From NCBI RefSeq assembly GCF_027923385.1, contig NZ_BSEC01000001.1, forward strand, positions 632,501 through 696,500: a stretch of 64,000 nt of DNA, written 5' to 3'. Position 1 is the first letter of the stretch. Each line of letters begins with the position of its first letter. The position numbers were made by a program, and so were the translations under genes. This stretch comes from Methylocystis echinoides (lineage in GTDB: Bacteria; Pseudomonadota; Alphaproteobacteria; Rhizobiales; Beijerinckiaceae). The notes under the pieces are model-generated. The model did not search any database, had not been told where the DNA came from, and saw nothing but the letters and a program-made list of their open reading frames with translations. Below are positions 1-64,000 of this stretch, piece by piece.

Positions 1-306
1 ATGTCCGCGCGCTCCTGCGGGAGCCGAGGTTTCGGTCTGACGGCGTGGAGGCGACTGCGAACGCCATCGTTGGCAAATTCTGCGCGGGCGATGTTCTGGC
101 GCCGACGGCGCTCGCCGCCTTCGCCGCCTGCTTCAACGAACGCAGGGCGCCGGATCTCGTCTATTCAGACGAGCTGCGCGTCGACAGGGCCGGGCGGCTG
201 GAGCGGATCTGGCGCCCCGGCTGGAGTCCCGCTTTTCAGCGCGCCGTCGGTTATGTGGGACGCGCCTTTTTCGTCCGCGGCGCTCTGCTCGACGCGGAGC
301 CGCATT
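1..306 (+). pseudogene. Glycosyltransferase fragment, open at the left edge and cut by the IS21 element
   Basis: The reading frame beginning at base 3 encodes a plausible protein from the edge to about base 306, where IS sequence begins. It contains an acidic DLVYSDE-type segment followed by a basic/aromatic stretch and a GYVGRAFFVRGALL-like segment. This order resembles the nucleotide-sugar binding part of family 2 glycosyltransferases that act in surface polysaccharide synthesis, which fits the neighbouring export and sugar genes. The frame runs into the IS left end, so the product would end in IS-encoded residues. The N-terminus lies outside the window. The family assignment rests on a short stretch and is moderate; the truncation is seen directly. 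Confidence 0.55.
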
Positions 307-456
307 TGTCAATCGGCACTGAAGTGGGACCCCTGATCGGCGCCGAAAAGGGACCCCCTCGAGACGCGGATTTTCCGCACTTGGCACGACGGAGGGAGGG
401 CGTAGCCCGAGTGGAGTTGCGCCAAGTGCGGCGGCGGCTTGTTGGGTGAGAGGAAC

Positions 457-1188
457 TCAGGCGCGGTTTTTGAAGCGCCAGCTTTCGTTGCCGGTTTCGA
501 TGATGTCACAGTGATGAGTGAGCCGGTCTAGGAGCGCGGTCGTCATTTTGGGGTCGACGAAAACGCTTGGCCATTCGCCGAAGGCGAGATTGGTGGTGAC
601 GATCACCGAGGTCCGCTCGTAGAGCCGGCTGATGAGATGGAAAAGCAGTTGTCCGCCGGCCTGAGCGAAAGGGAGATAGCCAAGCTCGTCGAGAACGACA
701 AAATCCATCCGTGTGAGATAATCCGCCATGCGGCCCTGGCGCCCGGCGCGGGTTTCCGCCTCGAGGCGATTGACGAGATCGACGGTGTTGAAGAAGCGCC
801 CGCGCAGGCTGGCGCGAATGCAGCTTCTGGCAATGGCGATGGCGAGATGCGTCTTGCCGGTCCCCGTGCCGCCCACGAGAACGATGTTGCGTTGTTGGGC
901 GACGAAGTCGCCGCTGGCAAGATCGCGCACCAGAGCTTCGTTGACCGTCGCGCCGTCGAAGACAAAATCGTCGATATCCTTCGCCAGTGGCAGTTTGGCG
1001 ATGGTCATCTGATATTTGATGGAGCGAGCGTGCTTTTCGTCGATTTCGGCTTTGAGGAGATCGCCAATGATCTGCGGCGGTTCATGTTGCCGCTTGATGC
1101 CCGTCGTCATCACGTCGTCGTAAGCGCTTCTCATGCCGAAGAGCTTGAGTTCTCCCATGAGATCGAAGATTTGCGTGCGTTCCATCAT
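457..1188 (-). CDS. istB: IS21 transposition helper ATPase IstB
   Basis: AAA+ ATPase that assists the IstA transposase in target selection and strand transfer. The Walker A motif GGTGTGKTH lies near residue 105 and a Walker B-like [10 protein letters not shown] segment near residue 160. I chose the ATG at 1188 because it overlaps the istA stop (TGATG), the usual translational coupling in IS21; an upstream ATG at 1224 would overlap istA more. Length of 243 residues is normal. No frameshift is visible, so the element may still be active. Confidence 0.92.
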
Positions 1189-2687
1189 CAGCCTGAACTC
1201 CTCAGTTGGTCGTATTTTGCGCAATCGGCGAGAGGGGCATGCCGGAGCTTCAGGGCGTCCGGCGTGAGGATGGTCAGCGGCGGGCCGGGATCGCGGCGGC
1301 GCGCAAGAATGTTAAGAATGACGTCGGCGGAGTGCACGCCTTGGCACAAGGCTTCGGCGCAGGCGGCCTCGACCGTGGGCAGCCCGTCTTCGAGAACCGC
1401 GGCGAGAACCTTCACCATCTGACGGTCGCCGTCTGCGGAGCCAGAGAGTTTGCGCCGGATCCTTTCCATGGCGGCGGGCAAGACCCAGTCCTTGAACGGC
1501 GCGCCATTCCTCAAGGCGCCAGGCTTTCGCGCCAGGACCGGCACGTAATGCCAAGGGTCGTAAGCCGTCTCATCACGGCCAAAGCGTCGACGATGTTCGC
1601 CGACGACGCCCCCATCCTGCCGAATGACGATGCGATCGGCATAGGCCTGGACTTCGACAGGCCGGCCCACGGCATTGGCCATCACCGAGTATTTGTTGCT
1701 GTCGAAGCGAACCAGGCAGGTCTTCGACACCGCGGCGCTCACCGCATGGAAGCCGTCGAAGCAACCGCGCAACGGCACGAGTTTTTGTCGCTCGTCCTCG
1801 AAGACCTCCCAAATCGTTCTATCGCCCATCTCCGGGTGGCGATGCGCCTTGGCGTAGGCGATACATTTGTCCAGGAGCCAGGCGTTCAACTCGTCATAGC
1901 TCTTGAACCGCAGGCGGGGTGTGAAGAAGCGTTCGCGAATGACGCCGACCTGGTTCTCGACCTGGCCTTTCTCCCAGCCCGACGCCGGCGTGCAGGCTAC
2001 GGGCTCGACGAGATAATGCCCGCACATCTGTAGAAAGCGGCGGTTGTATTGCCGCTCCTTGCCGACGAAGATCGTCTCCACCGCGGTCTTCATGTTGTCG
2101 TAGATGCCGCGGGCGCAGGCGCCCTTGAAAAAGCCGAAGGCGCGGTCGTGCGCGTCGAACACCATCTCTTGCGTCTCACGCGGATAGGCGCGGACAAACG
2201 GCATGCGGCTGTGACAAAGCCGCATGTGGGCTGCCTTCACGGTCACCGTCGCGCCGTTCAGAATGACGACTTCATGGCTCCAATCGAACTGGTAGGCGTC
2301 ACCAGGGGAAAAACTCAGCGGCACATAGGCCTGGGCCAGCACGGTTCCGCGTTCCTTGCGCCAGTTCTTGGCGTAACGGCGGACGGCGTCATAACTGCCT
2401 TCATAGCCAAGTTCTCGCAGCTCTTCATAAAGGCGGATAAGCGTCAACCGCTCGCGGGCCGGCTTCCCATCATTCCCCAGAAGCAAAGCGTCGAGCTGCT
2501 CCCGCCAGGGGCCTATTTTGGGGAGCGGCTGCCTTTCCCGCTCGTAATGGAACTCCGTCGCATCAGAACGGATGACCTTCCGCACCACCTTCCGTGACAC
2601 ACGAAGGTCCCGGCAGATCTCCTTGATCGGCTTCTTGTGTCGGAAATAGGCGAGACGAATCTTTGCAATCGTTTCCACAATCAGCAT
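1188..2687 (-). CDS. istA: IS21 transposase IstA
   Basis: DDE-type transposase. The N-terminus has a helix-turn-helix region ([20 protein letters not shown]) for binding the terminal repeats. The integrase core follows, with candidate catalytic acidic residues in the FDWSHE, IYDNMK and GQVENQVG segments. The C-terminus has the usual beta-barrel-like part. I took the ATG at 2687, giving 499 residues; an ATG at 2720 would add 11 residues. The gene overlaps istB by one base. It appears intact. Confidence 0.92.
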
Positions 2688-2799
2688 CCCAACCCCGGCC
2701 TCCCTCGAAAAGGAGGCCATTGTGGACCCTTCGCCAAAGGGGTCCCGATTGGACGCCGATCACCCCAAAAGCGGGGTCCTTATTCCATGCCGATCAACA

Positions 2800-3727
2800 G
2801 CTGGGCGGGGGCGTGGCGTCGCATGATGCGCAGAACGCCTATATGGTGCTCGCCTATATAAAGAGCCGCGCCCTTCTTGAGGATCTTGGCGGCGCGGCCT
2901 ATTTCGAGCGTATTTTTTCGGAAGGCGACATCGACGCCTTTTCGAGGCTCGCTCCGGGCGCCTCGCTGGAGGAGATCTGGAAATACTGGCTTGGGCATCT
3001 TTCCGCCAGCGTCGAAAACATCTCCGGAGTCCTGACGGTGCGGCTCGACGCCTTCCGGCCCGAGCATGCGCAGCGGAGTGTCCAGGACATCGTTCGCCTG
3101 AGCGAGGCGCTCGTCAACAAGGTCACCCTGCGCAACCGCGCCGATTCGCTCGCCCGCGCGGAAACCGAAGTTGCGGGCGCGCGCGAGCGACTGGCGCTGG
3201 CGCGACAGAAAACGCTGGAATTTCGCAACAAGAATCTCGTTATCGATCCGGGCGCGCGCGCGACCAGCATTGGCGAACTGATCGGGAAGCTCTCGATGGA
3301 GCGGATCGACCTTGTCAATGCGCTATCGACGTTCTCCTCGTCGCTCGCAACGGATGCCCCGAGCCAGAGGCTGCAGCGGACGCGGCTTGCGGCGGTCGAA
3401 AAGCAGATCGCAGAATTGCGCCGGAAGCTGACGGACGATCAGGGGTCGGGCGCCGTCTCCGAACAACTCGCCAATTACGAGAATTTGAAACTCGACGAGC
3501 AGTTTGCCGAGCGTCTGTATTCGATTGCGCTCACGGCCTATGACAGCGCCCGTCAGGACCTCGAACGCCAGCAGCTTTATCTCGTCACCATCGTGCCGCC
3601 GACCCTGCCCGAATCGGCGACCTATCCGAGAGTCGTCGCCAATACGTCGCTTCTGTTCTTTGCGCTCCTCGGCGCATGGGCCATCGTGGCGCTGATCGTC
3701 GCGAGCATCGACGATCAGATGACCTGA
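2800..3727 (+). pseudogene. Capsule export inner-membrane protein (KpsE/CtrB-like), 5' end removed at the IS junction
   Basis: From the IS right end a frame encodes about 308 residues that match the C-terminal two thirds of KpsE/BexC/CtrB-type polysaccharide export proteins: a YIKSRALLEDLG segment, a long heptad-rich coiled coil (about 3110-3600), then a P-x-x-P-rich IVPPTLPESATYP segment and a final transmembrane helix. The N-terminal transmembrane helix and start codon are missing; an ATG upstream would lie within IS sequence. The gene ends 8 bases before the stop of an intact paralogue on the opposite strand. Loss of the head by the IS event is seen directly; loss of function is inferred. 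Confidence 0.8.
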
Positions 3728-3735
3728 CGTTTCGG

Positions 3736-5031
3736 TCATTTGGCCATATGGTCGCGGGCCATCAGGACAAGCGCAACGAGCACCGCCCAGCCCAGGATCG
3801 CCGGGCCGACAATGATGGACCATTCGAGCCAGCGACGCGGATAGACGGCCTTTTGCGCAAGCGTCGGGCGCAGGAAGAGCGCGAGATAGGTTCTTTGCCG
3901 CTCGAGATCAATGCGGGCGGTTTCATAGGCCGACGCCGCGCTGGCGTATTGCTGCTCGGCGAAGCGCAGATCGACCTCCGGCGCGGAGAGCATGCTGGCG
4001 CGATTCGCGAGGGCGGCGCGGTTATCCTTGCCGGCGATCTCGGCGGAATAGGAGGCGATCTGTTTCTTGAGGCTCTCCGAGCGGGCGGTGAGCAGACGCA
4101 TCTGGGGCGAGGTCTGCGTGGGCGCGGATGCGCGCAGCGCGTCGAGGTTTTCCTCGGTCGTCGCCAGTTCGAGCCGCAGTTGGGTGAGCACCTTGTTGAT
4201 GGCCTCCGCCGCCGCAGGGGCGTCGAGCACGCCTTCGCGATTGCGCGCGTCGCGCATCGCCGCTGTCGCCGCCTTCAGCCGCGTTTCGGCGCGGGTCAGT
4301 TCCGTCTGCGACTGCGCCACCGCGTCGCGCCGCGTGCGCGTCGACATGTCGTTGACCAGCTTTTCCGCGAGATCGACGACTTTCTGCGCAATCGCGAGCG
4401 AGTCGGCGGGGGTGAAGGCGCGGATATGAACGGAGACAATGCCCGACATGAGATCGACGCTCGCATCCACGCGCTTCTTCCAGTATTTCTCCAGCGCTTC
4501 GATCGAGTCCGCCGGGTCGAAACGCGAGAAATAATCGCCTCGCGCGAATTTCGAGCGCAGGTCGAGCGTGCCGTCCAGCGTCTCGACCATGGAGCGGCCG
4601 AGGATATAGCGCACGACGACCTGCGCGTCCTGAATCTGTTTTCCCTCCTGCGTCGACACGCCGAGCGTCGGAAAGGACGGGCTGTCCGAGGATTGCAGCG
4701 CGAATTTGGCCTCGGTGACATATTGCGGGCGCGCCATCACGCCCCAATAGTACGAGGCCGCCAGCAGGGGGAGAATGACAATGAGCGCAAAACTCGCCGC
4801 AATCCCGCGCCGCAGGAGCAGATCGCCCGGTCGCGACACATAGGCGCCGCCGCTGACGATGCTAACCGGCGCGCGCGATCTGTTGGCGGCGCGCTTCAGC
4901 GCCTGCGAAATGTTGCGCGCAATTGCAGTGGCGTCATCCGCCGGAATGACGTTCCGTCCCGGCGACGGCGCGAGCTGACGGGCGTCGCTCTGACCCGACG
5001 CCTCAGGCGTTGAGTTTCTTGTAAAGTTCAA
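3736..5031 (-). CDS. Capsule polysaccharide export inner-membrane protein (KpsE/CtrB-like)
   Basis: Polysaccharide co-polymerase type protein that, in ABC-dependent capsule export, links the inner-membrane transporter to the outer-membrane channel. There is an N-terminal cytoplasmic stretch, a transmembrane helix (around FALIVILPLLAASYYWGV), a periplasmic domain with long coiled coil, the RPTLAQKAVYPRR segment, and a C-terminal transmembrane helix. No ATG is in frame near the expected start. The TTG at 5031, inside the last codons of the upstream ATPase gene, gives 431 residues, a normal length, and fits translational coupling; the exact start is uncertain. It pairs with the KpsT-like ATPase. 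No KpsM-like permease is visible in the window. Confidence 0.85.
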   Translation of the reverse strand: MNFTRNSTPEASGQSDARQLAPSPGRNVIPADDATAIARNISQALKRAANRSRAPVSIVSGGAYVSRPGDLLLRRGIAASFALIVILPLLAASYYWGVMARPQYVTEAKFALQSSDSPSFPTLGVSTQEGKQIQDAQVVVRYILGRSMVETLDGTLDLRSKFARGDYFSRFDPADSIEALEKYWKKRVDASVDLMSGIVSVHIRAFTPADSLAIAQKVVDLAEKLVNDMSTRTRRDAVAQSQTELTRAETRLKAATAAMRDARNREGVLDAPAAAEAINKVLTQLRLELATTEENLDALRASAPTQTSPQMRLLTARSESLKKQIASYSAEIAGKDNRAALANRASMLSAPEVDLRFAEQQYASAASAYETARIDLERQRTYLALFLRPTLAQKAVYPRRWLEWSIIVGPAILGWAVLVALVLMARDHMAK

Positions 5032-5656
5032 TCGCGTCGTCCAGATTGTTGAAAATGTGCATTTGACCGCCGGCGAGAACGATGCCGCGATTGCAATAGT
5101 CGCGGATCGTGCCCATTGCGTGAGAGACCATGATGATGTCGGCCCGCTGCCGGCGCCGGTCGAACTCCTCCTTGCAGCGCGCCGCGAAACGCGCGTCGCC
5201 GACGGCGGTGACTTCGTCGATGAGATAGCAGTCGAAGTCGATCGCAAGGCACAGGCCGAAAGCGAGGCGCGCGATCATGCCGGAGGAATAGGTGAGGATC
5301 GGAACGTCGATATAGGCGCCGATATCGGCGAACTCCTCGACGAAGGAAATCACCGCGCGCGGGTTCTCGCCATAGACCCGGGCGACGAGTCTCGCATTCT
5401 CGCGCCCCGTGAGCTTTGGATGCAGGCCGCCGCTGAAGCCAAGCGGCCAGGAAATGCGCGCCCTGCGGCGCACGCGCCCGCCATTGGGCAGCTCCGTCCC
5501 CGCGAGGAGACGCATCAGCGTGGACTTCCCCGCGCCATTGACGCCGAGCACGCCATAGCTGCGGCCAGACTGGAAATCGAGCGAAACGTGATCGAGCACG
5601 ATCTTCCGATGCCCATGCCTGCGGTAATATTTATAGACGTCCTCGAGCGCGATCAT
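5003..5656 (-). CDS. ABC transporter ATPase for polysaccharide export (KpsT/Wzt-like)
   Basis: ATP-binding subunit that energises export of capsule or O-antigen polysaccharide across the inner membrane. Walker A is GVNGAGKST, the signature region reads YSSGMIARLAFG, Walker B is DCYLIDEVTAVGD and the switch histidine sits in MVSHAMG. I chose the ATG at 5656 (product begins MIALEDVYKYYRR, the usual KpsT N-terminus) over an upstream ATG at 5704. With 217 residues it has the short KpsT length, without the C-terminal glycan-binding extension of Wzt. It overlaps the KpsE-like gene downstream. The partner permease is not in the window, perhaps lost or located to the left of the IS. Confidence 0.9.
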   Translation of the reverse strand: MIALEDVYKYYRRHGHRKIVLDHVSLDFQSGRSYGVLGVNGAGKSTLMRLLAGTELPNGGRVRRRARISWPLGFSGGLHPKLTGRENARLVARVYGENPRAVISFVEEFADIGAYIDVPILTYSSGMIARLAFGLCLAIDFDCYLIDEVTAVGDARFAARCKEEFDRRRQRADIIMVSHAMGTIRDYCNRGIVLAGGQMHIFNNLDDAIELYKKLNA

Positions 5657-5708
5657 CGGCCTTGGGCGAGCTGGCGAGTTAAGCGTAAGCTGTAGTATAT
5701 TCATTTGA

Positions 5709-8168
5709 ATGAAACAGGAAACGGTCTTTCAGGCCGCCGGCCGGCATTTGCGCAATGGCTGGATCATTCTCACGACGCGCGGCGCGGTTGCGCTGTTTGG
5801 CGCCGCCATGCGGGAGGCGGCGAAGCTCATCGATTCGCCTGTGGGGGTTTTTCTGCCGCCTGCGGAAATCCTGCGGCAGGGCCCGCAGTTCTGCCGCGCC
5901 TATGGCGCGCGGGCGACAATCGGCGCCGTGCTGCGCCAGCTTGCGGCGACATATGATCCGCCGCTCGGACTGCGCCGCAATCCCGTCAATGATCCGCTGC
6001 GCGCGCAGGCGGTCGGCTATCATTACACGCATGAGTTGATAAGAGCGGATGGCGTCGTGCCCTCGCGCCGTCCCGTCAATGAATCGGATTTCGCGCTGGC
6101 GACGCCCTTCGACTATCCGGCGCAGCCGTCGCATGCCGGTCCCATCGCCGCGATCGTGCATGTCTTCTATCCGGAGGTCCTCCCGCTCCTGCTCGAAAAG
6201 CTTGCGAATCTTCCTGGCGACGTGGATCTCTTCCTGTCGACCGACACGCCAGAAAAGGAAGGACGTATCGCTCAGGCCTGCGACGGCTGGCGCAAGGGGC
6301 GCGTCGAGACGCGCGTGCTGCCGAACCGGGGACGCGACATCGCGGCAAAATTCGTGGGCTTTCGTGACGTCTATGCGCGTTATGAACTCTTCGTTCATCT
6401 CCACGCCAAGCGGTCGCCGCATGGCGGCGCGGCGCTCGCGCGCTGGCGGGATTATCTCGTCGACACGCTTCTCGGCTCGCCGCGGATTGCAGGCGCCAAT
6501 CTCTCCTTGTTCGACGATCCCAGGGTCGGCGTCGTCTTCCCGCAGCATCTCTTCGAGCTGCGCGGCGTGCTCAACTGGGGTTATGATTACGATCTCGCCC
6601 GCGTTCTCATGAAACGCATGGGCGTCGCCATCGACAAGACTCTCACACTCGAGTTTCCATCGGGCTCGATGTTCTTCGGGCGCAGCGCCGCCTTTCGGCC
6701 GCTCCTCGATCTCGCGCTCGATTTTTCCGATTTCCCTGAAGAAGCCGGTCACGTCGACGGCACGCTCGCGCATGCCATCGAGCGTGTGCTGCTGATGGTC
6801 GCGGAATCGACAGGCTTCGAATGGCGCAAGGTGGCGCGGCGCGATCTCTACCCGATGCCGCACACCTTGCTCACCGTGCGGGAGCCGGACGATCTTCCCC
6901 TGCATCGGCTGAAAGTCTTTCGGCCCTGTCTTTCCCCTGTCGATGATGCGCCGCGTCCGCAGGAGAGAGGCCTGGCCGAACTCAGGCCGCTGCTTTCCTA
7001 TCCCTCGCGCAACTCGCGTCCGCGTCTCACGCTGCTGACCCCGACCGTCAATCCGCATCAGACCTTCGGCGGCGTCGCCACGGCGCTGCGGCTGTTCACG
7101 TCGCTCGCCGACGCGCTCGGCGACGACTGGGATCGGCGCATCGTCGCCACCGACGCCGACATCGAGCCGGCGGCCTACGAACGCTTTGCGGATTTCGAGC
7201 CGGCGCCCTATGCGGCGAGTCTCGATCAAGGGCGTCGCGTCATCGTCGACGCCTTCCAGCGCGAGGGCGGCCGACTCGATCTGCGCGCGAACGATATTTT
7301 CATCGCGACCGCCTGGTGGACGGCGATACTGGCGCGCGATCTCGAAAAGGATCGGGCGCGCTACTTTGACGGCACGCGGCCGCTCATCTACCTCGTTCAG
7401 GACGACGAGCCCTATTTCCAGGGCCGGGGCGCGCGCGCCGCATTCGCCGTCTCCACTTACCGCCCTCGCGGCGAGACCATCGCGCTGATCAATTCAGAAG
7501 AACTCTACCTGTCGATGCAAGCGAAATATGGTTTCGCCGAAAGCTGGTGCATCCCCTATGCGATCAACCCGCAAATCGACGCGGCGCTGCGCCCGGCGCC
7601 GCGCGAAAGACTGATGCTCGTCTATGGGCGACCACATGTCGAACGCAATGGATTCGAGCTGATCGTCGACGCCCTGTTTCGCTGGCAGCAACGAGACCCC
7701 ATTCGCGCCAGCCGATGGACGCTTCTGTTTCTCGGCGAGGGTTTTCCGGCGTCCTGGCTTTATCCCGTGCAGAATGCGCGCGTGCTCGGCAAGGCGAGTC
7801 TTGCGGATTATGCCGATCTCCTGAGCCGCGCCAGCGTCGGCGTGTCGCTGATGCTGTCGCCGCATCCGAGTTATCCGCCGTTGGAAATGGCGGAAGCCGG
7901 GCTTGTCGCCGTCACGAATGATTTCGAGGGACGCAGCCTGCGACGCCGTTTCGACGACGTCATGGCCGTCGAGGACGTCGACCCCCTCGCGCTCGCCGAA
8001 GCGATAGAGGCGGCTGTGGCGCGGGCGGAGCCGCTCATCGGCGCGATCACGCCGCGTCGACAGGGCAGGGCGCCGGCGCTCGATCCTGATGCAATATTCG
8101 ATGCCGGCGCGGTCGCTGCGCGCCTTCGGCGCCAGTTTACCGAGCCTTCTCGCGCAGGAGGCGCGTGA
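5709..8168 (+). CDS. Two-module glycosyltransferase: RgpF-like domain plus WsaF-like GT-B domain
   Basis: Large cytoplasmic enzyme of 819 residues. Roughly residues 130-410 resemble the rhamnan synthesis protein F (RgpF) family: AIVHVFYPEVLPLLLEKL, NRGRDIAAK, LHAKRSPH and a PSGSMFFGR segment. Residues from about 435 on resemble WsaF-type rhamnosyltransferases (GGVATALRLF, YLVQDDEPYF, YGRPHVERNGFE, SPHPSYPPLEMAEAG). It probably transfers rhamnose or a related sugar in surface polysaccharide assembly, in line with adjacent rfbD. The start at 5709 lacks a clear ribosome-binding site. It is divergent from the KpsT-like gene and its end overlaps rfbD convergently by 32 bases. The sugar specificity is inferred. 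Confidence 0.82.
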   Translation: MKQETVFQAAGRHLRNGWIILTTRGAVALFGAAMREAAKLIDSPVGVFLPPAEILRQGPQFCRAYGARATIGAVLRQLAATYDPPLGLRRNPVNDPLRAQAVGYHYTHELIRADGVVPSRRPVNESDFALATPFDYPAQPSHAGPIAAIVHVFYPEVLPLLLEKLANLPGDVDLFLSTDTPEKEGRIAQACDGWRKGRVETRVLPNRGRDIAAKFVGFRDVYARYELFVHLHAKRSPHGGAALARWRDYLVDTLLGSPRIAGANLSLFDDPRVGVVFPQHLFELRGVLNWGYDYDLARVLMKRMGVAIDKTLTLEFPSGSMFFGRSAAFRPLLDLALDFSDFPEEAGHVDGTLAHAIERVLLMVAESTGFEWRKVARRDLYPMPHTLLTVREPDDLPLHRLKVFRPCLSPVDDAPRPQERGLAELRPLLSYPSRNSRPRLTLLTPTVNPHQTFGGVATALRLFTSLADALGDDWDRRIVATDADIEPAAYERFADFEPAPYAASLDQGRRVIVDAFQREGGRLDLRANDIFIATAWWTAILARDLEKDRARYFDGTRPLIYLVQDDEPYFQGRGARAAFAVSTYRPRGETIALINSEELYLSMQAKYGFAESWCIPYAINPQIDAALRPAPRERLMLVYGRPHVERNGFELIVDALFRWQQRDPIRASRWTLLFLGEGFPASWLYPVQNARVLGKASLADYADLLSRASVGVSLMLSPHPSYPPLEMAEAGLVAVTNDFEGRSLRRRFDDVMAVEDVDPLALAEAIEAAVARAEPLIGAITPRRQGRAPALDPDAIFDAGAVAARLRRQFTEPSRAGGA

Positions 8169-9030
8169 CGCAGCCTTCCAGCGACTGGCGCCACGGCGGC
8201 AGGACGACGCCATAACGTTCGGCGAGCTTCGTATTGTCGAGTCGCGAATTGGCGGGGCGGCGCGCGGGCGTCGGATAATCCGCCGTGGCGATGCGCCGGA
8301 CGCGCACCGGCCTGCGTCCGCACTGCTCGGCGATCTCGAAGGTCGCTTCGGCCAGATCGGCCCAGCTCGCGTCGCCCTGACCCGTGAGATTGACCACGCC
8401 GCGCAGTGACGGCGCGGGGTCCTGCGTCAGGCGCCGGGCGATGACGAGCAGCGCGTCGGCGATGTCGAGCGCGTTGGTCGGATTGCCGAGCTGATCCGCG
8501 ACCACGCCCACTTCCTCCCGCGTCTCGCCGAGGCGCAGCATCGTCTTGACGAAATTGGCGCCGAAGGGGCTGTAGACCCATGCGGTGCGCAGAATTGCAT
8601 GGTTCGGGTGGATCCCCCGGATGTGTTCCTCGCCGGCGAGCTTGGAGCGGCCATAGGCGCTTGTCGGGCCGGTCGGATCGTCTTCCCGATAGGGCCGGTC
8701 GAGGGTTCCGTCGAAGACATAATCCGTGGAGAGATGCAGCAGCGGCGCATTCAGCTCCGCCGCGGCCTCCGCGACATGCGCCGCGCCGGCGCCATTGACG
8801 CGCATGGCGACCTCGGCCTCGCTTTCGGCCTTGTCGACGGCCGTATAGGCGGCGGCGTTGATGATCGCGTCGCAACGGGCGTGGCGCAGGCTGGCGAGAA
8901 CGGCGTTCCGCATGCCGAGGTCGAGCTGCGGACGCCCGAGCGCGGTGATTTCCACGTCTTTGCCGGCGCGCTCGATCAGCGCGCTCACGACCTGGCCGGT
9001 CAGGCCGGTGACGGCGAGACGGAGCGTCAT
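8137..9030 (-). CDS. rfbD: dTDP-4-dehydrorhamnose reductase
   Basis: Last step of dTDP-L-rhamnose synthesis: NADPH-dependent reduction of dTDP-4-dehydro-L-rhamnose. It is an extended SDR with a TGLTGQV nucleotide-binding loop near residue 8, a NAAAYTAVDKAE segment near 60, STDYVFDG near 102 and the catalytic YxxxK as YGRSK near 126. The length of 297 residues is normal. The other rfb genes (rfbA, B, C) are not in the window. It follows ugd on the same strand with an 84-base gap, so co-transcription is plausible. Confidence 0.93.
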   Translation of the reverse strand: MTLRLAVTGLTGQVVSALIERAGKDVEITALGRPQLDLGMRNAVLASLRHARCDAIINAAAYTAVDKAESEAEVAMRVNGAGAAHVAEAAAELNAPLLHLSTDYVFDGTLDRPYREDDPTGPTSAYGRSKLAGEEHIRGIHPNHAILRTAWVYSPFGANFVKTMLRLGETREEVGVVADQLGNPTNALDIADALLVIARRLTQDPAPSLRGVVNLTGQGDASWADLAEATFEIAEQCGRRPVRVRRIATADYPTPARRPANSRLDNTKLAERYGVVLPPWRQSLEGCVTRLLREKAR

Positions 9031-9114
9031 GTCAGCGTCTCCGCAAGGTGAAGGACGCCCGAAGTCTATGCCGACGACGCCGCGCGCGGCAAGGCGCGCG
9101 GCGCAGGGGCCGGT

Positions 9115-10419
9115 CTATTTGCGTCCGACGCTGATATAGGTGAAGCCGCGTTTGCGCAGATCGGCCGGACGATAGACATTGCGCAGATCGACGACGATCG
9201 GCTGCTTGAGCAGGCTCTTCACCCGATCGAGATCCAGCGCGCGGAACGCGTCCCATTCCGTGACGATCGCAACCGCCTCGGCGCCTTCCAGCGCCGCATA
9301 GGGATCGTCGTGGAAGGTCACTTCCGGCATCAGCGGGCGCGCCTGATCCATGCTCTCGGGATCATAGGCGTGGACCTGCGCGCCATCGCCCGCCAGCGAG
9401 GCGACGATGGCGAGCGAGGGCGCGTCGCGCATGTCGTCGGTGTTGGGCTTGAAGGCGAGGCCGAGCAGGGCGATCTTTTTGCCGCGCACCGAGCCGCCGA
9501 GCGCCACGATGATCTTGCGCGCCATGGCCCGCTTGCGGGCGTCGTTCACCGCCACCACGGTTTCGACGATGCGCAGGCTCGATCCTTCGTCCTGACCTGT
9601 CTTGATCAGCGCCAGCGTGTCCTTGGGAAAGCAGGAGCCGCCGTAGCCGGGCCCCGCGTGGAGGAACTTCCCGCCGATGCGCTTGTCGAGACCGATGCCG
9701 CGCGCGACCTCCTGAACGTCGGCGCCGACCTTCTCGCACAGATCGGCGATCTCGTTGATGAAGGTGATCTTGGTCGCGAGAAAGGCGTTGGCGGCGTATT
9801 TGGTGAGTTCCGAGGTGCGGCGGCCGACGAAGACCAGCGGCGGCGCATTGAGCGACAGCGGCCGGTAAATCTCCTCCATCACCTCGCGCGCGCGCGGCTC
9901 CTCGACCCCGATGACGACGCGGTCGGGCCGCTTGAAGTCCTCGATTGCCGCGCCTTCGCGCAGGAATTCGGGATTGGAGACAACCGCGAAATCGGCCTTC
10001 GGATTCGCCTCGCGGATGATCCGCTCGACCTCGTCGCCCGTGCCGACCGGCACGGTGGACTTGTTGACGACGACGGTGAAGCCCTCCAGCGCGCCGGCGA
10101 TGGTCTTGGCGGCGGCATAGACATAGGAGAGATCGGCGTGACCGTCGCCGCGGCGCGAGGGGGTGCCGACGGCGATGAAGACCGCGTCGGCGCCCTTCAC
10201 CGCGGGCGCGAGATCGGTGGTGAAGGACAGGCGGTTCTGCTTGACGTTATTGGCGACAAGCTCGTCCAGGCCCGGCTCGTAGATCGGAATCTCTCCACGC
10301 TTCAGACGCGCGATCTTGCTCTCGTCTGAATCGACGCAAATCACGTCGTGACCGAAATCGGCAAAGCAAGCGCCGGAAACAAGGCCCACATAGCCGGAGC
10401 CGATCATCGTGATTTTCAT
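9115..10419 (-). CDS. ugd: UDP-glucose 6-dehydrogenase
   Basis: Oxidises UDP-glucose to UDP-glucuronate with two NAD+, providing acidic sugar for surface polysaccharides. The N-terminal Rossmann motif is GSGYVG at residues 7-12, the central helix carries the usual ELTKYAANAFLA segment, and the catalytic cysteine lies in GGSCFPKD near residue 262. The C-terminal UDP-binding domain is complete. Length of 434 residues is typical. The ATG at 10419 is preceded by AGGAGGAA at a 9-base spacing. It heads a probable ugd-rfbD unit on the minus strand. Confidence 0.95.
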   Translation of the reverse strand: MKITMIGSGYVGLVSGACFADFGHDVICVDSDESKIARLKRGEIPIYEPGLDELVANNVKQNRLSFTTDLAPAVKGADAVFIAVGTPSRRGDGHADLSYVYAAAKTIAGALEGFTVVVNKSTVPVGTGDEVERIIREANPKADFAVVSNPEFLREGAAIEDFKRPDRVVIGVEEPRAREVMEEIYRPLSLNAPPLVFVGRRTSELTKYAANAFLATKITFINEIADLCEKVGADVQEVARGIGLDKRIGGKFLHAGPGYGGSCFPKDTLALIKTGQDEGSSLRIVETVVAVNDARKRAMARKIIVALGGSVRGKKIALLGLAFKPNTDDMRDAPSLAIVASLAGDGAQVHAYDPESMDQARPLMPEVTFHDDPYAALEGAEAVAIVTEWDAFRALDLDRVKSLLKQPIVVDLRNVYRPADLRKRGFTYISVGRK

Positions 10420-10919
10420 CTAGGGAAATTCCTCCTGGGGAAACCTGAAGGGCGAAGGCGAAATAGCCTCCCCACTCATTGTTCTGGATGCGCGCTTTGT
10501 CAACGTGGCTGCGGCGCGGGCTTGTCTTTCTCTCATTCCTGCCAAGCATTTGTGGCAAGGGCGCCGGGTCGGGCGGCGCAGCTTTACGAGGATCGCAAAA
10601 CAGTTTTTTGAAAGCTTTGCCTTTTCGTGGCGACCGACCCCGCGCCGATTGGTCGCAGGTGGTTCGGGCGCCGCCGCCACGCCGGGAGAGGGCGCTTTGG
10701 CGTCCCTTCTTTCGCGTCGCAGCAATTCTTCTTCGCCATGCGAATCAGGCGCAACCCCGTCCTGCGCCGGCTCCGCGCCCGCGGATTTTGATGGGCCGCG
10801 TCATCGTTCCGGGGGGTTCCTCTTTTGCCGAAAACAATTTGACAAGCGCGCAGCTATAGCCGATTGAAACGGCGCGGCAAAGAAAAAACAAAGCCTGTAT
10901 CAGGCGCTGCGGGGAAACA
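10420..10919. other. 500-base divergent intergenic region between ugd and the desaturase gene
   Basis: The region separates two divergently transcribed genes and should hold both promoters. Open frames here lack ribosome-binding sites and have the arginine/proline-rich composition of chance frames in GC-rich DNA. The stretch nearest the desaturase gene is somewhat richer in A and T (around 10825-10890). I could not pick a convincing -35/-10 pair or operator by eye, and no RNA gene was recognised. Confidence 0.4.
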
Positions 10920-12008
10920 TTGAGCGACACTATCGAGCTGGATTCCGGAGCTCACACATCGTGCGGTCCGGATGCGCGGGCGCTGGCGCAACGTATGGCC
11001 ATACTGAAAACTCAGGCGCGTGAAAAGGGCTATTTCAACGTCCCGGTCTGGGAACAGGCGTTCCGCTGCGTCGAATTGGTCGCCGCGCCGGCGTTGGCCT
11101 TTTATCTCCTGTCGCAGGGCGGATGGCTCGCGGTCGCGGGCTGCGTGCTGCTGGCGGTTCACTATCCGCGCACGGCCTATCTCGGCCACGACCTCGCGCA
11201 TAATCACTGGGGTCCGCGCGACGACGCCAAGCCGACTCTCATGCTGCGCGCCGTTTCGCTGTTCCAGGGCTTCGGCGCGACCTGGTGGGTGGAGAAGCAC
11301 GAGCTGCATCATTCCTTCCCCAACGCCTGCCGCATGAAGGACGGCGTGCTGACGCCGATCGACGGCGACATCGACTCCGTGCCGTGGATCGTCTGGGACA
11401 AGTCGCTGGTGAAATACAACGACACCGCCCGGAAAACGACGTTCGAGAAGCTGCTTGCCCATATCATGCCGCGCTTCCAGGTGCCGCTGTTCTTCCCGCT
11501 GCTGTCGATCGCCCGCTTCAACTGGAGCTGGCAGAGCATCGAGACGGCCGCGCGCAAGGAGCGCAACATCGAAGCGGCGCTGTGCGTCGCGCATTGGGTC
11601 GTCGGCATGACGCTCGCCGGCATGCTGACTCCGGGCGCGGCCTGGACTGGCTGGCTGTGGTTCCTTACGGCGCAGCTTTTCGGCGGCTTCATTCTGGCCT
11701 TTGTCTTCGTGCTCAATCACACGGGCATGGAGGTCTATGACGCCAACGAGGCGCAAGGCTTCTACGATCGTCAGGCGCGCTCGACCCGCAATACGCCGAG
11801 CTCGGTCGTCCTCGACTGGATGACCGGCGGCCTCAACAGCCAGATCGAGCACCACATGTTCCCGACGATGGCGCGGCGCAATCTTCCCAAGATGCGCGAA
11901 GCGACCCGCCGCGCGATGGTCGAGTGCGGCTATGCCTACGAAGAGCTGAAGAACGGCGAAGCCATGCGCGCCGTCATGGGCGCGCTGAGCGAAGCGGCGA
12001 GAGCCTGA
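10920..12008 (+). CDS. Membrane fatty-acid desaturase
   Basis: Integral membrane di-iron desaturase/hydroxylase superfamily. The three histidine boxes are visible: HDLAH at 90-94, HELHH at 127-131 and QIEHH at 308-312. The third box with Q in place of the first H is typical of front-end desaturases (delta-5/delta-6 type). Several hydrophobic segments lie between (about 50-85, 190-240). The best start is the TTG at 10920, with GGGGA just upstream; no good ATG precedes the conserved part. Length is 362 residues. It is followed by a strong hairpin terminator. The substrate is unknown; methanotroph membranes carry unusual monounsaturated fatty acids, which makes a lipid role plausible. Confidence 0.88.
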   Translation: MSDTIELDSGAHTSCGPDARALAQRMAILKTQAREKGYFNVPVWEQAFRCVELVAAPALAFYLLSQGGWLAVAGCVLLAVHYPRTAYLGHDLAHNHWGPRDDAKPTLMLRAVSLFQGFGATWWVEKHELHHSFPNACRMKDGVLTPIDGDIDSVPWIVWDKSLVKYNDTARKTTFEKLLAHIMPRFQVPLFFPLLSIARFNWSWQSIETAARKERNIEAALCVAHWVVGMTLAGMLTPGAAWTGWLWFLTAQLFGGFILAFVFVLNHTGMEVYDANEAQGFYDRQARSTRNTPSSVVLDWMTGGLNSQIEHHMFPTMARRNLPKMREATRRAMVECGYAYEELKNGEAMRAVMGALSEAARA

Positions 12009-12033
12009 GCCATATAAGAACCTGAGCCAGATG

Positions 12034-12068
12034 AAGGCGCCGCCCGGCTTCGGGCGGCGCCTTTTCAT
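12034..12068 (+). terminator. Rho-independent terminator after the desaturase gene
   Basis: A perfect 13-bp stem (AAGGCGCCGCCCG pairing with CGGGCGGCGCCTT, loop GCTT) is followed by TTCATTT. It sits 25 bases after the stop codon and ends the monocistronic desaturase transcript. Confidence 0.85.
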
Positions 12069-12214
12069 TTGGACATTTAGCCAGCCGCGACGCGGCGAAA
12101 AGCGCCGACGGTGGTCGGTTGTGGCGCAGCCCCGGCGCGCCGAAATCTCCCGGCCCTTGCCGCCCACCCGAGCCTTGCGGGGCGCGGCGCATCGGTGGAT
12201 GACAAACAAGGGGC

Positions 12215-13363
12215 TCAGGCGGGATCGACGAAAAAGGCCGGCGGCGTCGCGCCCTCGGCAATCATCGTCAACAGGCGCTGCGACGCCGTCAGCGCCTCGC
12301 CGATGGTCACATCCATGTCGAGATAGCGATAGGTTCCAAGCCGGCCCATGAAACTGACGCCGGGCGTGGCGCGCGCCAGCGCGATGTAATCCCGCAGAAG
12401 CTTCTGCTCCTCCGCCAGGCGGATCGGATAATAGGGGATGTCGTCAGGCCCGCAGGCGCGGCTGGTTTCCCGATAGCAGATCGTCCGGTCGAACGCGTCC
12501 TTCTCCCAGGGCGCGAAATGCTTGTGTTCGGTGATGCGGGTGAAGGGCGTGTCGGCGTCGCAGTAATTGAGGACGGCGGTTCCCTGATAATCGCCCTCGG
12601 CATGGAATTTCTCGAAATCGAGCGTGCGATAATTGAGCCTGCCGAGGCGGTAGTCGAAATAGCGGTCCAGCGGCCCACTATAGAAGACATGCGCAAAGGG
12701 CTCGCCAAGCGCCTCGAAACCCTGCGCGAGTCGCAGGTCGACATTCGGCGCGTCGAGAATGGACGCGACCATCGCGCTGTAGCCGTCCTTCGGCATGCCC
12801 TGATAACGATGCGCGAAATAGCTGTCGTCGTAGGTGAAGCGCAGCGGCAGGCGCTTGAGGATCGAGGCCGGCAATCGGGTCGGCGACATGCCCCATTGCT
12901 TGCGCGTATAGCCCTCGAAAAAAGCCTCGTACAGCTCGCGGCCGATCATCGCCAGCGCCTGTTCCTCGAAATTGCGCGGCGCCTCGCAAGGGCGGGTCTT
13001 CGATCGAATGAACGCCTGCGCTTCGCTGGGGCTCATCGTCATGCCGAAGAACTGGTTGATTGTCAGCAGATTGACCGGCAGCGCATAGACGCGCCCGCGC
13101 GCAACCGCCTGCACGCGGTGCGCATAAGGCGCCATGGCGCAGAAGCGCTGCACATAGGCCCAGACGCTTTCATCGGACGTGTGAAAAATATGCGGCCCGT
13201 AGAGATGCTCCATGATTCCCGTCGCGGGATCGCGCGCCGTGGCGCAATTTCCGCCGATGCGCGCGCGCTCGTCCACGACGACGACGCTGTGACCAGCTTC
13301 GCCCAGCGCCCGGGCGACGACGGCGCCGCTCAGTCCTGCTCCGACCACACAATAGCGCGCCAA
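12215..13363 (-). CDS. glf: UDP-galactopyranose mutase
   Basis: Flavoenzyme that interconverts UDP-galactopyranose and UDP-galactofuranose for surface glycans. The FAD-binding motif VVGAGLSG lies at residues 6-13, followed by an acidic strand end (VVVVDER) and GGNCA. The YGPHIFHT, FFEGYTRKQWG and YFDYRLGRLNYRTLDFE segments are characteristic of the family, with active-site arginines in the later part. I chose the TTG at 13363 because it is preceded by GGAGGGAC at good spacing and places the Rossmann motif at the very N-terminus; a frame open to 13510 adds an unlikely leader. Length is 382 residues. It suggests galactofuranose in the cell envelope. Confidence 0.92.
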   Translation of the reverse strand: MARYCVVGAGLSGAVVARALGEAGHSVVVVDERARIGGNCATARDPATGIMEHLYGPHIFHTSDESVWAYVQRFCAMAPYAHRVQAVARGRVYALPVNLLTINQFFGMTMSPSEAQAFIRSKTRPCEAPRNFEEQALAMIGRELYEAFFEGYTRKQWGMSPTRLPASILKRLPLRFTYDDSYFAHRYQGMPKDGYSAMVASILDAPNVDLRLAQGFEALGEPFAHVFYSGPLDRYFDYRLGRLNYRTLDFEKFHAEGDYQGTAVLNYCDADTPFTRITEHKHFAPWEKDAFDRTICYRETSRACGPDDIPYYPIRLAEEQKLLRDYIALARATPGVSFMGRLGTYRYLDMDVTIGEALTASQRLLTMIAEGATPPAFFVDPA

Positions 13364-13850
13364 GCGACGTCCCTCCGCAGTTCTGCCGCGGCAAAAGAAA
13401 CGCGGCTTTAACCGAGATGACGACGCCAAGCTGTCGCGAAGCTGATCAGCGTTTTGGATAAGACAAACGCCAGCAGGCAAGTAGACATTCAACGCGACAA
13501 TTCTATTCATTTGCAGCGTGCAATTGGCAGCAGGATTTAAGTCTCCGTTAAGTCGCCCGGCTTAAAACAGCTGCTACCGAACCGCTTTCCCATTAGTGGA
13601 TAAGCCCTCGTGTTGGCCGGGCAGATGAGCTGCCCCATTCGGTCTGGCGTCGCCTCGCGGAACCAATCCCGCGTGGCCCAAGCCAGGACGCCGATCCGCA
13701 CGACGATGTCTCCTTCAAACCGCAACAGCCTGGCGTAGCGCCGCTCTCTTGCATGAGCGCGCGCGTCGGGTCCGATCGAGCGCTTTCTGCCGGCTGTGTC
13801 CGCAGGCGCCCGCACGCCGCAACGAGCAGAGATTTCTCAGGGGCCGTCCC
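13364..13850. other. Divergent intergenic region upstream of the octad-repeat gene
   Basis: About 490 bases between glf and the repeat-protein gene, containing the start regions of both. The part near 13480-13600 is AT-richer than the surroundings and is the likely promoter zone. A minus-strand frame (13537-13815) could encode some 90 residues, but it has no clear ribosome-binding site and no family I recognise, so I did not call it a gene. No RNA gene or hairpin terminator stands out. Confidence 0.35.
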
Positions 13851-16800
13851 ATGACTTCGATCATCGCCTCACTTACCGCCAAGCAGATCGCGCTGCTGTC
13901 GACCGACACCGTTTCCAAGCTGACGACCAGCGATATCGCCGCGATGAAGACATCGCAGATCGCCGCGCTGTCGTCGACGCAGTTGAGCGTGATGACGACG
14001 GAAGACGTCAGCGCCTTCACGACGACGCAGTTTTCGGCCATCGCGGCCAATGCGATCGCCGGTCTCAACAGCGTGCACATCAGCAATCTGACGACGTCCG
14101 AAGTCAGCGCGCTGTCCTCCGCCCAGCTGGCCAAGATCGTCGCTTCCTACATCGACGATTTCACCACCGACCAGATCGCCGCGCTCTCCACCGCACAGGT
14201 CGCCGCCCTGTCGTCGACACAGGCGGCGGCCATCGAAACCGCCGACATCGCCGTCATGTCGAGCGCGCAAGTTGCGGCGCTCAGTTCGAAGAGCGTCTCC
14301 GCGCTTTCGACGGATCAGATCGCGGCGATGACCACCGACGCGGTCGCGGCGCTGACGACGACGCAGGTGAAGGCGCTCACCTCCGCGCAGCTCGGCGCGC
14401 TGTCGACCGACCAGGCGGCGGCGCTCACCACGGCGCAGATCGGCACGCTGTCCTCCACGCAGATCGGGGGTCTCACGACTGACAGCATCGCGGCGCTTTC
14501 CACCGGTCAGACGTCGGCCATCGCGGCCAAATCCGTCGCCGGCCTGCGCACCGCGCAAATCGTCACCCTCTCCACCGATCAGGCTGCGGCGCTGACGACC
14601 GCGCAGGTCGCCGCGCTCACGTCGACGCAGGCGGCGGCGCTCGAGACCGAGGATCTCGCCGCCTTCACGACGACACAGTTCGCCGCCCTCACCAGCAAGG
14701 ACATTGCGGTCCTCACGACCGATCAGATCGCCGCCATCGAGACAGCCGATCTCGCCGTGTTGTCGAGCGCGCAGATTGGCGCGCTCGGCACGGCGCAGAT
14801 CGCCGTTCTGTCGACCGATCAGACTGCGGCGCTGACGACCGCGCAGATCGGCGCGCTTTCCTCCAAGCAGGTCGGCGCGCTGACGACGACGACTGTCGCC
14901 GCCTTGTCGACGGATCAGGTTTCGGCCCTGCGCACCAGCGCTCTCGCCGGCCTCACCACGGCGCAGATCGGTGTGATCTCCACCGAACAGGCGGCGGCGC
15001 TGACCACGGCGCAGATCGCGACGCTCTCGACAAGCCAGGCGGCGGCGCTGACGACCGACGACATCGTCGCGCTGTCGACGGCCCAGTTCGCCGCGATGAA
15101 CGCCAAGGACGTGGCCGCGCTCATCACCTCGCAGGTTGCGGTGATGGAAACGGCGGACCTCGCCGCGCTGTCGACCACGCAGGTCGCCGCGATGACCGCG
15201 TCGCAGCTCAGCCATCTCTCGACCGATCAGGCGGCGGCGCTCACCACCGCGCAGGTCGCGGTGCTGTCCTCCTCGCAGGCGGCGGCGCTCACCACTGACG
15301 CCATTGCGGCCATGTCGACGGCGCAGATCGCCGCCATCAGCACCAAGTCTGTCTCGTCGCTGACGACGGCGCAGGTCGCCGCGCTGACGACCGATCAGGC
15401 GGCGGCGCTGACCACCTCGCAGGTCGCTGCGCTCACCACGAAGCAGGCCGCCGCGATCGAAACCGCCGATCTCGCCGCCCTGTCGACCTCTCAGGTCGCG
15501 GCGATGACGAGCAAGGACGTTGGCGCGCTGACGACCGATCAGATTGTCGCCATGGAAACGGCCGATCTCGCCGTTCTCTCCACCGGCCAGATCAGCGCGC
15601 TCGGCACGGCTCAGGTCCGCGCGCTCACCACCGATCAGGCTGCGACGCTCACGACGACACAGCTCGCCGCCTTCTCGTCCAAGCAGCTCGGCGCGCTGAC
15701 GACAGAAGACATCGGCGCCCTGTCGACCGATCAGGTTGCGGCGCTCAGCTCGAAGGCTGTCGCCGGTCTCACGACCGCGCAGGTCGCGAGCTTCTCGACC
15801 GATCAGATTGCGGCGATGACGACGGCGCAGATCGCCGCCTTCTCCTCGACGCAGGCTGCGGCCATTGAGACCGACGACATTGTCGCGCTCTCCACCGCCC
15901 AGACCGCCGCCCTGTCCTCGAAGAGCATCGGCGCGCTGACGACCAGTCAGGTCGCCGCCATGGAGACGGCGGATCTCGCCGTGCTGTCGACGGCGCAGGT
16001 TGGCGCCCTCTCCACCGCGCAGATCGGCGCGCTGTCGACCGATCAGGCGGCGGCGATGACGACGACGCAGATTGCGGCTTTCACCTCGAAGCAGCTCGGC
16101 GCGCTCAAGACGGATGACCTCGCGGCGCTGTCGACCGGTCAGGTCGCGGCGATCAGCACCAAGGCCATCGCCGGCCTCACGACCGCGCAGGTCGCGAGCC
16201 TGTCGACGGATCATGTCGCCGCGCTGTCGACCGGGCAGATCGCCGCGCTCTCCTCGACACAGGCCGCGGCCATCGAGACCGATGACATTGTCGCGCTCGC
16301 GACGGATCAGATCGCCGCGCTCTCCTCCAAGGGCGTCGCGGTGCTGACGACGGCTCAGGTCGTCGCCATCGAGACGGCGGACCTCGCCGCCATGACCACC
16401 GCGCAGATCGGCGCGATGAACACAGCGCAGCTTTCCAAACTCTCGACGGATCAGGCCGCCGCCCTGACGACGGCGCAGGTCGCGACCCTGTCGTCGAAAC
16501 AGCTCGGCGCGCTCACGACCGACGCCGTGGCGGCGCTGTCCACCGCGCAGATCACGGCCGTCGGCACGGCCGCCGTGGCTGGCCTGACGACCGCGCAACT
16601 CGGCGCCGTGTCGACGGATCAGGCGGCGGCGCTGACGACCGCGCAGATCGGCGGGCTGACGACGGATGACGTCGCGGCGCTGTCGACCGCCCAGGTCGCC
16701 GCGATCTCCACCAAGGCCTTCTCGTCGCTGACGACCGCCCAGATCGTCGCCATCACCACCGATCAGGTGGCGGCGCTGACCACGGGCCAGATCGCCACGC

Positions 16801-18647
16801 TGACGACGGCTCAGGCCAATGCAATCGAGACGGAGGATCTCGCCGCCTTCTCGACGACGCAGATCGTCTCCTTGTCGACCAAGGATCTCGCGGCGCTCTC
16901 GGCCATGCAGATCCTTGCGCTGGAGACCGCTGACGCGGCGGCGCTGACGACCTCTCAGATCGCCGCGCTGAAATCGGATCAGGTCGCCTCCTTGACGACG
17001 GATCAGATCACCGCGCTGTCCACGACGCAGATTGCAACGCTCTCCTCGACCCAGCTCAGCGCCGTGACGACGGAGGATCTTGCCACCATGTCGACCGCGC
17101 AGGTCGCGGCGCTGTCGACAAGAGCCATCGCCGGCCTGACCAGCGATCAGCTGGTCACGCTCTCCACCGATCAGGCGGCGGCGCTGACCACGGCGCAGGT
17201 CGCGACGCTCTCCTCGTCGCAGGCCGCCGCCATCGAGACCACGGATCTCGCGGCGCTGTCCACGGCGCAGGTCGCCGCCTTCAGCAGCCGCAGCGTCGCC
17301 GCGCTGTCGACCGATCAGGTCGCGGCCTTGACGACGACTGAAGTGGCCGCGCTGACCACGGTCCAGATCGGCGCGCTGACGACGTCGCAGATCGCCACGC
17401 TCTCGACCGATCAGGCGGCGGCGCTGACGACCGCGCAGGTCAACGCCTTCTCGTCGACCCAGGTCGGCGCGATGACGACCGACAGCATCGCCGCGCTCTC
17501 CATCGATCAGGTGGCCGCGGTGAAGGTCGCCGCCCTGTCCGGCCTCTCGACCGGCCAGGTGGATGCGCTGTCGACCGACCAGTCCGCGGCGCTCGGGACG
17601 GCGCAGGTCGCCGCCCTCTCGTCGCAGCAGGCGGGGGCGCTCGGCACGGATGAACTTGCCGTGCTGTCGACCGCCCAGATCGCCGCGTTCAGCTCGAGGG
17701 CGATCCCGGGCCTGACCACGGACCAGATCGGCGCGCTGACCACCAATCAGGCCGCCGCCCTGACCACCACGCAGGTCGCCGCCCTGTCCACCAGCCAGGC
17801 GGCCGCGATCGAAACGGACGACCTTGCGGTCCTGTCCACGTCGCAGCTTGTCGCCCTGACGACGGCGGCGGTCGGCGCGCTGACGACCGACCAGGTCGCC
17901 GCGATGACGACGACCGAGGTTGCGGGGCTGAGCACGCGCCAGATCGGCGCGCTGACCACCGATCAGATCGCGGCTCTGTCGACGGATCAGGCGACGGCGC
18001 TGACCACGGCCCAGATCGCCACCCTGTCCTCGCGGCAGGCCGGCGCCCTGACGACGGACGATGTCGCCGCGCTGTCCACCGGCCAGATCGCCGCCCTGAC
18101 CTCGGGCGCCGTCACCGGCCTGACGACGGATCAGGTCGCGGCGATTACGACCGATCAGGCTGCGGCGCTGACGACCGCCCAGATCGGCGTCCTGTCCACC
18201 TCCCAGGCGCAGGCCCTGGAGACGGACGACCTCGCCGCCCTGTCGACGGGCCAGTTCGCCGCCCTCACCTCGGCGGACATTGCGGCCCTGCTGACGACGC
18301 AGGTTGCGGCGATCACGACCGATCAGGCCGTGGCGTTTACCACCGCTCAGGCGGCGGCGCTGACGTCCGACCAGATCGCCGCCTTCTCGACGGCGCAGTC
18401 CGCCGCGCTGGAGACGGCCGACATCGCCGTCCTGTCCTCGACGCAGATCCGCGCGCTGGAGACAGACGACTTCGCCGCGCTGACCTCGACGCAGCTCGGC
18501 GCCATCGGCACCTCGGCGCTCTCTGGGCTGACGACCGACGACATCGGCGCCTTAAGCACCGCGCAAGCTGACGGGTTTACGTCCTCTCAGTATCAGGCGC
18601 TCAACGGCGACATTCTGAACGCGCTGTTCAAGCTCTACAACGGCTGA
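13851..18647 (+). CDS. Giant Ser/Thr-rich octapeptide-repeat protein (199 octads)
   Basis: The product has 1598 residues. From residue 7 to the last residue it is a continuous series of 199 eight-residue units, consensus A-L-S/T-T-x-Q-V/I-A, with no insertion or deletion of register. Position 2 is hydrophobic (L, M, I or F), positions 3 and 4 are mostly Ser/Thr, 6 is Q or D, 7 is V/I/A/L and 8 is A or G. A 17-octad (136-residue) super-repeat is laid over this. There is no signal peptide, no transmembrane helix, and almost no aromatic residue or cysteine. The ATG at 13851 opens directly into the repeat. I do not know its function; similar octad proteins are usually labelled beta-strand-repeat or adhesin-like. 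Two glycosyltransferase genes follow on the same strand, so a glycosylated surface or secreted protein is my inference. Confidence 0.9.
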   Translation: MTSIIASLTAKQIALLSTDTVSKLTTSDIAAMKTSQIAALSSTQLSVMTTEDVSAFTTTQFSAIAANAIAGLNSVHISNLTTSEVSALSSAQLAKIVASYIDDFTTDQIAALSTAQVAALSSTQAAAIETADIAVMSSAQVAALSSKSVSALSTDQIAAMTTDAVAALTTTQVKALTSAQLGALSTDQAAALTTAQIGTLSSTQIGGLTTDSIAALSTGQTSAIAAKSVAGLRTAQIVTLSTDQAAALTTAQVAALTSTQAAALETEDLAAFTTTQFAALTSKDIAVLTTDQIAAIETADLAVLSSAQIGALGTAQIAVLSTDQTAALTTAQIGALSSKQVGALTTTTVAALSTDQVSALRTSALAGLTTAQIGVISTEQAAALTTAQIATLSTSQAAALTTDDIVALSTAQFAAMNAKDVAALITSQVAVMETADLAALSTTQVAAMTASQLSHLSTDQAAALTTAQVAVLSSSQAAALTTDAIAAMSTAQIAAISTKSVSSLTTAQVAALTTDQAAALTTSQVAALTTKQAAAIETADLAALSTSQVAAMTSKDVGALTTDQIVAMETADLAVLSTGQISALGTAQVRALTTDQAATLTTTQLAAFSSKQLGALTTEDIGALSTDQVAALSSKAVAGLTTAQVASFSTDQIAAMTTAQIAAFSSTQAAAIETDDIVALSTAQTAALSSKSIGALTTSQVAAMETADLAVLSTAQVGALSTAQIGALSTDQAAAMTTTQIAAFTSKQLGALKTDDLAALSTGQVAAISTKAIAGLTTAQVASLSTDHVAALSTGQIAALSSTQAAAIETDDIVALATDQIAALSSKGVAVLTTAQVVAIETADLAAMTTAQIGAMNTAQLSKLSTDQAAALTTAQVATLSSKQLGALTTDAVAALSTAQITAVGTAAVAGLTTAQLGAVSTDQAAALTTAQIGGLTTDDVAALSTAQVAAISTKAFSSLTTAQIVAITTDQVAALTTGQIATLTTAQANAIETEDLAAFSTTQIVSLSTKDLAALSAMQILALETADAAALTTSQIAALKSDQVASLTTDQITALSTTQIATLSSTQLSAVTTEDLATMSTAQVAALSTRAIAGLTSDQLVTLSTDQAAALTTAQVATLSSSQAAAIETTDLAALSTAQVAAFSSRSVAALSTDQVAALTTTEVAALTTVQIGALTTSQIATLSTDQAAALTTAQVNAFSSTQVGAMTTDSIAALSIDQVAAVKVAALSGLSTGQVDALSTDQSAALGTAQVAALSSQQAGALGTDELAVLSTAQIAAFSSRAIPGLTTDQIGALTTNQAAALTTTQVAALSTSQAAAIETDDLAVLSTSQLVALTTAAVGALTTDQVAAMTTTEVAGLSTRQIGALTTDQIAALSTDQATALTTAQIATLSSRQAGALTTDDVAALSTGQIAALTSGAVTGLTTDQVAAITTDQAAALTTAQIGVLSTSQAQALETDDLAALSTGQFAALTSADIAALLTTQVAAITTDQAVAFTTAQAAALTSDQIAAFSTAQSAALETADIAVLSSTQIRALETDDFAALTSTQLGAIGTSALSGLTTDDIGALSTAQADGFTSSQYQALNGDILNALFKLYNG
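13869..18644 (+). repeat. 24-bp coding tandem repeats with a 408-bp higher-order period
   Basis: The whole stretch is a tandem array of 24-bp units with each leucine-type codon at a coordinate divisible by 24. The marker unit encoding L-S/T-T-D/E-Q-A/T-A-A recurs at about 14400, 14568, 14808, 14976, 15216, 15384 and 15624, that is at alternating steps of 168 and 240 bp (7 and 10 units). The 408-bp sum is a 17-unit super-repeat, which persists to about 16600. Around 16850-17160 the order is disturbed, then the 168/240 steps resume. This is coding repeat, not a CRISPR array. Confidence 0.92.
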
Positions 18648-18756
18648 GGCGTCGTCACGCCGTCTGGACGTCTGCTTGCAATCGCCGCGCCGGCTCCCCG
18701 CCGGCGCGGCGTTCGAGTCGCGCGTTGCGTCGCTTCTCCGAGCAGAGGGATACAGA

Positions 18757-20799
18757 ATGCTTGCGCCCGTAACGTCGCCCGAGGCCATCGCGCAATATTT
18801 CTCGCAGGAAACACAGAAGGGTCGAGCGGGCCAGCAGACTCTGGCCGATCTGTTCGGCGCGGCGGATACGCTCGCTTCCGCCAATCAGCTGCGCCTCGCC
18901 GCCGAACTCTACCGCAACTGGATCGCGTTCAACATGAGCGATCCGCTGGCCCATATGGCCTATTTCAATCTCGCCGTGCTGCTGCGCCGTCTCGATGATT
19001 TCCCCGGCGCCATCAATGCGCTCGTGGAATGCGCGCGGCTGAAGCCCGAATTCCATCAGGCGCGCATCAATCTCGGCCGCGTCTTCGAGGACGCCGGTCA
19101 CATCCCGCGCGCGCTCGAGCAATGGAATCAGGCGGTCGCGGGACTTTCCGGCGTCAGCGCGGAAACGCAGAAACTGAAACTCCTCGCCCTCCAGCAAAGC
19201 GGCCGCGTGCTCGAAGCCGCCGAGCGATTCGAGGCGGCGGAGAACCTGCTGAAACAGGCGATCGACCTGCGCCCCGATCTCCCCGAATCCGCGCAGCACT
19301 GGATCGCGCTGCGTCAGCGCCAGTGCAAATGGCCGGTGCTGTCGCCGTCCGAATATGTGACGCGGCGTCAGCTGCTCGACGCCATGTCGCCGATCTCGCT
19401 CGCGCTGCACGCCGACGATCCGCTGTTTCAGCTCGGCAGAGCCTGTCGCTACAACCGCAATCTCGTCGGGCGACCGGCGCCGGTCGCGGCCGCCGCCTCC
19501 CCGGAGGCGGCGGCCCGCCAGCCCAACGAAAGACTGCGCATCGGATATGTTTCATCCGATCTGCGCGAACATGCGGTCGGCTTCGCGCTGGTCGAAGTCT
19601 TCGAATTGCACGACAGATCGGCATTTGAAATCTTCGCCTATTCCTTCGGCGCGGACCGGCCGGCGGACGCGACACAGGCGCGTTTCAAGGCGGCGGTCGA
19701 TCACTGGAGCGACGTCAGCGCACAGGACGACGATCATGTGGCGCAGGAAATCGCCGAGGACGGAATCGACATTCTGGTTGATCTCAATGGCTACACGAAG
19801 AATGCGCGCGCCGGCATTTTCGCGCGCCGGCCCGCGCCGGTTATCGTCAACTGGTGCGGCTATCCCGGAACGATGGGCAGCGCCTATCATCATTATCTCA
19901 TCGCCGACGCGCATATCGTTCCCCCCGGAAGCGAGATTTTCTATTCCGAGAAAGTGCTGCGCCTCGCCTGCAATCAGCCGCTCGACCGCAAGCGGCGGAT
20001 CGATCACGGCGCTCTGACGCGCGCTGACGAAGGATTGCCGGAGGACTCTTTTGTCTTCTGCTGTCTCAACGGCATGCAGAAAATCACGCCGGAGGTGTTC
20101 GCGCTCTGGCTGCGCATCCTGCAAGACACGCCTGGCTCGGTGCTGTGGCTGCTGTCGGGCGGGGCGGATGTCGACGAGCGGCTGCGTCAGCTCGCGCGCG
20201 CGGATGGCGTCGACGGCGAGCGCCTGCTCTTTGCGCAGAAACGGCCCAATGCGCTGCATCTCGCCCGCATGTCGCTCGCCGATCTCTTCCTCGACACTTT
20301 CCCTTACGGCGCCCATTCCACGGCCGCCGACGCGCTGACCGCCGGCGTGCCGGTGCTGACCCGCCCCGGCCGCAGTTTCGCGTCGCGCTTCTGCGCGAGC
20401 GTCGTGCGCGCCGCCGGACTCGACGATTTCATCTGCGAGACGGTCGACGATTATGTGCGCAAGGCCGTGACCATCGCCTCCGATCCCCGCATCATCCGTC
20501 ATTACCGTCACAAGCTCGCCGCGCATCGCGACAAAAGCGTGCTGCGCGACATGAACGCCACGGCCCGGCGGCTGGAGGAACTTTATCTCGACATGCAGGC
20601 CGCCCGCGACGCGGACGCCCTGCCTGTTCCCGAGCTCGTCAATCTCGACGCCTATTACGAAATCGGCGCCGCGCTCGACGCCGAACAGGCGTGTTTCGCC
20701 GACGATGCAAGCTACTTCGCCGCCTGGCAGACGAAGCTTGTCGAATGGAACAGGCACACGCCGCTTTCACCCGACTCGCGTCTATGGCGCCGGCCGTAA
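18757..20799 (+). CDS. TPR-containing O-GlcNAc-transferase-type glycosyltransferase (GT41)
   Basis: A protein of 680 residues with an N-terminal tetratricopeptide region (about 25-190, with repeats such as AYFNLAVLLRRLDDFPGAINALVECARLKP) and a C-terminal GT41/SPINDLY catalytic region from about 255. Conserved catalytic-region landmarks are GYVSSDLREHAVGF near 263, NWCGYPGTMGS near 365, a lysine in CCLNGMQKI near 442 and HSTAADALTAGVPVLT near 519. Family members add N-acetylglucosamine or related sugars to Ser/Thr of proteins in the cytoplasm; the TPRs bind the substrate. The ATG at 18757 has GAGGGA upstream; an earlier ATG at 18676 is possible. It lies 109 bases after the Ser/Thr-rich octad protein, its most obvious candidate substrate (inference). 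Confidence 0.9.
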   Translation: MLAPVTSPEAIAQYFSQETQKGRAGQQTLADLFGAADTLASANQLRLAAELYRNWIAFNMSDPLAHMAYFNLAVLLRRLDDFPGAINALVECARLKPEFHQARINLGRVFEDAGHIPRALEQWNQAVAGLSGVSAETQKLKLLALQQSGRVLEAAERFEAAENLLKQAIDLRPDLPESAQHWIALRQRQCKWPVLSPSEYVTRRQLLDAMSPISLALHADDPLFQLGRACRYNRNLVGRPAPVAAAASPEAAARQPNERLRIGYVSSDLREHAVGFALVEVFELHDRSAFEIFAYSFGADRPADATQARFKAAVDHWSDVSAQDDDHVAQEIAEDGIDILVDLNGYTKNARAGIFARRPAPVIVNWCGYPGTMGSAYHHYLIADAHIVPPGSEIFYSEKVLRLACNQPLDRKRRIDHGALTRADEGLPEDSFVFCCLNGMQKITPEVFALWLRILQDTPGSVLWLLSGGADVDERLRQLARADGVDGERLLFAQKRPNALHLARMSLADLFLDTFPYGAHSTAADALTAGVPVLTRPGRSFASRFCASVVRAAGLDDFICETVDDYVRKAVTIASDPRIIRHYRHKLAAHRDKSVLRDMNATARRLEELYLDMQAARDADALPVPELVNLDAYYEIGAALDAEQACFADDASYFAAWQTKLVEWNRHTPLSPDSRLWRRP

Positions 20800-20823
20800 G
20801 GCGCGCAATCAGAGGAATATCGG

Positions 20824-22209
20824 ATGCTGAACGATTTCGCCGCGCGCCGGCCCCGTACGATCCTGCTGACTTTCGCGGGCCGCCGCGATCACATGACGCT
20901 TCTGACCTATTATGTCGAGCGCGCGATCGAACTCGGCCTCATCGACGAATGGCATGTGTGGGACTTCACGCGCAACGCCGCGGATCGCGAGTGGCTGCGC
21001 CAGCGCTTTCCGGTGACGCAGACGACGCCGAGCAATTCCTTCGACTACTTCCCCCATGCGCGCCGCCTCGCGCTTGGGGAGAAGCGCGCCGCCTTGCGCT
21101 TTTCGGTCGCGTCGCGCAGCGACGTGCATCTCGGCCTGCGCCGGCTGGACGGCTCGGGACAAAGCTATGAGATCGTCGTCGGCGGCTGGAGCAATCAGGC
21201 CAGCGCGCTGCGGGCGTTCGACGACGCGGCGTCCCTCGTCGACGTCTCCGCGCGCGATCCGCTGGCGCAGCCGCTCGCCATCGCCGCGACGCCGGACATC
21301 CTGCCCGAATTCGGTTTCGCCAATGTCGAGGCCAGTTTTGGCAAGGACGACCTCGCCGTCTTCGTTCAGGGACGCGAGGCCCTGCGCGTCCAATTGCCGA
21401 TCGCGCCGGGAACCTTCGAGCTGCTGTACCGCACCGGTTACGGGTCGAACGGCGAATGGATTTTCCCCGAAACCGAAGAGACGGCTGCGCGGCTCTTCGT
21501 GAGAGGACCGACAACGGATTATCCGCCCGGCGCGATGTTCTACAACAGCGCCTATCAATATTACGGCGCAAATCTCGATCGCTACCAAAACGACATTTTC
21601 CTCAAATGCGACGATGACGTCGTCTTCTTCGATCTCGACCGCCTCGCTGAATTCGTCGACTTCCGCCGCCGCAACACCGGCTATTTCCTGCTCAGCGCCA
21701 ATGTCGTCAACAATGGCGTCTGCGCCTATTTCCAGCAGGCAAGCGGCGCCATTCCGGCCGGCTTCGATGTGTTCGAAATGCCCAAGGGCGGCATGTGCGG
21801 TTCGCTCTGGGGGAGCGGCGCAAAGGCGCAGCGACTGCACGAGCTGTTCCTCAAGAACCCCGCGGCCTTCCGCGACGCCGCGCGCGCGCCCATCTGCTGG
21901 CTCGAGCGGGTGAGCATCAATTTCGTCTCCTGGCTCGGCGCCGATTTGATGCATATTCCGGACATCATGGCGGATGACGAGCATGACCTTTGTTATGGCG
22001 TCAGGAAACGCGCCAGAAAGGTGAACGCCATCTATCCGCGGTTTCTTGCCTCGCATCTCTCCTTCTGGAAGCAGGATGCGGATATGGACATCGAGCGAAT
22101 CCTCGCAGGTTATCGCGCGCTGGCCGATCGCGAGCTGCATGTCGTGCGCCGCTCGCGTGTGGAATCCCCCGCCGAGGAGGCGGAGCCGTCCATATCTTTG
22201 AGCGCCTGA
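20824..22209 (+). CDS. GT-A-type glycosyltransferase with inserted PF12248-like domain
   Basis: A protein of 461 residues. The N-terminal part (RTILLTFAGRRDHMTLLTYYVERAI) and the central KCDDDVVFFDLDRL segment (acidic triad at 263-265) look like a GT-A fold with a metal-binding DxD motif. Between them, about residues 90-225, lies a different module; the run YEIVVGGWSNQASALR near 115 strongly resembles the so-called farnesoic acid O-methyltransferase domain (PF12248), a beta-sandwich fold that may bind carbohydrate. So the glycosyltransferase seems to be split by, or built around, a possible carbohydrate-binding insert. It starts 24 bases after the GT41 gene and is probably co-transcribed with it. 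The acceptor and donor are unknown. Confidence 0.75.
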   Translation: MLNDFAARRPRTILLTFAGRRDHMTLLTYYVERAIELGLIDEWHVWDFTRNAADREWLRQRFPVTQTTPSNSFDYFPHARRLALGEKRAALRFSVASRSDVHLGLRRLDGSGQSYEIVVGGWSNQASALRAFDDAASLVDVSARDPLAQPLAIAATPDILPEFGFANVEASFGKDDLAVFVQGREALRVQLPIAPGTFELLYRTGYGSNGEWIFPETEETAARLFVRGPTTDYPPGAMFYNSAYQYYGANLDRYQNDIFLKCDDDVVFFDLDRLAEFVDFRRRNTGYFLLSANVVNNGVCAYFQQASGAIPAGFDVFEMPKGGMCGSLWGSGAKAQRLHELFLKNPAAFRDAARAPICWLERVSINFVSWLGADLMHIPDIMADDEHDLCYGVRKRARKVNAIYPRFLASHLSFWKQDADMDIERILAGYRALADRELHVVRRSRVESPAEEAEPSISLSA

Positions 22210-22270
22210 GTGAAACCTGCGGCCGCCGCCCGCGTTAAGGCGCCGGGTGCTGCGAGCGCAGGAGCAAGCC

Positions 22271-22693
22271 ATGCTGAAGCTACCTGAACTGAACCGGCAT
22301 ATTGTCGGGCTGTCAGCCATCGCGCTGGCGATCGCAGGCGTAGGTTACGCCGCGCGTGTGACGCCGATGAATTCGGGCGCGCCGGCGGCGCAACAACTGG
22401 CGGAGCTTCTGCCGGCGGAGGGCTGGAATCCGGCCGCCATGCTGAGGGAGATTCCGCCCAACGCCTTTGGTCGCGCGCCAGCCGCCGAGCAGGAAATGAC
22501 GCCACAAAACGCGGAGGCCAACTCTATTTCTCCCGACTCGAAGAACTGGACCGCGCAGGATTGGCGTGTGGCCGCCGCGGCGGTCGAAAAATTGCGGTCG
22601 TCGCGGCCTCAGGCCCGCAACAACATGAGCGGAGTCGTCTGGGCGCCGCCGGAGGAGATCGCGCAGAAAACCGCGCGGGGCTCCATGCGCTGA
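22271..22693 (+). CDS. Hypothetical membrane-anchored protein
   Basis: A protein of 140 residues. After a short polar N-terminus there is one hydrophobic helix (IVGLSAIALAIAGVGYAA, about residues 11-28), then a polar, alanine/proline-rich remainder predicted to be outside the membrane. I recognise no family. The ATG at 22271 has AGGAGC upstream. It is the last gene of the repeat-protein/glycosyltransferase group and is followed by a hairpin. A signal anchor in a cluster that may handle an exported protein is suggestive only. Confidence 0.6.
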   Translation: MLKLPELNRHIVGLSAIALAIAGVGYAARVTPMNSGAPAAQQLAELLPAEGWNPAAMLREIPPNAFGRAPAAEQEMTPQNAEANSISPDSKNWTAQDWRVAAAAVEKLRSSRPQARNNMSGVVWAPPEEIAQKTARGSMR

Positions 22694-22720
22694 TCCTGAA
22701 GCCTTGTGAAGAACCGAGGC

Positions 22721-22751
22721 CCTCTCCCGCATCGCCTTCTCGCGGGAGAGG
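22721..22751. terminator. Hairpin between convergent genes
   Basis: A 10-bp perfect stem (CCTCTCCCGC with GCGGGAGAGG, loop about 11 bases) lies between the small membrane-protein gene and the glutaminase gene, which converge. There is no strong T-run, so it may act as a weak terminator; its stem sequence also resembles one arm of the interspersed palindromes found elsewhere in the window. Confidence 0.45.
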
Positions 22752-22766
22752 AATGTTGTCGACGCG

Positions 22767-24575
22767 TCAATAGGCGCTCAGCAACTCGACCTTCGTATTG
22801 GCGAGAACGAGCCGGCCGGCGAGAAGCTTGGCCAGATTGGCCATCATGCGCTCGGCGCAATGGGGATGCGTGCTCCTGTAGCGTCGATAGGCGTCGACCG
22901 ACAGCTCCAGGCACTGGACGGGCGTGTCGGCCCAGACGTCGGCGGTGCGCTTGTCGTCGATCAGCGCCATTTCGCCGAACACCATGCCCGGCAGCAGCGA
23001 GGCCAGGCGCGCGCCGCTTTGCAGCTTGATGCTGACGACGCCCCTTTGCAGGAAGAACAGCGACGCGGCGGAATCGCCCGCGTGAATGATGCGCTCGCCC
23101 GTCTTGTAGTCGCGGGCGTGACAGAGATCCGCGATTTCCTCCAGCTCGTCCTCGGACAGGCCCGAGAGCAGAGACTGCTCGTTGAGATGCGAGGTGGACT
23201 CGTGATATTCGAAGCCGCCATAGCGAAAGATCACCTGATCCTCGGCCCATTCGATGGCGTCTTCGAGCAATCCGAAATGGCGCACATTCGGCGATCTCTC
23301 CATCCACGCGGCCATGGACGGCCAGAGCGGCGAGCTCTTGTCGAAGCCAGAGAACACCAGCATGGCGCCTCTCTGCGTCAAGCCCTCGATGACCTTGTCC
23401 GCCAGCAGCGCCGCGGCGTCGGAGACGCTCGGCGTGCGGCGCAGATCGATCAGGATGAAGCTCGCCCTGTCGCCTTCCGCCAGTCGTCGGGAGACAAAAT
23501 CCATCGTGGCGAAGGACAGCGCGCCGACGAGCTCCACGATGCGGATCTCGCCGCTGCGTTCTTCGAGAAGCTTCAGTTCGCTCGGCATGCGGTTGCGGCG
23601 CGACGAGAGGCCCGTCGCATTGTAGTCGGCGATGATGCAGGTGCGAATGTCGTCGGCGCGGCTGAGCACATGGAGTCCGTAATGCGACGACAGCGCCTCG
23701 CACATTTTCAGCCCGCGCACGCTGTTGCCATGATCGTCGAGCTTGGGCGAGAAGGTGCCGAGACCCAGTTGCGCCGGCAGCGAGGCGATGATGCCGCCGC
23801 CGACGCCGCTCTTGGCGGGAATGCCGACGCGGTAGATCCATTCGCCGGCGTAATCATACATGCCCGAGCTGGTCATCACGGAAAGCGTGCGCGAGACGAC
23901 GTAGGGAGAAATGATCTGCTCGCCTGTCACGGGATTGCGCCCGCCATTGGCCAGCGTCGCCGCCATCACCGCCAGATCGCGCGCGGTGACGAGCACGGCG
24001 CATTGGCGGAAGTAGACGTCGAGCACGCCGTCGACGTCGCATTTCAGCACGTCGTAATTGTGCAGCAGCCACGCGATGGCCCGGTTGCGGTCGCCGGTCG
24101 CGCGTTCGGAGAGATAGACGTCGTCGTCGATATCGAGCTTGCGCCCGGCGAAGCGGCTGAGCGTCTCATGGATCAGCTCGAAGGCGCCGTTCCCCTCGGC
24201 ATGATGAATGAGGCCGGAACAGGCGATGGCGCCCGCATTGACCATCGGGTTGAAGGGGCGATTGTCGGTCGTCAGGCGGATCGAGTTGAAGGCTTCGCCG
24301 CTCGGCTCGACGCCGATCGCCTTCTCGACCCGTTCCTGCCCGAGCCGCTCCAGCGCCAGCGCGAACACAAAGGCCTTGGAGATCGACTGGATCGTGAAGG
24401 GAACCGCGCTGTCGCCGATCTCATAGACATGGCCGTCCATCGTCGCGAGGCTGGCGCCGAAGTGGGCGGGATTGGCCTTGGTCAGTTCCGGTATGTAATC
24501 GGCGACGGCGCCGGAGTCGTCTGTCTTGAAGGCGGCGTGCCGCTGTTTCAGAAATTCCTGCAATGGCGAAGTCAA
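22767..24575 (-). CDS. glsA: Glutaminase A fused to STAS and cyclic-nucleotide-binding domains
   Basis: Serine-dependent glutaminase hydrolysing glutamine to glutamate and ammonia. Residues 1 to about 305 are the beta-lactamase-like catalytic domain; the Ser-x-x-Lys motif is S64-K67 and later landmarks (FNPMVNAGAI, KSGVGGGI) are present. About residues 340-440 form a STAS-like domain (IRIVELVGALSF, ILIDLRRTPSVSDAAALL), and about 470-590 a cyclic-nucleotide-binding domain (AGDSAASLFFLQRGVVSIKL, FGEMALIDDKRTADV). The length of 602 residues compares with about 310 for plain glutaminases. Fusion with both sensor-type domains suggests allosteric control of the activity; the ligand is not known. 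Confidence 0.92.
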   Translation of the reverse strand: MTSPLQEFLKQRHAAFKTDDSGAVADYIPELTKANPAHFGASLATMDGHVYEIGDSAVPFTIQSISKAFVFALALERLGQERVEKAIGVEPSGEAFNSIRLTTDNRPFNPMVNAGAIACSGLIHHAEGNGAFELIHETLSRFAGRKLDIDDDVYLSERATGDRNRAIAWLLHNYDVLKCDVDGVLDVYFRQCAVLVTARDLAVMAATLANGGRNPVTGEQIISPYVVSRTLSVMTSSGMYDYAGEWIYRVGIPAKSGVGGGIIASLPAQLGLGTFSPKLDDHGNSVRGLKMCEALSSHYGLHVLSRADDIRTCIIADYNATGLSSRRNRMPSELKLLEERSGEIRIVELVGALSFATMDFVSRRLAEGDRASFILIDLRRTPSVSDAAALLADKVIEGLTQRGAMLVFSGFDKSSPLWPSMAAWMERSPNVRHFGLLEDAIEWAEDQVIFRYGGFEYHESTSHLNEQSLLSGLSEDELEEIADLCHARDYKTGERIIHAGDSAASLFFLQRGVVSIKLQSGARLASLLPGMVFGEMALIDDKRTADVWADTPVQCLELSVDAYRRYRSTHPHCAERMMANLAKLLAGRLVLANTKVELLSAY

Positions 24576-24757
24576 TTGGCCCTCCCGGCTGGCTCGCGGG
24601 CGGCAGCAACTTCGGGGCCATTTTACAATCAGCAGGAAGGACTTGCGTTAGCCTTTGGTCGCGCGGGGTTTTCGCTTCCGGCGCCCGCGCGCAACCAGCA
24701 GCGCGAAGGTCACGCCGACCCGCGCGCAGCCCCGCCCGATTAACGGGCGCCTAATTT

Positions 24758-25726
24758 TCAAGCAAGTCGTGCGTAGACTGCATCGATCCGGGCGCCCCGG
24801 TTCAGGCCCTTATGGATTGAAATGTGCAGACCATCGGCGCGGGCTTCCGCGTCGAGGCGGGCGACCAGAGCCCGCGCCGCCGAGTCGCTCTCGACGAAGG
24901 CGAAGCCCGTGGGGCCCCAGGAGGTCTGGCCGCCGCCGGTTGCGCCCTCGCGGGTCAACCGGTCGACGGCGGCCTCCACCCTGGCGCTGGTGAAGCGCCG
25001 CCCGCCCTGCCGGGGCGCGAAATAATCGCCGACGACTTCCTGGATGCGCGCGACGGCGGTGCCGAAGGGCGCCAGCGCGCGCTCGGCGAGGGCGGGCAGC
25101 GCCTGCATCAGCACGAGGCGGCAAAGCTCGCCGCTGTCCGCTGCGCTGGACGGCGGCAGCGCGACGAAAGCCTCGCGCTCATCCGCCCCATGCAGCCCCA
25201 CGGCGGCCGGGTCGGACACCAGCAGCACGCGCCATTCCTCGGGGAATTCCGCGCGGGCGATGACCGGCGGCGTCTGGGTCAGGGGACCGCGACCGCCGTC
25301 CACGACCAGGCCGCCGGTCACAAACAGACCGGCTCCGAGCCCCGAGCGCGCGCCGCGCGACATGAGCGCCGCATCGGCGGCGGCGTCATGCGGCAAATCC
25401 TCGAGCCGGCGCAGGGCGGCGGCGACCGCAAGGGCGAGTTGCGTGCCGGAGCCGAAACCGGAATGGGCCGGAATGGCCTCGTGGATTACCAGGCGATGCG
25501 CGGCGCCCGGCGCCAGCGCCGCCTGCGCGCGGGCCAGAAGTTCGGCCGCCCGCGTCTGTTCGGGGCCTTCGACGTGGTTGTCGACGGCGCGCGTGAGCGT
25601 CAGCCGGGTCGTGGGGGCGTCGAGCGACAGGCCGAGCCCGCCGAACTTGCGTCCGAGCCCGCCGTTCATGTCGAGAAAACCGAGATGCAGCCGCGCCGTC
25701 GCCGCGACGCTCACTTGTGCCGACAT
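24758..25726 (-). CDS. Beta-ribofuranosylaminobenzene 5'-phosphate synthase family protein
   Basis: GHMP-kinase-fold enzyme that joins 4-hydroxybenzoate or p-aminobenzoate to PRPP, the first committed step to tetrahydromethanopterin, the C1 carrier for formaldehyde oxidation in methylotrophs. Typical features are the RLHLGFLDMNGGLGRKFGGLG N-terminus, the glycine-rich IPAHSGFGSGTQLALAVAAA nucleotide loop near 85-105 and GGGQTSWGPTGFAF near 270. The ATG at 25726 is preceded by GGGAGC; the frame remains open to 25753. Length is 322 residues. It is divergent from the pterin dehydratase-folP-folK group, so the pterin genes share a control region. Confidence 0.88.
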   Translation of the reverse strand: MSAQVSVAATARLHLGFLDMNGGLGRKFGGLGLSLDAPTTRLTLTRAVDNHVEGPEQTRAAELLARAQAALAPGAAHRLVIHEAIPAHSGFGSGTQLALAVAAALRRLEDLPHDAAADAALMSRGARSGLGAGLFVTGGLVVDGGRGPLTQTPPVIARAEFPEEWRVLLVSDPAAVGLHGADEREAFVALPPSSAADSGELCRLVLMQALPALAERALAPFGTAVARIQEVVGDYFAPRQGGRRFTSARVEAAVDRLTREGATGGGQTSWGPTGFAFVESDSAARALVARLDAEARADGLHISIHKGLNRGARIDAVYARLA

Positions 25727-25839
25727 GTCGCTCCCTGTCTGTCGATCGCGCAAGACTTCACGCTCGTTTAGGCTATATCTGCCTTTGACGAAAGAAGTCG
25801 CGCCGCCGCCCCGGCGGGAGGCGCCGAAAGGGAGCGAAA

Positions 25840-26214
25840 ATGAGCAGGGAAGAAAAGCCTTTGCCCGAGCAGGAGGTCGTCGAGCGGCTCGGTCGCGAAT
25901 TGCCGCACTGGCGCTACGAAAACGGGTGGATTCGGCGCAAATACAAGACTCATGGCTGGAAGGGCACGCTGATGGTGGTCAACACCGTCGGCCATCTCGC
26001 CGAGGCCGCCTGGCACCACCCCGACATCGCCGCATCTTATGCCTGGGTCGAGGTCAAGCTGATGACCCACACGGCCAAGGGCATAACCGACAAGGACTTC
26101 GATCTGGCCAAAAAGATCGAGGAGGTTGTCTGCTGGCGGCCTGGCAAGGAGGGCGGCGCGCTCGAGGGCACGCCCGAGACGGACCAGCGCTTCGCCTACA
26201 TCAAATATGACTGA
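25840..26214 (+). CDS. Pterin-4a-carbinolamine dehydratase-like protein
   Basis: Small enzyme of 124 residues in the PCD/DCoH family. The active-site region NTVGHLAEAAWHHPDIAASYAWVEVKLMTHTAKGIT matches the family pattern of paired histidines followed by an aromatic/valine strand and a later histidine. It dehydrates 4a-hydroxypterins or, in methylotrophs, may serve tetrahydromethanopterin synthesis. It overlaps the folP start by 8 bases and is therefore translationally coupled to it. Confidence 0.88.
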   Translation: MSREEKPLPEQEVVERLGRELPHWRYENGWIRRKYKTHGWKGTLMVVNTVGHLAEAAWHHPDIAASYAWVEVKLMTHTAKGITDKDFDLAKKIEEVVCWRPGKEGGALEGTPETDQRFAYIKYD

Positions 26215-27061
26215 GACGTTTTCCTTCGACCGGGCGGCCATCGGCGCCGCCCGGGACCGGTTCTTCGCGCCCGTTGGCCAGCGTCCGGTCATCATGGGCA
26301 TCGTCAATGTCACGCCGGATTCCTTTTCGGACGGCGGCCTTTTCGTCTCGAAAGAGGCGGCGCTGGCGCAGGCGAGGAAACTCGCCGCGGAGGGCGCCGA
26401 CATTGTCGACGTCGGCGCCGAATCGACCCGCCCCGGCCACACGCCCGTCCCGCCCGAAGAGGAGTGGGCGCGGCTCGCGCCCCTGCTCGCGACGCTGGTG
26501 CGGGAGGCGGGGGTTCCCGTGTCGATTGACACTTACAAGGCCGTCACCGCGCGCCGCGCGCTTTCCGTGGGCGTCGCGGTCGTCAATGACGTCTGGGGTC
26601 TTCAGCGCGACCCGGACATGGCCCATGCCGTGGCCGAGGCCGGGGCAGGGGTCGTCGTCATGCATAATCGCGCCGCCGCCGATCCGGAGATTGACATCCT
26701 CTCGGATATGCTGCGGTTTTTCGAGCGCTCGCTTGAGATTGCGCGACGGGCGGGGGTGAGCGAGGCCCATATCGCGCTCGATCCGGGGATCGGTTTCGGC
26801 AAGAACCGGCTGCAGAATTACGCGGCGTTGCGGGCGACCCCGGCGCTTCTGGCGCTGGGCTTCCCGCTGCTCATCGGCGTCTCGCGCAAGTCGATCTTCA
26901 AGGATCTGCCCGAGGCGCGGGTCGAGGGCCGGCTCGTGGGCACGCTTGCCGCGAACCTCCTCATGGCGGCCGAAGGCGCGCAGATCTTCCGCGTGCATGA
27001 CGTGGCGGAGCATAAAGCCGCCTTTGAGGTTCTCTCCATATTGGGCGCTGCGAAAGGATGA
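26207..27061 (+). CDS. folP: Dihydropteroate synthase
   Basis: Condenses 6-hydroxymethyl-dihydropterin pyrophosphate with p-aminobenzoate in folate synthesis. Both family signatures are visible: GIVNVTPDSFSDGG near residue 30 and the DVGAESTRPGHTPV loop near 62; SIDTYK, DVWGLQRD, LDPGIGFGK and GVSRKS follow in the usual order of the TIM barrel. Start at the ATG 26207, overlapping the upstream gene. Length is 284 residues. With folK it supplies pterin precursors; in a methanotroph a link to methanopterin chemistry is possible but not shown. Confidence 0.95.
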   Translation: MTETFSFDRAAIGAARDRFFAPVGQRPVIMGIVNVTPDSFSDGGLFVSKEAALAQARKLAAEGADIVDVGAESTRPGHTPVPPEEEWARLAPLLATLVREAGVPVSIDTYKAVTARRALSVGVAVVNDVWGLQRDPDMAHAVAEAGAGVVVMHNRAAADPEIDILSDMLRFFERSLEIARRAGVSEAHIALDPGIGFGKNRLQNYAALRATPALLALGFPLLIGVSRKSIFKDLPEARVEGRLVGTLAANLLMAAEGAQIFRVHDVAEHKAAFEVLSILGAAKG

Positions 27062-27064
27062 CGC

Positions 27065-27544
27065 ATGCGGGTTGGATTCGGGCTGGGCAGCAATATCGGG
27101 GATAAGCCCGAAAACATCCGCAAAGCGCTGAATTTGCTGGAGGAGCGCGGCATTGCGCGGCTGACGGCGATTTCCCGGATCTACCGGACTCCGCCCTGGG
27201 GCGTGCTCGATCAGGGCGATTTCGCCAATGCCTGCGCCATCGGCGAGACCGCGCTGTCGCCTTACGAGTTGCTGGCGGCGGTGAAGACAATCGAGGCCGA
27301 TATGGGTCGTGAGGCGACGCGCCGCTGGGGGCCGCGGTTGATCGACGTCGATATCCTCTTTCTGGGCGACCACACGCTCGACGACCCGGAGCTCACGCTC
27401 CCGCATAAAGAACTTTTCGGGCGCGGGTTTGTGCTCCTGCCACTGGCGGAGATCGCGCCTGACCTCGTCCTTGACGGGGCCCCGATCGCGCAGGCGCTGA
27501 CGAGCGTCGACGTCGCGGGCGTGAGACCCTGGACAGAAGGTTAA
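27065..27544 (+). CDS. folK: 2-amino-4-hydroxy-6-hydroxymethyldihydropteridine pyrophosphokinase
   Basis: Transfers pyrophosphate from ATP to 6-hydroxymethyl-dihydropterin, making the substrate of FolP. LGSNIGDKPENI at the N-terminus, YRTPPWGVLDQGDFANAC and the signature WGPRLIDVDILF are all present. Length of 159 residues is normal. It begins 3 bases after folP. No folB is between them. The next gene downstream is pmoC, 579 bases away. Confidence 0.95.
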   Translation: MRVGFGLGSNIGDKPENIRKALNLLEERGIARLTAISRIYRTPPWGVLDQGDFANACAIGETALSPYELLAAVKTIEADMGREATRRWGPRLIDVDILFLGDHTLDDPELTLPHKELFGRGFVLLPLAEIAPDLVLDGAPIAQALTSVDVAGVRPWTEG

Positions 27545-28123
27545 TTGGCCTACCCCCGATGACTGGTGTTACCGCACTGCAACATAGCTCCGCAGACAGG
27601 GGAGCGTGCATTCGTGCATACCATTACTAAAACCAGAAAATTTGCTCATATTGCAGTGTCTCAAAAAAGTCGCGGGCGGCCGCGTCGCGCGCAAAAGGGA
27701 TAGCCGAAAACCTATCCACTGGGGTTGTTCTTACTATTCGATAGACAGTTTTTTACTATCCCAAGGGATATTGTCATTATGTTGGTGAGGGGGAATGGTT
27801 GGGCCACGCTAAACGGGGTCTCCTGGGTTATGTCCTGGAGGGCTGGCTTGGGGCTTTGTTTAGGCGGCGACGTCGGTGTTCGTCCGATAACAACAAGCGG
27901 CAGGATTGAATGTTCGGAGTTTGGGGAATTTTCTTTCGGGAAATTTCTTCTGGTTTCGAGCGTTCGAAGGCTGCACCAAGAAAGGGCGGGATGGCTTTGG
28001 GCGACGTTTTGAGACGTTCCCGGCCTCACGTTTAATCAAACGAGGACGAAGCAGTTCCGTTCTGGGAGGCGGAGCGAAACCGGTCACGCGATATCCCTTG
28101 GGAGCACATAGGAGGAGTTAAAT
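27545..28123 (+). promoter_or_regulatory. Upstream region and leader of the pmoCAB operon
   Basis: The 579 bases between folK and pmoC hold no convincing gene; open frames lack ribosome-binding sites. Around 27600-27800 the DNA is distinctly AT-rich for this genome, with the densest part near 27710-27790, a likely promoter zone. Published pmo promoters of type II methanotrophs are sigma-70-like and lie well upstream of pmoC; I could not fix a -35/-10 pair by eye. A long untranslated leader would follow. The final bases carry AGGAGGAG at 28110-28117, an unusually strong ribosome-binding site for pmoC. Confidence 0.45.
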
Positions 28124-28891
28124 ATGAGCTCGACGACTAGCGCTGCTGCTGGCGCCGCTACGGAAACAGCCGTAGTCGACCTGCGCGGCATGTGGATTGG
28201 CCTTGCCGTCCTGAACGTTTTCTATCTGATCGTTCGCATCTACGAGCAGATCTATGGCTGGCGCGCCGGCCTGGACTCGTTCGCCCCTGAGTTCCAGACG
28301 TATTGGATGTCGATCCTGTGGACCGAGATCCCGCTGGAGCTCGTCTCCGGTCTTGGCCTCGCCGGCTATCTCTGGAAGACCCGCGACCGCAACGTCGACG
28401 CGGTTTCGCCGCGTGAAGAGATGCGCCGTCTCGTTGTCCTGGTTCAGTGGCTTGTCGTTTACGGCATCGCCATTTACTGGGGCGCTTCGTTCTTCACGGA
28501 GCAGGACGGCACCTGGCACATGACGGTGATTCGCGACACGGACTTCACGCCGTCGCACATCATCGAGTTCTACATGAGCTACCCGATCTATTCGGTTATC
28601 GCGGTTGGCGCGTTCTTCTATGCGAAGACCCGCATTCCGTATTTTGCTCATGGCTACTCGCTGGCGTTCCTGATCGTCGCCATCGGCCCGTTCATGATCA
28701 TCCCGAACGTTGGCCTGAATGAGTGGGGCCACACCTTCTGGTTCATGGAAGAGCTGTTCGTTGCGCCGCTGCACTGGGGCTTCGTGTTCTTCGGCTGGAT
28801 GGCTCTCGGCGTGTTCGGCGTCGTGCTGCAGATCCTGGCTCGCATCCATGCCCTGATCGGCAAGGAAGGCGTCGCCCTCCTGACCGAGTAA
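28124..28891 (+). CDS. pmoC: Particulate methane monooxygenase subunit C
   Basis: Membrane subunit of the copper enzyme that oxidises methane to methanol in intracytoplasmic membranes. The product has 255 residues, with several transmembrane helices. The conserved metal ligands of the PmoC site are visible as D128, H132 and H145 (in QDGTWH and FTPSH), one less than the numbering published for Methylocystis sp. M. The ATG at 28124 follows AGGAGGAG. Codon choice is richer in T-ending codons than in neighbouring genes, as in very highly expressed genes. It is first of pmoCAB. Confidence 0.98.
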   Translation: MSSTTSAAAGAATETAVVDLRGMWIGLAVLNVFYLIVRIYEQIYGWRAGLDSFAPEFQTYWMSILWTEIPLELVSGLGLAGYLWKTRDRNVDAVSPREEMRRLVVLVQWLVVYGIAIYWGASFFTEQDGTWHMTVIRDTDFTPSHIIEFYMSYPIYSVIAVGAFFYAKTRIPYFAHGYSLAFLIVAIGPFMIIPNVGLNEWGHTFWFMEELFVAPLHWGFVFFGWMALGVFGVVLQILARIHALIGKEGVALLTE

Positions 28892-29216
28892 TTCGGACGC
28901 AGGGTTTGCTCGCGCCTTCGGGCGCGAGCATCTGGTCCGAGCGGGATTTTCGCTAAACCAAGAGACATTTCGGCTTGATCGAACTTTCCGCGCGAGCGGG
29001 GGGAAGAGGGCTTTGATGTCGCGGCCCGGGCAAACCCGGGTTGGTAGGGGAAGGTTTCGCGGCGCTTCGTTTGAAGCGATTGCGCAAGAGAAAACCGGGC
29101 GCGAGGGCGAGAAGCTTTCGGGTTCGGGCGTGGGTCCGGAACGCAGGCGTTTCGGACGTGCGACAAAAGAAAGCTCGGAGCCTTAAGGCTTCCGGGAATC
29201 ACCAAGGAGAAGAGTG
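28892..29216 (+). other. Long pmoC-pmoA intercistronic spacer
   Basis: The 325 bases contain the UUCG hairpin after pmoC, a second small palindrome (CCCGGGCAAACCCGGG, about 29026-29041), and an AAGGAGA ribosome-binding site before pmoA. No open frame with support was seen. Spacers of this size between pmoC and pmoA are known in type II methanotrophs and are consistent with mRNA processing. Confidence 0.5.
28907..28930 (+). promoter_or_regulatory. UUCG-tetraloop hairpin downstream of pmoC
   Basis: A perfect 10-bp stem, TGCTCGCGCC pairing with GGCGCGAGCA, is closed by the extra-stable C(UUCG)G tetraloop and sits 16 bases after the pmoC stop. No T-run follows, so it is unlikely to be a full terminator. 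It could protect the pmoC 3' end or attenuate transcription into pmoAB. Confidence 0.7.
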
Positions 29217-29975
29217 ATGTCACAATCGAAAAGCGGGGGGGCGGTCGGTCCGTTCAACTCCGTCGCCGAGGCGGCGGGTTGCGTCGCGACGACGGACTGG
29301 ATGCTTCTGGTTCTTCTGTTCTTTGCCGTTCTTGGCGGCTACCACGTCCACTTCATGCTGACGGCGGGCGACTGGGACTTCTGGGTTGACTGGAAGGATC
29401 GTCGTATGTGGCCGACGGTCGTGCCGATTCTGGGCGTGACCTTCTGCGCGGCTGCGCAGGCTTTCTGGTGGGTTAACTTCCGCCTTCCGTTCGGCGCCGT
29501 TTTCGCGGCTCTGGGCCTCCTGATTGGCGAGTGGATCAACCGCTACGTCAACTTCTGGGGCTGGACGTATTTCCCGATCAGCCTCGTGTTCCCGTCCGCT
29601 CTGATCGTTCCGGCGATCTGGCTCGACGTGATCCTGCTGCTGTCGGGCTCCTACGTGATCACGGCGGTTGTCGGTTCGCTGGGCTGGGGTCTGCTGTTCT
29701 ATCCGAACAACTGGCCGGCGATTGCCGCTTTCCACCAGGCCACCGAGCAGCATGGTCAGCTGATGACGCTTGCTGACCTGATCGGCCTCCACTACGTCCG
29801 CACGTCGATGCCGGAATACATCCGCATGGTCGAGCGCGGCACGCTGCGCACGTTCGGTAAGGACGTTGTGCCGGTTGCGGCGTTCTTCTCGGGCTTCGTC
29901 TCGATGATGGTGTATTTCCTTTGGTGGTTCATGGGTCGCTGGTATTCCACGACCAAGGTGATCGACCAGATCTGA
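29217..29975 (+). CDS. pmoA: Particulate methane monooxygenase subunit A
   Basis: Membrane subunit of the methane monooxygenase and the standard marker gene for methanotrophs. The product of 252 residues is nearly all transmembrane helix and loop. Family landmarks include GDWDFWVDWKDRRMWPTV, WINRYVNFWGWTYFPIS and HYVRTSMPEYIRMVERGTLRTFG. The sequence is of the conventional type II (PmoA1-like) kind. I chose the ATG at 29217, preceded by AAGGAGA; a GTG directly before it is less likely. Codon use resembles that of pmoC and pmoB. Confidence 0.98.
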   Translation: MSQSKSGGAVGPFNSVAEAAGCVATTDWMLLVLLFFAVLGGYHVHFMLTAGDWDFWVDWKDRRMWPTVVPILGVTFCAAAQAFWWVNFRLPFGAVFAALGLLIGEWINRYVNFWGWTYFPISLVFPSALIVPAIWLDVILLLSGSYVITAVVGSLGWGLLFYPNNWPAIAAFHQATEQHGQLMTLADLIGLHYVRTSMPEYIRMVERGTLRTFGKDVVPVAAFFSGFVSMMVYFLWWFMGRWYSTTKVIDQI

Positions 29976-30082
29976 TGCGGGATTGGCCGTGGTTTGAAGA
30001 TCATGGCCCAACTCGAAAAGAGACCGTGGCGGAGATGGGTTGGATCGGCGATTTAGCCTGATCCGCTGCGGATGAAACAAGT

Positions 30083-30107
30083 CGGCTGGCGCGCGAGGCG
30101 CCGGCCG
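30083..30107 (+). promoter_or_regulatory. Hairpin just upstream of the pmoB ribosome-binding site
   Basis: CGGCTGGCGC pairs with GCGCCGGCCG (one G-T pair) around a GCGAG loop, ending 13 bases before the GGGAGG ribosome-binding site of pmoB. It may stabilise the pmoB 5' end after processing or modulate translation. The fold is seen; the role is inferred. Confidence 0.5.
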
Positions 30108-30132
30108 GAAGGGAAACCTGGGAGGTTTGTTC

Positions 30133-31392
30133 ATGAAAAAGCTAGTCAAGCTCGCCGCCATCGGCGCGGCGGCTGCTGTGGCGGCGACGCTCGGGGCTGT
30201 TGCTCCGGCTTCGGCCCACGGTGAGAAGTCGCAGCAGGCGTTCCTTCGCATGCGCACGCTGAACTGGTATGACGTTGCGTGGTCGAAGACCTCGGTTAAC
30301 GTCAACGAGGAAATGATCCTGTCCGGCAAGGTTCACGTCTTCTCGGCGTGGCCGCAGGCGGTCGCCAACCCGCGCGTGTCGTTCCTGAACGCCGGCGAGC
30401 CCGGCCCGGTTCTGGTCCGCACGGCGCAGTTCATCGGCGAGCAGTTTGCGCCGCGTTCGGTTTCGCTGGAGATCGGCAAGGATTACGCCTTCTCGATCAA
30501 CCTGCGCGGCCGTCGCGCTGGCCGTTGGCACGTCCACGCCCAGATCAACGTTGAGGGCGGCGGTCCGATCATCGGCCCCGGCCAGTGGATCGAGATCAAG
30601 GGCGACATGAAGGACTTCACCGATCCGGTGACGCTCCTTGACGGTTCGACGATCGACCTCGAGCATTACGGCATCAGCCGCGTTTACGCGTGGCATCTGC
30701 CGTGGATGGCGGTTGGCGCCGCCTGGATCCTGTTCTGGTTCATCCGGAAGGGCATCATCGCTTCCTACATCAAGGTTGCCGAGGGCCGTCCTGATGACGT
30801 CATTGGTGATGACGACCGCCGCATCGGCGCGATCGTTCTCGCTCTGACGATCCTGGCGACCATCGTCGGTTACGCTGTGACCAACTCGACCTTCCCGCGC
30901 ACGATCCCGCTTCAGGCCGGCCTTCAGAAGCCGCTGACGCCGATCGAGACGGAAGGCACGGCTGGCGTCGGCAAGGAGCAGGTGACGGCCGAGCTGAACG
31001 GCGGCGTCTACAAGGTTCCGGGCCGCGAGCTGACGGTCAACGTGAAGATCAAGAACGGCACGTCGCAGCCGGTTCGCCTCGGCGAATACACCGCGGCTGG
31101 CCTGCGCTTCCTGAACCCGTCTGTCTTCACCTCGAAGCCTGACTTCCCGGATTACCTGCTTGCTGACCGTGGCCTGTCGAACGACGACACGATCGCGCCC
31201 GGCGAGTCGAAGGAAATCGTCGTGAAGATCCAGGACGCGCGTTGGGACATCGAGCGTCTGTCTGACCTGGCTTACGACACCGACAGCCAGATCGGCGGCC
31301 TCCTGTTCTTCTTCACGCCGGACGGCAAGCGCTTCGCCGCTGAAATCGGCGGCCCGGTGATTCCGAAGTTCGTCGCGGGCGACATGCCCTGA
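30133..31392 (+). CDS. pmoB: Particulate methane monooxygenase subunit B
   Basis: Periplasmic-domain subunit of the methane monooxygenase, with two cupredoxin-like domains and two transmembrane helices. An N-terminal signal peptide ends at ASA-28, so the mature protein begins with H29, the equivalent of the amino-terminal copper ligand His33 of Methylococcus. H133 and H135 in RWHVHAQ are the other conserved ligands. Transmembrane helices lie near 190-210 and 235-255. Length is 419 residues. The ATG at 30133 is preceded by GGGAGG. It closes the operon and is followed by a strong terminator. Confidence 0.98.
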   Translation: MKKLVKLAAIGAAAAVAATLGAVAPASAHGEKSQQAFLRMRTLNWYDVAWSKTSVNVNEEMILSGKVHVFSAWPQAVANPRVSFLNAGEPGPVLVRTAQFIGEQFAPRSVSLEIGKDYAFSINLRGRRAGRWHVHAQINVEGGGPIIGPGQWIEIKGDMKDFTDPVTLLDGSTIDLEHYGISRVYAWHLPWMAVGAAWILFWFIRKGIIASYIKVAEGRPDDVIGDDDRRIGAIVLALTILATIVGYAVTNSTFPRTIPLQAGLQKPLTPIETEGTAGVGKEQVTAELNGGVYKVPGRELTVNVKIKNGTSQPVRLGEYTAAGLRFLNPSVFTSKPDFPDYLLADRGLSNDDTIAPGESKEIVVKIQDARWDIERLSDLAYDTDSQIGGLLFFFTPDGKRFAAEIGGPVIPKFVAGDMP

Positions 31393-31420
31393 TCGAACCA
31401 AGGTTCGCGTAAATAAAAAG

Positions 31421-31456
31421 CCGGCCGGATCGAAAGATCCGGCCGGTTTCGTTTTT
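31421..31456. terminator. Bidirectional terminator between pmoB and fliP
   Basis: An 11-bp perfect stem, CCGGCCGGATC with GATCCGGCCGG around GAAA, is followed on the plus strand by TTTCGTTTTT and on the minus strand by CTTTTTATTT. It lies between convergent pmoB and fliP and can end transcription both ways. Confidence 0.9.
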
Positions 31457-31516
31457 GTCTGGGAGCCACACGCTACCGTCGGGGGTTCCCAATGGCTTTC
31501 CCTTGCTGAAAGTTTC

Positions 31517-32269
31517 TTACCCGTAAGACCTGATCAAACTCCCGACGAGGAGGTTCCACCCGTCGATCAGGATGAAGAACAGCACCTTTGCGGGGAGCGC
31601 GATGGTCGTCGGCGGCAACATCATCATGCCCATCGACATGGTGATGACGGCGACGATGATGTCGATCGCGAGGAACGGGACCACAATCAGAAAGCCGATT
31701 TCGAATCCCCGCCGCAGTTCGGATGTCATGAAGGCGGGCACGAGAACATCCAGGCCCGGCCCGTTCTTCGTCGCGGCGGTCTCGGTCTTGCGCAGATCCG
31801 CAAAAAGACGGAGGTCCTTCTCGCGAACATTGGCGAGCATGAACTCGCGGAACGGCGCCGACATGCGGGTGAAGGCCTCCGCTTCGCCGATCTTCCCTTC
31901 GACGAGCGGCCGCCCGCCGGCCTCCCAGCTCTTCTCGGCGCTCGGCGCCATGACGTAAAAGGTCATGAAAAGCGCCAGACTGATCATGACGAGATTGGCC
32001 GGCGTGCTCTGAAGGCCGAGGCCCGCGCGCAGGAACGACAGAGCGATCGCGAAACGCGTGAAGCTCGTCACCATGACGAGCAGTCCCGGCGCGATGGACA
32101 GGATCGTCAGGGCGCCGAGCAGCTGGATCATGCGCGCGCTCATGCCGCCGCCCCCGGCAGGCAGCAGGGCGCTGAGATCGAAACCCTCGGCGGCGAGCGC
32201 CGCCGTGGGCGCCAGAAGCGCGACGAGAAGCAGAGAGGCGCCGCGCGCGCGGTTTAGACGCTGGTTCAT
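31517..32269 (-). CDS. fliP: Flagellar export-gate protein FliP
   Basis: Core membrane protein of the flagellar type III export gate. A signal peptide (about residues 1-27) is followed by the family segments MTSFTRFAIALSFLRAGLGLQSTPANLVMISLALFMTFYVM, REFMLANVREKDL, VPAFMTSELRRGFEIGFLI and MGMMMLPPTTIALPAKVLFFI, with four hydrophobic helices. At 250 residues it appears intact. It overlaps fliL by 4 bases (ATGA). The nearby fliI and motE are broken, so this gene may be a leftover without function. Confidence 0.93.
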   Translation of the reverse strand: MNQRLNRARGASLLLVALLAPTAALAAEGFDLSALLPAGGGGMSARMIQLLGALTILSIAPGLLVMVTSFTRFAIALSFLRAGLGLQSTPANLVMISLALFMTFYVMAPSAEKSWEAGGRPLVEGKIGEAEAFTRMSAPFREFMLANVREKDLRLFADLRKTETAATKNGPGLDVLVPAFMTSELRRGFEIGFLIVVPFLAIDIIVAVITMSMGMMMLPPTTIALPAKVLFFILIDGWNLLVGSLIRSYG

Positions 32270-32970
32270 TGGACCACCAGCGATTCGATGATGAACTCCT
32301 TGACCTGCCGCTCGGAGCGCGTCGCCGCCCGTTCGCCGAGTTCTTCCTGCAGCCGCCGCAGGCCGTCCGCGCCTTCGATCGCCGACACGTCGACCGTGCT
32401 CATGAAGGCGGTGATGTCCGACATGATCGCGGGGATGAGGGTGTCGGGATGCTGGGTCTCATGCGCGTCATAGACGATGGCCGATTGCAGACGCACCCAG
32501 TTCCGCTTGTCTCCGCCGAGATTGGTCACGAGCGGCGGCAGCTCCTTGACGCGCAGCTCCGGCGGCAGCTCCTCCTTCTTCTCCGCCGCCTTGCCATGCG
32601 GATCGGCGTGGGGATCGCTCTTGCCGTGCGCATCGCCCGGCGCATCGCCATGACCGCCGCCATGAGGATCCGCATGAGCGTCACTCTTGGCTTCGCCATG
32701 CGCGTCGGTCTTGGCGGCGCCATGCGCGTCGGCCTTGGCTTCGCCATGCGCGTCCTTCTCCGCTGGCTTGGCTTTGCCCTTGGAGTCTTCGCCGCCCTTC
32801 GCCGCGCTTTGAACGCCCTCGCCCGCCGCCTTGCCCTTGTCGGGCTCTTTGGGCGCCAGCATGGACATGCCGAGAAAGGCGCCGCCGCCGCCGCCGACGA
32901 CGGTGACCGCAATCAGGGGGATCAGCAGACTCATCAGTCCGCCCTTTGCCTTTCCGCCAGGGTCCGCCAT
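32266..32970 (-). CDS. fliL: FliL-like protein with a long His/Asp-rich linker
   Basis: Basal-body-associated membrane protein that normally supports motor function. An N-terminal transmembrane helix (LMSLLIPLIAVTVVGGGGGAF, near 12-33) and the C-terminal FliL domain (LPPLVTNLGGDKRNWVRLQSAIVYD to the end) match the family. Between them, about residues 55-130, lies a low-complexity run of degenerate DAHGEAK-type repeats rich in His, Asp, Ala and Gly, longer than in usual FliL proteins. That composition could bind divalent metal ions. Length of 234 residues exceeds the usual 160-180 because of the linker. It sits between flgH and fliP. Confidence 0.88.
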   Translation of the reverse strand: MADPGGKAKGGLMSLLIPLIAVTVVGGGGGAFLGMSMLAPKEPDKGKAAGEGVQSAAKGGEDSKGKAKPAEKDAHGEAKADAHGAAKTDAHGEAKSDAHADPHGGGHGDAPGDAHGKSDPHADPHGKAAEKKEELPPELRVKELPPLVTNLGGDKRNWVRLQSAIVYDAHETQHPDTLIPAIMSDITAFMSTVDVSAIEGADGLRRLQEELGERAATRSERQVKEFIIESLVVQ

Positions 32971-32983
32971 AATGAAAAGCCTC

Positions 32984-33724
32984 TCAGAAAGGAACGAAAG
33001 TGTCGTAGAGCTGCTGGCCCCATGCCGGCTGCTGCATCTCGCTCAGCCGTCCGCGCCCGCCATAGGAGACGCGCGCTTCGGCGATCTTGTCGTAGGAGAT
33101 CGAATTATCCTTGTTGATGTCGCGCGGGCGCGCGATGCCGCCGACGGTGAGCACGCGCAGCTCATTGTTGACGCGAATTTCCTGCGAGCCGTGCAACACG
33201 AGATTGCCGTTCGGCAGGACCGCGGTCACCGCGGCCGCAAGTGTGAACCTCACCTGCTCGGAGCGGTTGATGGAGCCGCGTCCCTGCGTCTCGGTCTTGG
33301 AATCAATGTCGTTCTGCCAGGCGCCGGTCTGTTTGGTCTGCGAACCGGCGGGGCCGCCGATCTGCGGCAGCAGATCGAGCAGGAAGGACCATTTCGAGTT
33401 GACCTTGCCCTCGCGCGAGCGATCCGTCGAATTGCCGAGATTGGCCCGGTCGTCCATGGAAATGACGACGGTGACGACGTCGCCGACGCTCATCGCTTTT
33501 ACGTCGCGAAACAGATTGACCCGATTTTCGTCGAGAGACATCCCCGGCCCGAGCGACGCCGCGCGGGTGGCGCCCGTCGGCAATTGATCGTCATAGAAAT
33601 TGAGGCCGCTGCCGATGGGCGACATATGCGGCTCGCGTGCGAAATCGCGCGGGTCCGTCGCACAGCCGGCAAGTGCAAGGGCGAGCGCAAGGGCGAGCGC
33701 GCCGGCCTGAAGCCTCTTCATCAT
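32984..33724 (-). CDS. flgH: Flagellar L-ring lipoprotein FlgH
   Basis: Forms the L ring of the flagellar basal body in the outer membrane. The N-terminus is a lipoprotein signal with lipobox LALAGC (cysteine near residue 22). The conserved parts follow: VGDVVTVVISMDDRANLGNST, a FTLAAAVTAVLPNGNLVLHGSQEIRVNNE segment, VGGIARPRDI and ISYDKIAEARVSYGGRG. Length is 246 residues. The ATG at 33724 overlaps the stop of the motE remnant (ATGA). Intact by sequence. Confidence 0.93.
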   Translation of the reverse strand: MMKRLQAGALALALALALAGCATDPRDFAREPHMSPIGSGLNFYDDQLPTGATRAASLGPGMSLDENRVNLFRDVKAMSVGDVVTVVISMDDRANLGNSTDRSREGKVNSKWSFLLDLLPQIGGPAGSQTKQTGAWQNDIDSKTETQGRGSINRSEQVRFTLAAAVTAVLPNGNLVLHGSQEIRVNNELRVLTVGGIARPRDINKDNSISYDKIAEARVSYGGRGRLSEMQQPAWGQQLYDTFVPF

Positions 33725-34070
33725 GGTTTTCGTCCCGCGCTGGATTTGCGCAAATCTGAAATGCGTTTCGCCAGAGCCGCCGCGCGGGCGGCGTCCATTT
33801 CGCTCAGGATCGCGCTCGAGGTCTTGCTCTTGAATTGCAACACCAGCGCCGCTGCTATGTCCTCGTCGAGCTCGGCGAGCTGCGCGGCCGCGGCGTCTGG
33901 CTTCATTCGTGCGTAGAGTCCGACCAGCGCCTCGTTCGCATTGCGTTCGAAAGCGTCGAGCCGATCGACGAGCGCCCGCAACTCCTCCTGCCGCGTCTCC
34001 AGCGCCTGCACTCTCTTCGTGACTTCCGTTTCGAGATCGGCAAGCTCCTTGCGCCGCCGTTCGAGCCGCG
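33721..34070 (-). pseudogene. motE: motE remnant, 5' end deleted
   Basis: This frame encodes about 115 residues of a MotE/MgtE-N-type protein: a basic coiled coil (RLERRRKELADLETEVTKRVQ) followed by LYARMKPDAAAAQLAELDEDIAAALVLQF and the MDAARAAALAKRISDL end. In rhizobia motE lies just before flgH, as here. The signal peptide and first part are absent: upstream of about 34070 the DNA is the 3' part of a truncated fliI in another frame. There is no ATG with a ribosome-binding site at a sensible place. I infer a deletion junction near 34060-34085. Confidence 0.75.
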
Positions 34071-35159
34071 ATCGCTGAGGCGTGAAATGGATTTGAGGAT
34101 ATTGATCGCCGGATAGCGTCCCTGTTCGGCGATCTCGCGTTCGAGCACGATATGGCCGTCGAGCGTGCCGCGCACGCAATCGGCGATGGGATCGTTGTGA
34201 TTGTCGCCATCGACCAGCACGGAAAAGATCGCGGTGATGGCGCCGCCCGCGTCGAGGCCGGGACCGGCGCGTTCGAGCAGGCGGGGGATGTCGGCGAAGA
34301 CGCTCGGCGCAAAACCATTGGCGGCCGGCGGTTCGCCCGCCGCGAGCGCAATCTCGCGCAGCGCATGGGCGTAACGCGTGACCGAATCCATGATGAGCAG
34401 CACCGACTGGCCGGCGTCGCGAAAGCTTTCGGCGATCGTGGTCGCGGTCAGCGGCGCGAGGCGGCGCATCATCGGGCTTTCGTCGCCCGTCGCGACGACG
34501 ACGACGGCGTTCGCCGCGCTCATGCCCAGCGCCTCGGTGAGAAAATCGCGCACTTCGCGGCCGCGCTCGCCGACGAGACAGATGACCGCCGTATCGAAGG
34601 CCGCGGAGCGTGTCATCATCGACAGCAACGTCGATTTGCCGACGCCCGACCCTGCAAAGACGCCGACGCGCTGGCCGCGACACAGCGGCGTGAAGGCGTC
34701 GATGGCCGCGACGCCTGTCGGCGCCGGGGCGTGAACGCGCGCCCGCAGCATGGGATTGGGCGGCGCGGCGTCGAGCGACAGCGGCGCGCCCTGCGGCAGC
34801 GGGCCGCGTCCGTCGATTGGGTGGCCGAGCGCGTCGACGACGCGGCCTTTCCATCCGGCATGCGGCGCGATGCGAATGGGTCCGAGCAGCGTCACCCGCG
34901 CGCCAAGTCCGACGCCGGCGTTGCTCTCGAAGGATTTGACGAGCACGCCGCGCCGGTCGATGCGGATCGCCTGCCCATGGCAGGCGCGATCGGCGCCCTG
35001 GAGCAGCACGCAATCGTCGAGCCGCAGGAATTTGGACAGTCCCTCGACGCGAAAATGCGACGGCGAGACTTCCGTCACCACGCCGCTGATGGAGACGCGC
35101 GCGTTGGACTGGACGAAAAATTCCACCGCGTCGCCGAGGCGCGTAAGCGCGTCCGTCAC
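34071..35159 (-). pseudogene. fliI: Flagellum-specific ATP synthase FliI, C-terminus deleted
   Basis: ATPase of the flagellar export apparatus. The N-terminal barrel and catalytic core are present: Walker A as GSGVGKST near 165, VGERGREVRDFL, and Walker B LLIMDSVTRYAHALREIAL. At about residue 360, right after GRYPAINILKSISRL, homology ends where normal FliI continues for another 75-90 residues. The frame runs on for about 55 non-FliI residues to 33903 because it reads the motE remnant out of frame. It begins one base after the end of flgF, the usual order. Loss of the C-terminal helical domain should abolish normal function (inference). Confidence 0.8.
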
Positions 35160-35882
35160 TTACCCGCCGCCGAGCGTGCGCACGGCGGCGCGCTGGGAGG
35201 AATCCAGCATGTCATAGGCGGCCGAGGCGCTTTCGAAGCTGCGATGCGCCATGATCAGCCGCGTGATCTCCGTCACCGGACTGACATTGGCGTTTTCGAG
35301 ATGACCCTGCGCAACGCCATTGCGAATGAAGTTGATGACAGGGGTCGCGGGCGTCGACGGAATGACGCTCGAATTCTCGCCGCGTTTGAGCGTCGCCGCG
35401 TCGTCGATCTCGAAGAGCCCGACGGCGCCGATCTGGCGGTCGCCCTGCTGAATCGTGCCGTCGCGGAAAATCATTGGCGCGCCGGCGGTGGGATCGAGCA
35501 CGATCGGCGCATTGCCGGCGTCGAGCACCGGAAAGCCGAGCAGGGTGCGCACATCGCCGGTTTCCGCCATTTGGAAGCGGCCGTCGCGCGTATAGGCGAC
35601 GCCCTGCGGCGTCTGAATGGCGAACCAGGCGTCCCCGACGACGGCGACGTCGAGCGGGTTGTCGGTCTTGACGAGGCCGCCGGAACTGCGGGAGATGAAA
35701 TCGGGCCCCGCCGAGGCATAGGCGGTGCGCGTGGGCGAGGCTTTCGACAGAACGGTGTCGAAGTTCACCCCCGTCGCGCGATAGCCGACGGTCCCCGCAT
35801 TGGCGACGTTTTCAGCGATTGTCGTCAGGCGCTTGTCGAGGGCGACCTGAGAAGAGAGCGTGACGTAGAAAGCCGATTGCAT
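35160..35882 (-). CDS. flgF: Flagellar basal-body rod protein FlgF
   Basis: Proximal rod component. It begins with the rod-protein N-terminus (QSAFYVTLSSQVALDKRLTTIAENVANAGTVGYRATGVNF), carries the hook-basal-body domain (GDAWFAIQTPQGVAYTRDGRFQM) and ends with the conserved C-terminal helix (NANVSPVTEITRLIMAHRSFESASAAYDMLDSSQRAAVRTLG). Length is 240 residues, normal. It lies directly before the truncated fliI, as in rhizobial flagellar clusters. Apparently intact, but probably non-functional without the rest of the rod genes. Confidence 0.92.
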   Translation of the reverse strand: MQSAFYVTLSSQVALDKRLTTIAENVANAGTVGYRATGVNFDTVLSKASPTRTAYASAGPDFISRSSGGLVKTDNPLDVAVVGDAWFAIQTPQGVAYTRDGRFQMAETGDVRTLLGFPVLDAGNAPIVLDPTAGAPMIFRDGTIQQGDRQIGAVGLFEIDDAATLKRGENSSVIPSTPATPVINFIRNGVAQGHLENANVSPVTEITRLIMAHRSFESASAAYDMLDSSQRAAVRTLGGG

Positions 35883-35940
35883 GGCGCGTCCAAGGGTGAA
35901 TGGGCGCCATGTTCGCGATTCGAGCTTGCCCGAGGCCGGA

Positions 35941-36816
35941 TCATTTGCCGGCGTGAAAGGCGGATTTCACCACATTGGGGCTGATCGGCGCCTCGAGGAA
36001 GAAATCCAGCACGGCAGGCTGGGCGGGATCGACCGCGTAAGCAGAAAGATCGGTGACGCCTTCCTGCGCCAGCACATTCACGTCGATGAAGAAATTGCCG
36101 GTCGTCTCGCGCGCGGGCCGGGTGAGAATGGCGTGGGCGGCGTCGGCGACGATCTGCGGCTTTCGCGAGCGTTTGATCACTTCGTCGCCGCCGAGCAGAT
36201 TGCCGACAGCGGCGGTGGCGATGGCGGTTTCGGGCCACAGCGAATTCACCGCGACGCCGTCGCGCGCGAGGTCTTTGGCGAGGCCGAGGGTGACGAGGCT
36301 CATGCCATATTTCGCCATCGTATAGGCGAGGTTCGGCGCGAACCATTTGGGGTTCAGGTCGAGCGGCGGCGACAGGGTGAGAATATGCGGGTTTTCCGCC
36401 TTGCGCAGATGCGGCAGGGCGAGCTTGGCGCAGAGATAGCTGCCGCGCGCGTTGATCTGATGCATCAGATCGAAGCGCTTCATGTCGAGCAGGTCGATGC
36501 CGCGCAGATCGATGGCGCTGGCGTTGTTGATGAGAATGTCGACGCCGCCGAAAATCTCGGCGGTCTTTTGCATCGCCGCCTCGACCTGATCGTCGAAACG
36601 GATGTCGCAGGAAATGGCGAGGGCCTTGCCGCCCGCCGCTTCGATCTCCGCCGCGGCGGTGAAGATCGTGCCGGGGAGCTTGGGGTTTTCCGTCACGCTC
36701 TTGGCGGCGATCGCGACATTGGCGCCGTCCTGCGCGGCGCGTTTCGCGATGGCCAGACCGATGCCGCGACTGGCGCCGGTGATGAAAAGCGTCTTGCCGT
36801 GGAGCGTGCGTGACAT
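35941..36816 (-). CDS. Short-chain dehydrogenase/reductase (HSDL2-like)
   Basis: NAD(P)-dependent oxidoreductase with a classical SDR fold. The cofactor motif TGASRGIG lies near residues 14-21, NNAS near 98, and YTMAKYGMS supplies the YxxxK active site near 165-169. A long C-terminal part after the catalytic core resembles the HSDL2-type subgroup. I chose the ATG at 36816 (product begins MSRTLHGKTLF) with AAGAGG upstream; the frame is open to 36852. Length is 291 residues. Substrate unknown. It is separate from the flagellar genes and preceded by an interspersed palindrome. Confidence 0.85.
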   Translation of the reverse strand: MSRTLHGKTLFITGASRGIGLAIAKRAAQDGANVAIAAKSVTENPKLPGTIFTAAAEIEAAGGKALAISCDIRFDDQVEAAMQKTAEIFGGVDILINNASAIDLRGIDLLDMKRFDLMHQINARGSYLCAKLALPHLRKAENPHILTLSPPLDLNPKWFAPNLAYTMAKYGMSLVTLGLAKDLARDGVAVNSLWPETAIATAAVGNLLGGDEVIKRSRKPQIVADAAHAILTRPARETTGNFFIDVNVLAQEGVTDLSAYAVDPAQPAVLDFFLEAPISPNVVKSAFHAGK

Positions 36817-36862
36817 GACGGCGACCTCTTGAAGCTGATGCGACCGGGCCACGCGGTAAGCG

Positions 36863-36984
36863 AGGCCCCCTCCCCACCCCTCCCCCGCTTCGCGGGAGAG
36901 GGGACGCTCACGATCGGCAATGTGGATGAAGGCCGCGTTCTGCTCCCTCTCCCGCGAAGCGGGGGAGGGGTGGGGAGGGGGCCT
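36863..36984. repeat. Interspersed palindrome A (perfect 41-bp inverted repeat)
   Basis: Arms at 36863-36903 and 36944-36984 are exact reverse complements over 41 bases (left arm starts AGGCCCCCTCCCCACCCCTC and holds CCCCGCTTCGCGGG), separated by 40 bases. It lies between the SDR gene and the copper ATPase gene. Sequence modules of the arms recur in the copies near 50.9 and 55.5 kb. Confidence 0.9.
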
Positions 36985-37011
36985 GCTCCTATTGCAATCG
37001 ACGGAAATCTA

Positions 37012-37215
37012 TCACGCCGCGACTTGCGCGGGGTACCCCGCTTCGGTGATCGCCCTGGCGAGCGCCGCTGGGTCTTTCGGCGTCGGCGACACTTCAACCT
37101 TGCCGCTCGCGAGGTCCACCTTCACATCGGCGCCGGGCTCGACCGTCTGCACGGCCTTGGTGACATGCTTCACGCACATGCCGCAGGTCATGTCCTTCAC
37201 GTTGAATGTCGTCAT
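37012..37215 (-). CDS. Possible internally initiated CopZ-like copper chaperone
   Basis: Within the copA frame an ATG at 37215 opens a 67-residue HMA protein ([14 protein letters not shown] start, CxxC metal site, beta-alpha-beta-beta-alpha-beta length). It is preceded by GAGGAGG with a 5-base spacer, stronger than the ribosome-binding sites of most genes here. In other bacteria CopZ is a separate small protein. The frame is continuous with copA, so fusion protein, free protein, or both are possible. Confidence 0.5.
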
Positions 37216-39744
37216 GCTTTCCTCCTCATTGTTCTGCGTCACGGGAATGGGTGTTTCAGGAACCGCCGGCGGCAGGGGCGCCTCGGCGATGACGGGCGGC
37301 TGGAAGCGGCGCAGCCGCAGCGCATTGGTCAACACGAAGACGCTGGAGAGCGCCATGGCGCCGGCGCCGAGCATGGGCGAGAGCTGCATGCCGTTCACCG
37401 GATAGAGCACGCCGGCCGCGACGGGAACGAGCAGCGCATTATAGCCGAAGGCCCAGAAGAGATTCTGCTTGATATTGCGCATCGTCGCGCGCGACAGCGC
37501 CAGCGCCGCCGGCACCTTGGCGAGATCGCCCGACATCAGCACGACGTCGGCGGCTTCGATGGCGATGTCCGTGCCCGTGCCAATGGCGATTCCCGCATCG
37601 GCCGCGGCCAGCGCGGGGGCGTCGTTCACGCCATCGCCGACGAAGGCGATCCTCTGGCCTTCGCGCAGCTTTTCGAGCGTCGCCACCTTGCCGTCGGGCA
37701 TGACGCCCGCGACGACTTCGTCGATGCCGAGCCGCCGCGCGATGGCCTTCGCCGTGCGCACGTCGTCGCCGGTGATCATCGCCGTCTTCACGCCGATGGC
37801 GTGCAGCGCGTCGATGGCGGGCTTCGTCGTCGGCTTGAGATCATCGGCGACGCAGAGGATGGCGCGCACCTTGCCGTCGACGGCGACATAAAAGGGCGTC
37901 TTGCCTTCTTCCGAGAGCGCGGCGGCGTCTTCCGCGAAAGCTTTCGTATCGAAGCGCAGCGACGCCATGTAGCGTTCGGCGCCGATGGCGATGCGACGCC
38001 GCTCCACCACGCCCGCGACGCCCATGCCGGAGACGGACTCGAAGCTCGCGACCGGCGCGAGCTTCAGGCCGCGATCCTTCGCGGCGGCGACGATGGCCGC
38101 GGCGACGGGGTGCTCCGACTGCGCCTCGACGCTCGCGGCAAGACGCAGCAGCGCATCGTCCTTCTCGCCCCTGGCGGCGACGAGATCGGTTAGGCGCGGC
38201 TTGCCGAAGGTGAGCGTGCCCGTCTTGTCGAAGGCGATCAGCGTCACGTCCTGAAGCGTCTGCAGCGCCTCGCCCTTGCGAAACAGGACGCCGAGTTCCG
38301 CGGCGCGCCCGGTGCCGGTCATGATGGCGGCGGGCGTCGCGAGGCCCATGGCGCAGGGGCAGGCGATGATGAGAACGGCCACCGCATTCACCAGCGCGTA
38401 AGTGAGGCGCGGCTCGGGACCGACGAGCATCCACACCGCGAAGGTGACGGCGGCGATGGCGAAGATCACCGGCACGAAGACGGCGGTGACGCGGTCGACC
38501 ATCGCCTGAATGGGAAGCTTGGCGCCCTGCGCCTGCTCCACCATGCGAATGATGCCGGCGAGCGTCGTGTCGGCGCCGACGCGCGTGGCGCGGAAGGAGA
38601 AGGCGCCCGCGCCGTTCACGGTCGCGCCGGTCACGACGGCGCCCGCCGCCTTCGCCACGGGCGCGGGTTCGCCGGTCACCATGGATTCGTCGACATGGGA
38701 GGAGCCGGCGGTGACGACGCCGTCGGTCGGGATGCGCTCGCCGGGACGCACCAGCACGATGTCGCCGACATGCACGTCGTCGATGTCGATGTCGACGCTC
38801 TCGCCGTCGCGCTCGACGCGCGCGGTCCTGGGCTGCAATCTGGCGAGCGCGCGGATCGCTTCCGAGGTGCGGCCCTTGGCGCGCGCCTCGAGAAAGCGGC
38901 CGAAGAGGATCAGCGTGACGATGACGACCGCCGCCTCGTAATAGACATTGACCGCGCCGGCCGGCAGGACCTGCGGCAGGAAGGTCGCGACGCAGGAATA
39001 GAGATAGGCGCTGAGCGTGCCGACCGCGACGAGCGCATTCATGTCGGGCTGGCCACGAAACAGCGCCGGCAGACCCTTCTGGTAGAAGACGAGGCCCGGC
39101 CCGAACAGCACGATCGTCGCGAACATGAAGGAGAGATAGCGGATGGTCTCCTCGCCGATATTGGCCATCGTCCAGTGATGGAACGCGGGAATGACGTGCC
39201 CGCCCATTTCCAGAATGAAGACGGGCGCGGTGAGCACGGCGGAGAGGATCAGCCGCGTCCGCAGCTGCGTCATCTCCTCCTCGCGCCGCGCGCGCTCGCG
39301 ATCGGCGGCGCCGGCGTCGGTCTCGATCCTGCGCGGCTCGTAACCGGCCTCGGTGATGGCGCGGCGCAGCCGGGCGGTGAGGCCGGGGCCGGAGAGGGCG
39401 CGCACGCTGGCGCGTTCGGTGGCGAGATTGACGCTCGCCTCCAGCACGCCGGGCACGGCTTTCAGCGCCTTCTCGACATGGGCGACGCAGGAGGCGCAGG
39501 TCATGCGGCCGACGCCAAGCTCGATTGTTTCGACAACCGGATCATAGCCGGCGTCGGCGACGGCCTTGGCGAGCGCCGCCGGATTCGCGTCGGGCGTGAG
39601 CGTCACGTCGACGCGCTCGGTTGCGAGATTGACGTTCGCCGCTTCGACGCCGGGCGTCGCCTTCAGCGCCTTTTCCACATGCGAGACGCAGGACGCGCAG
39701 GTCATTCCCCGGACGTTGAAATCGAGCTGCGTTTGCGCGCCCAT
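37012..39744 (-). CDS. copA: Copper-translocating P-type ATPase with N- and C-terminal metal-binding domains
   Basis: P1B-type ATPase that exports Cu(I) from the cytoplasm. Two N-terminal HMA domains have CxxC at 16-19 and 83-86. The transport core follows with eight helices, the CPC motif in [13 protein letters not shown] near 460, the phosphorylation motif DKTGT near 503, an HP pair in SEHPVAAA and [10 protein letters not shown]. Unusually, a third HMA (CGMC, about residues 844-910) is appended after the last helices by a linker. The linker codons before M844 read as a strong ribosome-binding site (GAGGAGGAAAGC-ATG), so a free CopZ-like chaperone may also be made. Copper control fits a pMMO organism. 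Confidence 0.95.
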
Positions 39745-39771
39745 GATACCCCCTCTGGCAGACCGCGAAGA

Positions 39772-40257
39772 TTAGAGCCAGCGGCGCGTGCGCGCCATAT
39801 AGGCCCGGTAGTCCGCGCCGAATTTTGCGAGAAGATGCCGCTCCTCGGGCTCGATGGAAAACTTCTGCAGGGCGACGGCGAGCGCCGGCGTCAGCAGGAC
39901 CACGAAAGGCGCGCCCATGAGCAGGCCGAGCCCCAGGGTGACGGCGACATGCGAGACATAGATCGGATTGCGCGAGACGCGGAAGGGGCCGTCCGTGGCG
40001 AGATGCGACGCCGCGCGATGCGGCAGGATCGTCGTCTTCAGCCGCGCGAAGGTCCGGGCGCACCACAGGTCATTGGCCAGCGCCAGCGCGACGATGGCGC
40101 CGCCGAGGATCGCCGCGCCGGGAAAGGCGACGAGACCCGCGAGCGCCCCGCCGGTGAGCCAGTCGAGCCCGCGGCCGGCGACGAGCGTCAGCACGATCAG
40201 GATTGGCGGCCAGGGCGCGCGGGCGGGCGGGGCGTCGGCGTCGGGGGCAGGGGTCAT
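39772..40257 (-). CDS. Isoprenylcysteine carboxyl methyltransferase-like membrane protein
   Basis: A membrane protein of 161 residues in the ICMT/phospholipid methyltransferase-like family. After two or three hydrophobic helices comes the conserved C-terminal part: GPFRVSRNPIYVSHVAVTLGLGLL, then EPEERHLLAKFGADYRAYMARTRRW, which in this family binds S-adenosylmethionine. The bacterial substrate is generally unknown. It ends 27 bases before copA begins on the same strand, so the two may be co-transcribed. Confidence 0.82.
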   Translation of the reverse strand: MTPAPDADAPPARAPWPPILIVLTLVAGRGLDWLTGGALAGLVAFPGAAILGGAIVALALANDLWCARTFARLKTTILPHRAASHLATDGPFRVSRNPIYVSHVAVTLGLGLLMGAPFVVLLTPALAVALQKFSIEPEERHLLAKFGADYRAYMARTRRWL

Positions 40258-40369
40258 GAGCGGGGCTCCGTTGTGCTTAACATTGCGGCGCCCGCCATGT
40301 TTTTCAACCCGCCCGCCAGGCTTGCGGCTTCCTTGACCGGGCGCCCCGGCCTCGTTACCTGTCGGGGTA

Positions 40370-41503
40370 ATGGCGTCCCTTCTGGAGCGATATCGGGCGG
40401 ACCTCGCCGGCCTTGCCGCGCGCGACAGGTTGCGCGCGCTCGCCCCGCGCGCCGGGCTCGATTTCGCCTCGAATGACTATCTCGGCCTCGCCGAGTCGCC
40501 GGAACTCGCGCAAGCGGCGGCGGCGGCGCTGGCGCGCGGCGTACCGGTCGGCGCCGGGGGGTCGCGACTGTTGCGCGGCAATCATCCCGAGCACGAGGCG
40601 CTGGAGGCCGAGGCCGCGCGCTTCTTTCACGCCGACAGCGCGCTGTTTTTCGGCGCCGGCTTCTCCGCCAATGAGGCGCTGCTGTCGACGCTGCCGCAAC
40701 GCGCGGATCGGATCTTTCACGATGCGCTCATTCACGCCAGCGCCCATGACGGCATGCGCCTGTCGCGCGCGTCGAGCCACGCCTTTCCCCATAATGACGC
40801 CGACGCGCTGGAGACGGCCATCGCCGCGTGGCGGGCGTCGGGCGGCGTCGGCCAGCCGTGGATCGCGGTCGAGAGCCTCTACAGCATGGACGGCGACATT
40901 GCGCCGCTTGACGATCTCATGAGCGTCGCCCTGCGTCACGACGCCTTTCTCCTCATCGACGAAGCCCATGCGACCGGCGTGCTGGGCCCCGGCGGGCGCG
41001 GTCTCGCCGCGCGTTTCGAAGGGCGCGAGAATGTGATCAGCCTGCATACCTGCGGCAAGGCGCTGGGCGTTTCCGGCGCGCTGGTCTGCCTCGCGCGACC
41101 CTTGCGCCATTTCCTCGTCAATCGCTGCCGCAATTTCATTTTCGCCACGGCGCCCGCGCCGCTCGTCGCCGCCTGTGTCCGCGCGTCGCTGACCATCTGC
41201 GAAGCGGCCGATGATCGCCGCGCCGCCTTGCAGGCGCGCGTCGCACGCGCCGGACGCGAGTTGCAGGAGCTCTGCGGCGTCGCGCCGTCGGGCACGCAGG
41301 TGCAGCCGGTCATCGTCGGCGCCGACGCGCGCGCCATGTCGCTCGCGGCGGCGATGCAGGCGAAGGGCTACGACATTCGCGCCATTCGCCCGCCCACCGT
41401 GCCGGAAGGCACGGCGCGGCTGCGCCTGTCGCTCACGCTGAATGTGAGCGAGGCGGAGATCAGCCGGATGATCGCCGATCTCGCGGAGACGCTCTCGCAA
41501 TGA
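40370..41503 (+). CDS. bioF: 8-amino-7-oxononanoate synthase
   Basis: PLP enzyme that condenses pimeloyl-ACP/CoA with alanine in biotin synthesis. N-terminal LDFASNDYLGLAESPEL, GAGGSRLLRGNHPEHEALE, the SLYSMDGDIAPL and LIDEAHATGVLGPGGRG segments and the PLP lysine K230 in HTCGKALGVSG are all present. Length is 377 residues. It heads bioF-bioD-bioA, whose genes overlap by 4 bases each. Confidence 0.95.
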   Translation: MASLLERYRADLAGLAARDRLRALAPRAGLDFASNDYLGLAESPELAQAAAAALARGVPVGAGGSRLLRGNHPEHEALEAEAARFFHADSALFFGAGFSANEALLSTLPQRADRIFHDALIHASAHDGMRLSRASSHAFPHNDADALETAIAAWRASGGVGQPWIAVESLYSMDGDIAPLDDLMSVALRHDAFLLIDEAHATGVLGPGGRGLAARFEGRENVISLHTCGKALGVSGALVCLARPLRHFLVNRCRNFIFATAPAPLVAACVRASLTICEAADDRRAALQARVARAGRELQELCGVAPSGTQVQPVIVGADARAMSLAAAMQAKGYDIRAIRPPTVPEGTARLRLSLTLNVSEAEISRMIADLAETLSQ

Positions 41504-42126
41504 CGCGACCTTTCGTCATCGTCGGAACCGACACCGGCGTCGGCAAGACCTGCTTTTCCGCCGCCCTCGTTGGCGCGCTGAACGCGCATTACTGGAAGCC
41601 GGTGCAATCGGGCCTCGAAGAGGAGACGGATACACAGACCGTCGCGCGCCTGTCCGGCGTCGCCCCCGATCGCCTTCTCGCGGAAGCCTGGCGCCTGAAG
41701 ATGCCGGCTTCGCCGCATATTTCCGCGCGCGCCGAGAGCGTCGAGATCGATCCCGCCGCGCTCGCGCCGCCGCAGGTCGAAGGGCCGCTCGTCATCGAGA
41801 CGGCGGGCGGCGTGATGGTTCCGCTCAACGACGATATTCTGACCATCGACCTGCTGGCGCGCTGGCGCCTGCCGGTCATTGTCGTCGCGCGCACGGCGCT
41901 CGGCACGATCAACCACAGCCTCCTGACGCTGGAAGCCCTGCGGCGGCGCGATATTCCGGTTCATGGCGTCGCCTTCGTGGGCGACGCGGAAAAAGCCCCG
42001 CAGGAGACGATTGCGCGCATGGGCTCGGTTCGCGCGCTCGGGCGCCTGCCGCGTCTCGATCCGCTCACGCGGGAGACGCTGCGCGCCGCTTTTGCGGCTT
42101 CCTTCTCGCTGAGCGATTTCACATGA
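41500..42126 (+). CDS. bioD: Dethiobiotin synthetase
   Basis: ATP-dependent carboxylation and ring closure of 7,8-diaminopelargonate to dethiobiotin. The P-loop GTDTGVGKT is at residues 9-17, the substrate-binding KPVQSG follows near 39, and ETAGGVMVPL near 105. Length of 208 residues is normal. It overlaps bioF and bioA by 4 bases (ATGA-type), indicating coupled translation. Confidence 0.95.
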   Translation: MTRPFVIVGTDTGVGKTCFSAALVGALNAHYWKPVQSGLEEETDTQTVARLSGVAPDRLLAEAWRLKMPASPHISARAESVEIDPAALAPPQVEGPLVIETAGGVMVPLNDDILTIDLLARWRLPVIVVARTALGTINHSLLTLEALRRRDIPVHGVAFVGDAEKAPQETIARMGSVRALGRLPRLDPLTRETLRAAFAASFSLSDFT

Positions 42127-43397
42127 GCCTCGTCACCGACTCGCCCGTCTGGCGCCCCTTCACGCAACATGCGTTGCAGCCGGGGGCTTACAAGATCGCG
42201 CACGCCGAGGGTGCGTGGCTCACGGCGGAGGACGGAACGCGCTTCCTCGACGCCATCTCCTCCTGGTGGGTGATCACGCACGGCCACCGCCACCCGGAGA
42301 TCATGGCGGCGATCCGCCAGCAGACGGAGACGCTCGACCAGATCATCTTCGCGGGCTTCACCCATGAACCGGCGGAAGCCCTGGCGCGGCGCCTCGTCGA
42401 GATCACGCCGGAGGGGCTGGATTACGTCTTCTATTCCGACAGCGGCTCCACGGCGGTCGAAGTCGCGATCAAGATGGCGCTCGGCTATTGGCGCAATCGC
42501 GGCCTGTCGCGGCGGCGCGTCATCGCCATGGAGCACGCCTATCACGGCGATACGGTCGGAACTATGTCGGCCGGCGCGCGCTCCGTTTTCAACGCGCCTT
42601 ACGAGCCGCTGCTGTTCGACGTGGCGCGCGTTCCCTTTCCCGGGCGCGGCGCGGAACAGGCGACCTTCGACGCGCTGGAGGCCTTCTGCCGCGACGGCGC
42701 CGCCGCTTTCATCGTCGAGCCGCTCATTCTCGGCGCCGGCGGCATGCTGACCTATGGCGCGCCCGTGCTTGCCGAGATGAAGCGCATCTGCGAGACGCAT
42801 GGCGTGCTGTTCATCGCCGACGAGGTGATGACGGGCTTCGGCCGCACCGGGACGCTCTTCGCCTGCGAGCAGGCGGGAATCGTTCCCGACATCGCCTGCT
42901 ATTCGAAGGGACTGACCGGCGGCTCGGTTCCGCTCGCCGTCACAATGTGCCGACGCGAGATTTACGACGCGCATTACGCCCCGGAGCGCGCCCGCGCCTT
43001 TTTCCATTCCAGCTCCTTCACCGCCAACCCGATCGGTTGCGCGGCGGCGCTGGCCAATCTCGGCATTTGGGAAAAGGCCGACGCCCGCGCGCGCGTCGCG
43101 CAGCTCGCCGCGATGCAGGCCGAACGTGCGTCGCGCTTCGTCGACGATCCGCGCTTCTCGGCGGTGCGCCATCTCGGCACGATCGTCGCGCTCGATCTCG
43201 ACGTCGCGCACAGCGGCTATGCGTCGACGCTGAGCCTCGATCTGATGCGCTTCTTCAACGCGCGCGGTCTGCTCCTGCGGCCGCTCGGGCCGACGATCTA
43301 TGTGCTGCCGCCCTATTGCGTGACGGCCGGGGAGCTCGACGGCGTCTATGAGGCGATCGGCGCGGCAGCCAATCAGTTCGCCTCACGCGCGGTCTGA
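42123..43397 (+). CDS. bioA: Adenosylmethionine-8-amino-7-oxononanoate aminotransferase
   Basis: PLP aminotransferase using SAM as amino donor to make 7,8-diaminopelargonate. The family landmarks are WRPFTQH at the N-terminus, ISSWWVITHGHRHPEI, YSDSGSTAVEVAIKMAL, AYHGDTVGTMS, IADEVMTGFGRTG and the PLP lysine K262 in CYSKGLTGG. Length is 424 residues. Its 3' end overlaps the convergent acyl-CoA ligase gene by 25 bases. bioB is not in the window. Confidence 0.95.
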   Translation: MSLVTDSPVWRPFTQHALQPGAYKIAHAEGAWLTAEDGTRFLDAISSWWVITHGHRHPEIMAAIRQQTETLDQIIFAGFTHEPAEALARRLVEITPEGLDYVFYSDSGSTAVEVAIKMALGYWRNRGLSRRRVIAMEHAYHGDTVGTMSAGARSVFNAPYEPLLFDVARVPFPGRGAEQATFDALEAFCRDGAAAFIVEPLILGAGGMLTYGAPVLAEMKRICETHGVLFIADEVMTGFGRTGTLFACEQAGIVPDIACYSKGLTGGSVPLAVTMCRREIYDAHYAPERARAFFHSSSFTANPIGCAAALANLGIWEKADARARVAQLAAMQAERASRFVDDPRFSAVRHLGTIVALDLDVAHSGYASTLSLDLMRFFNARGLLLRPLGPTIYVLPPYCVTAGELDGVYEAIGAAANQFASRAV

Positions 43398-45142
43398 ATC
43401 TCGGTCTTCACCGAGCGCCCCCGGCCTTCGTCGGGGGGGACTTGCGCGCGGGCGTCGAACTCCTCCTTCAAGGCGCGGCGCAGGATCTTGCCGACGTTGG
43501 TTTTGGGCAGCACGTCGCGGAATTCGTAGAAGCGCGGCACTTTGTAGCCGGTGAGCTGTTCATGCGCGAAGTTGCGCAGCTCCTCGGCGGTGAGGCTTGG
43601 GTCGCGCGCGACGACAAAGGCCATGGGCGCTTCGCCGGAATGGGCGAAAGGCACGCCGATGACGGCGACTTCCTTCACCTTCGGGTGCTGGCTGAGCACA
43701 GCCTCGACTTCATTGGGATAGACGTTGAATCCGGAGACGAGGATCATGTCCTTGAGCCGGTCGACGATGCGCAGCATGCCGTCGGGCTCCATGATGGCGA
43801 TGTCGCCGGTCTTGAAGAAGCCGTCGGGCGTCATCACTTTCGCCGTCTCATCCGGCCGTCGCCAGTATCCCGGCATCACCTGCGGGCCACGCACGCAGAG
43901 TTCGCCGCGCTCGCCCGGCGGGACGATCTCGCCGCTGGAAGTGCGGATCGAAATCTCGGTCGAGGGCTGCGGATAGCCGATGCCCCCGGTGAAATCGGAG
44001 ATGTCGGGGCGATTGACGGTGACAATGGGCGAGGTTTCCGAAAGGCCATATCCTTCGATGATCGGCCGGCCCGAAACCGCTTTCCATCGATGCGCGACGA
44101 CTTCCTGCGTGGCCATGCCGCCGGAGATGTTCATGATGAGATGCGAGAAGTCGACAGTGCGGATGTCGCGGGAGTCGGCGAGCGCGGCGTAGAGCGTGTT
44201 CACGCCGGACATGAGCGTGAAACGCGACTGGCGCATGGTCGCGATGAGACCTTTCAGGTCGCGCGGGTTGGCGATGAGCACGCAACAACCGCCGGTGCGG
44301 ATCAGCAGCATGCAGCAGGCGGTGAGCGCAAAGATATGATAGAGCGGCAGCGCCGTGATCATCTTGAGGGGGCCGCGCGGCTCCAGATACCATCTCAGCC
44401 AGGCCCAGGACTGTTCGATGTTCGCGGCGACATTGCTGTGAAGCAGCACGGCGCCCTTGGCGACGCCCGTCGTGCCGCCCGTATATTGCAGAAAGGCGAT
44501 ATCGTCAGGGCTCACCGCGACAGGCGTCAGTTTTGTCGGATCGCTTCCAAGCACCCGCGAAAATGGCAGAGAGTCCGGCAGGCGATAAACCGGAACCATC
44601 CTCTTTACGTAGCGCGCGACGAAATTCACGACGAGGCCCTTGAGGCCCATGAGATCGCCCGCCGTGACGATGATCGCCTGCTCGATCTTCATCTCGCGCC
44701 AGGCGGCTTCGGCGGTATGGGCGAAATTCTCGAAGACGAAGAGGAAGCGCGCGCCCGAATCGTTGATCTGATGCGCGAGTTCCGTCGGCGTATAGAGCGG
44801 GTTGACGTTCACCACCACGCCGCCGGCGAGCAGCGCGCCGAAAAGAATGGCCGGATAGGCGAGGAGATTGGGCGACATGATCGCGATGCGATCGCCCTTC
44901 TGGAGTCCCTGCGCCTGAAGCCAGACGGCGACGCGCTCGGCGGCCTGCCCGAGCTCCCGGTAACTCAGCTTCGCGCCGAAGCTCTCCATGGCCGGGCTGT
45001 CGGCATGGGCGGCGACGGCGGCGCGGAACATGTCGACGAGCGTCGCACAGGCGGAAGGGTCGATGTCCGCCGGAACGCCCGGCGGATAGGAGGCGAGCCA
45101 GGGCCGCGCTGCATAAGGGTCCGGCTGTCGCTCGCTGGTCAT
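43373..45142 (-). CDS. Long-chain acyl-CoA ligase (FadD-like)
   Basis: AMP-forming acyl-CoA synthetase. The P-loop-like motif YTGGTTGVAKGA lies near residue 215, GYGLSETSPIV near 365, the hinge region KTGDIAIMEPDGMLRIVDRLKDMILVSGFNVYPNEVE near 455-490 and the catalytic C-terminal lysine in PKTNVGKILRRALKEE near 565. Length of 589 residues is typical of FadD. It activates fatty acids for degradation or lipid recycling; chain-length specificity cannot be read. It is monocistronic as far as visible. Confidence 0.9.
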   Translation of the reverse strand: MTSERQPDPYAARPWLASYPPGVPADIDPSACATLVDMFRAAVAAHADSPAMESFGAKLSYRELGQAAERVAVWLQAQGLQKGDRIAIMSPNLLAYPAILFGALLAGGVVVNVNPLYTPTELAHQINDSGARFLFVFENFAHTAEAAWREMKIEQAIIVTAGDLMGLKGLVVNFVARYVKRMVPVYRLPDSLPFSRVLGSDPTKLTPVAVSPDDIAFLQYTGGTTGVAKGAVLLHSNVAANIEQSWAWLRWYLEPRGPLKMITALPLYHIFALTACCMLLIRTGGCCVLIANPRDLKGLIATMRQSRFTLMSGVNTLYAALADSRDIRTVDFSHLIMNISGGMATQEVVAHRWKAVSGRPIIEGYGLSETSPIVTVNRPDISDFTGGIGYPQPSTEISIRTSSGEIVPPGERGELCVRGPQVMPGYWRRPDETAKVMTPDGFFKTGDIAIMEPDGMLRIVDRLKDMILVSGFNVYPNEVEAVLSQHPKVKEVAVIGVPFAHSGEAPMAFVVARDPSLTAEELRNFAHEQLTGYKVPRFYEFRDVLPKTNVGKILRRALKEEFDARAQVPPDEGRGRSVKTEIQTAREAN

Positions 45143-45300
45143 GGTGCGCCTCTTGCCTGAAATCGAATCGATCTATCGCGGGAAAATAGCGCGGGTCTGG
45201 CCAATTTGCCGTGACGGGCGCGCGACGATCTGTGCTGCAATGCGAAAGGGGCTGTCCCGGCCCGCCCCTTCTCCCCACTTGAGCGGGAAGAGGGCCGCGG

Positions 45301-46308
45301 TCAGGCGCCCTGCGGCGTCAGCCCGGCCCCAAGCAGCAGCGCCACGCCCAGCCCGAGGACGAGCAGCGCCGCAACCAGCTCCGCCCCACGGGCGAGGAGG
45401 GCCGTGCGCCGCACGCCCGGCCCGGAGAAGCGCAGCGCCAGACCCTTGGCGTAGACGGCGATCGACGCGATCGCCCCGGTGGTGAGCGCCGTGCCGGCCG
45501 ACATGGCCATCACCGCGCCCGCGCCGGCGGCGAACATGTTCTGCGAGAGGGTGAAGACCAGCACCAGTATCGCCCCCGAGCAGGGCCGCAGCCCCGCCGC
45601 GACGACCGTCGCCAGCGCGTCCCGCCATTGAAAGCCGGGACCGGAGAGCGTCGCCGGGTCGGGCGCATGGGCGTGGCCGCAGCCGGGGCCGTGGACATGG
45701 CCCGGATCGTCTATCGCCTCGCAGACGAAGCGGCGCGTCCCGCCGGCGGCGGGGTCCGGCGCGCGCAGGGCGGCGGCGAGCGCGCGGCCCTTGGTCCAGG
45801 TGAGACGCAGGCCGAGCGCGGCGATGGCGAGGTAGCTCGCGACCTCGATCGCCTGCGCCGCCCCGGTCATCTGGCCGGCGGTGGCGTTGAAAACGAGGGC
45901 CGCGACGGCCACGAGCGCAATGGCGACGATTCCCTGCAACAGCGCGGCGAGGCCGGCGAGCGCAAGCCCGCGCTTCAGCTGGACTTGATTGGCGACCATG
46001 TAGGAGGTCAGCACCGCCTTGCCGTGGCCGGGCCCGGCGGCGTGGAAGACGCCATAGGCGAAGCTGGCCCCGGCCAGCGTGAAAAAGGCGCGGGGGTCGG
46101 TCTTCAGCGCGCGGGCGGCGGCCTGAAGCTCGGCGTGGAACTTGTTCTGCCAGGCGAGGATGAGCCCCGTGAAGCCGGACGCCGCGCCGGCGGCTTCCTG
46201 CCCGCCCACGGCGAACGGGTGACGCTGGGCGAGCGCCGGATCAATGGCGAGAAACAGGAGCGCCCCGGCGGCGACGGCCGCGAGCGCCCCGAACCGTCTG
46301 CGCGTCAC
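45301..46308 (-). CDS. NicO-family nickel/cobalt transporter
   Basis: Polytopic membrane protein of 335 residues. The conserved HAAGPGHGKAVLTSYMV segment near 90 contains the metal-binding histidines of the NicO/RcnA family. A cytoplasmic or periplasmic loop carries a His-rich HVHGPGCGHAHAPDP run near 215, then GLRPCSGAILVLVFTL and further helices. NicO members move Ni2+ or Co2+; cobalt supply would suit the cobalamin genes at 51-55 kb, but direction and metal are not shown. It overlaps the upstream DUF1007 gene by 4 bases. Confidence 0.87.
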   Translation of the reverse strand: MTRRRFGALAAVAAGALLFLAIDPALAQRHPFAVGGQEAAGAASGFTGLILAWQNKFHAELQAAARALKTDPRAFFTLAGASFAYGVFHAAGPGHGKAVLTSYMVANQVQLKRGLALAGLAALLQGIVAIALVAVAALVFNATAGQMTGAAQAIEVASYLAIAALGLRLTWTKGRALAAALRAPDPAAGGTRRFVCEAIDDPGHVHGPGCGHAHAPDPATLSGPGFQWRDALATVVAAGLRPCSGAILVLVFTLSQNMFAAGAGAVMAMSAGTALTTGAIASIAVYAKGLALRFSGPGVRRTALLARGAELVAALLVLGLGVALLLGAGLTPQGA

Positions 46309-46946
46309 GGGCAGGCCACGATGGCGCGGGTCGCGAGCTTCACGCCGAAATCGGCGCCGGGCGACATGTTCTGGAAGAAGGCTTCGCTCAGCTTCTGATT
46401 GTCGGCGGCGACGAGCGGCCCGGGCTCCATCAGGCTCACCGAGCAGCCCGCGGGCGCCTTGGCGAGGGTCACCGGGTCTTTTTTCTCCAGGCCGAAGGAG
46501 ACGAAATAGGTCGGGTCATAGACCTGGAAGGAGAAGGGCTTTTTCGCGGCGGCAGGGGTTTCGAGCGGCAGGAAGAAGTGCAGGGTCACGATCTTCTTGT
46601 CGTTCGCCTCGAGCCAGACCTCCTCGGGCGCCTTGAAGGGGGCCTTGGCGTTGTTCTGCTTGGCGTAAGTGAAATAATCGAACTCGGCCAGCGACTCGAC
46701 ATTGGTCTTCGCCAGCGGCGCCAGTTCCTCGCGGGTCGGGGGCTTGCCGTCCTTGCCGAGCCCCTGCACGGCGAAGGCGGAATACATTTCGTCAAATTCC
46801 CAGGCGTGCCGCACCCCCGCGATCCTGCCGTCCGGCGCGAAGACGACCTCGCTGCGCACCGCCACCCAGACATGCGGATGCGCCCGGACCGCAGCCGTTC
46901 CACCGAGCGTCAGCAGCAGGGCGATGAGGAGGGGGCGCAGGGTCAT
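46305..46946 (-). CDS. DUF1007-family periplasmic protein
   Basis: A protein of 213 residues with an N-terminal signal peptide (cleavage near VRA-21) followed at once by HPHVWVAVRSEVVF, the conserved start of DUF1007 proteins, and GVRHAWEFDEMYSAF. The family is regularly next to NicO transporters, as here with a 4-base overlap, and is thought to be an accessory, perhaps metal-binding, component. The mature N-terminus with His-x-His could bind metal (inference). Confidence 0.88.
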   Translation of the reverse strand: MTLRPLLIALLLTLGGTAAVRAHPHVWVAVRSEVVFAPDGRIAGVRHAWEFDEMYSAFAVQGLGKDGKPPTREELAPLAKTNVESLAEFDYFTYAKQNNAKAPFKAPEEVWLEANDKKIVTLHFFLPLETPAAAKKPFSFQVYDPTYFVSFGLEKKDPVTLAKAPAGCSVSLMEPGPLVAADNQKLSEAFFQNMSPGADFGVKLATRAIVACP

Positions 46947-47230
46947 ATGCTGTCCGATTAGGGGTTGAAATCGGCGAAAACAGGGCGTCGCGCCCCTGCC
47001 GAAAGCCTGTGTATCTCATGACATCGGTTCTTGAAAACGTCATTGCCTCTGGCTTAGAGTGAAGGTCAGTCCGCCCCATGGACGGTCCGGGCGGGCGGCG
47101 CCGCGCGGAGCGGAAGCGGCTCCTGAACGTAGTCGAGCCTCGGACAGGCTCGTGAGTGCTCGTTCCTCGTAATTGTGTTTTAGCGCACAGCCCAAGCGCG
47201 CATCGCCGTATCGCGCAGGAGAGTTGTTGA

Positions 47231-50200
47231 ATGGCGGATTCTGTCGCCGGCGATGTGACTTCCGGCTCCGCCTTCGGCAAGGCAAGCCTCTCGGATCGCT
47301 TCGACCTTGCCCGCGACCGCGTGCTGATCACCGGCACGCAGGCGATCGTGCGCCTGCTTCTCATGCAGAAGGAGCGCGACCGGCGCGCGGGGCTCAATAC
47401 GGCGGGGTTCATCACCGGCTATCGCGGCTCGCCGCTGGGCGGCGTCGACGCGCAGATGCACAAGGCGCAATCGCTTTTCGCACGCAATGACATCCTGTTC
47501 ATGCCGGGCCTCAACGAGGACCTCGCCGCGACCGCCGTGTGGGGCGCGCAGCAGGCCGAGATGCGCGGCGAAGGCAAATATGACGGCGTTTTCTCGATCT
47601 GGTATGGCAAGGGACCGGGCGTCGACCGCAGCGGCGACGCGCTGCGCCACGTCAATCTCGCCGGAACCTCGCGCCATGGCGGCGTGCTCGCCCTGATGGG
47701 CGACGACCATACGGCCGAATCCTCCACGACCGCGCATCAATCTGATTTCGCTTTCGTCGACGCCATGATGCCGATCCTCTCGCCGGCCGGCGTGCAGGAG
47801 ATTCTCGATTACGGCGTTTATGGCTTCGCCCTGTCGCGCTTCGCCGGCGTGTGGGCGGGCATCAAGCTTCTCAAGGACACGGTGGAATCGACGGCCTCGA
47901 TCGACGGGTCGTTCGATCGCGTGCGCCCGGTGGTTCCGGGCGATTTCGTCCCGCCTCCGGGCGGGCTGAACATTCGCCCGGGCGATCCGGTGCTGGCGCA
48001 GGAGGAGCGGCTGCAGGAGAGCAAGCGCGACGCCATGCTCGCCTTCATCCGCGCCAATGGGCTCAATCGCATCATCACCTCGGGCGGCGCCAATCCGAAG
48101 ATCGGGATCATCACCGTCGGCAAGTCCTATCTCGACGTGCGTCAGGCGCTCGACGATCTCGGGATCGACGAGGTGAAGGCCAATGATCTCGGCCTGCGTC
48201 TCTACAAGATCGCCGCGCCCTGGCCGCTGGAGCCGCGCGGGCTGCACGACTTCGCGCGCGGGCTCGACCTCGTCATGGTGGTCGAGGAGAAGCGCTCGCT
48301 CATCGAAGTGCAGTTGCGCGAGGAGTTGTACGGCGCGCCGCATCAGCCGGTCTGCGTCGGCAAGAAGGACGAGCGCGGCGACTGGCTGTTCCCGGCCAAG
48401 GGCGCGCTCGACGCCAATGACGTCGCCATCGCCATCGGCCGCCGTCTGCTGAAATATCACGGCATCGAAGACCTCGAAGCGCGCGTGCGGCGGCTGGAGC
48501 GGCTGCAGGAACGCCGCAAGTCGATGACCGACGTGACCGTGCGCGTGCCGCATTTCTGCGCCGGCTGTCCGCATTCGACCTCGACCCATGTGCCGGAAGG
48601 CGCGCGCGCCTATACGGGCATCGGCTGCCATTACATGGCGCAATGGATGGGCCGCTCGACCGAGGGCTACACCCATATGGGCGGCGAGGGCGCCAACTGG
48701 ATCGGCGAGGCGCCGTTCTCGACGCGCGGCCATATGTTCCAGAATCTCGGCGACGGCACCTATAATCATTCGGGTTCGCTCGCCATCCGCTTCGCCGTCG
48801 CGGCGGGCACGAACATCACCTTCAAGATCCTTTACAACGGCGTCGTCGCCATGACGGGCGGCCAGAAACATGAAGGCGAACTGACCGTCGAAGCGATTGC
48901 GCATCAGGTGGCGGCGGAAGGCGTGAAGAAGATCGCGCTCGTCACCGACGAGCCCAACAAATACGCGCCGACGATCACCTGGCCGCCGGGCCTCACGGTC
49001 CATCACCGCAACATCATCAATGAGGTGCAGCGCGAACTGGCGGAGACGCCGGGCGTCACCGTGCTGATCTACGACCAGACCTGCGCCACCGAAAAACGCC
49101 GCCTGCGCAAGCGCGGCCTGTTTCCCGATCCCGACGCGCGCATCATCATCAATGAACTGGTGTGCGAAGGCTGCGGCGATTGCGGCACGGCGTCGAACTG
49201 CGTCGCGGTGCAGCCGATGGAGACCGAATTCGGCCGCAAGCGCCGCATCGATCAATCCGCCTGCAACAAGGATTTCTCCTGCCTCGAAGGCTTCTGCCCG
49301 AGCTTCGTGACCGTGCATGGCGCGCGCATGAAGAAGGCGCCGCTGCCGACGAAGGAAGACGCCAACGGCCAGCCGGCGCTGCCGGAGCCGAGGATCGCGG
49401 AGATTGGCGCGACGCCTCACGGCATTCTCATTGCGGGTCTTGGCGGCACGGGCGTCGTCACGGTTTCCGCCATTCTCGGCATGGCCGCGCATCTCGAGGG
49501 CAAGGGCGTCGGCGTCATCGACATGGCCGGCCTCGCGCAAAAGGGCGGCGCCGTCTATTGCCATGTGAAGATCGGCCACACGCCGGCGGACGTTCACGCC
49601 ATCCGCATCGCCGCGGGCGAAGCCAATCTTTTGCTCGGCTGCGATCTTGTCGTCGCCGGCGCCAAGCAGGTGCTCGCCGCCGTGGAGCAGGGCAAGACGG
49701 CCGTGCTCGTCAACAGCGCCGAGGTGTTTCCGGGCGACATCGAGCGCAATCCCGATTTCGTTCTGCCGTCGGAGGAGATCAAACAGGCGATCCGCCGCGC
49801 CGGCGGGCCGGAGTCGATCTTCATCGACACAACCGCGCTGGCGCAGGCGCTGCTCGGCGACTCGATCGCCGCCAATATCTTCATTCTCGGCTACGCCTGG
49901 CAGAAGGGCTATCTGCCGCTCAGCGAAGCAGCGATCCTGCGCGCCATCGAACTCAATGGCGAGTCGGTGCCAATGAATCATTCGGCCTTCCTCTGGGGCC
50001 GCCGCGCCGCGCATGACATGAAGAGCGTCGAGGCGGTCGTGGAATCGCTGCGCCGTCCGACCGAGGCGAAGCAGCGCTCGAAGACGCTCGATGAAGTGAT
50101 CGACCGCCGCGCGGCCTTTCTGGTCGACTATCAGAACGAGTCGTACAGCGCGCATTATCGCGCCCGCGTCGAGGCGATCGCCCGGGCCGAGAAAACGCGC

Positions 50201-50746
50201 GCGCCCGGGACGACGGAACTCACGGAAGCGGTGGCGCGCTATCTGTTCAAGATGATGGCGTTCAAGGACGAGTTCGAGGTCGCGCGCCTCTATACGAGCG
50301 AGGCTTTTCAACGTCAGCTCGCCGAGACCTTCGAGGGCGATCTGACTCTCGAACTGCATCTCGCGCCGCCGATCCCCTTCCTGCAGCGCAAGACCGACTT
50401 CGGCGGCTCGCGCAAGATCACCTTCGGGCCGTGGATGTTCGGCGTGATGAAAGTGCTCGCGAAGCTGAAATGGTTGCGCGGCTCGTGGATCGACATTACC
50501 CGCTTCAACAACGACCGCATCGTCGAGCGCCGCCTGCTTGCGGAATATGAGGCGCTCATCGACGAGATCCTGGCGTCGCTCACGCCGGACAATCACGCCG
50601 CCGCCGTGGCGCTGGCGCGCCTGCCCGAGCGGATTCGCGGCTTCGGCCATATCAAGGCCCGCCACATCGCCGCCGTCGAGCCCGAGCGCGAGCGCCTGCT
50701 CGCCGAGTTCCGCCACCCGACCGCCGTGAAGCTCGCGGCGGAGTGA
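47231..50746 (+). CDS. Indolepyruvate ferredoxin oxidoreductase, fused large protein
   Basis: Thiamine-diphosphate and iron-sulfur enzyme that oxidatively decarboxylates aryl- or branched-chain 2-oxo acids to acyl-CoA with ferredoxin as acceptor. One 1171-residue chain carries the pyrimidine-binding part at the N-terminus (TGYRGSPLGGVD), the TPP-binding region with FCAGCPHSTSTHVPEGARAYTGIGCHYM and GGEGANWIGEAPF near 440-500, a cysteine-rich segment (CEGCGDCG...C, CNKDFSCLEGFC) near 645-690, and the gamma domain with GGTGVVTVSAILG near 740. Such fusions are common in Proteobacteria. The ATG at 47231 has AGGAGAG upstream. It stands alone but is directly followed by the cobalamin genes. Confidence 0.93.
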   Translation: MADSVAGDVTSGSAFGKASLSDRFDLARDRVLITGTQAIVRLLLMQKERDRRAGLNTAGFITGYRGSPLGGVDAQMHKAQSLFARNDILFMPGLNEDLAATAVWGAQQAEMRGEGKYDGVFSIWYGKGPGVDRSGDALRHVNLAGTSRHGGVLALMGDDHTAESSTTAHQSDFAFVDAMMPILSPAGVQEILDYGVYGFALSRFAGVWAGIKLLKDTVESTASIDGSFDRVRPVVPGDFVPPPGGLNIRPGDPVLAQEERLQESKRDAMLAFIRANGLNRIITSGGANPKIGIITVGKSYLDVRQALDDLGIDEVKANDLGLRLYKIAAPWPLEPRGLHDFARGLDLVMVVEEKRSLIEVQLREELYGAPHQPVCVGKKDERGDWLFPAKGALDANDVAIAIGRRLLKYHGIEDLEARVRRLERLQERRKSMTDVTVRVPHFCAGCPHSTSTHVPEGARAYTGIGCHYMAQWMGRSTEGYTHMGGEGANWIGEAPFSTRGHMFQNLGDGTYNHSGSLAIRFAVAAGTNITFKILYNGVVAMTGGQKHEGELTVEAIAHQVAAEGVKKIALVTDEPNKYAPTITWPPGLTVHHRNIINEVQRELAETPGVTVLIYDQTCATEKRRLRKRGLFPDPDARIIINELVCEGCGDCGTASNCVAVQPMETEFGRKRRIDQSACNKDFSCLEGFCPSFVTVHGARMKKAPLPTKEDANGQPALPEPRIAEIGATPHGILIAGLGGTGVVTVSAILGMAAHLEGKGVGVIDMAGLAQKGGAVYCHVKIGHTPADVHAIRIAAGEANLLLGCDLVVAGAKQVLAAVEQGKTAVLVNSAEVFPGDIERNPDFVLPSEEIKQAIRRAGGPESIFIDTTALAQALLGDSIAANIFILGYAWQKGYLPLSEAAILRAIELNGESVPMNHSAFLWGRRAAHDMKSVEAVVESLRRPTEAKQRSKTLDEVIDRRAAFLVDYQNESYSAHYRARVEAIARAEKTRAPGTTELTEAVARYLFKMMAFKDEFEVARLYTSEAFQRQLAETFEGDLTLELHLAPPIPFLQRKTDFGGSRKITFGPWMFGVMKVLAKLKWLRGSWIDITRFNNDRIVERRLLAEYEALIDEILASLTPDNHAAAVALARLPERIRGFGHIKARHIAAVEPERERLLAEFRHPTAVKLAAE

Positions 50747-51762
50747 GACGCGAGCAGGTGACCACGCCTGAAAGACCGGGTTTCGAGCGCGTTTCAGAAG
50801 GAGCGGCGCGCAGCGTGCGCTTATCCCTCCCCCTTGCGGGGAGGGTGGCCCCGCGCAGCGGGGTCGGGTGGGGTCAAGCCGCACCGAACGCCATGGCGCC
50901 GAGAACCCCCACCCGTCGCGCTTCGCGCGCCACCCTCTCCGCAAGGAGGAAGGATGGGACGTCATCCAGATCGTCGGACCCGCCGGCAAGCCGGGTAACC
51001 GACGAGTCGCGCGTCGCGCATCCGGCAAAGCAGCCCCGCATCCTCCTGCTCGCCGGCACGAGCGAGGCCCGCGCCCTCGCCGCGCGTCTGGCGCAGGGGG
51101 GGTACGACGCCGTCGCCTCGCTTGCCGGCCGCACCAGCGCGCCGGCGCCGCTTGCGCTGCCGATGCGCGTCGGCGGATTCGGCGGCGTCGAGGGGCTCGC
51201 GCGCTACCTTGTCGACAACCGCATCACCCATGTCGTCGACGCCACCCATCCCTTCGCGGCGCAAATCTCCGCCAACGCAGGCGCGGCCTGCGCGGCGCTG
51301 GGCCTGCCGCTGGTCGCTTTCGTCCGCGCGCCCTGGCGTCCCGAGCCGGATGACCGCTGGATCGAGGTCGCCGACAACGCCGCCGCCGCCGCCGCGCTCG
51401 GTCCCGCGCCGCGCCGCGTCTTCCTCACCATCGGCCGGCAGGGCGTCGCGGACTTTCGCGCCGCGCCGCGTCATGATTATGTGCTGCGCGTGATCGACGC
51501 TCCGGACCCAGACGACCTGCCGCCCAACTGCGCTTTGATATTTGCGCGGGGGCCGTTCGCGCGCGAGGATGAGATCGCGCTCATGCGCGCGCGCCAGATC
51601 GATGTGGTCGTGAGCAAGAACAGCGGCGGCGCGCTCACCTACGCCAAGATCGAGGCGGCGCGCGCGCTCGGCCTTCCCGTCGTCATGATTGCGCCGCCGC
51701 CGCACGCGGGCGTTGCGGTCGCGCATGATGTCGACGCGGTGATGGCGTTTCTGTCATCATGA
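50743..51762 (+). CDS. cobK: Precorrin-6A reductase (start uncertain)
   Basis: NADPH-dependent reductase of the corrin ring pathway. The conserved protein starts at about 51037 ([19 protein letters not shown]) and continues with [52 protein letters not shown] and [19 protein letters not shown]. The frame is open back to a GTG at 50743 that overlaps the previous stop, but the roughly 95 leader residues are mostly translated palindromic repeat (50824-50954) and are not expected in the family. There is no obvious ATG, GTG or TTG just before 51037, so the true start is unresolved. It overlaps cobQ by 4 bases. Confidence 0.85.
50824..50954. repeat. Interspersed palindrome B
   Basis: Left arm TCCCTCCCCCTTGCGGGGAG... 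at 50824-50874 and a roughly complementary right arm at 50906-50954, each with the small GC stem CCCCGCGCAGCGGGG or GTCGCGCTTCGCGCG inside. The arms are diverged compared with copies A and C. The element lies in front of or inside the 5' part of cobK. Confidence 0.8.
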
Positions 51763-53212
51763 GCCGCAAGCTGATGATCCAGGGCACGGGGTCGGACGTC
51801 GGCAAATCGCTCGTCGTCGCGGGCCTCGCGCGCGCCTTCGCCAATCGCGGTTTGCGCGTCGCGCCCTTCAAGCCGCAGAACATGTCGAACAATGCGGCGG
51901 TCACCGCGGATGGCGGCGAGATTGGCCGCGCCCAGGCGCTTCAGGCGCGCGCGGCGCGACTGGCGCCCAGCGTGGACATGAATCCGGTGCTGCTGAAACC
52001 GCAGGGCGGCAATGGTTCGCAGGTGGTGGTGCGCGGCGTTGTCGCCGGGCAGGCGAAGGCCCGCGACTATCAGGACTGGAAACCGCGCCTGAAGCCCGCC
52101 GTCATGGAAAGTTTCGCGCGCCTTTCCGCTGCGCGCGATCTGGTCATCATCGAAGGCGCCGGCAGCGCGGCGGAAGTGAATCTGCGCGCCAACGACATCG
52201 CCAACATGGGCTTCGCGCGAGACGCGGACGCGCCGGTCGTGCTCGTCGGCGACATCGATCGCGGCGGCGTCATTGCGCAGCTCGTGGGGTGCAAGGTCGT
52301 GCTCGATGACGCTGACGCGGCGATGATCGAGGGCTTCATCGTCAACAAGTTCCGTGGCGATCCCACGCTGTTCGAGGATGGCATGCGTTTCGTCGCCGCG
52401 CGCACCGGCTGGCGCGCGCTCGGGTTGGTTCCTTATTTCGAGGGCGCCGCGCGCCTTCCCGCCGAAGACGCCTTTGGCCTTCGTGGCGCGCGCGCGACGA
52501 AAGGCGCGGGCGTCGTGATCGCCGCGCCGCTGCTGCCGCATATCGCCAATTTCGACGATCTCGATCCGCTGAAAGCGGAAAGCGGCGTCGATCTGCGTTT
52601 CATCGCGCCCGGCGACCCCTTGCCGGCGGAGGCGGCGCTCGTCATCCTTCCCGGCTCCAAGGCGACCATCGCCGATCTCGCCGCGCTGCGCGCAAATGGC
52701 TGGGACATCGATCTCTTCGCCCATGTGCGGCGCGGCGGGCGCGTCTTTGGCGTTTGCGGCGGCTATCAGATGCTCGGCCGCCTCATCCGCGACCCGCATG
52801 GCATGGAAGGCGACGTCGCGGCGGCGCCGGGTCTGGGCCTGCTCGATATCGAAACGGTGCTGACCGACACGAAAACGCTGGTCGCCGTCAGCGGCCGCGC
52901 GCCGACGTTCGACGCGCCCTTCCATGGCTACGAAATGCATGTCGGCGAAACCGCCGGCCCCGATTGCGCGCAGCCGCTGCTGCGGTTCGAGGACGGCCGC
53001 GTCGATGGCGCGCAGTCGCGGGACTTGCGCGTCATGGGCGCCTATGTGCATGGCCTCTTCGCCGATGACGCGCTGCGCGCGGCGTTCCTTGCCCGGATCG
53101 GGGCCGAGGCCGCGCCCCTGAATTACGAACAGTCGATCGACGAAACACTGGACGCGCTGGCCGCTCATTGCGAAAAGCACATCGACCTCGACGCGCTTTG
53201 GGAGATCGCCAG

Positions 53213-53216
<4 letters not shown>
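51759..53216 (+). CDS. cobQ: Cobyric acid synthase
   Basis: Glutamine-dependent amidation of adenosylcobyrinate a,c-diamide at four side chains. The N-terminal ATP-binding domain has GTGSDVGKS near residue 5 and [30 protein letters not shown] follows. The C-terminal class I glutaminase domain has the nucleophile C333 in [10 protein letters not shown] and a conserved histidine in GAYVHGLF near 430. Length is 485 residues. It is coupled to cobK and cobC by 4-base overlaps. Confidence 0.95.
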
Positions 53217-54978
<1,762 letters not shown>

Positions 54979-55115
54979 TTGCTTCATGAAATGTTACGGG
55001 CGATTAATTGTCTGGCAACGACGCCTTAAGCGTGACAGCAGAAGCTGTTTGCATTTAGGGAGCAGCCGGACGAACATCGCAGCGCTCCAGAGCGGAGCAG
55101 CGGAGACGCAAAGAG

Positions 55116-55403
55116 ATGGCGCCGGCGACGATCGAATACGACTTCGACAAATCCTTCCCGCTCGCCAACAACACGGTGTTGACCGTGACGGAAGTGCCCG
55201 ATTGTGAAGAGGCGCTTCTGAAGCTTCTGGAAAGGGCGATGCTGCGCGGTTTCGACACTCATGCGCGCCTGACAGAAATCCATCTGCCGATGGAGCGCTT
55301 CCCGCACATGGACTCGAAATTCTGGCATGTGCCGATCGAGGATTGCGGCAAGGCGCAGGTGCTGCGCTTCTTCTTCGAACATCCGGATACGGAAGCGCAG
55401 TAA
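55116..55403 (+). CDS. Hypothetical small protein
   Basis: A protein of 95 residues (MAPATIEYDFDKSFPLANN start) with a balanced composition unlike the arginine-rich chance frames around it. No signal peptide or transmembrane helix is visible and I recognise no family. A purine-rich stretch (CGGAGACGCAAAGAG) precedes the ATG. It stands 137 bases after bluB and directly before a palindromic repeat. Confidence 0.6.
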   Translation: MAPATIEYDFDKSFPLANNTVLTVTEVPDCEEALLKLLERAMLRGFDTHARLTEIHLPMERFPHMDSKFWHVPIEDCGKAQVLRFFFEHPDTEAQ

Positions 55404-55530
55404 CCCCTCATCCGGCGCGTCGCGCCACCTTCTCCCGCAAGGGGAGAAGGGGAAGATGGCAATCCTTCAGGATCACCCCTTCTCCCCTTGCGGGAGAAGG
55501 TGGCCCCGCGAAGCGGGGTCGGATGAGGGG
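55404..55530. repeat. Interspersed palindrome C, reaching into the RND permease gene
   Basis: Arms 55404-55452 and 55476-55530. The first 29 bases of the right arm (CCCCTTCTCCCCTTGCGGGA...) are an exact reverse complement of the left arm, as is the outer CGGATGAGGGG; between them the small inner stem differs. The right arm encodes the last 18 residues of the RND permease on the minus strand. The architecture matches copies A and B. Confidence 0.9.
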
Positions 55531-58500
55531 GCCGCGCCTCCCTTCGACTTGCGGCTCAACTTGCTCATCAGCAGATAGATCACCGGGGTCGTGTAGAGCG
55601 TCAGCACCTGCGAGAGCAGCAGGCCGCCGATGATGGTGATGCCGAGCGGACGGCGCAATTCGGCGCCGATGCCCGTCGCGAAAGCGAGCGGCAGCGCGCC
55701 GAACATGGCGGCGAGCGTCGTCATGAGAATCGGGCGGAAGCGTTCGCGCGCCGCCTCCAGCGCCGCGTCATGGGTCGAGAGGCCGCGCTCGCGTTCGGCG
55801 GCAAGCGCAAAGTCGACGAGCATGATGCCGTTCTTCTTCACGATGCCGATCAGCAGCAGAATGCCGATGAAGGCGATCACCGTGAATTCGACGTCGAAAA
55901 GCTCGAGCGACAGAAGCGCGCCGAGACCTGCCGACGGCAGGGTCGAGATGATCGTGATCGGATGCACCAGGCTTTCGTAGAGAATGCCCAGAATGATGTA
56001 GACGGCGAGCAGCGCCGCGACGATCAGCGTCGCCATGCCTTTCGCGACGTTCCGGAAATCCGCCGCGTCGCCGGCGAAAGCCGTGTGCAGGCTGCTCGGC
56101 GGATTGAGTTCCGCGATCAGATTTTCGATGGCGTTGGTCGCGGCGTCGAGCGAGGAGCCGGGCGCAACATTGTAGGAGATGGTGATCGCCGGCAGCACGC
56201 CCTGATGGTTCACCACGAGCGGCATGGCGCTGCGTTCGATGTGGGCGAGCGAGGTCAGCGGAATCTGCATGCCGGTCGAGCTGGAGACATAGACGCCGGC
56301 GAGATCGCGCACGTCGCGCTGGCGCGAGGGCGGCGTCTCGAAGATGACCCGATACTGATTTCGTTGCGTGTAGATGATCGTGTCCTGCCGCTGGCCGAAG
56401 GCGCTGTTGAGCGCGGCGTCGATGGCGGCGATCGGCACATTCATGCGCGAGGCGGCGTTGCGGTCGATGACGACCGAGGCGCGCAGGCCGCCGGCTTCCT
56501 TGTCCGAGGTCACGTCGATCAGCTCGGGCAGCTTCTTCATGCCGGCGAGAATCTTCTCGCGCCATTCGTCGAGTTCGACAAGCGAGGCGTCCGAAAGTGA
56601 GAACTGATATTGCGACTTGCTGACGCGGCCGCCGCTGCGCAGATCCTGCGAGGGCACCATGAAGACATTGACGCCCGCGATCTTGGCGAATTCCTTGCGC
56701 AGCCGGGCGATGACCTCCTTGCTCGACGTCTTGCGCTCGCCGATGGGCTTCAGGAGAACGAACAGGCGGCCCTGATTGCCGGAGGCGGTGAGCGAGCCGG
56801 CGCCGATGAAGGAGCCGACGTTGAGAACGTCGGGATCGGCGAGCAGCGCGTCGCTCACCTTGCGCTGCAGCCGCACCATTTCGGTGAAGGAGACGTCGGG
56901 AGAGGCTTCCGTCGTGCCATTGATGAGGCCGATGTCGTCTTGCGGCAGATTGCCTTTCGGGATCGTGCGGTAAAGCTGGACCGTCCAGGCCACCGTCGCC
57001 AGAATGACGACGAGGGTGACCCAGGGGTGATCGACCACGGGCCGCAACGAGCGCCCGTAGAAATCGACGACACGCTCGAGCGCGCCTTCGACGAGGCGAT
57101 CGAAGCGGGTCGTCTCGGCGTCCTTCCGGGAGGGCAGCCAGGCGCAGATCATCGGCGTGACGGTCAGCGACACCACCATTGAAATCACGATGGCGAAGAC
57201 GAGCGTCATCGAGAATTCGCGCAACAGCCGCCCCATCACCCCTTCCATGAAGAGCAGCGGCACGAAGACCGCGATGAGCGACAGGGTGATCGAGAAGACG
57301 GTGAAGCCGATTTCCTTCGCGCCGACGATCGCGGCGTCGAGGCGGCTCATGCCGCGCTCGCGGTTGCTCTCGATGTTCTCGATCATCACGATGGCGTCGT
57401 CGACGACGAAGCCGACGGAGATGGTGAGCGCCATGAGCGAGAGATTGTCGATCGAAAAGCCGGCGACCCACATGGCCGCGCAGGCGCCGACCAGCGAGAG
57501 CGGCACCGAGATGCCCGCCGCGATGACGGGCGTCGCGCGGCGCAGGAAGACGAAGACCACCATCATCACGAGCGCGATGGAGATCGCCAGCGTGAACTGG
57601 ATGTCGTGGATGCTGGCGCGGATCGTCTGGGTGCGGTCGGAGAGAACGCTGATCTTGACGCCGGAGGGAATCCACTCCTGGAGCTGCGGCAGCATCGCCT
57701 TGATGCGGTCGACCGTCTCGATCACATTGGCGTTCGGCTGCTTGGTGACGATGACGATCACCGCCGGCTTGCCGTTGAACCAGCCGGCCGACATGCGGTT
57801 GCGCACGCCGCGCTCGACCGTCGCGACGTCGCCGAGCTTCACGATGGCGCCGCCGCGCGAGGCGATGACGATATTGCGATAATCTTCCGGCGTCGCGAGC
57901 TGATCGGTCGTGCCGAGCGTGATTTCCTGCGTCGTTCCGGCCAGCGCGCCGACGGCGGAATGCGCATTGGCGGCGAAGAGCGCGCGCGCCACTTCATTGA
58001 CGCCGAGATTCATGGCCGCGAGCCGCGCCGAATCCACCTGCACGCGGATCGCCGGCTGCTCCGCGCCCGCGATGCGCGCCTCGGCGACGCCGGGCACCTG
58101 CGAGATGCGCTGCGCGATCACCGAGTCGGTCGCGTCGAAGATGGCGCTCGTCGGCATGGTGTCCGAGGTCATGGCCAGCACCAGCACCGGCATGGTCGAC
58201 TGGCTCGCCTTGCGGAATGTCGGCGAGGTGGGCAGATCGCTCGGCAGATCGACGAGCGAGGCGTTGATCGCCGCCTGCACGTCGCGCGCGGCGGCGTCGA
58301 GATTCTTGTTGATGTCGAACTGCGCGATGATCTGCGTCGAGCCGAGCGAGTTGGACGAGGTCAGTTCGTTCAGCCCGGCGATGCTGGACAGTCGACGCTC
58401 CAGCGGCGCCGCCACGGAGGCGGCCATGGTCTCGGGATCGGCGCCCGGGCGCGAGGCGCCGATGCCAATGGCCGGGAAATCCACCGCCGGCAGACTCGCG

Positions 58501-58601
58501 ACGGGCAGAAAGAAATAGGCGACGGCGCCAAGCAGGAACAGCGCCAAAGCGAGGAGCGTCGTGCCGACCGGGCGGCGGATGAAGACTTCGGAGAGGTTCA
58601 T
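55473..58601 (-). CDS. RND efflux permease (MdtC-like)
   Basis: Proton-driven inner-membrane pump of the HAE1/MdtBC type. It starts MNLSEVFIRRPVGTTLLALAL and has 12 transmembrane helices in the usual 1+5+1+5 plan and two large periplasmic loops; VDDAIVMIENIESNRERG and GIVKKNGIMLVDFAL are family landmarks. Length is 1042 residues. The last 18 residues (beginning PSSDPASRG, ending QGEKG) are encoded by palindrome C, so the original end was replaced. It overlaps the second permease gene by 4 bases. Substrates are unknown. Confidence 0.93.
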   Translation of the reverse strand: MNLSEVFIRRPVGTTLLALALFLLGAVAYFFLPVASLPAVDFPAIGIGASRPGADPETMAASVAAPLERRLSSIAGLNELTSSNSLGSTQIIAQFDINKNLDAAARDVQAAINASLVDLPSDLPTSPTFRKASQSTMPVLVLAMTSDTMPTSAIFDATDSVIAQRISQVPGVAEARIAGAEQPAIRVQVDSARLAAMNLGVNEVARALFAANAHSAVGALAGTTQEITLGTTDQLATPEDYRNIVIASRGGAIVKLGDVATVERGVRNRMSAGWFNGKPAVIVIVTKQPNANVIETVDRIKAMLPQLQEWIPSGVKISVLSDRTQTIRASIHDIQFTLAISIALVMMVVFVFLRRATPVIAAGISVPLSLVGACAAMWVAGFSIDNLSLMALTISVGFVVDDAIVMIENIESNRERGMSRLDAAIVGAKEIGFTVFSITLSLIAVFVPLLFMEGVMGRLLREFSMTLVFAIVISMVVSLTVTPMICAWLPSRKDAETTRFDRLVEGALERVVDFYGRSLRPVVDHPWVTLVVILATVAWTVQLYRTIPKGNLPQDDIGLINGTTEASPDVSFTEMVRLQRKVSDALLADPDVLNVGSFIGAGSLTASGNQGRLFVLLKPIGERKTSSKEVIARLRKEFAKIAGVNVFMVPSQDLRSGGRVSKSQYQFSLSDASLVELDEWREKILAGMKKLPELIDVTSDKEAGGLRASVVIDRNAASRMNVPIAAIDAALNSAFGQRQDTIIYTQRNQYRVIFETPPSRQRDVRDLAGVYVSSSTGMQIPLTSLAHIERSAMPLVVNHQGVLPAITISYNVAPGSSLDAATNAIENLIAELNPPSSLHTAFAGDAADFRNVAKGMATLIVAALLAVYIILGILYESLVHPITIISTLPSAGLGALLSLELFDVEFTVIAFIGILLLIGIVKKNGIMLVDFALAAERERGLSTHDAALEAARERFRPILMTTLAAMFGALPLAFATGIGAELRRPLGITIIGGLLLSQVLTLYTTPVIYLLMSKLSRKSKGGAAPSSDPASRGHLLPQGEKG

Positions 58602-61600
58602 TCCGCCGCCTCCCGGCGCGGCGGCGGCTCCTCGGCGGGCCGTGGCCCTTCCTCGACGGTTTCGTCGGCGCGTCCCGCGCGGAAGCGCTGGCGCAGCTTC
58701 TCCACCTGAAGATAGATCACCGGGGTCGTGTAAAGCGTCAGCGCCTGGCTCACGAGCAGGCCGCCGATGATCGAAATGCCGAGCGGAAGGCGCAATTCGC
58801 TGCCCGGGCCATGCGCCAGCGCCAGCGGCAGGGCGCCAAACAGCGCGGCGAGGGTGGTCATCATGATCGGACGGAAACGAAGCTGCGCCGCGCGCACGAT
58901 GGATTCTTCCGGCGACAGGCCTTCGTCGCGCTCGGCGTCGAGCGCGAAGTCGATCATCATGATCGCGTTCTTCTTCACGATGCCCATCAGCAGCACGATG
59001 CCGATCAGCGCCACGATGGAGAGGTCGATGCCGAAGACGAGCAGCGCGAGCAGCGCGCCGACGCCCGCCGAGGGCAGCGTCGTGAGCACGGTGAAGGGAT
59101 GGGCGAAGCTCTCATAGAGCACGCCGAGCACGACATAGATGGCGATGATCGCTGCGAGGATGAGCCAGGGCTCGCTCGCCAGCGACTTGTTGAATTCGGC
59201 GGCGTCGGCGGTGAAGACGCCGGTGATGGTCGGCGGCATGCCGATCGCCTTCTCGGCCTGCGCGATGATCTTCACCGCCTCGCCGAGCGCGACGCCCCTG
59301 GCGAGATCGAAGCTGATGGTCGAGGCCGGAAACTGATCCTGATGCGCGACGGAGAGCGGCGCGGCGACATTCTCGACCTTGACGAAAGTGGCGAGCGGCG
59401 TCTGCGGCCCGCCGCCCGCGGGCGCCACATAAAGCTTTTCCAGCGCCGACATGTCGCGCAGATATTGCGGCGCCGCTTCGAGGATGACGCGATACTGGTT
59501 CGACTGCGTGTAGATCGTCGAAATCTGGCGCTGGCCGTAGGCGTCGTTCAGCACATTGTCGACGTCCTGCGCGGAAATGCCGAGACGGCCCATCTTGTCG
59601 CGGTCGATGCGCATGAGCGCGCGCAGGCCGCCGTCCTGCGTCTCGGCGGCGACGTTCTTGAGCTGTGGCGTCGCCCGCAACTGATCGAGCAGACGGTTCG
59701 ACCAGCGCAGCAGTTCGCCGGCGTCGGCGGAGGTCAGCGTGTATTGATATTGCGAGCGGCTCGGGCGCGTCGTGATCTGGATATCCTGCACCGGCTCGAT
59801 GAACAGCGTGGCGCCCGCAACCTTCTCGCCCGCCGCCTTCAGGCGGTCGGCGACCTCGTCGGCGCTGACATGGCGCACGTCGCGATTGCGCAGCGTCACG
59901 GTGAGGCGCCCGACATTGGTGGTGGCGTTGAGCGGTCCGACGCCGAGCACGGAGGTGACGCCCGTCACTTCCGGGTCCTTGCGGACGATGTCGGTGATCT
60001 TCGCCTGAAGCGCTCGCATGCGCTCGAAGGAGGCGTCGGGCGACGCCTCCAGCACGATGCTCAGAACGCTCGTGTCCTGGCGGGGCAGGAAGCCTTTCGG
60101 GATATAGGCCCAGAGCGCGAGCGTCAGCGCCAGCGTGCCGCCGGTCAGGATCAGCATGAAGCGTTGATGGTCGAGCGCCCAGTCGAGCGAACGGTAATAT
60201 TTGCGGTCGAGCCAGAGCGACATGATTTCCCATGTCGAATGGGTGCGCTCGGGCGCCGACCGCAGCAGCACCGCGCAGAGCATCGGCGTGAGGGTCAGCG
60301 AGATGACCGCCGAAATGACCACGGCGATGGAGAGCGTCAGGGCGAATTCCCGGAACATGCGCCCGACGATGCCGGTCATGAACAGCAGCGGGATGAACAC
60401 CGCGATCAGCGAGACCGTCAGCGACACGACGGTGAAGCCGATTTCCTTCGCGCCGTGGAGCGCCGCCTGTCGCGGGGTCTTGCCATGCTCGATGTTGCGG
60501 AAGACGTTCTCGATCATCACGATGGCGTCGTCGACGATGAAGCCCGTGCCGATGGTGAGCGCCATCAGCGACAGATTGTCGAGCGAGAAACCCGCCGCCC
60601 ACATCACGAAGAAGGTGGCGATGATGGAGAGCGGCAGGCTGACGCCGGCGATCAGCGTCGCGCGCCAGCTTCTCAGGAACATCAGCACCACGGCGACGAC
60701 GAGGCCCGCCGCAATCACGAGGGTGAGCTGCACCTCGTGGATCGAGGCGCGGATCGTGTCGGTGCGGTCGTTGACGACGTCGAGGCTCATGCCGGCGGGA
60801 AGTTCGCCGCGCAGTTTCGGCAGCGTCTGCTTCACCAGTTCGACGGTGGCGATGATATTGGCGCCGGGCTGGCGCATCACGTCGAGGATGATGGACTGTT
60901 CGCCATTGTACCAGCCGCCGACGCGGGCGTTTTCGAGCCCGTCGGAGACCTTGGCGACGTCGCGCAGCATCACCGGCGCCTTGTTGCGCCAGGCGACGAT
61001 GATCGTCTCATATTGCTTCGCCTGCAAAATCTGGTCGTTGGCGTCGAGCGTGTAGGACTGCCGCTGGCCTTCGAGCGAGCCCTTGGCGCCGGCGTTGTTC
61101 GCGGCGGCGACCGCCTGTCGCAGGTCCTCGAGGCCGATGCGATTTGCGGCCAGGCGCGCGAGATCGGCCTCGATGCGGATCGCCGGACGCACGCCGCCCT
61201 GCACCGAGACGCGGCCGACGCCCGAGACCTGCGCGAGCTGCGGCGCGATCAGCGTGTCGGCGATGTCGGAGAGATCGCGCAGCGTCGCGGTCTTCGAGCG
61301 CAAAGTGAGCGTCATCACCGGCGTGTCGGCCGGGTTCACCTTGGCGTAGACGGGCGGATAGGGGAGATCGCGCGGCAGTGTCGAGGCGGCGGCGTTGATC
61401 GCCGCCTGCACGTCCTGCGCGGCGGCGTCGATGTCGCGGCCGAGGTCGAATTGCAGGGTGATCTGCGACAGGCCGAAGGAGCTTTGCGACGACATGCCGG
61501 TGAGTGACGGGATTTGCCCGAACTGCCGTTCGAGCGAGGCCGTCACCAGCGAGGCGATGGTGTCGGGATTGGCGCCGGGAAGCTGTGTCGTGACCTGAAT

Positions 61601-61732
61601 GGTCGGGAAGTCGACCTGCGGCAGCGGCGAGATCGAGAGGCGCATGTAGCCGAGCAGGCCGAACAGCAGCACGGCGAAAGCCATGAGCGACGTCGCCACC
61701 GGCCTCTTGATGAAGGGCGCCGATACATTCAT
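58598..61732 (-). CDS. RND efflux permease (MdtB-like)
   Basis: Second permease of the pair, which in MdtBC systems form a mixed trimer. It starts MNVSAPFIKRPVATSLMAFAV; I chose the ATG at 61732 because the preceding 46 residues are proline/arginine-rich and overlap the adaptor gene. Landmarks are VDDAIVMIENVFRNIEHG, PVLGVGPLN-type loop segments and GIVKKNAIMMIDFALDAERDEG. Length is 1044 residues. It lies 10 bases after the adaptor gene. Confidence 0.93.
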   Translation of the reverse strand: MNVSAPFIKRPVATSLMAFAVLLFGLLGYMRLSISPLPQVDFPTIQVTTQLPGANPDTIASLVTASLERQFGQIPSLTGMSSQSSFGLSQITLQFDLGRDIDAAAQDVQAAINAAASTLPRDLPYPPVYAKVNPADTPVMTLTLRSKTATLRDLSDIADTLIAPQLAQVSGVGRVSVQGGVRPAIRIEADLARLAANRIGLEDLRQAVAAANNAGAKGSLEGQRQSYTLDANDQILQAKQYETIIVAWRNKAPVMLRDVAKVSDGLENARVGGWYNGEQSIILDVMRQPGANIIATVELVKQTLPKLRGELPAGMSLDVVNDRTDTIRASIHEVQLTLVIAAGLVVAVVLMFLRSWRATLIAGVSLPLSIIATFFVMWAAGFSLDNLSLMALTIGTGFIVDDAIVMIENVFRNIEHGKTPRQAALHGAKEIGFTVVSLTVSLIAVFIPLLFMTGIVGRMFREFALTLSIAVVISAVISLTLTPMLCAVLLRSAPERTHSTWEIMSLWLDRKYYRSLDWALDHQRFMLILTGGTLALTLALWAYIPKGFLPRQDTSVLSIVLEASPDASFERMRALQAKITDIVRKDPEVTGVTSVLGVGPLNATTNVGRLTVTLRNRDVRHVSADEVADRLKAAGEKVAGATLFIEPVQDIQITTRPSRSQYQYTLTSADAGELLRWSNRLLDQLRATPQLKNVAAETQDGGLRALMRIDRDKMGRLGISAQDVDNVLNDAYGQRQISTIYTQSNQYRVILEAAPQYLRDMSALEKLYVAPAGGGPQTPLATFVKVENVAAPLSVAHQDQFPASTISFDLARGVALGEAVKIIAQAEKAIGMPPTITGVFTADAAEFNKSLASEPWLILAAIIAIYVVLGVLYESFAHPFTVLTTLPSAGVGALLALLVFGIDLSIVALIGIVLLMGIVKKNAIMMIDFALDAERDEGLSPEESIVRAAQLRFRPIMMTTLAALFGALPLALAHGPGSELRLPLGISIIGGLLVSQALTLYTTPVIYLQVEKLRQRFRAGRADETVEEGPRPAEEPPPRREAAE

Positions 61733-61742
61733 CTCGCGAATA

Positions 61743-63020
61743 TCACCTTCCGGGAGAGCCTTCTCCCTTTGCGTCGCGTTCCTTGCGGCCGCCATGGGCC
61801 TTCTTGTTTTCCACCGGCGCGGGCGCCGCGCCCGCCGCGGCGGGAGGCTGCGGCTCGCTATGGGTGACATGCACCTTGGCGCCGTCGAAGAGCCGTGCGA
61901 AGCCGCTGGTCACGACCGTCGTTCCGGGTTCGAGCCCGGAGGTGATGACCACAATGTGCTCATCCTGGCGCCCGGTCGTGACGCTTTTCATCTGGGTTTT
62001 GCCGTCGCTGTCCAGAACATAGACGAAGGCGCCGTTGGGGCCGCGCTGCACGGCCGGGCTCGGGACCACGGTGGCGTTTTTGATCGTGTCCAGCATCAGC
62101 CGCACATTGACGAACTGGCCGGGCCACAGGCCGAGATCGAGATTGGCGAAGGTCGCCTTGAGTTTGACCGTGCCGGTCAGGGGATCGATCTGGTTATCGA
62201 CGACGGAGAGGTCGCCCACTTCCAGATCGGTGGCGTTGTCGGGGGCGAGCGCCCGCACTTTCGCGACGCCCGCGGCCTGCGCCTTCTGCACCGCCGGCAG
62301 TGCCTGCTGGGGCAAGGTGAAGACGACATAGATCGGCTTCAGCTGCGTGACGACGACGATGCCGCTCTGGTCGGAGGGGTGCAGGATGTTGCCGACGTCG
62401 ACCAGCCGGATGCCGACGCGCCCGTCGATGGGCGAGCGGATGGTGGCGTAGTCCAGCGTCGTCTTGGCGTTGTCGATCGCCGCCTGATCGGCGCGCACCT
62501 GCGCCTCGAGCTGCGAGACCTGCGCCTTCTGGGTGGTGTATTGCTGCGCCGAGAGGAACTTGCCGGCGACGAGCTTCTCGTAGCGGACGAGATCGACCCG
62601 GGCGTTGGCGAGATTGGCCTCGTCCTGCGCCTTCTTGGCGACCGCCTGATCGTAGAGCGCCTTATACAGCGCGGGGTCGATCTCGGCGAGGACGTCGCCC
62701 TTTTTCACATCCTGACCTTCGGTGAAGGCGAGATGCAGGAGTCGCCCGTCGACCTGCGTGCGGATCGTCACCGTATTGAGCGCCTGCACCGTGCCGACGG
62801 CGTCGATGGTCACGGGCACATCCTGCACGCGCGACTGCGCCGTCGCCACGCTCACGGTCTCGTCGCGCCGGCGGCTTCCATCCGCGCCGGCCTGGGTCCC
62901 TTCGGCCGCGGGCTTCTCCGCGCCGCCGAAGCGAAAGCCGCTCTGCCAGCCCCAACCGACGACGAGCGCCAGCGCCAGCGCGCCTATCGCCATCAGAATA
63001 CGCCGGTTGGCGCGGATCAT
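61743..63020 (-). CDS. RND periplasmic adaptor protein (MdtA-like)
   Basis: Membrane-fusion protein that links the permeases to the outer-membrane channel. An N-terminal hydrophobic anchor (RRILMAIGALALALVVGWGWQ) is followed by the lipoyl half-motif VTIRTQVDGRLLHLAFTEGQDVKKGDVLAEIDPALY, an alpha-hairpin, the second half-motif YATIRSPIDGRVGIRLVDVGN, and a beta-barrel. The C-terminus is a Pro/Ala/Lys-rich tail. Length is 425 residues. It overlaps the outer-membrane factor gene by 4 bases. Confidence 0.92.
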   Translation of the reverse strand: MIRANRRILMAIGALALALVVGWGWQSGFRFGGAEKPAAEGTQAGADGSRRRDETVSVATAQSRVQDVPVTIDAVGTVQALNTVTIRTQVDGRLLHLAFTEGQDVKKGDVLAEIDPALYKALYDQAVAKKAQDEANLANARVDLVRYEKLVAGKFLSAQQYTTQKAQVSQLEAQVRADQAAIDNAKTTLDYATIRSPIDGRVGIRLVDVGNILHPSDQSGIVVVTQLKPIYVVFTLPQQALPAVQKAQAAGVAKVRALAPDNATDLEVGDLSVVDNQIDPLTGTVKLKATFANLDLGLWPGQFVNVRLMLDTIKNATVVPSPAVQRGPNGAFVYVLDSDGKTQMKSVTTGRQDEHIVVITSGLEPGTTVVTSGFARLFDGAKVHVTHSEPQPPAAAGAAPAPVENKKAHGGRKERDAKGEGSPGR

Positions 63021-64000
63021 GGAAAGATGCCCTTGTCGGCCTCATAGGCCGCGTTTGCCTGTGCGATTTCGGCGTCTCTGGTGGTGGGGGACCATCCGCC
63101 GCCGAGCGCCTGATATAGGCTCGTTGCAGCCTGAAAGTAAGTGAGACGCGTCACCGCGAGCTGATCCTGAGCCTGAAAAAGCGTCGTCTGGGTCGTGGAC
63201 AGGGTGATGATGTCGATGGTGCCCTCCTGAAGCCGCATCTCGGCGGCGGTCAGGGCGCGCTGCGCGGCCGAGGCCGCGGCGGTCTGCGCCTTCAGCGCGG
63301 CCTCGGTCTCCTTGAGCGCGATCAGCGCATTCTCGGCGTCCGACAGGGCGGTCAGGATCTGCTTGCGATAGAGCGCCGCAAGCTCGGTGAAACGCCCCTT
63401 CTGCAGCTCGTAATTGCCCTGGATGTTGAAGCCGTCGAAGATCGGCTGCATGAGATTGGACGCCGCCTGCCACGCCACCGCTTCCGGCCGCAGGAGATTG
63501 TGCAGCAGCGCGGTCTGCACGCCATACTGGCCCGTCAGCGTGATCGAGGGGAAGAAGGCGGCGCGCGCCTGCAGGACGGAGAATTCCTGCGAGGCGAGCC
63601 GCGCCTCCGCCTCGGCCACGTCGGGGCGGCGCAGCAGGACTTCCGAGGGCAGGCCGGGGGCGACCTTCGGGCGTGTCAGCCGGGTGAGCGAGCCGCCGGC
63701 GATGTCGACGCTTTCCGGCGTCTCGCCGATCAGCACGGCGAGCTGGTTCTTCGTCTGGCGGAGCGTCTGCTCCAGCGGCGGGATGGTGGCGCGCGCCTGC
63801 GCCAGCACGCTCTCCTGCTGGGCGGTGTCGAGCGCGCTCGCCACGCCGACCTCGAAACGCGCCTGAATGGCGCGATTGACCCGTTCGGCGATGGCGACGT
63901 TGTTATGCGCGATGCGCAGCCGGTCCTGCGCGGTGAGCACCTGAAAATAGGCGTTCATCACCGAGGCGACGGTAGAGATTTCCACCGTGTCGCGGTTGAA
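63017..64000 (-). CDS. Outer-membrane efflux factor (TolC/NodT-like), 5' end beyond the window
   Basis: C-terminal 325 or so residues of an outer-membrane channel protein of the efflux family. It has repeated long helices (QVLTAQDRLRIAHNNVAIAERVNRAIQARFEVGVASALDTAQQ), the LLRRPDVAEAEARLASQEFSVLQARAAFFPSITLTGQYG segment typical of the NodT group, and a second matching helical set near the end. The frame stays open to the right window edge, so an ATG at 63985 is internal. It is the first visible gene of the efflux operon. Confidence 0.9.
   Translation of the reverse strand, partial: FNRDTVEISTVASVMNAYFQVLTAQDRLRIAHNNVAIAERVNRAIQARFEVGVASALDTAQQESVLAQARATIPPLEQTLRQTKNQLAVLIGETPESVDIAGGSLTRLTRPKVAPGLPSEVLLRRPDVAEAEARLASQEFSVLQARAAFFPSITLTGQYGVQTALLHNLLRPEAVAWQAASNLMQPIFDGFNIQGNYELQKGRFTELAALYRKQILTALSDAENALIALKETEAALKAQTAAASAAQRALTAAEMRLQEGTIDIITLSTTQTTLFQAQDQLAVTRLTYFQAATSLYQALGGGWSPTTRDAEIAQANAAYEADKGIFP

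What the first reader, a model, noticed from the sequence alone, without database searches (positions are those of the whole stretch)
13851..18647. A 1598-residue protein made wholly of 199 in-register octapeptide repeats
Residues 7-1598 divide exactly into 199 units of eight residues with no insertion or deletion. The consensus A-L-S/T-T-x-Q-V/I-A puts a hydrophobic residue at 2 and 7, small Ala/Gly at 8 and 1, and S/T-x-x-Q/D at 3-6, which is the shape of a helix capping box. One reading is a solenoid of ultra-short helices; a beta-solenoid is the rival reading. With no signal peptide and nothing but repeats, it looks like a structural or surface-filament protein exported by a signal-less route.
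Basis: partly seen in the sequence, partly recalled or inferred. Interest (0 to 1): 0.85.

Follow-up and report, generated by a model that had tools for sequence, protein, structure and literature searches.

The report
Sugar-coated helical screw protein with OGT
A methane-eating bacterium encodes a 1,598-residue protein built only of eight-residue units that is predicted to coil into a long screw-shaped rod, and it sits beside a partner enzyme that probably adds a sugar at one fixed position in each unit, suggesting a bacterial glycoprotein fibre.

Summary
In detail: 13851-18647 encodes 1,598 residues, 199 octads in one register. The repeat is known to Pfam (PF20080 ALTTAQ, 1,201.8 bits), and a PDB chain named HeliScrew4 (9zem) has the same pattern. 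AlphaFold2 gives one short helix per octad and no strand (pLDDT 96). New here: (1) arrays carry a period of about 3.4 octads whatever their duplication unit, so about 3.4 octads per turn; (2) at that pitch acidic and basic position-5 residues lie on opposite faces in 25 of 25 arrays having both; (3) the next gene is an O-GlcNAc-transferase-like GT41 enzyme; its 22-row clade lies beside arrays in 20 rows and by synteny in 2; (4) arrays beside it keep Ser/Thr at octad position 4; (5) relatives often add type I secretion genes. Best reading: a cytosolic OGT glycosylates position 4, then the chain is exported and forms a glycosylated screw-like rod at the surface. Fold and partnership are well supported by computation; acceptor site, export in this strain and function are inferred.

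The parts
13851..18647 (+). Octad-repeat protein, 1,598 aa, 199 octads, ALTTAQ repeat (PF20080)
   Evidence: AlphaFold2 of the first 328 and last 321 residues
18757..20799 (+). TPR + GT41 O-GlcNAc-transferase-like protein (680 aa), 109 bp after the array stop codon
   Evidence: member of the array-associated GT41 clade
20824..22209 (+). 461-aa protein with PF12248 domain and a DDD stretch; putative second glycosyltransferase or glycan-binding enzyme (inference)
   Evidence: homologue in the array/GT41 loci L018, L019, L060, L062 and L109, L110
12215..13510 (-). UDP-galactopyranose mutase (GLF), divergent neighbour
   Evidence: homologue in the array/GT41 loci L018, L019, L024, L060, L062 and L106, L109, L110, L113
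5709..8168 (+). RgpF/WsaF-type glycosyltransferase; surface-glycan context, not part of the conserved module
   Evidence: no match in the other loci compared
8137..10419 (-). RmlD-like reductase (8137-9030) and UDP-glucose dehydrogenase (9115-10419), nucleotide-sugar genes
   Evidence: only the latter has a match elsewhere, in L018

Best explanation
The protein is a one-domain rod: each octad forms one very short helix (Ser/Thr at position 3 caps it, position 4 is its first residue), and about 3.4 octads make one turn of a screw, so 199 octads make about 58 turns. The neighbouring TPR-GT41 enzyme is its partner cytosolic O-glycosyltransferase and modifies the Ser/Thr at octad position 4, about one site per octad all round the rod; the 461-aa protein and UDP-galactopyranose mutase next door probably help to extend the sugar. 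The chain is then exported without an N-terminal signal, by a type I system where one is encoded beside it, and forms a glycosylated rod at the cell surface; the acidic and basic stripes on opposite faces suggest side-by-side packing into fibres or a coat. Shown by computation: the repeat, the predicted fold, the 3.4-octad period, the opposed charge faces, the array-associated GT41 clade. Inferred: position 4 as acceptor, sugar type, export route in this strain, fibre or coat function.
For: Fold: one helix per octad, pLDDT 96.4 and 96.2, pTM 0.87 and 0.86; profile match to the HeliScrew4 chain, E 5.6e-30. Pitch: a peak at 0.2915-0.2998 per octad in 19 of 19 arrays, each above all 200 octad shuffles; in a later set 11 of 13 above 100 shuffles although the dominant lag varied from 7 to 48 octads. 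Stripes: position-5 D/E and K/R directions 129-177 degrees apart in 25 of 25 arrays with at least eight of each, of 29 examined. Enzyme: best solved relative XcOGT, 264 bits, versus about 21 bits for N-glycosyltransferases; the array has one N-x-S/T sequon. In 386 genomes of the class, 6 have arrays and 4 have a window-like GT41 above 600 bits, all among those 6; next best 374 bits. Reverse test: GT41 found first, array then found beside it in G069, G073, G076 and G074. Position 4 Ser/Thr: 18 linked arrays median 0.85 vs 11 not linked 0.36, p=0.0013, position 3 p=0.53; plasmid set 10 vs 9, p=0.004, position 3 p=0.97.
Against: No experiment was seen. Position 4 is not a strict marker: arrays without a GT41 within the fetched flanks can also be high (L080 1.00, L028 0.83, L074 0.64; L118, L119, L120, L122 0.79-0.83); by lineage the first set gives p=0.036. 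G567 and G769 have S/T-rich arrays but the GT41 genes found there are outside the clade. Other GT41-like genes outside the clade also lie near arrays: weak ones in L035 and L077, a double-GT41 ORF about 11 kb from the G678 array. The window has no PF00664 match. AlphaFold2 confidence on repeats can be inflated, no coordinates were available to measure the pitch, and Foldseek found only weak PDB matches. Flagellin or flagellar genes lie beside two relatives.
Confidence: 0.6

Rival explanations
1. An unglycosylated helical-screw adhesin or surface rod; the linked GT41 acts on something else, such as flagellin, as FlmG does in Caulobacter, and the linkage is historical.
For: Many arrays have no GT41 nearby; FlmG is a cytosolic O-glycosyltransferase of flagellins (abstract); flagellin or flagellar genes lie beside the array in L110 and L112.
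Against: The linked GT41 genes form one clade that accompanies arrays in alpha- and gammaproteobacteria, the other annotated plasmid loci with GT41 show no flagellar gene, and Ser/Thr enrichment falls on octad position 4 alone.
Confidence: 0.2
2. A beta-solenoid of ice-nucleation or ice-binding type; some relatives are annotated 'ICE nucleation protein'.
For: Annotation of Cereibacter sphaeroides homologues.
Against: Two AlphaFold2 models have a helix per octad and no strand; no ice-nucleation family among the Pfam matches up to E 1.
Confidence: 0.04
3. An intracellular scaffold or spacer, not an exported protein.
For: No signal peptide or membrane anchor is visible by eye; no type I exporter gene was found in the window; the repeat is sporadic even within the genus (3 of 37 genomes).
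Against: Exporter genes beside arrays in relatives; related arrays in proteins with domains of secreted proteins.
Confidence: 0.16

Closest known systems
Pfam PF20080 ALTTAQ repeat
   Same: Same octad; 1,201.8 bits against a cut-off of 26.4, 56 stretches.
   Different: Pfam names the repeat; pitch, charge stripes, GT41 partner and acceptor position were not found in the open-access papers searched.
HeliScrew4 (PDB 9zem), named so in the PDB sequence file
   Same: 120-residue chain of the same octad pattern, E 1.5e-17, profile E 5.6e-30.
   Different: Much shorter, richer in Pro and Glu; from name and sequence I take it to be a designed protein; no paper found; structure not read.
Bacterial and eukaryotic OGT (XcOGT 2jlb, human OGT 3pe3; GT41 with TPR)
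   Same: 264 and 232 bits; TPR + GT41; the XcOGT His218 and Lys388 columns are kept (their catalytic role is recalled).
   Different: Belongs to a separate clade found beside octad arrays among the 55 sequences compared; donor sugar unknown.
FlmG-flagellin system of Caulobacter
   Same: Cytosolic O-glycosyltransferase with a substrate-binding N-terminal domain; modification tied to export (abstract).
   Different: Substrate there is flagellin; here an octad screw, with type I secretion genes in relatives.
Mesothelin-type superhelix of short helices
   Same: Best Foldseek matches (E 4.5e-4 to 8.6e-4, TM 0.24-0.44); three listed octad proteins carry a PF06060 tag.
   Different: Weak scores; PF06060 was near its cut-off in two of those three and not found in the third, and is not among the matches of the window protein.

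Membership tests
PF20080 ALTTAQ repeat | Profile score above the curated cut-off | tested here: met
   1,201.8 bits vs 26.4
HeliScrew-type octad helical screw | Octad sequence pattern | tested here: met
   E 1.5e-17 and 5.6e-30
HeliScrew-type octad helical screw | One short helix per octad | tested here: met
   Predicted only, two segments of 328 and 321 residues
HeliScrew-type octad helical screw | Same pitch and handedness as the solved structure | not testable with these tools
   No coordinates reached the script box
Beta-solenoid | Strands in each repeat | tested here: not met
   No strand in either model
GT41 O-GlcNAc transferase (neighbour gene) | GT41 catalytic profile plus TPR | tested here: met
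   PF13844 251.3 bits, cut-off 25, and TPR matches above cut-off
GT41 O-GlcNAc transferase (neighbour gene) | Catalytic His and Lys columns of XcOGT | tested here: met
   H218 and K388 columns kept in the alignment; roles recalled
GT41 O-GlcNAc transferase (neighbour gene) | O-glycosylation of protein Ser/Thr | not testable with these tools
   needs an enzyme assay
Type I secretion substrate | ABC exporter and HlyD beside the gene | tested here: not met
   No PF00664 match in the window, no match of array-linked ABC or HlyD. In relatives present: L026, L028, L033, L070, L077, L080, L081, G074, L104; permease/ATPase alone in the stretch seen of L111
Type I secretion substrate | RTX repeats or C-terminal secretion signal | tested here: inconclusive
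   No RTX match; a short C-terminal end is conserved among relatives but is not a recognised signal
Mesothelin superfamily | PF06060 profile match | tested here: not met
   Not among the matches up to E 1
Mesothelin superfamily | Same fold | tested here: inconclusive

The most novel reading that the evidence does not exclude
A new class of bacterial surface glycoprotein: a genetically tiled screw that carries one O-linked sugar at a fixed position of nearly every octad, made by a partner OGT clade whose TPR superhelix reads the repeat, with opposite charge stripes that zip rods side by side; a bacterial counterpart of a mucin with near-crystalline spacing.
Probability: 0.33. Interest if true: 0.85.

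Novelty: new variant of a known kind. Interest (0 to 1): 0.7.

Why it matters
GT41 genes are common (111 of 386 class genomes have one at E 1e-40 or better), but to my knowledge few bacterial ones have a known substrate. Here a GT41 clade comes with its likely substrate and a single predicted acceptor position per octad, testable in a laboratory strain: Cereibacter sphaeroides 2.4.1 carries array and OGT side by side, and a related record shows ABC exporter and HlyD next to them. The array also offers a natural version, hundreds of octads long, of a fold otherwise seen here only as a short PDB chain, with a pitch that can be read from sequence alone.

Tried and rejected

Led nowhere: paper searches for HeliScrew, ALTTAQ and PF20080 gave 0 papers each; the listings showed nothing on this repeat; three papers were searched by term only; the library is open-access PMC only. 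Coordinates of the models were not available. One search used a wrong reading frame for the GT41 gene; one search corrected it. Some opposite-strand ORFs sent to Pfam (such as 19552-20757 and 20809-22320) had no match and are taken as shadow ORFs. Of seven ABC_membrane genes in the genome I compared only one region, L044.

Rows dropped before counts: 8 of the 36 non-window arrays were left out (L025, L027, L032, L033, L082 for short flanks; L052, L053, L076 as fragments of arrays already counted); the G202 array was not called at the threshold. L028 was counted as not linked although a clade GT41 lies about 10 kb away on a contig of the same length. L035 was counted as linked through a GT41-like ORF that proved weak and outside the clade, though its genome has the clade pair beside the other end of an array; without L035 p=0.0016, with L028 moved p=0.0007. 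Searches trimmed non-repeat or out-of-register parts; one search used 10 chosen arrays. Four rows of the tree are weak hits. Searches scored at most 3 candidates per genome, those about 20. No shuffle control was run for the charge stripes or for the periods.

Full report
What is there. The ORF 13851-18647 (+) encodes 1,598 residues. Residues 7-1598 are 199 octads in one register. The simple pattern holds in 182 of 199 octads against at most 20 in 1,000 shuffles of the same residues. It is a Pfam repeat, PF20080 ALTTAQ, and the matches in this genome that were listed all fall in this one gene. A PF02461 gene (ammonia/methane monooxygenase family) lies at 29214-29975, which suggests a methanotroph. 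The repeat is sporadic: 3 of 37 genomes of the genus including this one, and 1 of 24 others of the order; 6 of 386 in the class by two different queries; and 4 of 370 in the class of one gammaproteobacterial relative, that relative included, at a strict threshold.

Fold. AlphaFold2 on the first 328 residues (16-row alignment) and on the last 321 (11 rows) gave mean pLDDT 96.4 and 96.2, with one short helix per octad (most 4-6 residues) and no strand. The best sequence match among solved structures is a 120-residue chain named HeliScrew4 (9zem); I saw only its name and the aligned sequence. The Foldseek rows shown did not include 9zem; the top ones were mesothelin, with low TM-scores.

Pitch read from sequence. 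Identity between octads is highest at lags such as 7, 10, 17, 24, 27, 34, 41, 44 and 51, that is, at rounded multiples of 3.4. A Fourier analysis put a peak at 0.2915-0.2998 per octad in 19 of 19 arrays, each above the maximum of 200 octad shuffles; it was not always the strongest peak, and two short fragments were left out. The other strong peaks lie close to harmonics of the same frequency. In 13 later arrays the peak in the band 0.285-0.303 exceeded 100 shuffles in 11 (exceptions L072, marginal, and L080), although the dominant lag was 17 in three, 24 in L070, L074 and L077, 31 and 7 in the two L075 arrays, 14 in L067 and L079, 48 in L072, 22 in L080 and 10 in L081. In 19 plasmid arrays the peak inside that band lay at 0.2930-0.2969 and was the strongest of all in 11 of 19 (no shuffles run). 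A period that stays while the duplication unit changes is best explained by a structural turn of about 3.4 octads (27 residues). 199 octads then make about 58 turns; if turns stack at about 0.95 nm, as packed helices usually do (recalled), the rod would be about 55 nm long.

Charge stripes. With the octads placed on this screw, acidic residues at position 5 point one way and basic ones the other: window D/E n=59, R=0.66; K/R n=23, R=0.84; 151 degrees apart. In 25 of 25 arrays with at least eight of each class, of 29 examined, the two directions are 129-177 degrees apart; L070, L104, L111 and L112 lack one or both classes. The p-values are Rayleigh approximations; arrays share ancestry and some are near copies (L105, L108), so these are not 25 independent events. 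Side-by-side packing of rods is my inference.

Partner glycosyltransferase. The next gene, 18757-20799, is TPR + GT41, closest among solved structures to XcOGT (264 bits) and human OGT, far from NGT and HMW1C-like enzymes (about 21 bits). Relatives of it lie 27 bp to 5.3 kb from arrays in many loci. GT41 genes that first looked unlinked in three genomes lie beside a second array, and the G074 contig predicted to end in an array did. The other 33 rows fall outside (first version, 35 rows). The reverse does not hold strictly: GT41-like genes outside the clade also occur near arrays - weak ones in L035 and L077 and a double-GT41 ORF about 11 kb from the G678 array. In the 386 genomes of the class, 111 have some GT41 at E 1e-40 or better, but only 4 (this genome and three others) have one above 600 bits to the window enzyme; all 4 are among the 6 array genomes; the next best is 374 bits. 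On plasmids, GT41 relatives occur in 66 records (60 listed) and arrays in 57 (all listed); 26 of the listed GT41 records also have an array, including the first 14 of the ranking (two of these 14 with best matches 8-9 kb apart), while no Azospirillum record, the largest GT41 group, has one.

Acceptor position. Octads were called without using positions 3-5. Linked arrays (n=18) have Ser/Thr at position 4 with median 0.85 (0.57-0.99), not-linked arrays (n=11) 0.36 (0.20-1.00), p=0.0013; position 3 p=0.53, position 5 p=0.72, position 8 p=0.04 the other way. Without the doubtful L035, p=0.0016; averaged by lineage (10 vs 8) p=0.036. Within genomes: G069 0.88 vs 0.26, G073 0.99 vs 0.36, G076 0.75 vs 0.24, G232 0.96 vs 0.30, G318 0.96 vs 0.20; G258 is a tie, 0.66-0.71 vs 0.64. 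In the plasmid set, linked 0.78-0.96 (n=10) vs not linked 0.43-0.83 (n=9), p=0.004, position 3 p=0.97. So all 28 linked arrays are at or above 0.57, and the 11 arrays below 0.57 are all unlinked, but some unlinked arrays are high. The low arrays of rhizobia may be one paralogue family, so independence is limited. In the window, 188 of 199 octads have Ser/Thr at position 4, spread evenly round the screw (R=0.02).

Export and sugar genes. ABC exporter and HlyD genes lie near arrays in L026, L028, L033, L070, L077, L080, L081 and G074. The HlyD proteins of L026 and L033 pass the type I HlyD cut-off; the ABC proteins match type I models best but below their cut-offs. Both genes are annotated beside a Cereibacter sphaeroides array, with the OGT between; a type I permease/ATPase is annotated near the Pseudomonas array L111. 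The window has no PF00664 match; this genome has seven elsewhere, one of them with an HlyD neighbour and 38.5% identical to an array-linked exporter (L044); the other six were not compared. UDP-galactopyranose mutase and the 461-aa PF12248 protein recur in array/GT41 loci of rhizobial relatives, which suggests galactofuranose in the glycan (inference). Among the 120 listed homologues, arrays occur with accessions that I recall as RTX, two-partner-secretion and autotransporter domains, and with Big_5 Ig-like domains.

Judgement. The repeat family and, by its name, the fold are known; O-glycosylation of a substrate by a cytosolic enzyme, linked to its export, is known for flagellin (FlmG, abstract only). 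I found no paper on this repeat or on a GT41 and octad-array partnership in the open-access library. The combination - octad screw, pitch, opposed charge faces, partner OGT clade with a predicted acceptor position - is a new variant of a known kind.

Noticed in passing
window 29214-29975 (+): PF02461 (ammonia/methane monooxygenase) gene; ORFs 28124-28891 and 30127-31392 would fit a pmoCAB layout (not tested), marking a methanotroph.
   Followed up: partly
window 1188-2720 (-): Transposase gene (Mu-transpos_C_2, rve) at the left edge of the glycan cluster.
   Followed up: no
L123:1988-6601 (G678) and L035:5502-10448: Long open frames near octad arrays: 1,538 aa with two GT41 domains, and 1,649 aa with only weak GT41-like similarity; both outside the array-associated clade.
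   Followed up: partly
plasmid CP117533.1:13462-16245: A Spiroplasma endosymbiont plasmid gives a distant match (21.5%) to the octad array, far outside the proteobacterial range.
   Followed up: no
P0098, P0105, P0107: Octad arrays together with C2 (calpain-type) peptidase domains in Neisseriaceae, Buttiauxella and Sphaerotilus.
   Followed up: no
G000:C1:3145000-3169900 (L044, L066, L040): The own genome has an ABC/HlyD exporter pair about 15 kb from a GT41 paralogue outside the clade; a possible trans exporter for the window protein.
   Followed up: partly
L104:16033-17907: Two annotated sulfotransferase genes near the Cereibacter array-OGT-exporter module; the glycan may be sulfated.
   Followed up: no
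L110:2126-4146; L112:1-3723: Flagellin genes (Pseudorhizobium flavum) or flagellar export genes (Rhodovastum atsumiense) beside the array-GT41 locus.
   Followed up: no
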